Assembly: GCA_030737835.1 (NCBI GenBank)
Contig: CM060850.1
Span: forward strand, 1,701,788-1,765,787
DNA from: Acorus gramineus
Lineage: Eukaryota; Streptophyta; Magnoliopsida; Acorales; Acoraceae
Direction: 5' to 3'
DNA length: 64,000 nucleotides
Below are positions 1 through 64,000 of this stretch, piece after piece. Positions within the stretch are counted from its first letter, which is position 1, and the number at the start of each line of letters is the position of its first letter. The notes beneath the pieces were generated by a model. The model did not search any database. It worked only from the letters and a program-made list of their open reading frames with translations, and had not been told where the DNA came from. A program made the position numbers and the translations under genes.

Positions 1-260
1 TTCATCATGGGGGAGTATGCCTATTCATGGGGGTACGTCTCCGATGGATTCATGTGTATGTCTCGGATTCATGGGCCGATATGGAGTATGTCTCCCATTC
101 ATGAAGGAGTATGATCTCGGATTCATGGCATTTCTCATATTCATTGGGGGAGTATGGTCAGGGATTCATCATGGGGGAGTCTGCCTATTCATGGATATGT
201 CTTAGATTCATGGGGGTACGTCTCCGATGGATTCGTGTGTATCGATGGTATCTCCGATTG

Positions 261-741
261 ATGGAACCGACGATCACAGCTTTCGATAATATCTCCGATT
301 CAGAGAAATTGATGGATCGGACGACGGAGAAGCCCCAGAAGTCGACGAAGCGATGGAAGACCCACGACGAGCAGAGAATCTACTCCACCAAGCTTTTACA
401 CGCCCTCCGGCATGTGCGGTAGAGATCGGCGGGGCCTCCGCGGCCGCGGGAGGCCCGGGAGGCGGTGGACCAGGTATTGGCGACAGAGGCGAAGGGGAGG
501 ACGAGGTGGAGCCAGGCGATCCTCTAGAGCCGGATCCGGACGAGGAACCGGTGTCGGCAACGATTCTGGCCAGGAAATCAAAGGCTCAGAAGGCGATGCC
601 GGCGATGGAGAGGAAGTTGAGGGTGCTCGAGAGGATCGTCCCTGACTGCCGGAGGTTGTCGTTTACAGTGCAGAGGAGATCTCCAACTACATAGCGGCGT
701 TGGAGATGCACGTGAAGGAGGACGTCTTGGAAATGTTCTAA
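261..741 (+). pseudogene. bHLH147-150/AIF-like gene fragment, type A copy 1
   Basis: GC-rich island reading from ATG at 261: Met-Glu-Pro-Thr-Ile, then KRWKTHDEQRIYSTKLLHAL, which matches the conserved N-terminal block of the plant atypical bHLH proteins AtbHLH147-150 (ATBS1-interacting factors). These are non-DNA-binding nuclear HLH proteins that modulate brassinosteroid and growth signalling. Further on, in other frames, come the A-K-G-R-T-R-W-S block and the HLH helix ERKLRVLERIVPDCRRLSF. Lesions: a CAG-to-TAG stop at 420-422, a 9-bp in-frame deletion, a 13-bp deletion near 553, and a one-base shift between the two helices. Helix 2 and the end (YIAALEMH, stop 739-741) remain readable in a shifted frame. 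Not a functional gene. The family assignment rests on motif memory, not on a search. Confidence 0.8.
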
Positions 742-2917
742 GAATTCCATTAAGGTTCGCAAGGGGGTATATAATCTTGGATTCATTGGGGTTATGTCTG
801 CGATTCATAGGTGGCTACATCTCAGATTAATGGATGAGCACATCTCAAAATAATGGGGGAGTATCTCTAGGATTCATGGGGGAGCATGGTTAGAGTTTCA
901 TGGTGTGTATCGGAATCATGGAGGAGTATCTGTATGTATCCGATGCATTGGGGGTATGTGTCAGATTCATGGATTCATGGGTATGTCGTAGATTCAAGGG
1001 GGGCATGTTTTGGATTCATGGGGGAGTGTCGCGTATTCATACTCTCTTATTCATGAGGGGAGAATGGTCTTAGATTTGTGAGAGAGTATGTCTTGGACTC
1101 AAGGGGGAGTGTCAGGGTTTCAAGATAGGGTATACCGAAGGTTCATGGAAGGATATCTCGAATTCATGAGAAGAGTATAGTCTCAAATTCAGGGAATACT
1201 ATGTCTTATATTAATGAGGGGTATGTCTCGAATTTTTTGATGTATGTCTCGAATTCATGAGCAGGTAGGTATGTCTTAGATTCAAATAGTATTATGTCTT
1301 ATATTAACGAGGGGTATGTCTTGAATTTGTGAGGGGAATATGTCTCGATTCGGGGAGGGTTGTTATGTATCAGATTTATGGTCCCGGATTTATGGCGGAG
1401 TACATCTCCTATTCGAGGGGTTTATGTCCTGGATTCATGGAGGAGCATGCCTCATATTCATGGGGGAGTATGTCTCACATTCATAGGTATGTCACGAATT
1501 CATGAGTATGTCTCCGATGGATTCATGTGTATGTCTCGGATTCATGGACCGGAATGTTTCAGATTCATGGGAGGAGTATTTCTAGGATTCATTGGATAGT
1601 ATGTCTCAGATTCAAGGTTGGATTCATTGGGGGGCGGGAGCTATGTCTGCCATTCATGAGGGAATATCATCTCAGATTCATGGCATTTCTCAAATTCATG
1701 GTAAAATGTTAGATTCAAGGGAGAGTATGTCTCCAACTCAAGGGGGGAGTATGGTCTTAGATTCATGGGTATGTCTCCGATGGACTCATGCGTATGTCTT
1801 AGATTCATGGACCGGTATGGTTTAGATTCATGGGAGAAGTATTTCTAGGATTCATTGGGTAGTATGTCTCAGATTCAAGGTTTGGATTCATGGGGGTGAC
1901 TATGTCTCCCATTCAAAAGGAAATATGATCTCGGATTCATGACATTTCTCAAATTCATGGTAAGATGTTAGATTCAATGGGTATGTCTCTGATTCAAGGG
2001 GGAGTAAGGTCTCAAATTCATGGGGCTTATGCCACGGATTCATGGTGGGGTACGTCTCGGATTAATGGGAGAGTATCTTGGATTCATGGGGGGGTGTCAC
2101 GTATTCATACTCTCTTATTCATGGGATTCATGGGGATTATGTCTCGGATTCATGGTGGGGTACGTCTCAAATTAATGGGGGAGTATCTTGGATTCATGAG
2201 GGTGTGTCGCGTATTCATACTCTCTTATTCATGGGGGGAGAGTGGTCTCAAATTCGTGGGAGAGTATGTCTTGGAATCATGGGGGAGTGTCAGGTATTCA
2301 TGATAGGGTACATCGCAGATTCATGATAGGATATGTCTCGGATTCATGGAGAAGTATGGTCTCAGATTCAGGGAGTACCATGTCTTATATTAATGAGGAG
2401 TCTGTCTCGAATTTTTTGTTGGGTATGTCACGGATTCAAAGGTATATCTCAGATTCATGTGGGGTATGTCTCTGATGGATTCATGGGTATGTCTCGAATT
2501 CATGGCCAGGTAGGTATGTCTTAGATTCATGAGAGAGTATGTCTCGGATTCATGATCATGAGAGTGTATGTCTCGGATTCATGATCGGATTAATAGGGGG
2601 AGTATGTCTCCCATTCATGAGGGAGTACGATGTCGGATTCATGGAATTTCTCGGATTCATGATATGGTATTGGATTCCTAAGTAGTATGTCTCGAATTAA
2701 AGGGGGGAGTATGGTCTCAGATTCAGGGGTGTTATGTCTTGTATTCATGGGTGGCTATGTCTCGGATTCATGGGGCGGTCAATCCCAGATTAATGGGGTA
2801 TCATGTCTAGGATTCATGGGGGATTATGGTCAGGGATTGATGGTATGTATCAGAATCGGGAAGTATGTCTTGGATTCATGGCAGTGGGTTGGGGGGTTCT
2901 CGGGTTTATACCCATGA

Positions 2918-3032
2918 ATCCGAGACATACCCATGAATTCGAGACATACTCCCCCCATGAATCCGGGATATACCCCTCATGAATCCGAGACATACCCCCG
3001 CATGAATCCGGATTCATGCGGGGGTATGTCTC
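2918..3032. repeat. Inverted monomer cluster with perfect 46-bp palindrome, unit 1
   Basis: From about 2918 to 3009 the satellite monomers run in the opposite orientation (CCCATGAATCCGAGACAT). At 2987-3032 they meet the direct monomers in a perfect palindrome of 23-bp arms with no loop (centre at 3009/3010; right arm begins GGATTCATGCGGGGG). Confidence 0.9.
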
Positions 3033-4562
3033 AGATTCATGGGGGTATGTCCAGGATTCACGGGGGAGTATGTCTCGAATTCATGGGTATGTCTCGGATT
3101 CATAAGCGGGTATTTCTCAAATCCATGGGGGGAGTATTTCTTGGATTCATGGGGGAGAATGCCTCGGATTCATGATCGCATTCATGGGGAGAGTATATCT
3201 CCCATTCATTAGGGAGTATGATCTCAAATTCATGACATTTCCCGGGTTCATGGTATGGTCTTGGATTCACGGGGGAGTTATGTCTCCGATTCAACGTAGA
3301 TATAGTCTCGGATTCATTGGGGTTATGTATCCAATTCATACATAGCTATGTCTCGGATTCACGGAGGAGTACATCTCAGGTTGATGGGGAGTATGTCTAG
3401 GATTCATGGGGGAGTATGGTTAAAGCTTCATGGTATATATTAGAATCATGGAGGAGTATCTCTCGGATTCGTGTGGGGTATGTTTCCGATTGATGGGGGG
3501 TATGTCTTAGATTCATGTGGGGGTAAGTATCGGATTCATGGGTATGTATGTCTCGAATTCATGGGTATATCACATATTCATGGAGGGTATGTCTTGGATT
3601 CTTGGGGAAGTGTCGCGTATTCATACTCTCTTATTTATGGGGGAGAATGGTCTCAGATTCATGGGAGAGTATGTCTTTGATTCATGGGGGTGTGTCACGG
3701 ATTCATGACAAGGTACGTCGCAAATTCATGGTAGGATATGTCTCGGATTCATGAGGGGAGTATGGTCTCAAATTCCAAGAGTATTATGTCTTATATGAAT
3801 GAGGGGAATGTCTTGAATTTGTGGGGGGAGTATGTCTCGGATTCATGGGGGGAGGGGTGGGTGGGTTATGTATCAGATTCATAGTCCCGGATTTGTGGCG
3901 GAGTACGTCTCCGATTCGAGGGGGTTATGGCTCAGATTCGTTGGGGGAGCATGCCTCATATTCATGGGGGAGTATGTCTATTCATGGGTACGACACGGAT
4001 TCACGGGTATGTCTTGGATTAAAATTCATGGGTATGACACGGATTCACGGGTATGTCTTGGATTCATAGGTATGTCTTAGATTCATGGGGGTTTGTCTCT
4101 CATGGATTAATGTGTATGTCTCATATTCATGGGCCGGTATGGAGTATGTCTCCCATTCATGAGGGAGTATGATCTCAGATTTATGGCATTTCTCAAATTC
4201 AAGGTACGGTGTCAGATTCAATAGAGAGTAAGTCTCGGATTCAAGGGGGGAGTATGGTCAGGGATTCATCATGGGGGAGTATGCCTATTCATGGGTATGT
4301 CACGGATTCATGGGTATGTCTTAGATTCATGGGGGCATGTCTCCGATGGATTCATGTGTATGTCTCGGATTCATGGGCCGATATGGAGTATGTCTCCCAT
4401 TCCTGAAGGAGTACGATCTCGGATTCATGGCATTTCTCATATTCATGGGGGGAGTATTGTCAGGGATTCATCATCGGGGAGTATGCCTATTCATGGGCAT
4501 GTCTTAGATTCATGTGGGTACGTCTCCGATGGATTCATGTGTATCGATGGTATCACCGATTG

Positions 4563-5041
4563 ATGGAACCGACGATCACAGCTTTCGATAATATCTCTGA
4601 TTCAGAGAAATTGATGGATCGGACGACGGAGAAGCCCAGAAGTCGACGAAGCGATGGAAGACCCACGACGAGGAGAGAATCTACTCCAAGCTTTTACACG
4701 CCCTCCGGCAAGTGCGGCAGAGATCGGCGGGGCCTACGCGGCCGCTGAAGCCGCGGGAGGCCCGGGAAGCGGTGGACCAGGTCTTGGCGACAAAGGCGAA
4801 GGGGAGGACGAGGTGGAGCGAGGCGATCCTCTTGAGCCGGATCCTGACGAGGATCCGGTGCCGGAAGAGGCGGCCGGCAACGATTCTGGCCAGGAAATCA
4901 AAGGCTCAGAAGGCGATGCCGGCGATGGAGAGGAAGGTGAGGGTGCTCGAGAGAATCGTCCCCGACTGCCGGGCAGAGATCTCCGACTACATAGCGGCGT
5001 TGGAGATGCACGTGAAGGAGGATGTCTTGGAAATGTTCTAA
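4563..5041 (+). pseudogene. bHLH147-150/AIF-like gene fragment, type B copy 1
   Basis: Second island of HOR unit 1 with the same ATG context (4563). One C is lost in the CCCC run near 4635, shifting the N-terminal frame, and three bases are lost near 4689. From the L-H-A-L-R-Q-V-R block onward one frame is open to TAA at 5039-5041. It covers EAREAVDQVLATKAKGRTRW, the RKRR segment, ERKVRVLERIVPDC and EISDYIAALEMHVKE. A ~20-bp loop segment present in type A is missing, which happens to keep this copy in frame. No ATG lies at the head of the open part, so it is unlikely to be translated as is. It diverges clearly from type A, so A and B are older duplicates than the HOR amplification. Confidence 0.8.
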
Positions 5042-5544
5042 GAATTCCATTAAGGTTCGCAAGGGGGGATATAATCTTGGATTCATTGGGGTTATGTCTG
5101 CGATTCATAGGTGGCTATATCTCAAATTCATGGATGAGCACATCTCAAAATAATGGGAGAGTATCTCTAGGATTCATGGGGGAGTATGGTCAGAGTTTCA
5201 TGGTATGTATCGGAATAATGGAGGAGAATATCATGGATTCATGTGCGGTATGTCTCCGATGCAAGGGGGGTATGTCTTAGATTCATGTGAGGGTGTGTGT
5301 CAGATTCTTCGATTCATGGGTATGTCCCAGATTCAAGGGGGGCATGTTTTGGATTCATGGGGGAGTGTTGCGTATTCATACTCTCTTGTTCATGGGGGGA
5401 GAATGGTCATAGATTTGTGGGAGAGTATGTCTTGGATTCAAGGGGTAGTGTCAGGGTTTCATGATAGGGTACGTAGTGGATTCATGGTAGGATATGTCTC
5501 AGATTCGAGTATGCTCTCAAATTCAAAGAGTATTGTCATATATG

Positions 5545-5715
5545 TTTTTTTTTTTTTTTTTTGATGGAAAGGGTAGGCAGTCACCTTTGTATTAAGAAAG
5601 GCAAAAGCCCAAATTGAGAGTTCCATATCATTTTAAGAAAACCCGAAAAGGAAGAGGGTGAGAGGACTAGAAAACCCGACTCCCAACCAAAGTCGGCAAT
5701 CATTCCCCACCTCAT
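5545..5715 (-). mobile_element. 3' end of a poly(A) retroelement (LINE-like) inside the satellite, unit 1
   Basis: A run of 18 T followed by 'gatggaaagggtaggcag' and about 150 bp of non-satellite sequence interrupts a monomer. On the minus strand this reads as a 3' tail ending in poly(A), typical of a truncated LINE or SINE insertion. An imperfect 8-bp target duplication candidate flanks it (tcatatat at 5536, tcatttat at 5712). No reverse transcriptase is present. The exact family is not recognised. Confidence 0.65.
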
Positions 5716-6355
5716 TTATATTAATGAGGGGTATGTCTTGAATTCGTGGGGGGAGTATGTCTCGGATTCATAGGGGGGTAATGTATCACACTTATGATCC
5801 CGGATTTATGGCGGAGTACGTCTCCGTTTAGAGAGGGTTGTGTCTCAGATTCGTTGGGGGTGCATGCCACGTATTCATGGGGGAGTATGTCTATTCATAG
5901 GTATGTCTTAGATTCATGAGGGTATGCCTCTGATGGATTCATGTGTATGTCTCAGATTCATGGGCCGGTATAGATTATGTCTCCCATTCATGAGGGAGTA
6001 TGATCTCAGATTTATGGCATTTCTCATATTCAAGGTATGATGTTAGATTCAATAGTGAGTATGTCTCGGATTCAAGGGGGGAGTATGGTCAGGGATTCAT
6101 CATGGGGGAGTATGCCTATTCATGGGGGTACGTCTCCGATGGATTCATGTGTATGTCTCGGATTCATGGGCCGATATGGAGTATGTCTCTCATTAATGAA
6201 GGAGTATGATCTCGGATTCATGGCATTTCTCATATTCATTGGGGGAGTATGGTCAGGGATTCATCATGGGGGAGTATGCCTATTCATGGATATGTCTTAG
6301 ATTCATGGGGGTACGTCTCCGATGGATTCGTGTGTATCGATGGTATCTCCGATTG

Positions 6356-6836
6356 ATGGAACCGACGATCACAGCTTTCGATAATATCTCCGATTCAGAG
6401 AAATTGATGGATCGGACGACGGAGAAGCCCCAGAAGTCGACGAAGCGATGGAAGACCCACGACGAGCAGAGAATCTACTCCACCAAGCTTTTACACGCCC
6501 TCCGGCATGTGCGGTAGAGATCGGCGGGGCCTCCGCGGCCGCGGGAGGCCCGGGAGGCGGTGGACCAGGTATTGGCGACAGAGGCGAAGGGGAGGACGAG
6601 GTGGAGCCAGGCGATCCTCTAGAGCCGGATCCGGACGAGGATCCGGTGTCGGCAACGATTCTGGCCAGGAAATCAAAGGCTCAGAAGGCGATGCCGGCGA
6701 TGGAGAGGAAGTTGAGGGTGCTCGAGAGGATCGTCCCTGACTGCCGGAGGTTGTCGTTTACAGTGCAGAGGAGATCTCCAACTACATAGCGGCGTTGGAG
6801 ATGCACGTGAAGGAGGACGTCTTGGAAATGTTCTAA
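6356..6836 (+). pseudogene. bHLH147-150/AIF-like gene fragment, type A copy 2
   Basis: Same length and lesions as the island at 261-741: the TAG stop after the L-R-H-V-R motif, the 13-bp deletion and the frame shift between the two helices. Base differences are few, for example GAT against GAA just before the deletion. It was copied with the HOR unit. Confidence 0.8.
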
Positions 6837-9015
6837 GAATTCCATTAAGGTTCGCAAGGGGGTATATAATCTTGGATTCATTGGGGTTATGTCTGCGATT
6901 CATAGGTGGCTACATCTCAGATTAATGGATGAGCACATCTCAAAATAATGGGGGAGTATCTCTAGGATTCATGGGGGAGCATGGTTAGAGTTTCATGGTG
7001 TGTATCGGAATCATGGAGGAGTATCTGTATGTATCCGATGCATTGGGGGTATGTGTCAGATTCATGGATTCATGGGTATGTCGTAGATTCAAGGGGGGCA
7101 TGTTTTGGATTCATGGGGGAGTGTCGCGTATTCATACTCTCTTATTCATGAGGGGAGAATGGTCTTAGATTTGTGAGAGAGTATGTCTTGGACTCAAGGG
7201 GGAGTGTCAGGGTTTCATGATAGGGTACATCGCAGGTTCATGGAAGGATATCTCGAATTCATGAGAGGAGTATAGTCTCAAATTCAGGGAATACTATGTC
7301 TTATATTAATGAGGGGTATGTCTCGAATTTTTTGATGTATGTCTCGAATTCATGAGCAGGTAGGTATGTCTTAGATTCAAATAGTATTATGTCTTATATT
7401 AACGAGGGGTATGTCTTGAATTTGTGAGGGGAATATGTCTCGATTCGGGGAGGGTTGTTATGTATCAGATTTATGGTCCCGGATTTATGGCGGAGTACAT
7501 CTCCTATTCGAGGGGTTTATGTCCTGGATTCATGGAGGAGCATGCCTCATATTCATGGGGGAGTATGTCTCACATTCATAGGTATGTCACGAATTCATGA
7601 GTATGTCTCCGATGGATTCATGTGTATGTCTCGGATTCATGGACCGGAATGTTTCAGATTCATGGGAGGAGTATTTCTAGGATTCATTGGATAGTATGTC
7701 TCAGATTCAAGGTTGGATTCATTGGGGGGCGGGAGCTATGTCTGCCATTCATGAGGGAATATCATCTCAGATTCATGGCATTTCTCAAATTCATGGTAAA
7801 ATGTTAGATTCAAGGGAGAGTATGTCTCCAACTCAAGGGGGGAGTATGGTCTTAGATTCATGGGTATGTCTCCGATGGACTCATGCGTATGTCTTAGATT
7901 CATGGACCGGTATGGTTTAGATTCATGGGAGAAGTATTTGTAGGATTCATTGGGTAGTATGTCTCAGATTCAAGGTTTGGATTCATGGGGGTGACTATGT
8001 CTCCCATTCAAAAGGAAATATGATCTCGGATTCATGACATTTCTCAAATTCATGGTAAGATGTTAGATTCAATGGGGAGTATGTCTCTGATTCAAGGGGG
8101 AGTAAGGTCTCAAATTCATGGGGCTTATGCCACGGATTCATGGTGGGGTACGTCTCGGATTAATGGGAGAGTATCTTGGATTCATGGGGGGGTGTCACGT
8201 ATTCATACTCCCTTATTCATGGGATTCATGGGGATTATGTCTCGGATTCATGGTGGGGTACGTCTCAAATTAATGGGGGAGTATCTTGGATTCATGAGGG
8301 TGTGTCGCGTATTCATACTCTCTTATTCATGGGGGGAGAGTGGTCTCAAATTCGTGGGAGAGTATGTCTTGGAATCATGGGGGAGTGTGAGGTATTCATG
8401 ATAGGGTACATCGCAGATTCATGATAGGATATGTCTCGGATTCATGGAGAAGTATGGTCTCATATTCAGGGAGTACCATGTCTTATATTAATGAGGAGTC
8501 TGTCTCGAATTTTTTGTTGGGTATGTCATGGATTCAAAGGTATATCTCAGATTCATGTGGGGTATGTCTCTCATGGATTCATGGGTATGTCTCGAATTCA
8601 TGGCCAGGTAGGTATGTCTTAGATTCATGAGAGAGTATGTCTCGGATTCATGATCATGAGAGTGTATGTCTCGGATTCATGATCGGATTAATAGGGGGAG
8701 TATGTCTCCCATTCATGAGGGAGTACGATGTCGGATTCATGGAATTTCTCGGATTCATGATATGGTATTGGATTCCTAAGTAGTATGTCTCGAATTAAAG
8801 GGGGGAGTATGGTCTCAGATTCAGGGGTGTTATGTCTTGTATTCATGGGTGGCTATGTCTCGGATTCATGGGGCGGTCAATCCCAGATTAATGGGGTATC
8901 ATGTCTAGGATTCATGGGGGATTATGGTCAGGGATTGATGGTATGTATCAGAATCGGGAAGTATGTCTTGGATTCATGGCAGTGGGTTGGGGGGTTCTCG
9001 GGTTTATACCCATGA

Positions 9016-9130
9016 ATCCGAGACATACCCATGAATTCGAGACATACTCCCCCCATGAATCCGGGATATACCCCTCATGAATCCGAGACATACCCCCGCA
9101 TGAATCCGGATTCATGCGGGGGTATGTCTC
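9016..9130. repeat. Inverted monomer cluster with perfect 46-bp palindrome, unit 2
   Basis: Copy of the 2918-3032 structure in the second HOR unit; the palindrome spans 9085-9130 and its arms are unchanged. Confidence 0.9.
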
Positions 9131-10660
9131 AGATTCATGGGGGTATGTCCAGGATTCACGGGGGAGTATGTCTCGAATTCATGGGTATGTCTCGGATTCA
9201 TAAGCGGGTATTTCTCAAATCCATGGGGGGAGTATTTCTTGGATTCATGGGGGAGAATGCCTCGGATTCATGATCGTATTCATGGGGAGAGTATATCTCC
9301 CATTCATTGGGGAGTATGATCTCAAATTCATGACATTTCCCGGGTTCATGGTATGCTCTTGGATTCACGGGGGAGTTATGTCTCCGATTCAACGTAGATA
9401 TAGTCTCGGATTCATTGGGGTTATGTATCCAATTCATACATAGCTATGTCTCGGATTCACGGAGGAGTACATCTCAGGTTGATGGGGAGTATGTCTAGGA
9501 TTCATGGGGGAGTATGGTTAAAGCTTCATGGTATATATTAGAATCATGGAGGAGTATCTCTCGGATTCGTGTGGGGTATGTTTCCGATTGATGGGGGGTA
9601 TGTCTTAGATTCATGTGGGGGTAAGTATCGGATTAATGGGTCTGTATGTCTCGAATTCATGGGTATATCACATATTCATGGAGGGTATGTCTTGGATTCT
9701 TGGGGAAGTGTCGCGTATTCATACTCTCTTATTTATGGGGGAGAATGGTCTCAGATTCATGGGAGAGTATGTCTTTGATTCATGGGGGTGTGTCACGGAT
9801 TCATGACAAGGTACGTCGCAAATTCATGGTAGGATATGTCTCGGATTCATGAGGGGAGTATGGTCTCAAATTCCAAGAGTATTATGTCTTATATTAATGA
9901 GGGGTATGTCTTGAATTTGTGGGGGGAGTATGTCTCGGATTCATGGGGGGAGGGGTGGGTGGGTTATGTATCAGATTCATAGTCCCGGATTTGTGGCGGA
10001 GTACGTCTCCGATTCGAGGGGGTTATGGCTCAGATTCGTTGGGGGAGCATGCCTCATATTCATGGGGGAGTATGTCTATTCATGGGTACGACACGGATTC
10101 ACGGGTATGTCTTGGATTAAAATTCATGGGTATGACACGGATTCACGGGTATGTCTCAGATTCATAGGTATGTCTTAGATTCATGGGGGTATGTCTCTCA
10201 TGGATTAATGTGTATGTCTCATATTCATGGGCCGGTATGGAGTATGTCTCCCATTCATGAGGGAGTATGATCTCAGATTTATGGCATTTCTCAAATTCAA
10301 GGTACGATGTCAGATTCAATAGAGAGTAAGTCTCGGATTCAAGGGGGGAGTATGGTCAGGGATTCATCATGGGGGAGTATGCCTATTCATGGGTATGTCA
10401 CGGATTCATGGGTATGTCTTAGATTCATGGGGGCATGTCTCCGATGGATTCATGTGTATGTCTCGGATTCATGGGCCGATATGGAGTATGTCTCCCATTC
10501 CTGAAGGAGTATGATCTCGGATTCATGGCATTTCTCATATTCATGGGGGGAGTATTGTCAGGGATTCATCATCGGGGAGTATGCCTATTCATGGGCATGT
10601 CTTAGATTCATGTGGGTACGTCTCCGATGGATTCATGTGTATCGATGGTATCACCGATTG

Positions 10661-11142
10661 ATGGAACCGACGATCACAGCTTTCGATAATATCTCTGATT
10701 CAGAGAAATTGATGGATCGGACGACGGAGAAGCCCAGAAATCGACGAAGCGATGGAAGACCCACGACGAGCAGAGAATCTACTCCACCAAGCTTTTACAC
10801 GCCCTCCGGCAAGTGCGGCAGAGATCGGCGGGGCCTACGCGGCCGCCGAAGCCGCGGGAGGCCCGGGAAGCGGTGGACCAGGTCTTGGCGACAGAGGCGA
10901 AGGGGAGGACGAGGTGGAGCCAGGCGATCCTCTTGAGCCGGATCCTGACGAGGATCCGGTGCCGGAAGAGGCGGCCGGCAACGATTCTGGCCAGGAAATC
11001 AAAGGCTCAGAAGGCGATGCCGGCGATGGAGAGGAAGGTGAGGGTGCTCGAGAGAATCGTCCCCGACTGCCGGGCAGAGATCTCCGACTACATAGCGGCG
11101 TTGGAGATGCACGTGAAGGAGGATGTCTTGGAAATGTTCTAA
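10661..11142 (+). pseudogene. bHLH147-150/AIF-like gene fragment, type B copy 2
   Basis: Counterpart of the island at 4563-5041. It has the same missing C in the N-terminal part, but keeps the three bases (ACC) that copy B1 lost, so it is slightly closer to the presumed ancestor. The frame is open from the L-R-Q-V-R motif through the HLH region to TAA at 11140-11142. Confidence 0.8.
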
Positions 11143-11643
11143 GAATTCCATTAAGGTTCGCAAGGGGGGATATAATCTTGGATTCATTGGGGTTATGTCT
11201 GCGATTCATAGGTGGCTATATCTCAAATTCATGGATGAGCACATCTCAAAATAATGGGAGAGTATCTCTAGGATTCATGGGGGAGTATGGTCAGAGTTTC
11301 ATGGTACGTATCGGAATAATGGAGGAGAATATCATGGATTCATGTGCGGTATGTCTCCGATCCAAAGGAGGTATGTCTTAGATTCATGTGAGGGTGTGTC
11401 AGATTCATGGATTAATGGGTATGTCCCAGATTCAAGGGGGGCATGTTTTGGATTCATGGGGGAGTGTCGCCTATTCATACTCTCTTGTTCATGGGGGGAG
11501 AATGGTCATAGATTTGTGGGAGAGTATGTCTTGGATTCAAGTGGTAGTGTCAGGGTTTCATGATAGGGTACGTAGTGGATTCATGGTAGGATATGTCTCA
11601 GATTCGAGTATGCTCTCAAATTCAAAGAGTATTGTCATATATG

Positions 11644-11810
11644 TTTTTTTTTTTTTTGATGGAAAGGGTAGGCAGTCACCTTTGTATTAAGAAAGGCAAA
11701 AGCCCAAATTGAGAGTTCCATATCATTTTAAGAAAACCCGAAAAGGAAGAGGGTGAGAGGACTAGAAAACCCGACTCCCAACCAAAGTCGGCAATCATTC
11801 CCCACCTCAT
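11644..11810 (-). mobile_element. 3' end of a poly(A) retroelement (LINE-like) inside the satellite, unit 2
   Basis: Same insertion at the same place in HOR unit 2, with 14 T instead of 18. It must therefore predate the HOR duplication. Confidence 0.65.
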
Positions 11811-12191
11811 TTATATTAATGAGGGGTATGTCTTGAATTCGTGGGGGGAGTATGTCTCCGATTCATAGGGGGGGTAATGTATCACACTTATGATCCCGGA
11901 TTTATGGCGGAGTACGTCTCCGTTTAGAGAGGGTTGTGTCTCAGATTCGTTGGGGGTGCATGCCACGTATTCATGGGGGAGTATGTCTATTCATAGGTAT
12001 GTCTTAGATTCATGAGGGTATGCCTCTGATGGATTCATGTGTATGTCTCAGATTCATGGGCCGGTATAGATTATGTCTCCCATTCATGAGAGAGTATGAT
12101 CTCAGATTTATGGCATTTCTCATATTCAAGGTATGATGTTAGATTCAATAGTGAGTAAGTCTCGGATTCAAGGGGGGAGTATGGTCAGGGA

Positions 12192-14303
12192 TTCATCATG
12201 GGGGAGTATGCCTATTCATGGGGGTACGTCTCCGATGGATTCATGTGTATGTCTCGGATTCATGGGCCGATATGGAGTATGTCTCCCATTCATGAAGGAG
12301 TATGATCTCGGATTCATGGCATTTCTCATATTCATTGGGGGAGTATGGTCAGGGATTCATCATGGGGGAGTCTGCCTATTTATGGATATGTCTTAGATTC
12401 ATGGGGGTATGTCTCCGATGGATTCGTGTGTATCGATGGTATCTCCGATTGATGGAACCGACGATCACAGCTTTCGATAATATCTCCGATTCAGAGAAAT
12501 TGATGGATCGGACGACGGAGAAGCCCCAGAAGTCGACGAAGCGATGGAAGACCCACGACGAGCAGAGAATCTACTCCACCAAGCTTTTACACGCCCTCCG
12601 GCATGTGCGGTAGAGATCGGCGGGGCCTCCGCGGCCGCGGGAGGCCCGGGAGGCGGTGGACCAGGTATTGGCGACAGAGGCGAAGGGGAGGACGAGGTGG
12701 AGCCAGGCGATCCTCTAGAGCCGGATCCGGACGAGGATCCGGTGTCGGAAGAGGCGGCTGGCAACGATTCTGGCCAGGAAATCAAAGGCTCAGAAGGCGA
12801 TGCCGGCGATGGAGAGGAAGTTGAGGGTGCTCGAGAGGATCGTCCCTGACTGCCGGAGGTTGTCGTTTACAGTGCAGAGGAGATCTCCAACTACATAGCG
12901 GCGTTGGAGATGCACGTGAAGGAGGACGTCTTGGAAATGTTCTAAGAATTCCATTAAGGTTCGCAAGGGGGTATATAATCTTGGATTCATTGGGGTTATG
13001 TCTGCGATTCATAGGTGGCTACATCTCAGATTAATGGATGAGCACATCTCAAAATAATGGGGGAGTATCTCTAGGATTCATGGGGGAGCATGGTTAGAGT
13101 TTCATGGTGTGTATCGGAATCATGGAGGAGTATCTGTATGTATCCGATGCATTGGGGGTATGTGTCAGATTCATGGATTCATGGGTATGTCGTAGATTCA
13201 AGGGGGGCATGTTTTGGATTCATGGGGGAGTGTCGCGTATTCATACTCTCTTATTCATGAGGGGAGAATGGTCTTAGATTTGTGAGAGAGTATGTCTTGG
13301 ACTCAAGGGGGAGTGTCAGGGTTTCATGATAGGGTACATCGCAGGTTCATGGAAGGATATCTCGAATTCATGAGAGGAGTATAGTCTCAAATTCAGGGAA
13401 TACTATGTCTTATATTAATGAGGGGTATGTCTCGAATTTTTGATGTATGTCTCGAATTCATGAGCAGGTAGGTATGTCTTAGATTCAAATAGTATTATGT
13501 CTTATATTAACGAGGGGTATGTCTTGAATTTGTGAGGGGAATATGTCTCGATTCGGGGAGGGTTGTTATGTATCAGATTTATGGTCCCGGATTTATGGCG
13601 GAGTACATCTCCTATTCGAGGGGTTTATGTCCTGGATTCATGGAGGAGCATGCCTCATATTCATGGGGGAGTATGTCTCACATTCATAGGTATGTCACGA
13701 ATTCATGAGTATGTCTCCGATGGATTCATGTGTATGTCTCGGATTCATGGACCGGAATGTTTCAGATTCATGGGAGGAGTATTTCTAGGATTCATTGGAT
13801 AGTATGTCTCAGATTCAAGGTTGGATTCATTGGGGGGCGGGAGCTATGTCTGCCATTCATGAGGGAATATCATCTCAGATTCATGGCATTTCTCAAATTC
13901 ATGGTAAAATGTTAGATTCAAGGGAGAGTATGTCTCCAACTCAAGGGGGGAGTATGGTCTTAGATTCATGGGTATGTCTCCGATGGACTCATGCGTATGT
14001 CTTAGATTCATGGACCGGTATGGTTTAGATTCATGGGAGAAGTATTTGTAGGATTCATTGGGTAGTATGTCTCAGATTCAAGGTTTGGATTCATGGGGGT
14101 GACTATGTCTCCCATTCAAAAGGAAATATGATCTCGGATTCATGACATTTCTCAAATTCATGGTAAGATGTTAGATTCAATGGGGAGTATGTCTCTGATT
14201 CAAGGGGGAGTAAGGTCTCAAATTCATGGGGCTTATGCCACGGATTCATGGTGGGGTACGTCTCGGATTAATGGGAGGGTGTCACGTATTCATACTCTCT
14301 ATT
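12192..14303. repeat. HOR unit 3, truncated at the array edge
   Basis: Only the first ~2.1 kb of the unit is present: island A3 and about 1.3 kb of following monomers. Its island A keeps 13 bp that units 1 and 2 have lost, so it is the least decayed A copy. Just before the edge the order differs from units 1 and 2: roughly 25 bp between the final 'attaatggga' and 'gtgtcacgtattcatactc' motifs is missing. Unrelated sequence follows. Confidence 0.85.
12452..12945 (+). pseudogene. bHLH147-150/AIF-like gene fragment, type A copy 3
   Basis: Longest A island (494 bp). It retains the 13 bp (gaagaggcggctg) missing in the two other A copies and shared with the B copies, so the middle of the gene is in its original frame here. 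The TAG stop after L-R-H-V-R and the frame shift between the helices are present as in the other A copies. Confidence 0.8.
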
Positions 14304-14824
14304 TAATGGTCAATCAGTGTATTGATTTGGTTGTTCTAGGTTCAACAGGTACATCACACAGAAAGTCAGTAAGCATGGATGGATTTCAGATATGAAATGT
14401 TAATTCAGCTGCATATGAAATGGGCGACAATTTTCTTAATTGCTTAAAGTTTAGATTCACCAGGTACTCATGCATAAAGAAAGTCAGTAAGCATGGCTGA
14501 ATTTCAGATATGTAACGTTAATTCAGCTGCATATGAAATGGGCGACAATTTTCTTCATTGTTTAAAGATTGGGTCACTCTCATCTTGGAGGAGGAGTCCC
14601 CTTCATTGTTTATTGGTAACAATAGGATGGGGTGAGGTTGTTCAGGCTTGTTCCCTTTCATGGAAGTTTTTTAATCACATACTTTATATACTTACAGTGG
14701 TCCGAATGATAAATTAGGGGGGTTAGTCATGTAATGAGTTAGTTCCTGATTTTTTGTACAATGTTACTTTTCTTTCATTTTTGTAAGGAGATCCTGCATC
14801 TCCTTCTTTTCGGGGGTTTCTATT
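14304..14824. repeat. Non-satellite spacer with a ~118-bp tandem duplication
   Basis: Immediately right of the satellite edge. Two diverged copies of a ~118-bp segment (about 14338-14455 and 14456-14575) share 'gaaagtcagtaagcatgg' at 14361 and 14479 and 'atatgaaatgggcgacaat'. I see no coding potential; the remainder to 14824 is unassigned. Confidence 0.7.
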
Positions 14825-15101
14825 AGTAAAATTCTTCAATGATAACCATCATATGATGATTTTATTTTACATGAAACAGCATGGATTCACAAAAGATGAA
14901 AGTTCAATTGACTCCTAAAATGTGGAGTCAAATGCCCAATAGTGCCAATGTAATGGAAAAGGTATGAGCATTCAGGAACATACATGAATTATTATTTTCC
15001 CGAAAACCTACTGCCATGAATACACTGATAATATAAACTTCTTATGGAGAAAGTACAAGCTCCAATAAAATTTAAAATAAAGCAACTTGGAAAATATTGA
15101 T
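14825..15101. repeat. Direct repeat, left copy (~280 bp)
   Basis: Left member of a pair whose right copy lies at 15477-15758, 652 bp away. The two copies flank the SYP71-like exons. Confidence 0.9.
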
Positions 15102-15197
15102 GCAAGGTAATGTACAATATTTGTATTCCACAATTCCAAGTTGTGTTAATATAAAACAAAATTGGAAAAAGAAATAGGCAATAGAATATGTCCTGAC

Positions 15198-15394
15198 CTT
15201 AGCATCGATCTCATCCATCAAGGGAACTTGCCTGTCCATTTCCTGAGAATATTACAAATATATAAATCGATCTCAATATATTTTGGATTGCATGCAGTTC
15301 CAGAATAAAATTGCAGATAATTTACCTCATTCATGTCATGAGCCATGTTCTTCATGGTGTCAAGTCCTTCTGCTATAACATCCAATCCTTGATC
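15198..15394 (-). pseudogene. SYP71: SYP71-like Qc-SNARE, two-exon fragment
   Basis: Minus strand, two exons with proper splice signals. Exon 15394-15326 encodes DQGLDVIAEGLDTMKNMAHD plus MNE after an AG acceptor and before a GT donor. Exon 15242-15198 encodes EMDRQVPLMDEIDAK, again between AG and GT. Both match the start of the SNARE motif of plant SYP71/72/73, Qc-SNAREs of the plasma membrane and ER. The rest of the SNARE motif and the C-terminal membrane anchor should follow at lower coordinates but are absent before the satellite begins. The N-terminal exons are not seen upstream either. I call it a captured or truncated fragment; the two exons themselves show no internal damage. Confidence 0.85.
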
Positions 15395-15476
15395 CTGCAT
15401 ATAGGTCATTTGTGTTCCCCTGAGTAAACTCATGCATCTGACATGATATCGGTAACATGCGACTCAAAATAATGAG

Positions 15477-15758
15477 AGTAAAATTCTTCAATGATAACCA
15501 TCATACGATGCCTTTATTTTACATGAAACAACATGGATTCACAAAATATGAAAGTTCAACTGAATCCAAAAATGTGGAGCAAAATGCCCAATAGTGCCAA
15601 TATAATGGAAAAGGTATGAGCAATCAGGAACATACATGAATTATTATTTTCCCGAAAACCTACTGTCATGTCATGAATACACTGATATTATAGACTTCTT
15701 ATGGAGAAAGTACAAGCTCCAATAAAATTTAAAATAAAGCAACTTGGCAAATATCGAT
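15477..15758. repeat. Direct repeat, right copy (~280 bp)
   Basis: Diverged copy of 14825-15101, with a 5-bp internal TCATG duplication and scattered substitutions. A short echo, 'gatcagacattcta', follows at 15757 and again near 15830. Confidence 0.9.
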
Positions 15759-15843
15759 CAGACATTCTATTTGGGGTTAGCTCATACTTCTAAAAGTAAA
15801 TCTTCCCAAGACATTGATAAATTGCCAAGATCAGACATTCTAC

Positions 15844-15974
15844 CTGGGATAATTTGTGCTTCAGCACTGCGGCACCATCAGCAGAGTTATCATATTCCAA
15901 GAACCTCATATTTTTCAATGGGGAAGCTGAGCACTGGCATAAACGTATTCTTCATCCTGGCATTTGACAATATC
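15844..15974 (-). pseudogene. Decayed exon-like fragment, identity unknown
   Basis: Minus strand segment bounded by an AG acceptor and a GT donor. It reads DIVKCQDEEYVYASAQLPH and then, after a frame change, MRFLEYDNSADGAAVLKHKL. No single frame is open across it, so it looks like a decayed exon. I do not recognise the protein. Confidence 0.4.
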
Positions 15975-16279
15975 CTGCAAGAAACCACTATTACATGTCA
16001 GTTGCACACATGAAATCATATTAAATTATCATCTAGTTCATCTACATTGATTAAAATAATAAAGAGATCATAAAAAAGAGTCATGTATTCATATAATCTA
16101 GGCACTGACAATGTTCAAAAAGATTAAAATATGTATCTCAGATAAGAATCCCACACCTGTGATATATCCAAATGTTTTTAGTAGAACCCCATAATCAAGC
16201 ATGATGTAATTCAAGAATTATGATGTATAACACTATGCACAATATTCAGAATTAATCAATGGTCCTACAATGATTATTG

Positions 16280-16435
16280 ATAAGGAATGCCTTACAGAAT
16301 AACAAAGAAATTCACTTGATTTCCCACTCCAATGGATCCTCTTTGTGAAAATGGATTATGTCCCTTCTCAATAAGCAAGTCGCCAAATCTTTTAACATAC
16401 TGATCACAGAGGACCGGCTGTTTTCAATATAACAA
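16280..16435 (-). other. Possible coding remnant, identity unknown
   Basis: Minus strand stretch that can be read as DQYVKRFGDLLIEKGHNPFS after an AG acceptor near 16420, preceded by a stop in that frame. Coding character is only suggested by the composition of the peptide. It may belong with the neighbouring exon-like pieces at 15844 and 16833. Confidence 0.25.
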
Positions 16436-16832
16436 ATCCTAGCCAGGATATCAGAAAAAAATTTCCTTTATTGTTTTTATCAACCTCTAATGAATCGAGT
16501 CCGAGGAGGTTGACTTGCCTCATGCCCTTCTCAATTTACCACAAATCAAATTGCATCACCAGGTAAACAATCACAAGACGAGTATCAATCCCTCCCCCTA
16601 TAGATCACCAGCCCTGACCCCCGTCTGCCTGATTTTGAAATAAGACCTACTTTTAATAACAAATAAGAATATCAAAAAGAAAATAGATATGCTATGGTTT
16701 TAATTCATGATTGAAAATGAAATCAAAGTAGACTCACAAGACCATTGCTTATTTCAAACCAAGGGTTCCCCTTTCTCAACCTACTATAATGGCATAAAAA
16801 AAAACAGACCCTGTTTGACATGAATTGATTAC

Positions 16833-17005
16833 TTTCTTAAGCAAGGGAACCACCACAAGCGAGTGGTTTTCATGTATTATTGCACACTCTCTCATAGACT
16901 TATCTATACAGCGCTCGGAGCCACCAAGGTTTCTCCTGGAAATTGAAATCGTTGAGGTGATCACATGAAACGATGGCCTTATCTTCTCAAGTATTACTGC
17001 TTTGC
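16833..17005 (-). other. Exon-like segment, identity unknown
   Basis: Minus strand, 173 nt between a consensus acceptor (aaatgcag) and donor (gtaatc), open throughout in one frame with phase 2 at the start and 0 at the end. It reads K-A-V-I-L-E-K-I-R-P-S-F, then SRRNLGGSERCIDKSMREC and ENHSLVVVPLLKK. It looks like a real or recently lost exon of an unrecognised gene. No promoter or partner exon is certain. Confidence 0.4.
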
Positions 17006-17923
17006 CTGCATTTGAAGTGGATAAAAAGGAAATCAGTATTCTTTGAAGCTGTGAGTGAAATTGACTATATAAACACATTGCAAATGATGGACCAACAAAT
17101 GAACCATATTCCTCTGACTGAAATTACAGGATAACAGTCACAATCTAAACTAGTGCCCACATCATAATGTTTTCATTAGAAAGTTTGAAGTAGGCTTTCC
17201 TCATAATTTTTTAAGTTCGTTTTGGTAGTCAAATATTGTGGTCAAATGGTTCCTATCAAAGTTGTGGCAGGATCACAGTTGGATTCCTTGGTCCACAAGG
17301 ACCCATAATGTAAACCGTGATCTTCTGTTTCCATTCAAAATATTTATCACGTTATGTTCCAGCTTTATTGAAAGATAAAATTATTACTCGCTGTTTTTAC
17401 TTTCCTATTTTACTACTACTGAAAATTCTGGGTCTGACATTTGCTAAAAGACAGCATTACATATATTCCTGCCTTCATCAATAGATATTAATTGATTGAT
17501 ATGTTTTTACTCAGTCACCAATCACCATGCCAGATATTATATGTCATTTATAAATGTGCTCGTCTTGTTAGAGATTTGATGATACTGGTGAAAAATTTGT
17601 ATTTTAGTGATTTTAATTTTTTACCTGCAAGTCCTAGCCATGTGATCATTTTAAATTTTTTCATAAATGTACACGGTCCACCACAAACTCTCTAAATTAC
17701 AATGACTAGCATGTTTCACATGTGTGGATCATTGTTAATGACTAACAAGGTTTGTCTACCTCATGGAAGAGCTTTCCACAAATCTAGCCTTTGTAAATGT
17801 TTTTTAAAAAAAATCACAGGAACATATCAATTGATGAAATTGTACCAATTGCAGTCTTGATACATAATAATACCTTAAAAAGTGATCTCAAGAAAAATTA
17901 GATATCAATAACCAAAAAAAACA

Positions 17924-18165
17924 AACCTTGAAGAGCAAGTGATTGCGTGGTGTTCCTCCTCCGGGAGGGGTTCCGGAGACCACCAGCCGTATCAGCGATA
18001 GAACCCTCCCCTTCTCGCTGGACTCCCTCAGCCTCCGAGCAAGGTCAGGAATTCCGATCCCTTCAATCGATGAGTTTCCGCCGCCGAGCCCTTCGTCGCA
18101 ACCATCTCCTCCATTTCTCTCTGCAATGGTCGAGATGGGGTTTGGTTTAGATTGCTTGTCTCTCC
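17924..18165 (-). other. GC-rich first-exon-like segment, identity unknown
   Basis: Minus strand GC-rich stretch reading GIPDLARRLRESSEKGRVLS then LIRLVVSGTPPGGG, ending at a possible AAG|GTTTGT donor. The nearest ATG (Met-Glu-Glu-Met-Val-Ala-Thr-Lys) lies in a different frame, so a frameshift is likely if the two belong together. Not recognised. It may be the 5' end of the same lost gene as 16833-17005. Confidence 0.35.
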
Positions 18166-18337
18166 AAATGGTCCGGAGAAACATATGGGGTATGATGATA
18201 TTCTCCCTCTCTTTCAACAATCGTCATCTGATTTATTTTTTTTATGAACGGTCCGGATGGCTTTATGAGGGGTGAATCATAGGGTACCCTAAATCCAAAG
18301 ATCAACAGAAATCAGGACCGAATCAATCAAAACTCAC

Positions 18338-18690
18338 GTTGTAGGTGACGTCGGGCTTCTCGGACTGGCTGAGAAGTGAAATGCTCGAGTCGGCCTCGGG
18401 CGGGAGGACGTCGACGAGGGCGTTCGAGTGGCGGTGGAGCGCGATCGACGCCGAAGGCTTCAAGAGCTCCCTGTTGATGGTGCTAAGGATCCTCACGTAG
18501 TAGTTGGAGCCCGTCGTAGACCCGACGATCCCGTTGTTCTGATCGACCATCTCCATGAACTGCCCGATCACGAGCGGCACCGACTGGATCCGCTTCCCTC
18601 TTGAAGTTCTTCTGCTCATCCTTCACGTACTCCTCCTGGATCCCGAGGAACTCGATTTGCCGCCGGAGCTCGATCGCCGTTGTTAGATTT
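18338..18690 (-). pseudogene. RPT3: RPT3 (26S proteasome ATPase) 5' exon fragment, frameshifted
   Basis: Minus strand. It reads [20 protein letters not shown], then, in another frame, [20 protein letters not shown] and on to the [13 protein letters not shown] motif, ending exactly at a GTGAGT donor (18338|18337). This is the coiled-coil and OB-fold N-terminal part of RPT3 (regulatory subunit 6B), one of six AAA ATPases of the 19S proteasome base. A deletion of about 26 nt removes the L-L-R-A-Q-E-E-V region and breaks the frame. No AAA-domain exons follow at lower coordinates. A pseudogene or captured 5' fragment. A GA microsatellite at 18691-18709 sits where its 5' leader would be. Confidence 0.85.
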
Positions 18691-18709
18691 AGAGAGAGAG
18701 AGAGAGAGA
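18691..18709. repeat. (AG)n microsatellite
   Basis: A short run of AG dinucleotides adjoining the RPT3 fragment, as in many plant 5' leaders. Confidence 0.9.
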
Positions 18710-18936
18710 CCTCAACAGGGGCTCTCTGCGTGCTTTTATGGATGGGTTTTAGGCGGTGTAATGACTGGGTTGAAGCTTTTTATTTGGGCCTCGCTTAAAC
18801 CCGGCCCATGATCCTGGGTTTCCGTGGATACATCTCACGTGATTGTTCTTTCAGCGAAAAATAAAAAATAAAGGGTAAATGCATTTTGATCCCTCGAGTC
18901 TGGAAAACCTACAGTGACACCTCTTGTATTTTAAAA

Positions 18937-19187
18937 GGATAATGTTACATCCAGTTCTATTTCCAGCCTCGATTCCAGTTTGTATGTCTTTCGAATTTTT
19001 TAAAAATAGTATATTTCATCTAATGAGATACATACTTTTATAAAAAATGAATTATATACTCCAATAAATTGCATGGATGTATTTATAGAAAATGTAAAAA
19101 AATTCTTTCAAAGCATATGCCTTGTTAACAAGAGCATATGCGTCGATAGATATAGGGTTGAAAATAGATCTGAGTATAACAGCGCCC
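18937..19187. mobile_element. Mutator-type MITE with 9-bp target duplication
   Basis: A 251-bp element flanked by perfect 9-bp direct repeats ATTTTAAAA (18928-18936 and 19188-19196). Ends are imperfect inverted repeats of about 30 bp (left GGATAATGTTACATCCAG; right, reversed, GGGCGCTGTTATACTCAG). No coding capacity. TSD length and TIR form fit non-autonomous Mutator-like elements. Similar internal sequence (attttttaaaaatagtata, ctaatgaggtata) recurs near 54.0-54.4 kb and 62.95-63.22 kb. Confidence 0.75.
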
Positions 19188-19196
19188 ATTTTAAAA

Positions 19197-22050
19197 ATAC
19201 CCACTTACACTCCATATTATTAAATCACATGGTTATATAAGAAAAATGATAAAACAAAAAAAATTATCGTTACTTGAAATATATGAATGGTTTATATTAA
19301 TTAAGATATATGGGTGGTAAATTTGAGATTTAAGAATGCTTAATATGTATTTTTATTCTTTAAAGCACATGGATGATAAGTATGAAATATTATTTTGAGT
19401 GAGAAAGTAATAGTTTCTAGTTATTGATTTTCCTATTTAAATGAGAAGCATAAGTGTATGTTTTTAAATTACAGGGGTGTAAGTGTATATTATTAAAATA
19501 TAGAGAGTGTTTTAATAGGTTTCATAAATTTGAGAGATGCAATGCATTGTAGGCCCGTCTATCCCCACCAACACATTTTCTTAATACACCACTGGTCTGT
19601 ACCCACCACCTACCACTTACCAAGTGATTGAGCCCACCATGTGATAAATATATCTTCCCTAAACCACTAACCCCACCATACCCTACTTTCAAAAACCTTT
19701 TTCTCTCTCTTCCCTGAACCCATCTCATTTTGAAGTCTTCTCTTTCTCCCGACTCACCCCTCTTGTCGACCTCCAACCACTTCTCGGTGCCGCCCATCGT
19801 TCGTCTCGTGCCGCCTGCTGTCGTCCCGTGTCGCCGGTGAAAATTGATCACTCCATCAACGACCACCATTTCCTCCGTCGTCCTGTGCCGCCGGCGAAGA
19901 GGACCACTGCTCCCAGACCTCTCTGCACCTCCCATAAGTTCATGTCAGCATTTTGTTTTTATATTTTTGGATATTCAAATGCCAAAGATTACATGGAGAA
20001 ATGAATGACATGTTTTTCTTTATTTGGAGAAGGCGGCTAAAGATTGCTAAAGGGGAGACGGAGATAGCCATTTTAGATTGGGGTTTAATTTAGGATAAGA
20101 ATAAAATTTAGGTTACATTAGGGGATGAGCTGAGAGTATTAGGGCTATAATAACTTCTGAAATTTGAAAACATTTAAAAATGCATTTGATAATTTTGAAA
20201 ATTAGGCTTTTGGAGGAAGTATAATCTTTTTTGAATAATGGAGGAATCATATAATAAATCCAAAATTATTTTCAAACATAGACAATGATCCCTGTTTTCT
20301 AAGTCAAAATATAATTTTTAATTGTATAAAATAGCTTTTCAAAAAGTTATATATAAAAAAAAGCAAATTCTCAATACTCAATTTCAAATTCTAACTAAAA
20401 AAAATGTTACATCAAAATCTAATTGTATCCCAACTTTTGATGTCATACATGGGAATTTATCTTTTATTGTGTGATCTTCAAATAAATGCATATGAAAACT
20501 AAAAGTAGGTTTTTATTAAGTCCCTACCTAGAATAACATATATTTATTAAAAAATAAAATATTGCTCAATATATAAACAAAATGAATTATTTATAATTTT
20601 CTAATGTGGTGTATTGTAGGTTAGGGAGAACTAGAGACTTTAAACAATGATGATCTGAGTGTAATGGCATGATGACATCAACCATTTCTTTAGCACCCCT
20701 TTGGGTAGTACCATATACTATTTCAGGATGGATAGCTATTATAATATATATAAAAAAGTCATTTACTATTTAATTGTGTTTTTAATTATTTTCATTGATA
20801 AACATATGATGAATTTTGTTGTTTGGTTGATCATGAATTAATAAAAAATAAAAGATGAATATGACGTGGATAAGAATTTATAAAAGATAAAAATTGATTT
20901 GACATAAGATTCTATTTATATCAATTAAATAGATCGGATATAATAACACAATTTAAAGAGAGCTTAGAATATCAATATCAATTTATTCTTACATATACTG
21001 ACATATTTATAACTGCTTATTCATTGTGCTTATTCATTGTAACAAACAGATTCTAGACTTATTTACTTCTATTTCACACCTATTCCGCCACGCGATATGA
21101 ATTATGAAGAATAAGATTAATGGACCGACCATTCCGACCGGGTCCTACATAGTAAAAGGGCACTCTTACAATGGGAACTCTCATGACCTCTCCTCCACGT
21201 CTCTTTCATTAGGTGGGGTATGTGTCCTTGAGAATAAAAATATAATTAGAAACTAGAAAATAAAACTAATTTATCTTCCATCAACATTTCAAAAGAAATA
21301 ATTTCTTTCACTTTATCCACGAGATGGTGGGTTAGAGCTCAACTCAAATGTAATATGAAGTTAAAGAAAGCCAATTCAAATCCAATCCATCCTCAAACCT
21401 AAAAAATTCAACCCGAACTTAATATATCGTCCATTGAATTTAGTTTGGGTTGGACTAGGATTGAGTTCAAGTTTCACCTCTAAAGTATATCATTCTAAAC
21501 AATTAAAATCTTGTAAAAATCAATATAATGCTCCACATGAAGAGAAAAAAAAAGATGAAATTAATGAACATTTTTATTAAGAATATAGAAATGAAATAAT
21601 GGAAGTGATAGATTACAAGTAAAAATAAATTGAACAATTCAAATTTTATTTTATAATAAATTTTAAAAAAATTAAAATATGATTTCAGGTGCAAGTTGGG
21701 TTCAATTAAGCTTCCAGACCTTCAATCCAAACTGAACATAAATTAGATTCTAGTTACTTCAATTGAACCCGCATGCTAAAATCTCAACTCAAACTTGTTC
21801 ACATATTGTATTAGATTAAATTGAGTCGGATTCAACCCATCCAAGTTGTACCCGTATTCACATGCAAAAAGCTTTTACAAAATCCAAATAAATAAATACT
21901 TTCTCTTTAGATATCAAGTCTCATAGTCATTTCATTTCTTTTAAAAGGCACAAACACAATCCCAAAGGGCCCTTAATATATACCGATCCTGCTGTCGTTA
22001 CGTGATTCGATCATTCATGACACCTCTCTCTTCATTACCGTATCTCATCC
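19197..22050. other. AT-rich intergenic region
   Basis: No gene recognised. A GC-richer patch at about 19545-19940 has a 137-codon minus-strand frame (19935-19522) rich in Arg and Gly. It could be transposon- or pseudogene-derived but has no motif I recognise. The rest is AT-rich, with poly-A/T runs and simple sequence. Confidence 0.6.
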
Positions 22051-22053
22051 CTC

Positions 22054-22078
22054 CACGTGTCCCCTCTCTCTTTATAAA
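22054..22078 (+). promoter_or_regulatory. G-box and TATA box of the tomosyn-like gene
   Basis: CACGTG at 22054-22059 and TATAAA at 22073-22078, 131 bp upstream of the ATG at 22209. A CT-rich leader (22100-22200) follows, typical of plant 5' UTRs. Confidence 0.65.
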
Positions 22079-22208
22079 CCCAACCCCCCCGACCAACTTC
22101 TCCCTCACATAACACACACTCTCTCTCTGTCTCTGTGGACGGTTTTCACAAAGCAAAACTTCTTCAAATCATATCTCTGTCTCCGTCTCTCTCTCAAAGA
22201 GTCTGATC

Positions 22209-25200
22209 ATGTTTGTGAAGAAACTCGTCGAAAAGGCTTCCAAAAAGGCAATCTCTCTCTCTCTACGTCTCTATTTCATTTTTCATAGATTTTATATGGA
22301 TCATATCGGGATTGAAATTCAAAAAAGTTTCGTTGGATTTTTTTTTTTTTTGAATGACGAAATGCAGATTAGTGTGTGTTAATATAAATATAAATATTAT
22401 GAATTGAAGATGGAAATTAAATGTAACCGATGGATGCGGATCAGACGGCTGATGATATCAGTGGACGTCTCTGTCTTGGTTGAAGTGCAAGGCACGGAGA
22501 TCCCATTTCGTGTTTCACGATGAATTATTTTTTAATATATATTTTTATATTTAATTAAACTGTACTATTATTAGGTTTATCTTTCTTAGTATGTTTATAT
22601 TTAACAATTGTCGTTATATCTTTTGCTTAATTGGCATTCATTATACCTATATAATGAATTAAAATTAAATTTTACAATGCTTGTGGAAGTATTTGAAAAA
22701 CATTAATTGGGAGGTGGAAATATTAATTTTCCTTGATATACATGGGAAGTCATCCGCAAGTCTCACATGGAAATCCATCAACCGCCACGTGTAGGTTAAT
22801 TATAGTCTATACGTGCATTTTTTAAGTCTCTATCAACCGCCACGTGTAGGTTACTTTATTTAAAAATAGTCTCTATCAACCGCCACGTGCAAGTTACTTT
22901 ATTTTAAAAAAATTGTTATTAGAAAACACCAAAGCTCCCGGCGAGGATCGAACTCGCGACCTTTCGCTTACGAAGCGAACGCACTACCACTATGCTACGG
23001 AAGCTTTTGGCTGCTAATTTTATTTATCTCTCTGTAATATATGTTGATTTAGGTTTTAAATTATTCATGTTTTGTTTGTTTGCATCAGAGCGGGATATCA
23101 AGCGGTCTAAAACCAGAAGACTTGGACCCCCACTTGGCTTTTCATCATGGGCTCCCAATTAGGCCCAGTTCGTTGGCATATGATCCAGTTCAAAAGATAC
23201 TCGCCATCTCTACAAGGTTTGAATTATAAAAACTATATGATGCCATCTTATGTTTTTTTTTAAAAAAAAAATAAAAATTAAACTTAAACATTGTAACAAT
23301 GTCATAAACAGAGATGGGTTGATCAAATTATATGGGAGAGAGAACACACAGGCCATACTTCAATCCAATGAAGCTGTCCCAAGCAAGTTCTTGCAGGTCT
23401 TTAATATAGTGTATTTAGTGTTCTGGTTTATTCATGATTTGGGTTGAGTTTGCTTGCATGTGATCTCTTTTTTTGGTTCAGTTTATTGAGAACCAAGGAA
23501 TCCTTGTGAATGTAAATGGTCACAATCAAATTGAGGTTAGCGCTTCTATGTTGTCTTTGTTGATTGAATTATGTGCAATGTGGATGATAAGCTCTAGATT
23601 AGTATTGATAATCTGGTAGAATGTGATTTGTTTTCGAGCGATAAATTTTGTTGTCATCTAAAAAAATGGTAAGCACAGGTGTGGGACATCGACGGCAAGA
23701 GACTGTCTCATGTTCACTTATTCAAGAAAGAAATCACCTCATTTACAATCATGCAGCAGAGTTTTTTCATGTGCGTGTCTCTTTTGCTTGCTTGTCTACC
23801 TTTTAGTTTGTTTTTATTCAGTGGAAGAAACATCTGGGGCCTTTGAAGTATAGTTAACCAAAAGTTATTCCTCTTTCTGTTCCCAGATATGTTGGAGACA
23901 GCCATGGTAGCATTTCGGTTTTGAAACTTGAAAGAGAACCATGTAACTTGATCCACATGCAGTACAACATTCCCTTCTCAGCTTCTTGTGGTAAGAAGGA
24001 TGTATTTGTACATTACATTAGTCCTTAATTTTCTATTTTTGCGATCATTATACATAGAATTGATCAAATATTAGTATAGACACTTTTTTATGTAATAGTT
24101 GTTATGATTGGATTATCTAACATGTACAACCTGAGTGATATTAGAGGCCATAGTTTATTATCTTGGAAGGACATCCTACTTGCATATATATATGTTACTA
24201 TCTCTACTTGTATGTATAACAATTGGGTTTTGAGTATCTCACTTAAAAAGTTGTCAGGGGCTACAGTTGCATCTGCAGAAAATGCTGCTGTGTTGTATGC
24301 ATTACCACAGCCAATGGCAGAGAGTAGGAGGTAATATCCCCTTCATTTTGCATCTATTATTGTTACAAAAATATCCTCATTTTCATGATTCCATTATGTT
24401 CTTTAAGAAGTATCACATTTTATACTATCACACTCATGTCAATATAATTTTTTGGTCAACCACACTTGGTTAAAATCAGATTATGATGAAGCAACCATCA
24501 TGTGTATATTTATTTTCAATGTTTATACAATGGTTTCTCAATTTGTTTTAACATCATAATGTCAATTTTATAACTTGCAGGATTCTTATAATTTTCAGAG
24601 ATGATGTGATCAGTTTGTGGGGAATTCAGGAAAGTAAAGTTATGTTCTTAACAGGAGGAAACACACTTGGTTCCCCGCGCCATGAAAAGAAGGAAGTCAT
24701 TTCTGCTTGTTGGGCATGTCCTTATGGAAGCAAAGTTGTTGTTGGGTACAGTAATGGAGATATATTTCTTTGGAGTGTACCAAGGTTTTCAAATGTAAAA
24801 GTAAATGAAACATGTCTCACACAAAACATTCCTCTCTTCAAACTCAATCTTGGGTATAAGATGGATAAAGTTCCTGTGGTGTTTTTGAAATGGGTAGTTG
24901 GCGATGGAAAGACAAGCCGCTTGTATATTAATGGGATGACTGAGTCTGGATCATCACATTCATTTCAGGTACTCGTTCGACATAATCTTCTTTGATAAAC
25001 TGTAAATTCTTTCATTTTTTTATTTATAGACTTATGTGTGTGTGACAGGTAATCATTCTCAATGAAACTACAGAATCTAGGATAATCAAACTGTTGCTTC
25101 CTTTGTCTGAAGCATGTCAAGATATGGAGATTATATCAATTAACAGTGACAGAAACAAACATAAGCAAGATGTTCTTCTACTCCTGTTAAAATCGGGCCA

Positions 25201-28200
25201 CGTGTGTATGTTTGATGATTCAGAGATTGAGAAGTATCTGTTGAAGTGCCAGTCTAAATCAGCTCCAACTCTTCCTAAGCAAGCTTTTGTGAGATTACCA
25301 TATGGTGAATCAAATATCAGTGTTGCAAAATTGGTAACAGATAACTCAGACTCCTCAGCTTTCATGGATGAGGTAATGTAGGTACAAAGCAAGAAGATTT
25401 GTTTTTTTTTTGTTTGTTTATGTAAGGTTTTCTAAACTTCCCAATGATTTAATTGCATGATAATCCGATATGTAGGATCTTGCGCATCCAGCTAAAAATT
25501 TTCCATCTCTCTTTGCAACTGATGCAAAAGACAGGAGTGCGGCCCGTTTCAGTGGGAATACAAGGACTAAGAACTTGTATATTACAGGACACAGTAATGG
25601 AGATATAAATTTTTGGGATGCCTCTTGCCCCTTTCTTTTGTTAATTTTATCAATAAAGCAACAGGTAAGTAATAACTGTAAATTATAAGAAGCATAAATC
25701 TTAGCTGTATATAATTTGGTATGCATTCCTCATAACATGGATTTTTCAGCAGAGTGAAGGTAATCATGGTTTAAGAGGTGTTCCAGTAACAGCATTGCAT
25801 TTTGATGTGTCCTCTCAACTTCTTATATCTGGAGATCAAAGTGGAATGGTATAGTATGTCTGGATTTGTTTCCAATATATTTCTATATGCGAAGTATGTA
25901 AATTTAAGATCATTTGTTTTTCTTGCAGGTTCGCATTTTCAAATTCAAACCTGATGCAGACAATAAAGTTTTCTCACTTCAAGGTACTTAAAATTTGATT
26001 TACAACCACCACCTTCCCCCCCCCCACCAAAAAAAAAAAAGGTGCCACCACATGTAATGATGCAATAGAAATCTTTTGGAGCATCAAGAGATGATGGACC
26101 ATGACTATGCACACTTTCTAATTGTCCATTTCAGTGCATGATTTATGGAAGCTCTTCAGGAATATCAACATCTAGAAATGACTTGCAGTAATTTAACTTT
26201 ATATGTTTAATTCAGCCTTAGTTCAAAAATATTGAATGTTCCCTTTACCAATAGGAGTATAAACTAATAAAAGGACTCGTTGCAATCTTTCAAATTCCAC
26301 AAAGATATTTGTCCTTTTGACTAAACAGAGGTGAGGCAACCTATGAAATACAAATACTGCATTCTAAAAATTTTACCATGCCAAACCATTGTAGTAATAC
26401 CAGCAAACCAATTAAGTTCTCATTGTAAAGCTAATTGATTTAAATATCCTTTTATAGTCTAGGGGAAAAAAAATTAGGCTGCAACTCAAGCAAAAGGTCA
26501 GCTTACTTTAAGAACTTAATTACATTATTGGAGTTCCCCATTGCTGATTAGATATTTCTGTCACATGATTACCCTGCCTTTGTCATGCACTAAAATGTTT
26601 TTATAGGTTGAAACCCTTGGCTAGAGTCTCATAAAATCTTTGAATGGATACTAATGCCTTAAGTTTGATTCATGTCTTGCACTTGGACTTCTTCCCCTAA
26701 AACAAAAGTGATGTACAACCAGCCAAAATCAGCATCAGCAACCACATAAAAATCAATAATTATTTGTAAGCATCACATATGGTATCTAGCAAATTAAGGC
26801 TTAGTATTATAATGCATTAAGGAACTTGAGTGGTTTCTCTTTGGTACACATTCTGCATGCAAGTGGTTGTATCTTTATTTTTATCTTTAACATTAGTTTG
26901 AGGTAATGAGCTCCTTGTTTTTGTGGTTTTATATGGCCTGATGTGGCTATCTCACAGATTAAAAGGCATTATAATAGGATGTTTTACCCATGCTCACTAT
27001 TATGATACCATTGCTTTATATCTCATGCCTTTGTTCATGCTGATGTTCACTGGATGTAAATTGTTTTAATTATCTGAAGCAATGTTTATCACATTCTTAA
27101 GTTAAAATATGTCTCGCAAGAACATGAGTGTTTCAAGCATTTTTCACAAAAAAAAAAAGTGTAATGAAATTTATGAATTCCATATACAAGTTTGTTTCCC
27201 ATTATATGGTAGATGTCCTTGAATCTTATTTTTCCCACTATGTGTGCATCTGGTTATCTTTCACCAGTTCACGCATTAAAAATTTAATTGTGCACATGAG
27301 AGAAATCTATTGTTGGTGATAAATAATTATACTGATCAGAGTATTTCATGTGATGTAGATTTGAATTTTTTATGGAAAACCAACAAGCAAGGAGGAAATT
27401 ACACCACTCAAAATATTAAAGTTAATGGAGCCATAATATCCATCAGCATAGACCCTTCTTCAAGACATCTAGCTGTTGGATCAGACAAAGGATATGTAAG
27501 TGTTATGTCTGCTCCTTTTGTACCCATGTATTGTTATCACAAATAATAAATCCAATACATATTTCAAATGTTCTAGCAGTCATGTTTGGCTAATAATATT
27601 AAGAGAATATTTTCCATCAGGGAAAAAACTTCAACATTTACAGTATGGAGGACATCTTCAAAAAGTTGTTTTAGATGTAATTTATGAATGAAGATTTTGT
27701 TTGTTTACATTTCCTAGTCATGGTTGTGTAGTTGTAAAGTGTTAAAATTCTAACAAAGCCGGTTCTAATTCATATATGTTGGCTTCCTGTTTTATCTTTT
27801 CAGGTTTCCATAATCAACATGGAAGGGCCTGCTTTAATATCGCAAAAGCATATTGCTAGTGAAAGCAATACCGGTGTCATGCAGATTGAGTTCTCCACTT
27901 TAAATGGTTCAGGGAAAAGTGTTCTCCTGGTAGGAATGGAGGATTCATCTGTCTTCGCTCTTGAAGGAGATACGGGAAACATGTTAAGCAATAGCATGGT
28001 GCATCCAAAGAAACCATCCAGAGCTTTATTCATGCAGATTTTTGGTAATTGGCAACATAGTTCCTGAACTTATAATTGTTTTATATTGAAGAAAATGTTT
28101 GATTGGTAGAATTTGGTTTCCAATGACATGCAGATGGACCAGATGCATCAGTGAAAGGGGATGTTATCAAAGAAAATGCATTAAAGGAGTCATTGTTACT

Positions 28201-31150
28201 AGTTTGTTCTGAAAAGGCCGTGCGATTGTACTCCTTATCTCATGTCATCCAGGTAAAATTCCACCTTGTGACAATTATTTTGGCATAACTGAAATATCTT
28301 CATTCTCATAAAAGTTGATCATACCAATTCATTTCTATGTTCTCAGGGAATTAAGAAGGCTTACAATAAGAAAAAACTTCATGGTGTTTGTTGCTGGGCA
28401 TCAACATTCTACAGTTCTTGTCTTGATCCTGGTCTTATTCTTGTCTTCACCACTGGAAAAGTGGAGATCAGGTTAGTACCCTGACCAGTTCATGTTGTTT
28501 TTTTATTTAATATTTTTATGCATGATTATATATAATAATCATCTACCAAAAAAATGTTTCTGTTGTTCTCACTGTGGATACGTAAGTTGTTGTTGCACTG
28601 ACTTTTTTACATGTGCATTTCAATTCAATTGTTTTATACCCAATGTAAGTAATGTAAACTAACATGAAGGTTGACCTACCCTCATGCCTCATTTAATTTT
28701 TTGTTCTAAGTGGAGTTTTGTGACATTTCTATATTGCTAGTCTCAGCACAGTTGCAACGATTTAAACTTTTTTTGTTAGAACAGATAGTGGCAAAATAAG
28801 TGACATTTCCACATGAGCATGAAAAATACCTATTTTGTATAGTATTAAAAAAATGTTATTTTCTCAAGTTATATTAGTAAAAAAAGTTTAAAGTAAGACA
28901 AGATGATATACAGAATTTTGCAAATTGTCGTCAGCATTGTAAAGGATATGTATTTTGTGTCAAAACATCAGAATTTAGACCACAAGCTTTGTGATGGTTT
29001 TTGTGTCTACTGACCATGTACAAGATCAGCCTCAATAACATATGCTCTACTGTCATTCTAACATTTTTTATTCTTATTTTTTGGTTTACATGACCAGGTC
29101 AATCCCAGAATTAACCCTTATAAAAGAGACTTCATTGAGGGGTTTTGCATATACAACATCAAGATCAACCTCAAACACTAATTATATACTGTGTTCTTCA
29201 CATGAAGGGGAGCTTGTAGTGGTAAATCCAAAGATCAATTGTATTTTGCAGCATTACTACTAAAAAGCGATAAAAAAAATTCCATAAACAGACAGACTAT
29301 TCTGCTTTGTGGTACAGGTCAATGGAGATCAAGAGATCTTCTTTTTTTCGATATTGACACGCAACAACACTTACAGGTTAGCATAGAAATATATAATCAT
29401 TTGGCATTGTTCTTATTTACATATCATGATAATTGTTTCTTCAACTTAAATTATGCATTTACTGAACTATTGTTTAACTTCCAAATCTGATCTTTTATTT
29501 TTTAAAGGTTCTTAGAGACCATTGGCCAGATATATCATAAAGACATCATTGCTCCATATCAAGGATCTTCTTCTGTGCCAGTCCATAAAGAAAAGAAAAA
29601 GGTAATCACTCATTGAATATTAGAGTAACACCCAGCTTTTTAACCATACTTTTAGCATGGATGCATTTGCATTTGATATAGAAGTACATTCATTGTTTAT
29701 ATGCATTCATACAAAGGTATTTACCTCGAAAGCTAGAAGTGGAGCTAAAAATATTTTAAAAACATTTTCTCCTGACCTTCTTCTATGTGAAACTTATGCT
29801 TTGAATTATTTGTCATGCACACCAGGGTATACTTGGCATGGTCATTAAAGAAATAACAGGAAGTAAGTCAAATCACGACCAGGAAACAGAACACGAAGAT
29901 TCTGGAGTAGCCTCTGAACAAGAACTCTCCGCCATATTTTCAACAACCAATTTCTCATTTGGAGCAGAAACCAGAGATGAAGTCACCACAGATGAGGAAG
30001 GTGTTGACTTAAACATAGGTACTTTTATTTATTTCATTAGATCTCTTGCTAAAATTTCAATATCAGGCTTGTTGGTTGATCATACTTTTTTCTCCTAAAA
30101 AAAACAAGATGATATTGAGATAGAGGATCACAGAGAAGAACCCAAGAAGCCAATGATCTCATCATTCAATAAGCAAAATTTGAGCAGCGCATTTCAGGCG
30201 ATTAAAGGTCAGTAACTGCATATTTTCTATGGTCTAAGATTACTACAACTGTTTGTTTTTCTTTTGTTTTTGAATTGCCTAAACTTCGATATACTGATAT
30301 CAAAGATTTTCTATTGTTCACCATATATTAAAAATGCAGGGAAACTGAAAACAAAGAAGGTTAATAAAAGCAGCAACTCTGCAGCGGAAGTGGTGCATGA
30401 AGAGAAGGGTGTTGGTGCTGTTGACCAAATCAAGAAAAGATATGGATATCCAGTAACTGGAGTAAGTTACACAGTTCATTATGCAGTCATGCTGCAAAGC
30501 TAAGTTGATGTTAAGATTATAAAATTTAGAGAGGAAGTTGATATATTCTCTGTCTTAACATTTTTATTCAGGTGTCCAGTGCTGCAAGAATGGCAGAAGG
30601 TAAGCTGAATGAAAATTTAAGGAAGTTGCAGGTAACTTTTTTATCTTAATTCACTGTGATGTATGATTCATTTTCAGGGTTTTTTTTTTTTGTTGTGGAA
30701 TGTGTTTTAAAAAACTGGTATCATTTTATATCATTGTTTTATAAGAAACTTATATAACGATTTGAATAATGTTAGGGACAATCCCACGGATAGATAGTCC
30801 GCACATGTTTTAATTTTTTTTAAATAATAAATATCATCTATCTCATAAGATATGAAAAGTGTATATTGCATTATTTTGAATTAAATTAATTTACTTTTAA
30901 CCAATTAAAAAAACTTAACAAGGTACATTATTATATTATATACCTCGCTTTATATAGGTAAATGTAACGACACTTTTATTGTTTTGATTAACAAAATACA
31001 TGTAACATCATGGAATTTTATTTTATTTTTCGTCAATTGCTTTTTGAACAGGGCATCAGCTTGAGAACAACAGAGATGGAAGACCAAGCTAAATCTTTCT
31101 CAGCTAATGCAAAACTGCTGTTAAAGACATCAGAAGAAAAGAGATCATGA
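22209..31150 (+). CDS. Tomosyn/Lgl-family WD40 protein (SNARE regulator), 24 exons
   Basis: Coding exons: 22209-22247, 23089-23216, 23312-23396, 23482-23535, 23679-23770, 23887-23990, 24258-24330, 24581-24968, 25049-25372, 25476-25664, 25750-25848, 25929-25983, 27359-27495, 27804-28044, 28134-28252, 28347-28471, 29098-29221, 29318-29376, 29508-29601, 29826-30018, 30109-30207, 30340-30461, 30572-30631, 31052-31150. They total 3102 nt (1033 aa) and all phases agree. The product starts MFVKKLVEKASKK. It has WD40 repeats forming the predicted Lgl/tomosyn double propeller (e.g. VWDIDGKRLSHVH, SNGDIFLWSVP, SGDQSGMVRIFKF), and ends in an R-SNARE-like helix (AARMAEGKLNENLRKLQGIS). Tomosyns bind syntaxins and restrain vesicle fusion. 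The N-terminal sequence resembles Arabidopsis At4g35560 more than At5g05570 (from memory). Intron 1 has a GC donor (AAG|GCAATC). The acceptor before exon 11 is a tandem CAGCAG. The largest intron is 25984-27358. Confidence 0.92.
22777..22896. repeat. Triplicated G-box motif in tomosyn intron 1
   Basis: ATCAACCGCCACGTG, followed by T/C-A-G/A-GTTA, occurs at 22777, 22832 and 22875. Each copy centres a CACGTG (22786-22791, 22841-22846, 22884-22889), with partly repeated spacer 'tttatt..aaaatagtctct'. It is either a small minisatellite or an intronic bZIP/bHLH binding cluster. Confidence 0.85.
22934..23004 (-). tRNA. tRNA-Thr (anticodon CGT)
   Basis: The minus strand folds as a complete 71-nt tRNA. 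The acceptor GCTTCCG pairs with CGGGAGC (one G-T), and the D arm is GCATAGTGGTAGTGC. The anticodon stem TTCGC/GCGAA encloses loop TTCGTAA with anticodon CGT (reads ACG, Thr). The T arm is GCGAG-TTCGATC-CTCGC (B-box GTTCGATCC). A TTTT Pol III stop follows at 22926-22923. CCA is not encoded, as expected for a nuclear gene. It lies antisense within intron 1 of the tomosyn-like gene. Amino acid identity is from the anticodon only. Confidence 0.93.
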
Positions 31151-32554
31151 GATACGCTTTGATTAATGTTGGTATTCGCATTTGCTTTCTGTTATTCTTT
31201 ATGTTATTCGATTGTATTGAGTGGGATTCTCATGAGAGTATTGTTTTCCTTTTTTTCTGTGAAAATAAAATAATTTTATCTCTTTTTATCTGACGCCGTC
31301 CGTTTCCGTTTCTTTTAATAACATTTAAATAAAATGATTCTATTTTTAATTAAATAAAAAACAAAAAAATATTATTAAATACATTTTAAAAAATAGATTT
31401 AATTAAAAATTACTTACAATTTTTAATATACAAAATTAATTTTTAAAAAACACAAAAAAAATATACTTTCTAAGCATTTGAGAACACTTTATTTAAACCA
31501 ATTTAGAGAACTACACTCAGCAGACAGCAGTCTGAGTTATAAATAAATATATAATTGAACATTAAATAAATAAAATCAATATTGATCAAATATCATATAT
31601 ACGTTAATTAATTATATATTAAAATTACAATTCTTCAATATAATATAATTCAATATTGAACTCATTTTAAACATCTCAAATGGTAATTCAATGAAAGATT
31701 TTTTTTATATAACATAAGGCATGTATTTTCCTTTAAAAATCCTCCAAATTTGGAGAATCACAAAGTTGTCTCCAAAGTATAAATGGAAATAAAATAGTTC
31801 TTTTTTGCAACAGCATTTCATTTGCAATCTCATATACCTAATATCGATAAAATTCTGTGATCTCATATACCTAATATCGATGATTTAATAAAAATTAAAA
31901 CGCAAACACTAATAAAACATCTCAGACGATGGCATTTTCATAAAACTAATTTTTTACTGTCTACTAACATGACAGACGGATTCCATATAACTACACACAC
32001 TATCACAGGTATCAAAAATACACATCACATCTATCATAAACAATTTATAAAATGATACGGTTGTTATTAACAAAAACTACAAACTTTTACCCATCTCTTA
32101 TTACTATTTCAAAATCAATTTTTACATTTGGGTTTGTTTCTTGCTTCATGATATATAAACCCTCATGCTTCTTGGTGGAGATCAATCTAAAACAAACAAA
32201 CAAACTGTTCTAAATTTACTAGGCAACACCACCACCACTGAAGATACAGGTTTTAATTTCCAAAATACAATCCCCCAATCCCTGAATCACACGTGGAACG
32301 CCGATGACAACACACGTGGGACAAGATATTTTCCCGGGAAACTTTTAAAATCAACCACACAGCGGTAATTATAGAAAAATATCATCATCTGTTCAACATC
32401 ATAAAAGAGTGAAAAGAGAAGGGGAGAGATAAGTACAACAAAGGCATTCGACGGCCGCTCCACCACCGTCCGATCCACACATCATGTTTTTTTTTTCCTT
32501 TTTTTTTGTTTCGCTACACGAAAAGAAATCCTTCCTTTTCACTTCAATCCATCC
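31151..32554. other. Intergenic region between convergent tomosyn and HMGB genes
   Basis: Contains the 3' UTRs of both genes. It is AT-rich, with a small local duplication 'tctcatatacctaatatcgat' near 31830-31880. No gene seen. Confidence 0.7.
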
Positions 32555-33582
32555 TCAGTCGTCGTCTTCTTCCTGTTAATTAAAAACATCCAAACTTTAA
32601 TTTATAATTTATATAAAACGAATAATTAAACAAAAAAAAACTAATTTTTAATGTATATAAACCTCTCCGCTTTCGTCTTCATCGTCATCGTCGTCTTCGA
32701 CTTCTGATTTTGATTTACCAGAAGACGCTTCTTCTTCCTCCTCTTCTTCTGCCTTTCCTCCACTGCTTTGCTGTTCTCCCAAAAATATATATAATAAATG
32801 AATAAATGAATTATTATAATTATTGGGTATTATTTTTAATTGAGAAAAGATGAAAAAGAAGACCTTTTTATTGTAGGCGACCATTTTGGCTTCGTATTCT
32901 GTTTTCCTTTTCGCCGCCCTGGCCACGAAAGGCGCCTTGTCCTGAAAAAATTAACAAAAATAATACTATTTATTTTAAAAACTATTAATTTTGTTCTAAA
33001 ACATTAAAAAAATTGTTTTTATTGTTTTTTGTTCACTTACGGCTTCATTCATGGATTTCCACTTCTCGCCACAAGCTTTCCCAACCTATTATTTTTTTTC
33101 AGATCAAACAAAAAAAAATCAATAAAAAAACCAATTTTTTTTTATAAAAAATCACAAATATTTGAAATAGGACTTACGGCGGCGACGGATTTGTTGTTGG
33201 GGTGCTTCTCTTTGTATTGCTTCCTGAACTCCTCCCTGTATTTGAAGATCACACAAAAAAAAAATCAAAAATCGAAAAAAATTCGATAACCTAACAGAGT
33301 AAGAAAGGAAAAGAGGAATACATGAAGACGAAGAAGGCACTCGCCGGCCTCTTCGGCTTGTTGGGATCCTTCCCAGCCTTTTTCGCCGCCGGCTTCCTTA
33401 CCGCCGGCTTCTTCGCAGTGTTCTTCACCGAAAGCCTTCACAAATCCGTCCAAAAACATCAGATCCACAATCACAGATCCAAAACCAGTCCGATCCATCC
33501 ACACAAAAGAAAAAAGAGCTAAAAAAACTTACTTGCTTTCGGCTTTCTTCGTCGTCTCCGCTTTCGATTTCCCTCCCTTCAT
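32555..33582 (-). CDS. HMGB: HMGB-type high mobility group protein, 7 exons
   Basis: Exons on the minus strand: 33582-33533, 33435-33322, 33235-33178, 33085-33041, 32941-32864, 32770-32663, 32572-32555. They total 471 nt, 156 aa, and all junctions are in frame at GT-AG sites. The product starts MKGGKSKAETTKKAESK and has a basic N-terminal arm (KPAVRKPAAKKAGKDPNKPK). One HMG box spans about residues 35-105 (RPASAFFVFMEEFRKQYKEK, GEKWKSMNEADKAPF). An acidic tail follows, with runs of E and D. Plant HMGB proteins are small nuclear chromatin proteins that bend DNA and assist nucleosome and transcription-factor assembly. Length and box-tail layout are typical of the HMGB1/2/3 class. No defect seen. 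Confidence 0.95.
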
Positions 33583-36500
33583 CGCGGGACCTGAAAAAAC
33601 CCGCAATCAAACCATCAGATCGATCGAGAATCGGTCGGAGACGCCATGAAATCGAACGGAGGGAGGCGAATTTGACCTCTCTAGGGTTAGGGCTTCTGGT
33701 GCGGACGAGCGTGTGAGGTGACTGACGCGTGTGAAGAATTATTTGGAACAGATAGGTTTGGATGGAATAAGAAGGCGGACCCGATGTGATCAAAAAACGA
33801 GTTTAAAAATTACAGTTCACTAGAGGAAATGAAATCCGGGGTTCGAGCGGGATTTTAAAAAAGTCTGGGGAAAAATAAAAAATTTCTCGTCCCGACACGT
33901 CAGCGATCCGCGTGAGTGCCTCTCTGTTTGTTTTGGTTTCGAGTCGTCTCTGTGTTTGTTTCTACTTCTGTGCTTGTTTTGGAATCGGACGGTGTGTAGG
34001 GCGCTCTTGGCTTTGGTTCGGACGGATGGTTTGCTGCCACGTGGTACGGGTTGTTTGTCTATTGGGGTGTTGGTTTTGGGAGGGGGAAGATCTGGACCGT
34101 TCATTCGATGGGGCGTGGTCTTCGCACGTGGATCATGTGCTTCGGTAGGGGTCTGGTCGTTTTCAGGAAATTGGTCGGAGATCATCAGCAAGTAAATTTT
34201 GATTATGGAAGTAAACTGAATATCAGGGCGTTTAGTTTGGTAAAAGATAAACATTTATCTGATTTATCATTTAAAATAAATATTTATGGTCTTTTGAATA
34301 TAAGTTTAGAAGAATTTTATGTTTGAAAAGTTAAAAATTCTGAAATTTAGATCCAAACACATTTTCAACGTTTATCTTTTCAAACCACAATATTCTTTTT
34401 TAGGCAAAAAAAACTTACAGTTGAAAATCTAATAAAACATAGATTTTCAAAAGTTGAGTTTAAAACATAAGATTTTAAGAATTTCATAGTTTCAACATTA
34501 TATCCAAACTCACCATTAATTTTTAGCGTGAGTGTTTGTTTTAAATAGTTATTATAAGTATTTATTAATAAATAAATAAATTTTTAGTAAGTAAATAATT
34601 TAACACTTATTTAAAAATAACTTTATTTATTGATTGTTGAAATATCATTTTATCATCAATCTTTCTAATAAAATAATTTTTTCATAAAATGAATATAAAT
34701 ATCATTCTATGAATATTACAAATAAAAATTTATTTTTCTTGTTGAATCAAACAGCTTTTCACTTAGAATATCAATACTTAAAATTAGCAATCCACCTAAT
34801 ATAACGCTCCCTTAGACATCATTTTTCTTGGCGTGTGATGGTGTCATTTTAGATTTTTGTTTAAAATGGTAGACTCTTGCTAACTTACTTATTTTATTGA
34901 GGATGGCGCGATTACAATTCTGAATGGGGGTGAGAGGATTAGAGAGCAAACAAAACAAAACATTATTAACAAGTCAATCATTGCCTCAAACACCCCAACT
35001 TTGGACTCGAATGTCGATTATACTGAAATCGTCAACTCTCCTTCAGTAAATGAAGCTTTTCTAACATTGTCAAGACGCGACCCCGTACCTTGATCAGGTG
35101 CAGGGGCGGATCTAATAGTTGGCTAGACTGAATTATATCACACCCTAGATTTTGTTACAAATATCCCAAAATGCCAATACAGCCCAGTTTTGTAAAAAAA
35201 AAAAAAAAAACCCAAATGCAGCCCAGCTCAGATATTGTTACAAAAACATCAACATACCAATCCAGGCCAATTTTTATTAGAAAAATCTCAAATATCGTAA
35301 ACCTAAATTCACCCAAATTGAACCTTTTTTTTTTTTTTTTTTGAGATGTGAATGATGAATAAATCAACATTTTTGTATTATTGATTCTTTCAATTCGTTG
35401 TGTATATTTTTTTTCTTACTTAGATGAGGTGATTGGAATAAATATCAATGCATGAGGGTGGGTAGAATGAGTGGCTGTGTGGAAGGAATGTTTTATAAAG
35501 GATGGGATTCTTATTTTTCTAAGATTTTATTGTTTTTATATTTTTTTAACTAGATTTATTTAATTATTTTAAAGAGAGTGCAATGTTAATATTTTACCTC
35601 ATCATTAATTTGTAATCCTTTGTTTTTGTGTTTGTTTTTTTTTTTTTCCTTCAATTAGTTAAGATTGGTTTAGTACTAGTCTCCCCAATGCACAATGTGC
35701 ACGTAAAAAAAATTATGTGCACAATTAATACCTTCAATTTTTTTCAATCCATTCATACGCGATATAATTATATGTGCATAAATGTTATAATAAAAAATTT
35801 AATAATAATTAAATAAATCATTTGTAGAATGTATTATGAAATCACACATAAAAAAAATATGTTACAATTGAAAATAAGGTTTTGTATTTATATCCCTCAT
35901 TGGACCTTTTTTTGCATCAATATATACAATTCTGAGGGCCTTTTTCTGTATCAATATATACATTGGATAATATCAATATATGCATTGGATAACTTTTCAA
36001 GTATAACTCCGATTTAGGTAATCAATATTTTGTTAGAAAGATCTTTTCGAAATATACTTATGATTGTGAAATATGTGTTTTTATTAAAAATGACAATTTC
36101 ATAATGAAAAGTGAGATCAAATATTGAAATTCATATTTAATCGAAATTAACTATTTATCACCTAGATTCACGGTTATCTCAATCTAAATATATTAAATAA
36201 TAATAACAAAAAAATATGATTATGTGGCACGATCACCACCATTCATTGGTATATCTAAAAAAATAATAAAAAATATTAAGATTAATTTGATGAATATGGT
36301 ATTATCCAATTTATACACACACATATATATAAAGATAGATTTATTTTTCTATTTAAAAATGAAAAAAATTACAACCCTATGTACTACATACGAGGTTATA
36401 AATTGGACCAAGTGTATTAATGCTCTTCTTCTCTTTTTTTTTCTTCTTTCCTTGTTTCTTTCTTCTTCTCTTTTTATTTAATTAACTTCTAGTTCCATTT

Positions 36501-39500
36501 AAGATCTTTTTTTTGAGCTCTATCAAATTCAGTCATTTTTTACAATTTTAAATACAGTCTTATATATTTTGTTAGTCTCAATTACCTCATTAGAATTTTT
36601 TCATATTTTTTAAACATATAATCATTTAATTTATTAGAGTATATAATTTTACAATTTATAAAAATACATAACCAATTAAATAAGATATATAATTTTTGAA
36701 CAAATAAAAATATATATACACATTATATATTGTGAAATGAACATTTTCCTTTTTTCCCGTTTGGATACAGAATAAGCCACGAAATAACCTTGACTAAAGC
36801 TGAATAAATTTTTTTTTTGTGTTTGGATGCAGTGAATACCCTAACCCCCCGTATGGGGTGTGACTTAGGTTATTCGCTCCCGATAGTTATATTGAGATAG
36901 ATAATAATCCAGGCTGAATAAGCAACTTTTTATTTGGTTGTTTTTTTTTGTTATTCTCATTGGAAAACGTAAAAATGACTTTTTTGTTGTTTGGTTCACC
37001 TTGGATAAAATGATGATAAATGGTTTATAAGGGATGAATAAGAGTTTATGAAAATGACAATTATACCCCCTGAGAATAATGTGAAAGATATATGATTGAT
37101 TTGATAGATGTAACAGTTTTTGGAATATGTGTGAGTCTGTTAGGTGAGATAAATTTTTTAAAATGACAAAGAAGGGTATTTTTATCCATTGGTATAGATA
37201 AGTCTTGATAAACAATTCTACAATTTCCTTAGAATAGTTATCAGGCCTTATCTTAGCTTATCCAGACATAACTATCAGGGTTTATTCTGTCAAAACAAAC
37301 AGTTTTTTTTTTACTATTCTCCTGTATTCTTCCTTATTCTGGGTTTATTTCTCTAGCCATACGGGGGTGATAACATGTGATAAAATAAATTGATATAAAA
37401 TGGTATATAAATTTCAATCATACCCCTATAATTAAAGTTATTATATGTTATTTCACTTAAAGAGTATGTGGGTCCGCTGTCAAATCAATTATCATCACTT
37501 CCTATAATCATCTGTTAAATTAACTATCATCACTTTTTTACCTTTCATAAATCTTTATTCACACTTTATTCACATTTTATCCAAACAACAAAAATTTTAG
37601 ATGTTTCTCAACGAAAATAATTCAAAATACAATTAAACACAAAATCACTTACTCCACTGTTATCAAGGGTGGACCCAAGGGGGGGTGGGTTGGAGCACAG
37701 GTTCATCATCTTCTTGTTCTACAAAGAAAAAAAATGTAATCTCATACTTTGTGATCGCATGATAACTATATAAATTTTTCAATGTGAACATAATTTGTTG
37801 TTTGAAATAACACTACGAGGCTTAGACAGGTTCATATGATACATATTGTTGATGGAAAATGATATGTCCAGCCCCAGTTGCAACCTATTCGTAATCCACA
37901 TTGTTTTTCTTTTTTTTCTTTTTAAATCATACTCTCTCATCGAAATACATATTATTTTATTAAATGAAACATATACAATGATACATTAGTGTATTTTTTT
38001 CATTTTAAAAAAATAATTTTTTTTTGTATAATATATTATGATATAAATCCCATACACTGTAATCGCACAGTATAAAGTGTTATCATAGTGTGTGGAGCTA
38101 CAAGCAGACTATAAAATGGATGGTGTATCGGTGCTCTATCGTCGATTACATGAGTGAGATTTAGAAAAATAAGCATCATCTGTGAATGAGACTTTTAAAC
38201 AGTGGTTAATTGATATAATCATGTCCCTGAAATAATGATCATTCTTACAAAAAAAAATAAAATTCATACAAACAATTAAATTAGTTAAAAGAAGAATTAA
38301 GTGGATAAAAAGAAATTAATTCCATTTTTTTTTCTATTCCCAAAACTTTTGTAGCAATATGAAAATACATTTCGTCAGCAGTAACATTTTGTTAGGTATG
38401 TCTGTGTCTTTTTAGTTATTTAATCCATTTGATTTTCTTTTGTACATTATTATACATTACGTATATAGTGTTATTAATCCATTGTACATTGTCATGTCTT
38501 ATATATTATTATGCATTTATGTATCCTATTGAATTTCATACATATATCGTTACTTAACCAACACGTATGGATATTGAATAATTAAATATTTTTTTCTTTA
38601 CTTTGAAACCCTTTGTTTTATCGTCAGCCCCCCCATGTTTTAATTATTGGATTTGCCCCCAACTTTTATACCCATTTATGTTGGAATAATTGTATACTAA
38701 AAAATAAGTCTTATTCTATATCTAAACATGTGCTTAAGCCCCCGTTTGGAACGGAGATAGGATTTATGACAGAGTATACATTTATCCAAGCATAAGTGAG
38801 TATAAATAAGGATAAATGATTTTGTGTTTGGTTGTGTTTTGAATTATTCTCGTTGGTAAACGTAAGAATAAATGTTTTGTTGTTTGGGTAAAATGTGAAT
38901 AAAGTATGGATAAAGATTTATAAAAAGTAAGAAAATAATGATAGTTGATTTGATAGATGATTTGCCCCCAACTTTTATACCCGTTTATGTTGGAATAATT
39001 GTATACTAAAAAATAAGTCTTATTCTATATCTAAACATGTGCTTAAGCCCCCGTTTGGAACGGAGATAGGATTTATGACAGAGTATACATTTATCCAAGC
39101 ATAAGTGAGTATAAATAAGGATAAAACGATTTTGTGTTTGGTTGTGTTTTGAATTATTCTCGTTGGTAAACGTAAGAATAAATGTTTTGTTGTTTGGGTA
39201 AAATGTGAATAAAGTATGGATAAAGATTTATAAAAAGTAAGAAAATAATGATAGTTGATTTGATAGATGATTTATAAGAGGTGATGACAGTTAATTTGAC
39301 AATAGGTTCACATATTCTTTGGGTAGAATAACCCATGATAACTTTAATTCCACGGATTGATGGAATCCATATATCATTTATAATATATACCAATTTATTA
39401 TGACAACAACACCCTTATCCTGGATTTTCAAACACACCGAAACCCTTATCCGGGGGTACGGGGTCCATTCGTTAAATCAATCTAGGGTTTTTTAGTCCGT

Positions 39501-39589
39501 TTTCGAATTCGATTCCACCGAAAAATCAAACACAAGAGACCGTATTTGCTTCTCGATTCGGCGATTGAAGACCCATTGATCGAAGAAGA
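33583..39589. other. AT-rich intergenic region with degraded transposon-like elements
   Basis: No gene recognised in 6 kb. It holds the HMGB upstream region, poly-A/T tracts (35199, 35325) and degenerate MITE-like segments. One lies at about 36755-37370, with CCCCCGTATGG-type inverted ends at 36846 and 37360. A related 'ggataaatgattttgtgtttgg' family member lies at about 38735-39430; a third relative is the element at 50335. Confidence 0.6.
38652..39270. repeat. Tandem duplication of ~309 bp
   Basis: 38652-38960 and 38961-39270 are nearly identical direct copies, both starting 'tttgcccccaacttttatac' and ending 'gatagatga'. They differ by one indel and a few bases. The duplicated piece includes the left part of a MITE-like element. 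Confidence 0.95.
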
Positions 39590-42500
39590 ATGTACGGTTC
39601 GAGGGGGTAAGTCTCAAAACCCTAACCCTAGCCCCTAATTTTTCCATCGCCTTTCGATTTTATTGTAACTATTGAATCCGAAAACGTTTTTTGTGTTTTC
39701 TTTAATCTGATTGGTTTGGATTGTGAACATCTGGTCCTACTTCGTAGAGATCATACAATAAAAATCTCTTTTTTCTGGGTAAATAAATAAAGAAAAGTAT
39801 TGAAGCTTTGTATGCGTTCCACATCGGATCGAAGTGGATAAATTTAAAAAAACCGAAAAATTATTCATTGGGGGTTCAGATAGGATCACTAGACGTGAAA
39901 AAAGGTTTTTTTTTTTTCTTGTCCTGTAATCGGAGATTGATTGTTGTTTTTAGGGTTTCCTTACAGCTCGGAGAGAAGGGATTCTCCTGAGAATTTCTAA
40001 TTTTTAGTCTCAATTTTGATTCCTGAATCATGAGAGAGAACATACACGAGATCTGTGATATTTCACGAAAGACGTACGGTTATTGCCCATGCTTTGATTG
40101 TTTGCCCTATCTGGTTTGGTCATCTTTTGTTTTTGTGATGGCTATTCATCATTCATTAAGTTTGCCTTTCCTTTGTTTTAGATACCGGGGTTCAAGATTA
40201 ACATGGTTATCACTGCCCTCGCTGATTTCGAAGTTTATGATAATCGGCTTGATCTGATATCGTCAATAGTAATTTATGTGGACATCTTTCGATCTATCAT
40301 TTTCAGATGTCGATAAATTTTATTCTGAAACAATTTAACTACTTCCATGTTGGTTCCCCACTGTTGAAGACGGATATGGTTGTTTTTAAAATATTTTTTA
40401 GTTTTTTTCCTAAAATAAAATAAAATACAAAGAATTTGTATTGTGGAGAAAGGGGTTATGCTATCACTCAAGGATGCCTTTTCTGATTTTTATATTATTC
40501 TGCTATTCTTTCTTTGGTCTCTGGATGGCCTCCGGATAGGTTTTAATCCATTCATCTTAGGTGAAAGTCTCTATGCATTTCACCGTTCCAGTGGATTGTT
40601 GTGGTTTTTTCCCGTGTTCTTGCCCCCTGGCATTCTCCACGCATCCTGTCTCTCCAGTTCGCTCAACAACTTGCTTGAGCAATGATGAATTTGGTTTTTC
40701 GTTATTTCCTGTTTCGACTTACATGCGGTTTTTTTTATTAAGATCATGTCATCCGTAAAAGATCCATATGCAACCCCCACAAGGCCACAACACACCCTTT
40801 GATAATTTGACCAGGGAAGGTGGTCTTCCACTAATTTTAAACTTCAAATGTGTTCCCAACACGACGTTCAGCATTCTTTGAGAATGTCTGGAATTGTACC
40901 TTATCCAACCACATTTATCAGAATCCTCAGGAGAATGCAGCAACGCTTATGGGTGAAAATGATTATGAAAGTGAAACATTGTGGAGTTTTATATATAATT
41001 GGTATCGCACAGTCTTATATATGAATTGGACAAAGAATAACTTCATGTATTATTGACCGTTTAATCTTGAACTTAAATTGAAGGCTGGTTGCAGACCATA
41101 ATGCCTGTGGTTGCATTTTTGGTTCTGTTTCTACTCTACTTTAATTTTGCAATATCAGAATCCTCAGGAGAATGCAGCAACGCTTATGGGTGAAAATGAT
41201 TATGAAAGTGAAACATTGTGGAGTTTTATATATAATTGGTATCGCACAGTCTTATATATGAATTGGACAAAGAATAACTTCATGTATTATTGACCGTTTA
41301 ATCTTGAACTTAAATTGAAGGCTGGTTGCAGACCATAATGCCTGTGGTTGCATTTTTGGTTCTGTTTCTACTCTACTTTAATTTTGCAATATCATAATCA
41401 CTGGCTTGTTTTCATTCTCTACTCTAAAGTGCTTGCCGTGCACTTTATATATGGTGCCCTTTTAGCAGAAGTTTATATTGTCTCCCTCACTTTTGGATTG
41501 CAAAATTTAGCATCTGACCTGGTGGATTTTAGCTGATGAGGGCATTCTCCATTGAAAAAATTTAAAACTATTTGTTATGTTTATCTTTATGTCCTGTATA
41601 GCTGATGATCTGTCACTGGTGCTTTGCTTATCTAAATTTTTTTTAAGACAATTTGTTTTTTTTTTTTTTTTTCCTTTAATCTGGGAACGGTTTTCTGTTT
41701 ATCTCAATTTTGTTTATAGTCAATGTCATGTCAATGCATATGCTTCTTGTTCTTCTTACTCTGGTTTGATGACTTGTTATGCAAATTTATGCCTTTTCAC
41801 CTTGTATTTGTTTTCCATGCGTGGTACCTTTTTCTTCTTATTTGGGTCTCTTATTTTTTTAATCTGGTAGCAAATAAAATTAAAACATGAAGAAATTTTT
41901 TAAAGGATAAACTAGGGCAGAATACATGATGGGTTGGGTCTGTTTTCTAATGGGGATTGAGTGTGGGGGGCCTGTTTTCTGTTTTCTCTTTTTTTTCTGG
42001 GATGGATAAAGGGCAATGTATGGGAGCGGGGGGGTTTCGGACGGGTACGAGGTCGGCTCAAAGAGACCCCGAATGATGGACTCTTCGAATCCCTACTTCG
42101 CAGTGAGCGGAGGAGGAGGAGGCACGGCCGGCTTCCAATCGTACGGCTATGGTGGCGGCTTCCCTGGCGGTGCGAGCAACCTCCAGACCTTCCCCATCGT
42201 CCGTCTGAGGGGCCTCCCATTCAACTGTGACGACATGGATGTCTTCAGGTTCTTCGCTGGCCTCGATGTCGTCGACATTCTCCTCATCCACAAGAACGGC
42301 CGCTTCACAGGTGAGGCTTTTGTCCTCTTCGCGACACCTATGCAGGCTGAGTTCGCCCTCCAGAGGGACCACCAAAACATGGGCCGCAGGTATGTAGAGG
42401 TCTTCAGGTGCAAGAAGCTGGACTACTACCACGCCATTGCAGCCGAGGTGGGATACGAGGGTTGCTATGATCAGAGTGAGTACCAACCACCACCGCCCCC

Positions 42501-42831
42501 GCCGGCCCGATCAAAGAAGCCTGTTGCTGCGGACAACGGAGAGCAAATGGAGTTTACCGAGATGCTCAAGCTCCGCGGCTTGCCCTACTCGGCGACCAAG
42601 GCGGACATTGTGGAGTTCTTCGGGGAGTATGGGTTGACGGAGAACAATGTGCATATCGCATGCAGGCCGGACGGGAAGGCGACAGGGGAGGCATACGTGG
42701 AGTTTGGTTCGGTGGAGGAGGCGAAGAGGGCAACGAGCAAAGACAAGATGATGATCGGGTCGAGGTACGTCGAGATCTTCCCTTCCACACCGGAGGAGGC
42801 GAGGAGGGCCGAGTATCGGTCGAGGCAGTGA
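39590..42831 (+). CDS. hnRNP F/H-like quasi-RRM RNA-binding protein, 2 exons
   Basis: Coding exons 39590-39606 (17 nt, MYGSR plus two bases of the next codon) and 42012-42831, with a 2.4-kb intron; 278 aa. The joined N-terminus (MYGSRG-A-MYGSGGVSDGYEVG) matches the conserved start of plant hnRNP F/H relatives such as At5g66010 and At3g20890 (from memory), which supports the tiny first exon over the internal ATG at 42016. It is followed by KRPRMM, which is lysine/arginine-rich. RRM1 is at about residues 66-143 (RLRGLPFNCDDMDVFRFF, NGRFTGEAFVLF) and RRM2 at about 190-268 (LKLRGLPYSA, GKATGEAYVEF, GSRYVEIF). Such quasi-RRMs bind G-rich RNA and act in splicing in the nucleus. The coding exon is GC-rich against AT-rich flanks. 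Confidence 0.92.
40916..41389. repeat. Tandem duplication of 237 bp in the RRM-gene intron
   Basis: 40916-41152 and 41153-41389 appear identical or nearly so, with exact 237-bp offset, and both begin 'tatcagaatcctcagg'. The repeated 46-codon frame inside is probably not coding because it lies in the intron of the RRM gene. Confidence 0.95.
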
Positions 42832-43852
42832 TGAGTGTGTCTGTTGTCTGTCTTTTGGCTAAAATGGTTCACTATATCTGTTAGACATGGTTAGACGTTG
42901 GATTTCTTTCCCTTTTCTTGTGTTTGGTCCTCCTGCAGCAGTTTTAATTTTGAGGGTTGCTACTCTGGAATTATTTGATAAGAGTTGTTATGTTGTAAAC
43001 TTTAAAGGCTTTTATTTAAATTTTTCATATAACATTAGCATTTATTTTGAGATGTTCTATGTCGTGTGGGAATAGAAAATTTTTCATGTGTCTTTACTAA
43101 TGAGATTTCTATATGATAGTGTTGTATGAAAGAGAATTGATGAGATTTTCATTCATAGTTTTTTTATTCATGTAGACAAGTATTGATTATAATAAGTCTA
43201 TTTATATGTATTGATATAATAATTTTTTCTGTTGGAATGGGGATTACAAGATTTGGTATCACTTGAACTTATCCTGTTTCTAAATCTTGCCACTCCAACT
43301 CTGTCCCTATCTTATTTTCACAAAAAAAAAAAAAAAAACTACTAATTGTCCCTATCTTATGTTACAATCTATGAAATACTAGCCCTTATGTTGGGATCAA
43401 AGTATCAAACCACAAATAAAAATTATCTTTTAAACCAAAATATATACACACACCCTTTTTAATAATATGAAATTCAATGTAAAAAAGTAAAAGAAGTTTT
43501 AATATAATAATAAATATATACAATGAGATGAATGTTTAGAAGTTCATAAAATAAAATCCTTGTGTGAGGGCATTGATCATTTGGAGCAAGATGGGTTTTA
43601 TTAGTATTAATTAATTACTATTAAAACAAAGCAAAACACGTATAAGTGGTGGGTCCCACATTTGTTTGCATCCACGCCTCCAATCATAAACCCGTCATTA
43701 TTTTTCTTTGTTGAAAATAATAAATTGTGTGGTATCCGTTCATTCACTACTATTTTTTTTCTTTTCAAAGAGAGATGGTGTACAATATGTTTGATGTAAT
43801 GCCTCACTGAGACTACTTCAATTTCTATCATCAACAAAAAAAAAAAAAAAAG
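42832..43852. other. Intergenic region, RRM 3' UTR and PPR promoter
   Basis: AT-rich, with poly-A runs at about 43321 and just before the PPR start. No gene or repeat family recognised. Confidence 0.7.
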
Positions 43853-45289
43853 ATGGGATGCCCCCTATTCAATCCCAACAATATCATCTCCGTTTCAAAA
43901 CCAACACTCCCATTTCAAATCCAAGCTCACTTGACCCGTCCATCTAAAAATCCCCCCAAAAACCTCCGCTACCCCCGTCGATCAAAGCCGCCGCCACCGG
44001 AAGAATTCGACATAACCACAACTACCAAGACATTCAAACCATCTCAAATTCTTCCAAATTCAGATACCCAAACCGAATTACCAGACATTGGTGACACCAC
44101 CAACAATTCTGAATGGAGCAAAGAAGAGCTCGAAGCAATCGCATCGCTCTTCAGCCGAAGAACCCCCCCTCAAAGACCCACGCATCATCCACGCCGCGAG
44201 AGACCTCTCCCGCTGCCGCACAGAATCCGCCCTTTGAAGGTCCCCTCACCAAAACCCAACCACGCGAAGCTCGCGCACCGACCATCGTCGCTTGCGCACC
44301 GGGTCTTCAAAGACCCGATCTTTCTCATCGGCCTCGCGCGGGAGATCCGAGACCTGCCTCTTTCGTCGGACGCTTCGGAGGTTTTAGACAATTGGGTCCA
44401 ATTCCTCCGCAAAGGGTCGCTTGCGCTCACGATCCGTGAATTGGGCACGATGGGCCTCCCCGATCGGGCCCTCCAGACGCTCTGCTGGGCGCAGAAGCAC
44501 CCGCATCTGTTCCCGGACGATCGCATCCTCTCATCGGCTGTGGAAGTCCTGGCGCGGACGCGGAGGCTGAAAATGTCGGTCGAGATGGAGAAGTTCTTGA
44601 ATTCCGCAAGCGACGGTGTGGTGGAGGCCGTCGCAAGGGGGTTCATAAGCGGGGGAGACCTCCGCGTGGCGCGCAAGCTGTTGTTGGTTGCGAAGGACAA
44701 CGGGCGGAGTCTAGATGCGAGCATCCATGTTAAGCTGATTCTGGCGGTCGCGAGTGACCCGGACAAGGCGAAGCTGGTGCCGGCATTGCTCGATGAAATG
44801 AGTGAGAGAGAGGAACTTAAACTTAGGCAGCGCGATTGCATGGCGGTCATGAAAGTGTGCGCGAGGTTGGGGAGGTTCGAGGCGGTGGAGAGCCTATTTG
44901 GGTGGCTTAAGGAGTCGGGGGAGGCGATTACGGTGGTTACGTATACGATGGTCATTCATAGCAGGTGGTGCGAGGGGAGGCTCAGGGAGGCGATGGCGCT
45001 GGTTTGGGAGATGGAGAAGGAGGGGTTGCTGTTGGATTTGCCTGCTTATAGGGTCGTGATCAGGCTGTTTGTGGGAATGAATGACCTTGCGAGGGCCGTT
45101 CGGTACTTCACGAAGCTTAAAGAGGCTGGATTTTCGCCTACTTACGATGTTTATCGGGGGCTGATCAGGGTTTATGCGGAGGCGGGGAGGGTGGCGAAGT
45201 GTAAAATGGTTTGTAGGGAGGCGGAGATGGCGGGGTTTACACTGGATAAGGAGGTTTTGGCCTTGATGTTGGAGATGGAGGGGAAGTGA
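43853..45289 (+). CDS. Pentatricopeptide repeat (PPR) protein, single exon, probably plastid
   Basis: 478 aa from ATG 43853, without introns, as usual for PPR genes. The N-terminal ~90 residues are rich in Ser, Thr, Pro, Lys and Arg with few acids, like an organelle transit peptide. A conserved central region follows (LTIRELGTMGLPDRALQTLC). PPR motifs occupy about residues 355-470 (VVTYTMVIHSRWCEGRLREA, YRVVIRLFVGMNDLARAVRY, YDVYRGLIRVYAEAGRVAKC). PPR proteins bind organellar RNA for stability, splicing or editing. The sequence resembles Arabidopsis At2g01860 (EMB975) from memory. No E or DYW editing extension is present. An in-frame upstream ATG was not found because a poly-A run precedes the start. 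Confidence 0.9.
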   Translation: MGCPLFNPNNIISVSKPTLPFQIQAHLTRPSKNPPKNLRYPRRSKPPPPEEFDITTTTKTFKPSQILPNSDTQTELPDIGDTTNNSEWSKEELEAIASLFSRRTPPQRPTHHPRRERPLPLPHRIRPLKVPSPKPNHAKLAHRPSSLAHRVFKDPIFLIGLAREIRDLPLSSDASEVLDNWVQFLRKGSLALTIRELGTMGLPDRALQTLCWAQKHPHLFPDDRILSSAVEVLARTRRLKMSVEMEKFLNSASDGVVEAVARGFISGGDLRVARKLLLVAKDNGRSLDASIHVKLILAVASDPDKAKLVPALLDEMSEREELKLRQRDCMAVMKVCARLGRFEAVESLFGWLKESGEAITVVTYTMVIHSRWCEGRLREAMALVWEMEKEGLLLDLPAYRVVIRLFVGMNDLARAVRYFTKLKEAGFSPTYDVYRGLIRVYAEAGRVAKCKMVCREAEMAGFTLDKEVLALMLEMEGK

Positions 45290-46431
45290 TGACTATAAAA
45301 TGGGTTGTGTTGTGTGTTCAAATGTTTCAGATTTGAGTGTTTTGTGGGATTGGAGCATCGGAAGTCATGAGTTTTGTTAAAATGAACATATTTTGGTTAA
45401 AAGAAACTGGATGGCTAAATAGAAACCTTCATTGAGAGGAACTGTGAATGTTCACTTCTGTTGTACGTGTGCAGTGCTTGCAGTGCATAATCCTTGTTTG
45501 ACCACTTAAACATACAGAACAAACATTAAGATAATCTTCAATGGGGTACTCCATTTTAGAGGATCAACATTTTGGAGAACCAAGTGAAATAAAATTCGAA
45601 CCTAAAACTCTATCTACATCTCCATTTTATTTTAAAATAAAATACATCTTTCAAGAGTAACATAAAAATTCCACTGCATAAATGTAATTAAATATCAATT
45701 TAATCGAATCAATATTAACCAAAAAAACATATATATAATGAATTAGATATTAAAATAATCATTTTTTTAAACATAGATTAATGTTTTCAATATTGGTCTC
45801 ATTTTAAACATCTCATCTCAATGATATATTTCAACTGTACTAATTTTATAAAAAAGAAAAAAATAATTATGAGATATCCCTAATTTGGAGCATGGTTGAA
45901 ACACTACCATCCTTCATCATTCAAAGGAGAATGAGTCTTTTAAACTTGATTAGACAACGTGTAGTAGTAGTATTTTATCATTTCTTAAATACACGTCCAT
46001 ATTTGATGAGAAATATGAAATAAATATTACAGCTGTGCAATGACTGATGACTGAAGTAAATTTAAAAAAGCAGCAATGAAGCTTTCATTCTGCTTAAAAA
46101 TCAAGGATCATACAGATGTTACAAATGGTATTTAGCCTCCTATCTGCCTAAGACATTTCCAGTATTAAGAGATGCCATTAATCTGTACACAGTTAGCCTA
46201 CAACCACCCCCCCCCCCCCCCCCCCAACCCAACATTTGATTTGGTTATGAATTGATATAGCTTATGATATTAAAAAGAAAGAAAGGATGAGAAAAAATTG
46301 AACTCTTCACCTCCAGCGATCCACCTGCGCCATCCGAAATGCACAGAAACGCAAAGTAAATGAATCAATAAATTCTATAAACTGCATCCATCGGCGGCAT
46401 AGAATTAGAGTTGAGTGAATCAACCATTTCT
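45290..46431. other. Convergent intergenic region with a poly-C tract
   Basis: 3' flanks of the PPR and bromodomain genes, AT-rich. A pure C run of about 19 bases lies at about 46207-46225. No gene seen. Confidence 0.75.
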
Positions 46432-49400
46432 TCAAAGCTGCAGAGCTAAATCAGGATGGGACTGAGAATCCACGGGCATGCCGGATGATGCTGGAGAGCT
46501 TGGTGACTGGAATCGCACGTTCAGGTCAGGCGGAACAGAACCATGGTTCAATGGCTGCTGTTTCTGCTGCAGACCCCGCCAAGGTCCCCCCTGCAAGTGG
46601 TGGAGGGCTGTTAAGGGACGACCCACCTGGGGTTCACGCCCGGATTCTTGTGACGATCCACTGCCACCACTTCCGGCCAACACCTTCGCATTCTCCGTTT
46701 CTAAACGGTTTTGATGCATCTGATGGTGGTGGGTGAAGTTGTTGTTACCTCTAGAGACCATGTCAAGCATCCCCGAGTGCGTCGTCACCACCCCTCCATC
46801 TGGGCTGAAACCCGACACGTCAGACCCGACCGGCCCAACCATATTTCCCACCTGATTAAAATGGAATCCAAACCTGCTGTTGAAGCCATTGATTGGGGTG
46901 GTCTGCATTGAAGGGCTCTGGTGAAGCTGAGTATGTTGTTGGGGTGATCGTGTCTTCAAGGAACCAATCCCGCCCTCATAGTTCGATCTCCTGACATTTC
47001 CGTTGCTTTCTGTGGTGACTGGAGGTGGAGTACTTCTGCTGGAGTGGAAACCTTCAACTGTTGAGGGCTTATTTGAGGGTTCCTGCCTTTCAGAAATGAT
47101 ACTGTCATCTTTGTGGGATTCAGGGGCCACGGTAGAGGGAGAACTTTTAAGTTGTGATGATGATGGCTCTAGCTGTGGCTGTGATGGTCGGGGCAGAGGT
47201 ACTGTGGACCGCAAATTAGATGGTGGAGGCTCATATTCTCCGACCCACCCAGGGCCGAATTTTACCCCTGGAGGCAATGATCTTTCGATCTTCCTTGAAG
47301 CAACTCTCCATGCTGTATGTCCGAGACCCACGGCAAACCGGGCCAGACTCCTTGCATAGGCATGCTCGGTATGAAACCCAATCTGATTCAAAATGTAACA
47401 GTGAATTCTATTAAAGTCGAATAGACACTTCCAACATCTATACAAACAAATAGAAGGCTTATCTTGCCCTCCTATATTCTCCATTGCATTTGGAGTGAAC
47501 CATAAACAGTAAAAGTATTGGGGAAAATTGCCAGTAAAATTGGGATGCAGATGGCGTCGTTTACGTGAATGACGCAAGATACACTGGTAGTAGTGAAGAT
47601 TGGCAAATCATGTATATTGTAACATTTCATAAAAAAAATTACTATGTACATGTTATCCCATACTGACTGCATTTTTTAGATAATAATTTGGACATGCAGG
47701 TCCAACGATATGTCGATATCAGTTTGTACTTGTCAACTTACTGGGAGTAATTGCTTTCTCTCTTCTTCAAAGGTAGTGAATACCGATGGTTCGCGTCCAG
47801 ATGACAGCTGTTGGGAGAGCTTATAAGTGTTGCGACGGTTCTCATCTACGATGATATTTTTCTTCCCAAGCTTCATCGACATCCCCTTCATTCCAGAACC
47901 TACCAATTGAGAAAATTACATAAGACTTCTTCCACGACAAAGAGTAACGTTGAAGCAAGAGTAAAGAGTGAGTGGAAGTCATATACCCATAAATTCGTCA
48001 TTTTTCTCATATTTATTTTCCATCATCCACCTATATGGGTCACTGTTGCGTAATCCATATCTCGTGGATACGTTGGATGCGCCAGGCTTTTCCAGAACTG
48101 ATCCCCTTCTTGATACATCATGAGATAGGTTGGACCCAATACCATTATCTCCAGCATTAGCAAGAGTTGCATTGGATGAGAAATCTGAGCTAGCGCGATC
48201 AATGGCAGGCCTGCTTACTGTCTGTTTGATGATGTTCTTGGTCGGAGGTCTGCCTCTCCTTACTACTTTGGGTTCTGGTTCATCGTCATCACTATCTTGT
48301 CTTAAATTCTCAAAGTTCTTCATTGCAAGTTCATGAATGGTTCGTGCCTGGGCAAGATCAATAGCATTTATGAAAAAAATTCTAGTTGTTCTAGTGTGGT
48401 CAACTTATGAAAAGTGGTCTGGAAAATAAATAAAATGCAGAGATTATAAACCAATAATACCTGCCGAAAGTAAATTGTATCCGGCGAATTGTAGCGCATT
48501 GCATTTGAACATATTAAGAAGACATCATTCTGCACATGCAACCCCCAAGAAGTCAGTTCCCAATAGTATAAAAAGAATGAGATATAGGTTACTTTCCCAT
48601 ATAATCCAATAGGACAAGATCTAATTTACTTGGCTATGTGATATCCAACAGGGTGATATTTAAGTTTCTTAGTCATGTCCCTAGGCTTGAATCACAGGGT
48701 AATCTCTTGACACCAAAAATGAACATAAACTAATATGTGCTTCAACCTAAAAGCAACTTAGTTGAACAGACAAAAACAAATGGAAAGAAGCTTCACCTAA
48801 CACGTCCATGCAGTGCATACTCATAGTCTACCATCACTTTGATGGGCGGTCAGATTAATCACGAACACCAAACCTTATTTTTTATGCCTCTGCTGTGAAT
48901 AAATTGTCCTTTCTCAGACTATGGGCATAAAAAATGCTCATGATAACAACTTAGTATTGGCTTATTTAGCTTGGATAACCATCGATCCAGCCTGGTGATT
49001 TAAAATCATGGTAACCTTTGCTATTGGTTTCTGATCTGGTCACAATAAACACTGATATTTAATGCTGAGGTCAGGGTTCATGTATCAGCTAATTACATAT
49101 AAATCGGTGACATTTTTCCATGCTTACTATTCTTCTATTACCAAAAACATAAATGACTCATGTTGCTTATCTACAAAAATAAGAAACGAGAAAATCTGAG
49201 TCATGTTCACAGTAAATAAAAGGAACGAACACAAATCAGAGGTAAAATGTACAATATAATAATGAGCTGATGTGACGTGCAGAAAAATTAAAGACCATGG
49301 AGTGGTGACTTGCGACAGATGCTTTCATTGCCTGCACTGGCAGAAAAGAGCAAAAGACCAATATGCCAGAAAATGCCCATCCCCCACAAAATTGGCCTTA

Positions 49401-52400
49401 AGCAACCCTTGGGTAATCCATTTTCTTGTCATTCTTAAAATCACCTTTGTATAGATCATAATAACAGTAAGCAGAAATGTTCAGAGGGCCTAAAAATAGG
49501 CTATCACTATTTTAGATGGGGGATGGCTTGTTCAAAAAAAAATTTTCACCAAATTATTTCACGTCCTTTACATTTTCTAGCATTCCTCCATTCCCCATAA
49601 CCATAACCAATCATTTTGCACACCTTTATAATTGAAGGAATGTCTGATGCACTGCAATCAGATTTTGTCCCCTAGAATAGTGCATGCACTGAAAGTCAAA
49701 TTTAGCTACCTAAATTAATTTGATTCATTTCAGAGAAACCATTAAAAAGCAGCCCTAACCACCAAGCATCACTGAACTATTCTCACATACAATAATATAA
49801 GAAAAATCACAGATAAAATAAAACATAATAAAATGGTTGTAATAAAGACTGGTTCAGATTATACCACTGAAGGCAGCTAAAAGACGGATTTTCTCTCATC
49901 CCGGGCCATTAATTAGTGTGTTGGATTCAAGAGCATAATCAGATCCTTCATTCAAATTCACTCATGTCCTCTAATTATCAAAATGAAACAAATTAAAGTA
50001 TTTATTAAATTAAGAACCATATGAATAAACCTGGCCGCAGCAGGCCATACAAACAAATTACAAGCTGAACCCGGCTGAAACATGTAAACAACAACTTGAT
50101 TTTATTTCAACCACTGTGAATGCCCGAAACATGTAAACAACAAAATACAAGCTGAACCTGGCCGCAGCAAGCCATACAAACAAATTCAGCAAAGGGGGAT
50201 GTGAGTAAAAGAGATATCTACCCAGTCCCCTCCACCCTAGACGACCACAGGCCAGCAAGGGTCATCTATTCCACGATGTTTAAACGACCCCTTACCAGTG
50301 AAACCACAGAAAATGTTGAGAGCAAATTCCCTTAGCCCATGTTTGGTTCGAGAATTAAATTATTCAGAGATTTATGACTATTCTTGTATAAATAAGGATA
50401 AAATGATTTTGTGTTTGATTGTGTTTTAAATTATTCTCAGTGGAAAACGTAATAATAAAGTTTTTGTTGTTTGGATAAAATGTGAATAATGTGTGGATAA
50501 TGATTTATAAAAAGTAAAAAAATGATGACAATGAATTTGACAGTGGACCCACATATTCTTTTGATTTGAATAACATAGAATAACTTAATTCTAATGAGTT
50601 GATGGAATCCATATACCACTTTATACTAGTTAATTATGGCATAGAGATTCTTATTTATTCCAGTCATCCAAACATCTATAATGAGGTTATTCCGACTAAT
50701 TCTAATTTATTCCAAGCTTATTCTCAAATCAAACATGGGCTTAAGCTTTTGTTATAGGAGTTATTGGCAGTTGGCACTGGAACAAGAGCAGTACATTAGT
50801 ATTTTTAAAGCTAAGCAAAGTTTTCTTCCAAGGCACTGACCAACTGAAATGCAAAACACAATGCCGAGCAAGCAAACTGGATCCTTCCATTATGCCTATC
50901 TAAAAGGAATAAAAAAGAAAGAACAAAAATGGTGGCTTCCTTATAGGTTGTCTTTCTTAGTGCTCCAATAGTAAGACTAAGCGGGGATTATGCGTATGCG
51001 GAATCGGAGTTGACCCGACTAGTCTAGGGATTAAGTGAATGGAGGACTACACAGTCATTAAACAGAATTTAGCGGCCATAAAGTGGTAAAGCATGGCTTA
51101 AGCAAGGTTTAATCCGTTTTTTTCCTTTTCTTCCATATTTTATTTCATATACTTTATTTATTTTACATTTTTAACTATATATAATATTTTTATTTTAAAT
51201 AAAGGTGACGGATTAATCCCCGTTTAGCCGATTAATCCCTAGGCGACCATTGATCGCCAGACTAGTTCCAAGAAAAAGACAACATTGACACTTATTCAAC
51301 TTTACCTCTTCTGAAGGAAACAAAAAAATACAAAGATTATAAAAAACAAAGACAACAGTTAACGATGAGTTGAAAAATATCCCAAGAAAAGTTTTCAGGA
51401 CTTGAGTAATTGAGTTAACGAAGAATTTTCTTAAATAAAAATAAAAACACGAGATTATTGGAAAAAACTGACTCATCTGATGTAATGGCATCTACATGGT
51501 TACCTCATACAGCATGTCTTGTTTGAGAAAAGAAACAAATGACATGATAGTTATTTGTTAAGCAACCTCACAATCGCCTACGTGCCTTTCCAATAGCTTG
51601 ACTAAACCCTATAAACCTTAATGTGAACTTCAACAGGCAGTTGAACAACTTGGAAGACCCCAAAACTTCAAATTTAACATCTACCTAACAATGCTGACTA
51701 GCATGAATATATTATCCTATTGTCAATGTGTTAAGTAGTTCCGATATATGGCAAAGCTAGAGTCCAGAATACAGCCATCAATATGAAACAATATGCACAT
51801 CTTTTCTTTCCATGATTATTGAGATAGAAATACATGAGAAAATTATTGGTAAATATATATCAAACACCATTGCTCTTTACAACAAAATACCATAAAAATG
51901 ACAATGTACTATTGTTCTTATAACTTAACAAGCAGAGATTGAGAAAGTATAATGGGCGAAAACTTATAACTTAACAAGCATTCACAGCTTGAAAAAAAAG
52001 TCATGTTACAAGTGCTCAGACCATCAAAATCTGAACACTCATTAAATCACAACAAAAGAACAGCTCAAAATTTTCAGTCACAAAATCAGTAACTCCATCG
52101 ACATATCATTAAAATCAAATATTCTGAACTGACCTCAAACTGCTCCAAATTCGCATATGCTCCATCCGATAACTTCTTCCTCACAGTAGCAAAATCCATT
52201 GGATGCTCGATCACCTCATGGTAGTCCGGCAGCTGCACCCACGACAGAAGACCAAATTTTCAGTACATCGAACATGTACATAATCAAGTAAAAGCCACAT
52301 GTTTTAATAAATGACCTCTTCGGGATCCACTGGTTCTGAGAAAACGCCATATGTATCCTTCCTGAATGCCCCAGATGGAGAAAAAAAATCAACCCAAATG

Positions 52401-53702
52401 CCATCTTATATTCTCAAAAAAAGGAAAACCACCTTGAAAAGAAAATTGAAAATCATATAAACCCAACAACCCAATTATCCATAATACACACTTTTGCAGT
52501 CGGTCCAGGATGAACACCAGCAACTTCTCATCTGGGAGAGGGGTCGTGGGCCCGGAGTTGGATGGCTCCCCTGTTTTAGGGAAAAAAAACATGCCATTCA
52601 ATAACCCAATCATAAACAAAAAAGGGAGCTTTTTTTTTTTGCACCATCAATGCATCAGAACCAACCTGGATGAGCATCCGTCCCTTTCAAAGCAGAATTT
52701 TGTCTTTCTGACTGCAGTGACAGCAGATAAAATAAGAAACAACTCTAACAAAGTCATTCCATTCAAAAAAAAAAAAATTAAAAACAAACATTTCAAAATC
52801 AAACCCAACCAAGCAAGAACAGGAGGAGCCAAAAAAAAAAGCAAAAAGACAAATAGAACTTTCCAGTACAGTTGATTTGCGCAACTAAATTATTTCATGT
52901 GAATAATTAATTTATAAAAATAACCCAAAAAAGGTGATCGATTTTTGTGGAGAAAATAAAAATAAAGATTGGGCCATTGAGGGCGTTGACTTAGTCAAAT
53001 CAAAATTCCGAATTTTCGATGTAGTACAGAGAATGAATGAACAAAATAATAATAATAATAACTATCCAAATCCAGAACATCAGAATCCAAACGGATTCCA
53101 AAAACGCGGAAAAAAGAGACTGTTCAGAGAAAGACAAAGATTCTTTCAAACGGAGACGAAACCCTCGAAAACCGAGCAAAAACAAACCATAATTCACAGT
53201 ACCATTAAAAGGGAGAGTGCACCGAAAAAGAAAAGCCATTCCTTCAAAAAGCCAAAACCAAAACCCAATTCGAATCGAAAGACCTCACCTTCTCATCGTC
53301 TTCGCCGCAATCGCCGATCTTCCGCTTCTTTGTCCGGTGGCCTTCACCGCCGTCCGATTCGAATCGGTCGGACCCTCCGGCGTCCGATCCCCCACCGTCC
53401 GGTCCCCCGGACGGCAACTTGAGCACGAATTTGAGCTTCTTCTCCCTCCGTTTTCCACTCGATCCATCCTCCTCATCGTCCTCGTCGTCCTCCGCCGCCT
53501 CCGGTTCGGGATCGGGGTTCCGGCGAGTGGAGCGGCGGGTGGAATTAGGGTTAGGGTTGCGAATGTAGGGGTTAGGGTTTCGTTTTTGTAGTTCTTGTTG
53601 TTGTTGTTGTTGTTGTTCGCGGAGGCTCCGTTTTTGGAGATCTAAAAGAGAGGGCCTCCCTTTCTTCCTCCTCTTCTTCGTCTCCACTGCTTTACCTCCC
53701 AT
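46432..53702 (-). CDS. Bromodomain protein, plant SWI/SNF BRD1/2/13 type, 9 exons
   Basis: Minus-strand exons: 53702-53289, 52711-52666, 52570-52492, 52361-52316, 52232-52134, 48529-48461, 48347-47987, 47899-47742, 47382-46432. They total 2223 nt (740 aa), all junctions in frame. The start at 53702 (MGGKAVETKKRRKKGRPSLL) follows a CT-rich leader; an in-frame ATG at 53819 is less likely. Order: basic region, poly-Q (7 Q), acidic region, bromodomain at about residues 160-265 (PLPDEKLLVFILDRLQKKD, EELPDYHEVIEHPMDF, NDVFLICSNAMRYNSPDTIY, with the acetyl-lysine-binding Asn in the R-Y-N motif), an AT-hook-like RRGRPP, conserved REPSVFTTFEEERKQL and TEHAYARSLARFAVGLGHTA blocks, and a Pro/Ser-rich tail ending L-A-L-Q-L. 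Arabidopsis relatives BRD1, BRD2 and BRD13 are subunits of BAS-type SWI/SNF remodellers that bind acetylated histones. Intron 5 is 3.6 kb and holds a MITE. Confidence 0.93.
50335..50740. mobile_element. Tourist-like (PIF/Harbinger) MITE in bromodomain-gene intron 5
   Basis: A 406-bp element with near-perfect ~21-bp terminal inverted repeats (GCCCATGTTTG..GAGAAT; one end has GGTTC where the other has GATTT). It is flanked by a 3-bp TTA duplication (50332-50334 and 50741-50743). No coding capacity. TSD type and size fit Tourist MITEs. The interior resembles the segments at 36.8 and 38.7 kb. Confidence 0.85.
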
Positions 53703-53708
53703 TTCGGG

Positions 53709-53750
53709 CCCTCTCTCTCTCTCTCTCTCTCTAGTTTTTTCTCTCTCTAA
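53709..53750. repeat. (CT)n microsatellite in the 5' leader of the bromodomain gene
   Basis: About nine CT repeats at 53712-53731, then a second CT run, just upstream of the start codon on the minus strand. Confidence 0.9.
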
Positions 53751-53849
53751 AACGGGGTTTGGCCTGTCATTTTTTTCTTTTCTTTTCTTCGGGGATTTTT
53801 TTAGTTTTTTTTTTGTCAAGTTTTTTTGTCTCTATGTAGATCCGCGTCT

Positions 53850-53885
53850 CACGTGACCTGTAACACGTGGCGGTGGTGGCACGTG
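53850..53885 (-). promoter_or_regulatory. Three clustered G-boxes upstream of the bromodomain gene
   Basis: CACGTG at 53850-53855, 53864-53869 and 53880-53885, spaced 14 and 16 bp, about 150-180 bp upstream of the start codon. CACGTG is the core site of plant bZIP and bHLH factors. Function here is inferred. Confidence 0.6.
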
Positions 53886-53949
53886 ATGGTCGCATGATTG
53901 ATTGTCAGGGGTGGGCTTTGGACTTAAAAGGGTTCAGCCCAACTGTTTT

Positions 53950-54375
53950 CATTTGGCCTTAGGGCCCGTTTTTTAGATGGATAATATTAATCCGTTTCTA
54001 GTCCCGATTTCATGTTAATGTTAATGGAAAATTAATAGAGCATATGTTCATGTTATACGTTTTAAAAAAAAAAAATCTATAAATATATCCATGTAATTCA
54101 TTAAAGTATGTGTTTTAATTTTTTTTATAAAAACATGTATCTCGTTAGATGGGATATACTATTTTTTAAAAAATTCAAAATATGTGTAGAGTGGAATGGA
54201 GACGAAAAAGGGTTGTGTGTAAGCAGGGATGTATTTATAAAAAATTTATATCAAAACATATACCTCGTTAATGTGAGTATATACTTATATGATTTTCTAT
54301 CAATGCATATAAGACTGGCAGTATAGAATGGAGTTGGAAAAAAACTGTGTGTAACATCACTCTTTTTAAAATAGC
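53950..54375. repeat. Degenerate MITE-like element related to 18937-19187
   Basis: Shares 'attttttaaaaaattcaaa', 'ctcgttagatgggatatac' and a right end 'ctgtgtgtaacatcactc' with the Mutator-type MITE. Borders and target duplication are not clear. Confidence 0.5.
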
Positions 54376-57300
54376 GTTGATATTCTTAGTGCATTTTGCA
54401 GCCCGGTCTGCAGTCTAAACATGAATCCCAAATATTTATACATTATGATAATACAATATACATTACGATATAGTAATTATATTGCACTATCATGATTTTT
54501 GAAAATTAAATTTTTGTTATTCTTTCAAAGAAAAAAATACAATGTTGCATTTCAATGTGTACTTTACTTTACAATAATATGTATTTTAATGAAATAAGTG
54601 TATAATTTGTTTTTAAAAAACCAATGATGACTGCAAATGTGATTGCACACAGTTTTTCAACCCTTTTAAAGTTGTCATGCTAATCCAACTACTCAGCCAA
54701 TTTTTCAGCCTGGTAGACCTAATTAATGATCTACACTCACTATGATGATGTGTATATCTCATTAAAAAAAAACTTCGACATGTTATATAATTGAGTAAAA
54801 AATATATATATATAAAAACAAGGTGGAAACAAAGTCATATCATTTTTCATTCGGATAAAGAAAATGAAGTCCTTAATGTGTTATAGATTTCTCTTATGAA
54901 ATAAATAATATTACAAAAAAATAAAATATGAACTCCGAATCAAAAACCTTCTTATGTAAAAAAAAAAAAAAACTATATATTTTCATAATCATAAGATGAT
55001 CATAACTTAAAAGGGGTATTTTTTATTAAGAGACCTCTTACTTCTTTGATGTTTCATGTTTGGTGTATAATCTAACGAAATTAATGACATGGACTATCCA
55101 ACACGTGTATATCAGGTCTGGTTGACATTAGAGCTCCGTTTGAGAGCGTGGTTTGAGCGTGTTCGTGTTGGCCGACTCGGTGCACCGTCACTGTCCAAAC
55201 AAACACAATAACCGGTGTTCGCATTTAAAATGAAAATGTGCGTTCGACGCCTATTTTTTTTTTACGGTTCGGACGCATTGAAACAATGATTTTTCAACGC
55301 ATTACGCTCCCACCGACGCCGAGTCTCCCACACTCCCAAACGGAGCCTAGGTATCAAATGCAACTGTTTTTATTTACAAGTTATCCAAACCAGTGAAACC
55401 GAAGCTTTTGCTTTGCGTTCAAGATATTTAATGCACGTCTTCACATTTGATTTGATTGTCAAGCTTGGGAAAGAAATATGTCATGTAATTAGCTCCAATT
55501 CCAAGCAAACCCAATTAATTAATACCACTATCATTCAGATGTACAGCCAAACAAAATATTTGTTTCTCCATGCATGCAATGAAAGATATGTATAGGGTTC
55601 AGATCCTCCTGTATATCTGTCACAGATTTTTCCTAATGTCAACATACCGCTACACAAGCAGAATATGATTTATTGATACGAGCGCGTGTGGAATACTTAA
55701 TTGATAGAAAATTTATGAAAATGTTGAGGACAGTCAGTTCCTGGACTGCATACATGACTAAACACTTGTTTGGGTAGCGGATTAGATGGGAAATATGGTG
55801 GAATAGGAATGAATAAGCTTAAAAATAAGTTTGTTTTGCAATGAATATAAATGGGTATTCTGACCAAAATAATCGAGAATAAGTTGGTTTTAATATTTTG
55901 AGTCTTCTTATGTTATTCGACGTGATTTATTCAATTGATATAAGAATGACATACATGTCTAATCATCTGTGATGACCTCTTATAAATTAGGAATGCACAT
56001 ATCAGATCATGGTTTTCACATTTATAACTTTTTTATCAATATCGACCTTATTAACTTTTGATTTACAATTTATATACAGTTAATTAATCAACAAAAATTT
56101 TATTATTATGTTTTACTAACAATAATTTACTTATTCATTATATATACTAAAAAAGTTATATATCTATCACGTAATAACTTATGCCACTAATAATTAGACA
56201 ATAGTTAAAGACTTTTTATTTTATAAAAAAAAAAGGGAGAGGAGTGGGTGTTAAAGATAGGAATACTAAAAACATATATGAAAATTCTCATTTAAGTAAT
56301 CTATATACACACAGACACGTTAATGTATTGATTTCCCCTTTCGCGGTGGCATGTAAATGTTTATTGTAGACTCATTCAACCTGGACCATGTCACCTTATC
56401 AATCAATCTATTTATACTCACCATTCATCAAATGTGTTAATATTAAATATTGTACATAAATAGATATAGATACAGATTTTATGATGACAACTCGCATTTT
56501 CCAAAGAAAACATGTGTATATAATGCTCTTAACTTCCTCTCTTTTTTTTTCTTGTTTTTTTGACAAATCTCTCAACCACCGGCTAACGTGGGATCCTACC
56601 ATTTGAAGGAAAGAAAATTATAAACACGTTCAGTTGAATTGATTAATGAGACACTCTCATTTCGTGCGTTGAACAACCCTTGCATATCTCTTGATCCTCT
56701 CCTTCTAACCTACCATGTATTAATGGTTTATTAGCCTTTCATTCTTATTGTTCTTTTGATGGAACAGTTAAAGAAAATGATGTTTAGAGTCCCATCATTT
56801 GTGCTGACCAAACAAAATTCTCTCTATTCCTTTATTCCATGAAATCTTTTGGACCTAAGATTACCTAACTGATCATAAGAGCCAGTGGAGTTCCTTCTTA
56901 TTCTCATTTAGCTGAAACACATAAAATTGTGTTTGAATTATTGTATTATTGTGATATTGTAGATGATTTTTCATTTTGTGAACTGAACTTTGATTAAGTC
57001 GACAAGCATCTTCAACCTATGTAAAAGAGGTCAAAAGATCAAATTCCGAGAGCATCATTATTCAAAATAAATAAATAAATAAAGAGATTAACATTCAATT
57101 CATTTGTGTACAAACTTTTGTTCTATCAACCGTGCATGTTGGGATTACAACAGAGACAAAGGAAATTGTTATCCCCCTACTAACTTTCAAATGAGAAGAA
57201 CTATTACACAACAAAGAATTATATACAACCGCGTATAAACCAAACACATGTAATTTTTTGTTTTTGTATCATGAAATATTTACAAGTCGTTAGATTATAT

Positions 57301-57550
57301 ATATATTTTTTTTAAAAAATCACATCTTTTATTACATGAAATGTATAACTAAAAAATCTTTAACATTATCCAAATCAAAACCGAGCAATTCCAATATAAA
57401 AAAAATCTAGAAATCAATAATTAATATTCCTACAAATTATGCCTTTACACAAAAATAAAATTCTATACCCTCCCTATTTTTGTTTCCCATATCCAAAAAA
57501 ATTAAATAAAAAACACTATACAAAAGTGAATCTCTATAATCATTTATTCT
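54376..57550. other. AT-rich intergenic region
   Basis: Apart from the short-TIR element at 55133, I see no gene. It contains poly-A tracts, an (AATA)n run near 57070, and a degenerate MITE-like stretch around 55755-56130 ('cacttgtttgggtagcgg'). Confidence 0.65.
55133..55346. mobile_element. Small GC-rich MITE-like element with inverted ends
   Basis: 214 bp. Left end GCTCCGTTTGAGAGCGTGG; right end, reversed, GCTCCGTTTGGGAGTGTGG. It is GC-richer than its surroundings and non-coding. I could not define a target duplication, so the superfamily is open. Confidence 0.65.
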
Positions 57551-59194
57551 CTATAGTTCCCAAGCCAATCTCCCGGACCCAACCCTGAACCACCTCCGGG
57601 TGACATCCCTCAACCCAGTATCATTAACCTCACAAAACATCTGAGCCCACCCGACCGGCTCGACGGGCGCGAACCCGAGCCCTGGCGCGCGATCCTTCGA
57701 ACCCTTATTGACCATCTGGGTCCAGTCCACCACGTACGCCGAAACCCTCCTCCTGAACTTCGCCTTGAACTCGGGCCACGCCTGGTACTTATAATGCTTC
57801 ACCACCCCCTCGTGCCGCCCCAACCTCCTCACCTTATAAACCCCCTCTCTCACCTTGAAATGGTGGACCACGTTCACCAACGAAAGGTCCACCGCTCCCG
57901 GCCGCACGATCGACTTGTGCCGCTGCTCCCCACTTCTCCTACACGTGTACCCCTGCGTCACGCCGTCCATCGGGTGGGCTTTCAAATCAGACGGTCCGAA
58001 TTCGTCGCAGCCGAACGTCGCCTGCCCTATTGAAGGCCCTAGGCGGGTGAGGGTGGACCCCAGCATGGATTTCGAGGGGCGCGGAGAGTTCGCCCAGGCG
58101 GGTGAGAATAGAAACTCGTCCACGTCGATGAACGCGATCCAGTGACACGTGTCACGATGGAGGGTCAGGCAGTGGGAGAACCCGGCCTCCTGCGTCTTCG
58201 GCCAGGGCCAGCGATACGTGGTTATGTTGTTATGGTTCTCCCGTTTGAGCTTATCGACCACGCCTTTTAGATCGTCGTCGCTCATGTTGTCGTAGAGGAT
58301 GAACCGATCGACCCCGATCGAGGCGTGGTAGGTGACCCACTCGGGGAGGAACTTAGCGACGTTGTAAACCATCGTGCACGCGCACAGAAGGGACTTTTGC
58401 GGCGGCGGCGACTTGTCCGCACGTGCGAGAGGGCGGCGGCGGTAGGAGGCGACGGAGGGGATGACTTTGTTTTCGCTGAGGATCTTGAGAGAGACCTGGA
58501 CCGTCCTTTCGGGAAGGGGCGGCGGTGAGGGGTGGGGGCATCGGAAGACCTCCTGGGCGGAGGTGGTGACGGCGGTGGTGGAGCCGTCGGAGAAGAGGCA
58601 GAGGAGGTCGGAGGGGCGGCGATTGACGCCCTGGCGGCTGTTGACGCCCTTGGCGAAGACGATGACGTCGTCGGGGGTGGAGAGAGATTCGTACGCGATC
58701 GAGGTCCACCGCATCAATTCCGGCGAGGGATCGAGGGGTTCCGGTTTGGGATCGGAGGAGGGGAGGAGGCGGGGGGTGAGGAAGGGGCGGCGGCGGCGGA
58801 CGGAGGGGGGGAGGGGGCAGAGGAAGGAGTGGCGGAGGAAGAAGGGGAGGATGCCGGCGGGGGTGGCGGAGGAGGTGGAGTTGTCGGAGAAGAGGCAGAG
58901 GAGGGGGGAGGGGGAGGGAGGGGGGGAGTCCGGGGGGAGGAGGAGGAGGGCCTGCCAGTCGGGGAGGAGGACGGCAGCGGAGGGGTGGACGTGGAGGGAG
59001 GAGGAGGCGGAGGGAGCGCGGTCGTCGTCGATGGTGAGGTGGAGGTGGGGGTGGAGGCGGAGGGCGGCAGAGTAGTCGGCAGTGGAGGCGGAAGAGGAGG
59101 AGACGTAGCGGAAGAGGCGGAGGTAGACGGAGGCGCAGACGAGGAAGGTCAGGAATCCGACGAAAAACGCGGCGGCCCTAACTTTGCTTCGCAT
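57551..59194 (-). CDS. GT92 (DUF23) family glycosyltransferase, single exon
   Basis: 547 aa, start at 59194. Residues about 7-28 (AAFFVGFLTFLVCASVYLRL) form a type II signal anchor. A Pro/Ser-rich stem follows. The catalytic domain begins near residue 268 (LLCACTMVYNVAKFLPEWVT) and includes the metal-binding D-x-D motif in FIDVDEF near residue 357. Later conserved blocks are TFGCDEFGPSDL and HKSIVRPGAVDLSLVNVVHH. Members act in the Golgi lumen; the related Arabidopsis GALS proteins elongate pectic beta-1,4-galactan. This sequence looks closer to the uncharacterised At1g27200 type, so the substrate is unknown. The coding sequence is strikingly GC-rich (mostly G/C third positions), which produces long antisense ORFs that should be ignored. 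Confidence 0.92.
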   Translation of the reverse strand: MRSKVRAAAFFVGFLTFLVCASVYLRLFRYVSSSSASTADYSAALRLHPHLHLTIDDDRAPSASSSLHVHPSAAVLLPDWQALLLLPPDSPPPSPSPLLCLFSDNSTSSATPAGILPFFLRHSFLCPLPPSVRRRRPFLTPRLLPSSDPKPEPLDPSPELMRWTSIAYESLSTPDDVIVFAKGVNSRQGVNRRPSDLLCLFSDGSTTAVTTSAQEVFRCPHPSPPPLPERTVQVSLKILSENKVIPSVASYRRRPLARADKSPPPQKSLLCACTMVYNVAKFLPEWVTYHASIGVDRFILYDNMSDDDLKGVVDKLKRENHNNITTYRWPWPKTQEAGFSHCLTLHRDTCHWIAFIDVDEFLFSPAWANSPRPSKSMLGSTLTRLGPSIGQATFGCDEFGPSDLKAHPMDGVTQGYTCRRSGEQRHKSIVRPGAVDLSLVNVVHHFKVREGVYKVRRLGRHEGVVKHYKYQAWPEFKAKFRRRVSAYVVDWTQMVNKGSKDRAPGLGFAPVEPVGWAQMFCEVNDTGLRDVTRRWFRVGSGRLAWEL

Positions 59195-62100
59195 CTCTGT
59201 GTCCGTGTTTTTGGTTTGTCTCTCTATGAAATTGTCTTTCGTTCGTTACAGAGAGAGAGTGCATTGTGTGGAAGAGATTAAAAGGAGGGAGAGAATAAGG
59301 AGGGGTATTTTGGGGATAGAAAATTGAAGGCGCAAGGTTTGGACTGAGAAGAAAGAATGAAAGGAAACCGGTGGCGGCTTTAACAGAGGCAGTCAAACGC
59401 GACCCCCCCCCACGCGGGGAAGGGTGAACCGTCCGATCGATGTATTTATTTATTTTTATGTTGAGGATTTGCAATCACGACCGTCCGTGAATAATGTTTG
59501 TTTAAACGGGGGTCAGAGGGGAACCACGAGGAGACATTCTTGAACGATATTCGGACGCAATGATTGGCTGTTTGAGGAAGGAAGAGTTTCATTCGCTGAC
59601 ACAGCCCATGCATTGGGGGTATTTTGGGAATTATGAGATTGTTTTGACCCGAATCCGATTCCAATTAAAGTGGGAGTCAATTTTAGCTACCTCGCATCCC
59701 TAAAATCTGTAAGCACACCCCCTAAAATCTGTAATTACACGCCCCTAAATATTAAATTTTTAATTTAGAAGATACAAACAGTTAAATTTAAATCCGAATT
59801 CCACTTTTTTTATTATTATATACGAAAGGGACCCCGTGGCTGATTTTACTGTTAAACTTGGAAGATTACCTTTGCTTGTTTGCCCCTATCTCATAGAAAA
59901 TTCTTTCTAATAATCATCAATAAACAAGTGGATAAGTCAACACAAAGATTTTTTTTTTTATAGAAGGTGTGACGCCCATACACCGTATACTTAAATACTA
60001 TTATTATATAGATGTAATTATTGTAAATGAATATGATGTAGAAAAGATTTAGAAATAAATCATCGTAGAATATACGATTTCAAATCAGTTATTACAATAA
60101 ATTTTATAAGATTTTGTTAGACATATCACATTTTTAAAATCATATTAATAACTTTTTATTGATGAATTCTGAATTTAAGATTTTATAATCTTATATTTTA
60201 TTTTTATTATATTTTAATAATTGTTATTATAATTTTATCTTTATTATTTTTAGTAGAATTATAATTGATATTATAAGTATGTATTTAATGTTTGTGGCCT
60301 ATTTAAGAAGTGTCACCATATTTTGTATGAGACAATATTTTCAATCAATAAAAAATTATTCTCTATTTTTTTTTCTTATGGATTTAAAGATTTTAAAGGA
60401 ACTTAATGTAGATCCTTAAATATCAAGATTTTTTTTTCCTCAAACAAGATACATATAATTTTAAAATTGAAATTAAAAAAATCATAACAAATTGTAATAA
60501 AGAATTTTTTTAATAATGGGTGGTTCAAAAAAACAAAAGGGAAATTAATTAGGGATCGAGAGTCCACCCCCTTATCATTTTGAAGTATTTGATCGCTTTA
60601 GAGTTTTCTTTAAGTCCCTATTCCTGTTTTTTATTATTTTTAGGTCCCCAGGTTTAGCTGTCATTCCATCCCCGTTTAAACTACCCAAAATACCCTCAGC
60701 CCTAGGTCTCGGGGTTAATGGTGTACATAAATTCTATAACAGTATATTGAGGATAATTAACAAAATATAAGGAGTACATAATAGTGTATTGATGATGCAA
60801 TATACAGGGAGTACAAAACAATATATTGAGGAAGGGTTGAGGGTATTTTGGGTAATTTAAATGGAACATATAACAACATTCATCTGTGGCGGCTCTAAGA
60901 ATTTTTATAGATGGAGTCATTTAAAAAAATAAATTTCATAAATTTTTTTAAAAAATATACTTTATCATATATTTATAAAAAATATAAATTTTCTTTTGAA
61001 AATATAACAAAATTTATATTAATACAAAATAAACCATCAAAATAAATATAAAAAAAACGAAAGCAGATGAATGATTTTTAATATATAAACTTTTCAATTA
61101 CCCTCGATGATAACACCCTAAGTCCCTAACAACGGTAATTTAGAGGTTTTAAGTATAAAATTTGGGCCAAGCAAGAATAACTAGTAAGTTGTTGGGATCA
61201 CTGGTGTACTGGGTTACAGTGGTTTGAAAGAGTGATAATAATAGTTTTGACTGATTTTTTTTTAAAATGTGATGGAGTTAATTAACCCCACCACATTACT
61301 TGTGGCACCACTCATGAACAATAGTTAACCTCAAAAACTTAAAAATAATTAAAAACTGGAATAAGAATCTAAAATTACTCTAAAACTGTTAGGGACTTAA
61401 AAAATAATAAGAAGGCAAACTTAGGGACCCCTAATTAAATTTTCAAAAAAAATAAATATAGGATGTGCGTGTGAATCAAGTAGAACTAAGATAGATCTTT
61501 ATTTAATGGATGCAAACAGGGACACGTTTTTTTTTTTTATATATGGACGGTTCTGATTACGTCATGATATTTATCCTCCATGAAAGGAAAGTCTGTGGTC
61601 TTGTGGGGGCAACGGATAAAGATCTAACGGTCGACGTGGATTCATCGCGATAGGGATTGAAAGAGACAGGATTCGGTCCTAATTGAAAGAGATCGGATCC
61701 AGTCATAATTGAATCCGGTCAGTTCGGTCAGTAACAAATCGGACGACGTGAAAATCGAACTGCACTGCCTATAAATCGAACTGCACAATTAATTGTTAGA
61801 TATATGTTTTACTCTCCTGTTGAATATTGATGATACTTAGGAATTCATATTTTTTCCAATGACTAATTAGATCCAATAGGAGAGTGAAATATATATTCAC
61901 CAATCAGTTCGATTTATAGATGGTGAAGTTCAATTTTCACGTTATCCAGTTCGATACTAACCGAACTGATCGAGTTCAATCCTGACTGGATCCGATCCCG
62001 AATTCAAAACGATGTGGATTTGATTTTTAATTAAACAAGAAAAAAAAAAGTTTGACGGAGAGCGACGGTTGGATTTGAAGGGATCGTTTGACGTTGAAAG

Positions 62101-62327
62101 CGTTGAAATTTGGTGCGTAAAGTTTGGTGGTTTTGCGTATGTTAATTGAAAACGAGTCAATAATGAAAGAGAAAGAAAACGAGTCAGTCATGAATGCGTG
62201 TTTGCCATTTTATGCGCTGGATGTGGGATTAGACTGATCTTTTGTATATTTCATAAATCTTCAAGGCTCCAGCAGATTAGATTTTTTTATATAGAAAATA
62301 TCAGTTACAACTTAGAACACCGTTTAC
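59195..62327. other. Intergenic region upstream of the GT92 gene
   Basis: Includes the 5' flank of GT92 with GA-rich leader sequence (59250-59300) and a C9 run near 59404. AT-rich DNA follows. Apart from the fold-back element at 61691, no gene or clear element was identified. Confidence 0.65.
61691..61997. mobile_element. Fold-back MITE with ~130-bp inverted arms
   Basis: The left arm (61691-61826) begins GATCGGATCCAGTCA and contains 'cagttcggt', 'cctataaatcgaactg' and 'actctcctgttg'. The right arm (61870-61997), reversed, carries the same blocks in the same order with about 80% identity by eye. The loop is about 40 bp. No coding capacity; target duplication not found. The structure predicts a long hairpin if transcribed. 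Confidence 0.8.
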
Positions 62328-62604
62328 GACTGGTTTGACAAATAATTAAATTTTTGAATAAAAGTTGTATTAATTTTGAGAGATAAAAAATTTATGAATT
62401 TTATCATTTCTTATATTTGTTAAAAATTAAAATAAAAAAGTTAGAATAAATGTTATTCCAGTTTTTAAATGAAATCCTTATTTTTATTTCAAAATTGAAA
62501 CAATTGTTCACACTTTATTCCAATTATTATTTATATGAATCATGACAAATTATCATCTCTTACTTATATCTACAATTATCCCTTATCTCCTTGTCAAACC
62601 AATC
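62328..62604. mobile_element. Short-TIR MITE, copy 1
   Basis: 277 bp with inverted ends GACTGGTTTGACAA and (reversed) GATTGGTTTGACAA. AT-rich, non-coding. First of a cluster of related elements to the end of the window. Confidence 0.7.
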
Positions 62605-62627
62605 ATAGGATTGGTTGTGACTAGTTG

Positions 62628-62895
62628 ACAAAGTATTAAGATTTTAAAGATAAGTTATCACAGTTTCGGAGGATAAAAAAATCATAAATTTTGTTATTAT
62701 TCATATTTGCTAAAATTGAAAGAAAAAATATGAATAAATGTTATTACATCTTTTATATGGAACAAAAAAATATTGATTTTTATTTTAAAATCGACGCACT
62801 TTATCCCGATTAATTTTTATACTAAAAGCAACAAGTCATCCTCTTCCATTTATCCTCACAATTATTCTCTTATCTCATTACTTATCTTACGAACT
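62628..62895. mobile_element. Short-TIR MITE, copy 2 (diverged)
   Basis: Starts GACTAGTTGACAAAG and follows copy 1 block by block ('aataaatgttatt', 'actttatccc', 'tcatc..ttatctc'). The right end is degraded. Confidence 0.6.
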
Positions 62896-62949
62896 GTACT
62901 ACTCTTATTCCATCTCCCTCTTCCTTTCTCTGAGGAAAATGATACACTC

Positions 62950-63220
62950 AGTCACATTTACCTACCAAAACTCAAACTTCACATGTTTTCATTTTTTTAA
63001 AAATAGTGAACATCCTCTAATGAGGTATATGCTTTGATAAAAAGTGCATATCGATTCATTTCGAGTTGAATAAACCCATTTTTAGCAAGCGTAAGACAAA
63101 ATTCAGTAAAATATATACATTATCTAATGAGGTATATGTTTCATTTAATCTGTAACAAGGTATATAGGTCTGTGTTTTGGACTGAGAAAAAAACTGAGTG
63201 TAGCAGCACTCTGGTGTCCT
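62950..63220. repeat. Degenerate MITE-like element related to 18937-19187
   Basis: Contains 'tttttttaaaaatagtgaa', two copies of 'ctaatgaggtatatg' and the right end 'actgagtgtagcagcactc'. The borders are uncertain. Confidence 0.5.
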
Positions 63221-63582
63221 CCTCCTCTCCCTCCTCCTAGGGTTTATGGAACTTGGGCCTATTCTTGTGGAAGACTCTGGGCAGGGGCAGCCCAATCCTG
63301 GCCTGGATTGCTAACGGAGGCCCACTCAAATAGGCAGACCCAGGCCCACTCATTTTTCACAGTTTCTGCCCGAATGGTTTAGTCGTTTAGGTGGGGCAAC
63401 CAAGTTCCCTGGGACCTGAAGCGCAGCCCAGCCCAAGAAACAATGAGAGGTCCGGCCCGAAGAAAGACCAAAGCCTCATGTCATGAGACTCCATCGTTTC
63501 ACAAAAATTCCAAGTATACACTAAAAAATTCATGAATTGAGACAATTTTATGCTGTTTATTTCGATTATTTTTATACGAAAC

Positions 63583-64000
63583 ATGGATAAATTGTCATCC
63601 GACTTATTTATTCCTCATAATTATTCTTTATCTTATCACTTATTCCTTTGACAAACCAGTCCAATGTGTTTTTGTAGTTCAATTTACAATAACCGTCGCG
63701 CAATGCATTAAATGAAATCATAAAATTAAAATATATGAATTTAACTAAAATAATGTAATTTATTAGCTAATTACATATCTCATAAAATACCAATACGTGG
63801 GCAGGCTGTAAAAGGAGGTGCGAAAATAACCAGAGTCTTAACATTTTCAAAAATTCTATTATAAAAAAACTATGTTATGTTCAATCCCAATTCTATTTTC
63901 AAAATATGGATAAATTGTCATCCGACTCATTTATTCCTCATAATTATTCTTTATCTTATCACTTATTCCTTTGACAAACCAGTCCAATGTGTTTTTGTAG
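63583..64000. repeat. 323-bp-offset direct repeat of a MITE right half
   Basis: The 95-bp segment at 63583-63677 (atggataaattgtcatccga ... tgtttttgtag) recurs at 63906-64000 with one base change and runs to the window edge. It corresponds to the right half of the 62328 element family (end TTTGACAAACCAGTCC). Confidence 0.85.

Follow-up and report, generated by a model that had tools for sequence, protein, structure and literature searches.

We conclude, with a probability of roughly 0.8, that the GC-rich islands in a minisatellite of Acorus gramineus are dead passengers, the outcome of one patchwork capture followed by dispersal, higher-order amplification and decay. The patchwork joins part of an AIF-type bHLH gene to a short piece of LINE reverse-transcriptase DNA, and an intact AIF-type gene on another contig of the same genome (C1) is the source of the gene part.

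The minisatellite array and its higher-order repeat

The window (the whole 64,000-nucleotide stretch that was analysed, on contig C4) begins with the right-hand 14.3 kb of a minisatellite array, array 1 (positions 1..14303, plus strand), which TRF and self-BLAST resolve into 6.1-kb higher-order repeats. Tandem units of 19-30 bp and longer multiples of these were reported by TRF across 83-14275. Self-BLAST of the window aligned 1-8185 with 6096-14293 at 99.0% identity and an offset of 6095 bp; thus, the repeat has a period of about 6.1 kb, and the window shows 2.35 copies of it. A composition scan of positions 1-13,000 found five GC peaks (53-59% versus about 44% elsewhere), and the two islands of each repeat sit in a common block of 1.2-1.5 kb, 85-87% alike by self-BLAST. 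The earlier note had described a 6.1-kb higher-order repeat with five GC-rich islands, two per repeat, and composition, TRF, self-BLAST and tblastn all confirm this. Its placement of the array at 1..14303 holds for the content but not for the left edge, as the array extends leftwards to about C4:1,683,370. Array 1 totals about 33 kb (C4 about 1,683,370-1,716,090), of which the window has the right-hand part. Its units are of kilobase length, head-to-tail and nearly identical (6.1 kb, 99%), as in a macrosatellite, and the two C4 arrays measure about 33 and 34 kb.

The second of these, array 2, is an inverted copy of array 1 plus flank, about 125 kb away. The right flank of array 1 (14418..19929, no strand assigned) is found again, inverted, next to array 2 (C4 1,835,905-1,841,400), at 97.7% identity over 5.5 kb. 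Within the repeat, a palindromic minisatellite stretch (2914..3103, no strand assigned, and again at 9012-9201) matches its own reverse complement at 94% over 192 aligned bases. Alignment also revealed an insert that is confined to A-type units, starts with poly-T and lies at 5545..5716 on the minus strand (also at about 11,645-11,811). By eye, it looks like the 3' end of a truncated non-LTR retrotransposon in reverse orientation.

Islands derived from an AIF-type gene

The parental protein matches all five islands in tblastn, with best pieces of 151-196 bits and best E-values of 1.8e-61 (A2), 1.6e-58 (B2), 9.0e-57 (A1), 4.1e-54 (B1) and 2.9e-53 (B0). Chance similarity is ruled out: 50 shuffles of 3-base blocks scored at most 23.9 bits and the remainder of the window at most 21.6 bits. 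All AIF parts lie on the plus strand. That of B0 (255..718) runs from CGATTGATGG of the parent to the GGTGAAGG junction, with two in-frame stops and deletions of 9, 13 and 4 bp; B1 (6350..6813) likewise has two stops and 9-, 13- and 4-bp deletions. B2 (12446..12922) has two stops and 9- and 4-bp deletions, the fewest deletions among the five. The A-type islands carry deletions of 1, 3, 17 and 7 bp (A1, 4557..5018) and of 1, 17 and 7 bp (A2, 10655..11119).

Of 163 candidate proteins, 133 matched a composite island protein with an E-value of 10 or less. Among the 120 matches listed, the best was an Acorus protein (1.2e-71), and proteins named bHLH147, bHLH148 or bHLH149 had E-values of 2.9e-23 to 6.0e-14. 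By homology to these named members, the island source is assigned to the AIF/bHLH147-150-like (IBH1-like) family, so that the identification made from the letters alone is borne out both by protein homology and by tblastn with the parent. The IBH1-like N-terminal domain (PF26576) is precomputed on proteins P0001 and P0002 and absent on P0003; hmmscan of the composite and of P0001-P0003 listed none. The composite protein had no match among solved structures, and the minisatellite reading frames, queried as proteins over window 1965-2303, gave no match.

A search of the same genome for the parental bHLH gene found an intact gene on C1 at about 3.761 Mb, encoding 191 aa, 179 of which are identical in the A. 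calamus counterpart. The earlier note had named two findings as contrary to its proposal, the lack of an intact parent and the lack of any match for the islands; neither occurred. The parent has a putative 5'UTR intron, predicted from GT-AG boundaries. P0001 was rejected as parent, its words deriving from array copies. Growth of the minisatellite from the parent's own flank is also ruled out, since minisatellite is absent from the parent locus, with one motif match in 10 kb.

Junctions and the LINE patch

Copies that retain their ends have a fixed order: minisatellite, parent DNA, a stretch of about 53 bp from a LINE reverse-transcriptase sequence, and minisatellite again. The captured parent span starts near the transcription start, passes through the 5'UTR and its putative intron, and ends three quarters of the way into the CDS. 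All nine islands outside C4 start at parent position 4380 and retain the putative intron; the C4 copies are without the 5'UTR part. In one of the nine (L019), the sequence upstream is different, yet the TCTTCTCC start is preserved. The passage from parent to LINE to minisatellite falls at an identical place in the seven loci compared at the 3' junction, several with one-base variants of GGTGAAGG. Two islands outside C4, both on C9, stop earlier, at parent position 4824. In the window, the LINE tails (plus strand) lie at 712..764 (B0), 5012..5064 (A1), 6807..6859 (B1), 11113..11165 (A2) and 12916..12968 (B2); the tail of B0, placed via the 6095-bp offset to B1, shares GTGAAGG with the AIF part.

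The 53-bp LINE piece recurs without AIF sequence, at 96-98%, in 12 places, and the four that were read (on C2, C4, C5 and C9) are LINE. Neighbouring LINE frames match RVT_1, each below the Pfam cut-off, and LINE copies adjoin the same minisatellite.

Spread through the genome

We identified 30 islands. The two inverted C4 arrays contain 21 of them, and the other nine lie within or next to minisatellite on C1, C2, C3, C5 and C9. The common junctions on these five further contigs indicate that one capture lies behind all copies. A genome-wide pattern count gave 732 near-exact matches for the monomer versus 0 for a control; thus, the gene is the passenger and the satellite was not built around it. 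The earlier proposal that a transcription-factor gene was trapped and co-amplified stands as regards capture and amplification, but the single capture also took LINE DNA, the module is present on five further contigs and the minisatellite is far larger than its gene-bearing part.

In a tree, the C4 copies group together (100/98) and with C3 (100/99), and the B type is supported at 99/98; C4 copies comprise an A type, a B type and one early outlier. Flanks are 97-99% alike between C3 and C4, and 95% alike over 3.9 kb between C2 and C5. Given these two sets of arrays with common flanks, the module travelled along with the transposon-rich DNA around it. Frames in the C2 flank, which by their motifs may be retropepsin-like and gag-like, had no match in Pfam. 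A search for CACTA ends found CACTA/TAGTG-like hexamers, but in no consistent place. The monomer resembles a stretch of copia integrase beside array 1, which may be a lead to its origin.

Origin of the patchwork

The patchwork was probably captured from DNA. We propose that during repair or replication of the minisatellite, gene DNA beginning just downstream of a TATA-like box was copied in by template switching, and that a LINE reverse-transcriptase segment of about 53 bp then followed, the switches occurring at 4- and 8-bp overlaps; the junctions are observed. The module then dispersed to the five further contigs, in two sets of arrays together with flanking DNA. On C4, where copies of the A and B types make up the 6.1-kb higher-order repeat, the array and 5.5 kb of its flank are present a second time in inverted orientation. 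The copies, which lack the parental promoter, would be methylated, silent and under little or no constraint, and gene models on them would be annotation artefacts.

It is rather unlikely that LINE machinery instead reverse-transcribed an unspliced AIF pre-mRNA, switched to LINE RNA and landed in the minisatellite. The AIF and LINE pieces do point the same way and overlap by 8 bp where they meet, and LINE copies adjoin the minisatellite, but the putative intron is retained in all nine islands outside C4. Moreover, the 53-bp piece is internal to ORF2 and is followed by neither poly(A) nor a LINE 3' end, the 3' side passing directly into minisatellite. The 5' end near the expected transcription start is a trait of RNA-derived copies too, and counts against capture from DNA. 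If the putative intron is no intron, reverse transcription of RNA would be an equally good source. A processed retrocopy is disfavoured, as the putative intron was not removed and poly(A) is absent.

Decay, possible silencing and open frames

Taking the parent as ancestral, we counted 29-40 C-to-T versus 7-10 T-to-C changes per copy in seven copies, with a peak in CG and CHG. This is the pattern expected of methylated DNA, and suggests that the islands are methylated. dN/dS was 1.03 between the C9 and C1 copies, as for sequence without constraint. It was 0.25-0.43 for A versus B on C4, 0.38 for C3 versus the parent and 0.5-0.8 for several other pairs, on few changes. Values of 0.25-0.8 lie below the 1 expected without constraint, and count against the reading of the islands as dead passengers.

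Su(Ste) repeats are a source of small RNAs, and by analogy with their action on Stellate the arrays might silence or tune the parental AIF gene in trans. We regard this as unlikely. Of the 791 21-base words in the region of the parent presumed to be transcribed, 207 (about a quarter) have exact matches in the array sequences analysed, and 56 have them in the two C4 arrays taken by themselves; for 200 random window segments, the mean was 0.3 and the maximum 9. The inverted order of the two arrays and the palindrome within every 6.1-kb unit could favour double-stranded RNA, and the methylation-like decay is compatible with an siRNA-targeted locus. However, capture began downstream of the TATA-like box and so brought in no parental promoter, the parent is intact and well conserved, the distance between the arrays allows no simple hairpin, and the palindrome is minisatellite rather than AIF sequence. 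On account of the shared words, the arrays might even be a copy-number-variable, satellite-borne silencer acting via 21-24-nt small RNAs processed from island RNA, which we hold to be slightly less likely again; if true, gain or loss of higher-order repeats would tune a brassinosteroid-linked growth regulator.

All 23 long copies examined (of the 30 islands) have a stop or frameshifting indel relative to the parent; an intact captured gene is ruled out in these, and an ORF able to make the protein is absent from each and present in the parent. Some frames are open: the outlier at C4 1,686,688 reads without interruption through parent residues 6-151, within a 231-aa frame, a copy at C4 1,844,745 lies within a 229-aa frame, and A types keep 137-147 aa. 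Two annotated A. gramineus 'Transcription factor' proteins of this AIF-like family (P0001 and P0003) are models built on islands. That islands encode truncated HLH proteins competing with full-length HLH factors is highly improbable despite these frames and annotations, given the lesions in every long copy, the loss of most of the conserved CRRLSFPVLIEE stretch from A types, and the make-up of P0001 (137 20-residue words, of which the best single frame in either C4 array has 95) and P0003 (matching parts of two C9 islands that lie about 4.5 kb from each other).

Comparison with known systems

The earlier note knew of no described satellite of this kind, but there is a precedent in human D4Z4 (4q35), a tandem unit with a retrotransposed DUX4 that is normally repressed (PMC2965761, PMC8350899). 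Both are tandem units bearing a transcription-factor gene copy. DUX4 is retrotransposed and expressible, whereas the Acorus copies examined are broken and truncated; they are fused to LINE DNA within a 19-24-bp minisatellite and, outside C4, retain the putative intron. Stellate and Suppressor of Stellate of Drosophila are likewise repeated gene-derived elements, reported to be silenced via the piRNA pathway (PMC7874207, PMC3335654); in contrast, the Acorus arrays derive from a single gene located elsewhere in the genome. Chenopodium CACTA elements, also plant repeats with captured host-gene fragments, include pieces of flower-development genes, and satellite arrays occur in other such elements (PMC8978399). 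There, a DNA transposon holds the fragment (80 bp for AP2) or the array, whereas the Acorus gene piece is inside a tandem array and co-amplified. Satellites are reported to originate frequently from tandem repeats of retrotransposons (PMC7004042); the Acorus arrays are similar in that they adjoin decayed retrotransposons and have a copia-integrase-like monomer. The literature searched yielded no description of a plant satellite that has captured a transcription-factor gene, and the main texts of PMC10282084, PMC10281966 and PMC9300462 contain 0 mentions of satellite, minisatellite or bHLH.

Significance

The A. gramineus lineage is reported as sister to all other monocots (PMC10281966, PMC10282084). 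For a gene-acquiring array, a single assembly shows where the gene piece came from, its two junctions and its LINE patch, how it spread to other contigs and how it was amplified in higher-order repeats. Annotated 'transcription factors' of A. gramineus include decayed satellite islands, and gene-family counts are thereby distorted. With so many exact 21-base matches to the parent, the question of whether satellite-trapped pieces regulate their source becomes testable.

Islands and parent gene

Composition, repeat and self-comparison place five GC-rich islands within the 19-24-bp minisatellite. Each 6.1-kb higher-order repeat contains two of them, and the higher-order repeats in the window are 99% identical to one another. 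As a protein query, a composite of the island frames retrieves bHLH147/148/149-type proteins from many plants, with three Acorus proteins ranked at the top. The prospect, raised in an earlier note, that the islands match nothing was thus not realized, and the five bHLH-type islands it described were borne out by the parental protein (best E per island 1.8e-61 to 2.9e-53; controls peak at 23.9 bits over 50 shuffles and at 21.6 bits in the remainder of the window). Islands of types A and B differ in the window by 3.7-4.4%, slightly less than their flanks (5.2-7.5%).

The same note proposed looking for the parental bHLH gene in this genome. Using the A. calamus protein as query, we identified an intact locus on contig C1 (3,760,918-3,761,490, minus strand) that encodes 191 aa, 179 of them identical to the A. 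calamus counterpart P0002. No minisatellite surrounds this locus. Its sequence predicts a TATA-like TTTAAATA and, within the 5'UTR, a putative GT-AG intron. C2 (two, 70%), C43 (53%) and C3 (52%) carry more distant paralogs that are free of stops. The C2 pair (17,571,312 and 17,700,890) lies ~130 kb apart, and both members are equally similar (70%) to the A. calamus protein. In the fetched piece L025, 1192 bases read as N. Within the AIF family, AIF2 is described in PMC7031079 as a non-DNA-binding bHLH that acts in brassinosteroid responses.

The window spans C4:1701788-1765787, and array 1, the C4 array that enters it, sits within gene-bearing DNA. Ordinary genes nearby encode a two-RRM protein (window 42010-42828), a PPR protein like At2g01860 (43811-45286; closest public relative in A. 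calamus, 95%) and a glycosyltransferase of family 92 (57554-59245, minus strand). The right flank carries a 282-bp direct duplication (14825-15101 and 15477-15758, 92%), and a 237-bp unit is duplicated head to tail at 40916-41399 (99%).

Copies across the genome

The genome (398.6 Mb, 137 contigs) was searched for copies and monomer. One island as DNA query gave 46 matches and at least 30 islands, counts of islands being lower bounds because 40 of 52 candidates were scored. At least 11 islands are in array 1, at least 10 in array 2 (the second C4 array), and at least nine elsewhere (C1 two, C2 one, C3 one, C5 two, C9 three), all nine in or adjoining the same minisatellite as the C4 copies. Trapping in a satellite and amplification, as the earlier note had it, stand, although not as an event of array 1 only. 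The monomer has 732 genome matches with at most one mismatch (control 0), and 69 exact ones on at least 11 contigs among the matches listed. Neither the island search nor the A. calamus-protein search found an island at monomer sites such as C7 5.69-5.72 Mb, C4 8.52-8.55 Mb, C23 and C41. Thus, the AIF gene piece is a passenger of a bigger minisatellite family.

Two public A. gramineus proteins, P0001 and P0003, carry the name 'Transcription factor'. P0001 is a model built across array copies, since no single frame of either C4 array contains all 137 of its 20-residue words (the best has 95). Residues 34-139 of P0003 match two C9 islands ~4.5 kb apart; this placement covers those residues, with the first 33 unplaced.

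Junctions and capture

All nine non-C4 islands start at position 4380 of the parent's reverse complement and retain the 5'UTR with its putative intron unspliced; the C4 copies begin later, at 4526. Minisatellite ending like GAGAGTATG lies immediately upstream in eight of the nine (the exception, locus L019, has other DNA there and keeps the same start). At the 3' junction, printed for seven loci and for window types A and B, parent sequence up to GGTGAAGG or a close variant is followed by ~53 bp of LINE DNA and then minisatellite. C9 islands at 8.3465 and 8.3659 Mb stop at parent position 4824, and only the final part of the tail is kept. LINE frames match RVT_1 at 0.00037 to 3.8e-06, every one below Pfam's cut-off. 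The 53-bp piece occurs without AIF at 12 places (96-98%), and all four that were read are LINE.

Such common junctions mean a single capture. The 4- and 8-bp overlaps and the three-source patchwork suggest that minisatellite, AIF and LINE sequence were joined by template switching during break repair or replication. A LINE reverse-transcriptase fragment also adjoins minisatellite at loci L020 (C9), L049 (C5), L050 (C4) and L051 (C2), with an apparently identical junction in each; it is apparently a second passenger captured by the repeat family.

Spread of the arrays

In the tree, the C4 copies form one group (100/98), which the C3 copy joins (100/99). The B types (11 rows) cluster with support of 99/98 and the A types (8 rows) with 87/96, and C4 copy 1,686,688 lies outside the two clusters. 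C1, C9 and parent branch in no firmly supported order (68/3), and the bootstrap had yet to converge completely. Array 2 repeats array 1 in inverted orientation, along with 5.5 kb of right flank (97.7%).

The C3 and C4 arrays have a left flank in common (97-99%), a decayed copia element (SH3_retrovirus 7e-10), and at least 3.9 kb of flanking DNA is common to those on C2 and C5 (95%; C2 locus L028:1-4955, C5 locus L027:5911-10000). From such flanks, common to separate arrays, it follows that arrays travelled with surrounding DNA. By their motifs, the C2/C5 flank frames resemble LTR-element retropepsin and gag; Pfam gave no match for them. The island in L028 is antisense to these frames.

At the left edge of array 1 (C4:1,683,250-1,683,370; L010:1251-1370), the copia element contains ATGGGATGGAGTATGTCTGAGATTC, which aligns with most of the monomer. 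None of 4000 random 120-bp segments scores as high; scored against 10 kb of real array, the match is unremarkable (reached by 12 of 300). A copia integrase stretch may be the origin of the monomer.

Decay and possible function

Decay was assessed against the parent in 23 islands of sufficient length, excluding seven shorter or rearranged ones. Each of the 23 carries a stop, a frameshifting indel or both, and long open frames persist in some copies (up to 231 aa, C4 1,686,688). Among eight of these copies, dN/dS is 1.03 for C9 versus C1, 0.73-0.99 for C9 and C1 versus C4, 0.61-0.78 for the parent versus seven copies, 0.38 for C3 versus parent, 0.46-0.68 for C3 versus C4, and 0.25-0.43 for C4 A versus B. 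With the lower of these values, some constraint on the islands is conceivable, even if the number of changes is small. Seven copies differ from the parent by 29-40 C-to-T versus 7-10 T-to-C substitutions each, at C-to-T rates of 11-20% at CG, 7-16% at CHG and 3-7% at CHH sites. With the parent as the assumed ancestral state, this CG/CHG bias would be the trace expected from CG/CHG methylation.

We take the islands to be silent passengers. As a less likely proposal, the arrays would be a trans-acting source of small RNAs matching the parent. In the parent's presumed transcribed region, 207 of 791 21-base words are found in the fetched arrays, 56 of them in the C4 arrays (control over 200 segments: mean 0.3, maximum 9).

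D4Z4, Stellate and gene-carrying CACTA elements are gene-bearing repeats of similar architecture. The captured source of the Acorus islands was probably a stretch of genomic DNA and not a processed copy, and the islands lie inside a minisatellite; we therefore file them under none of the three.
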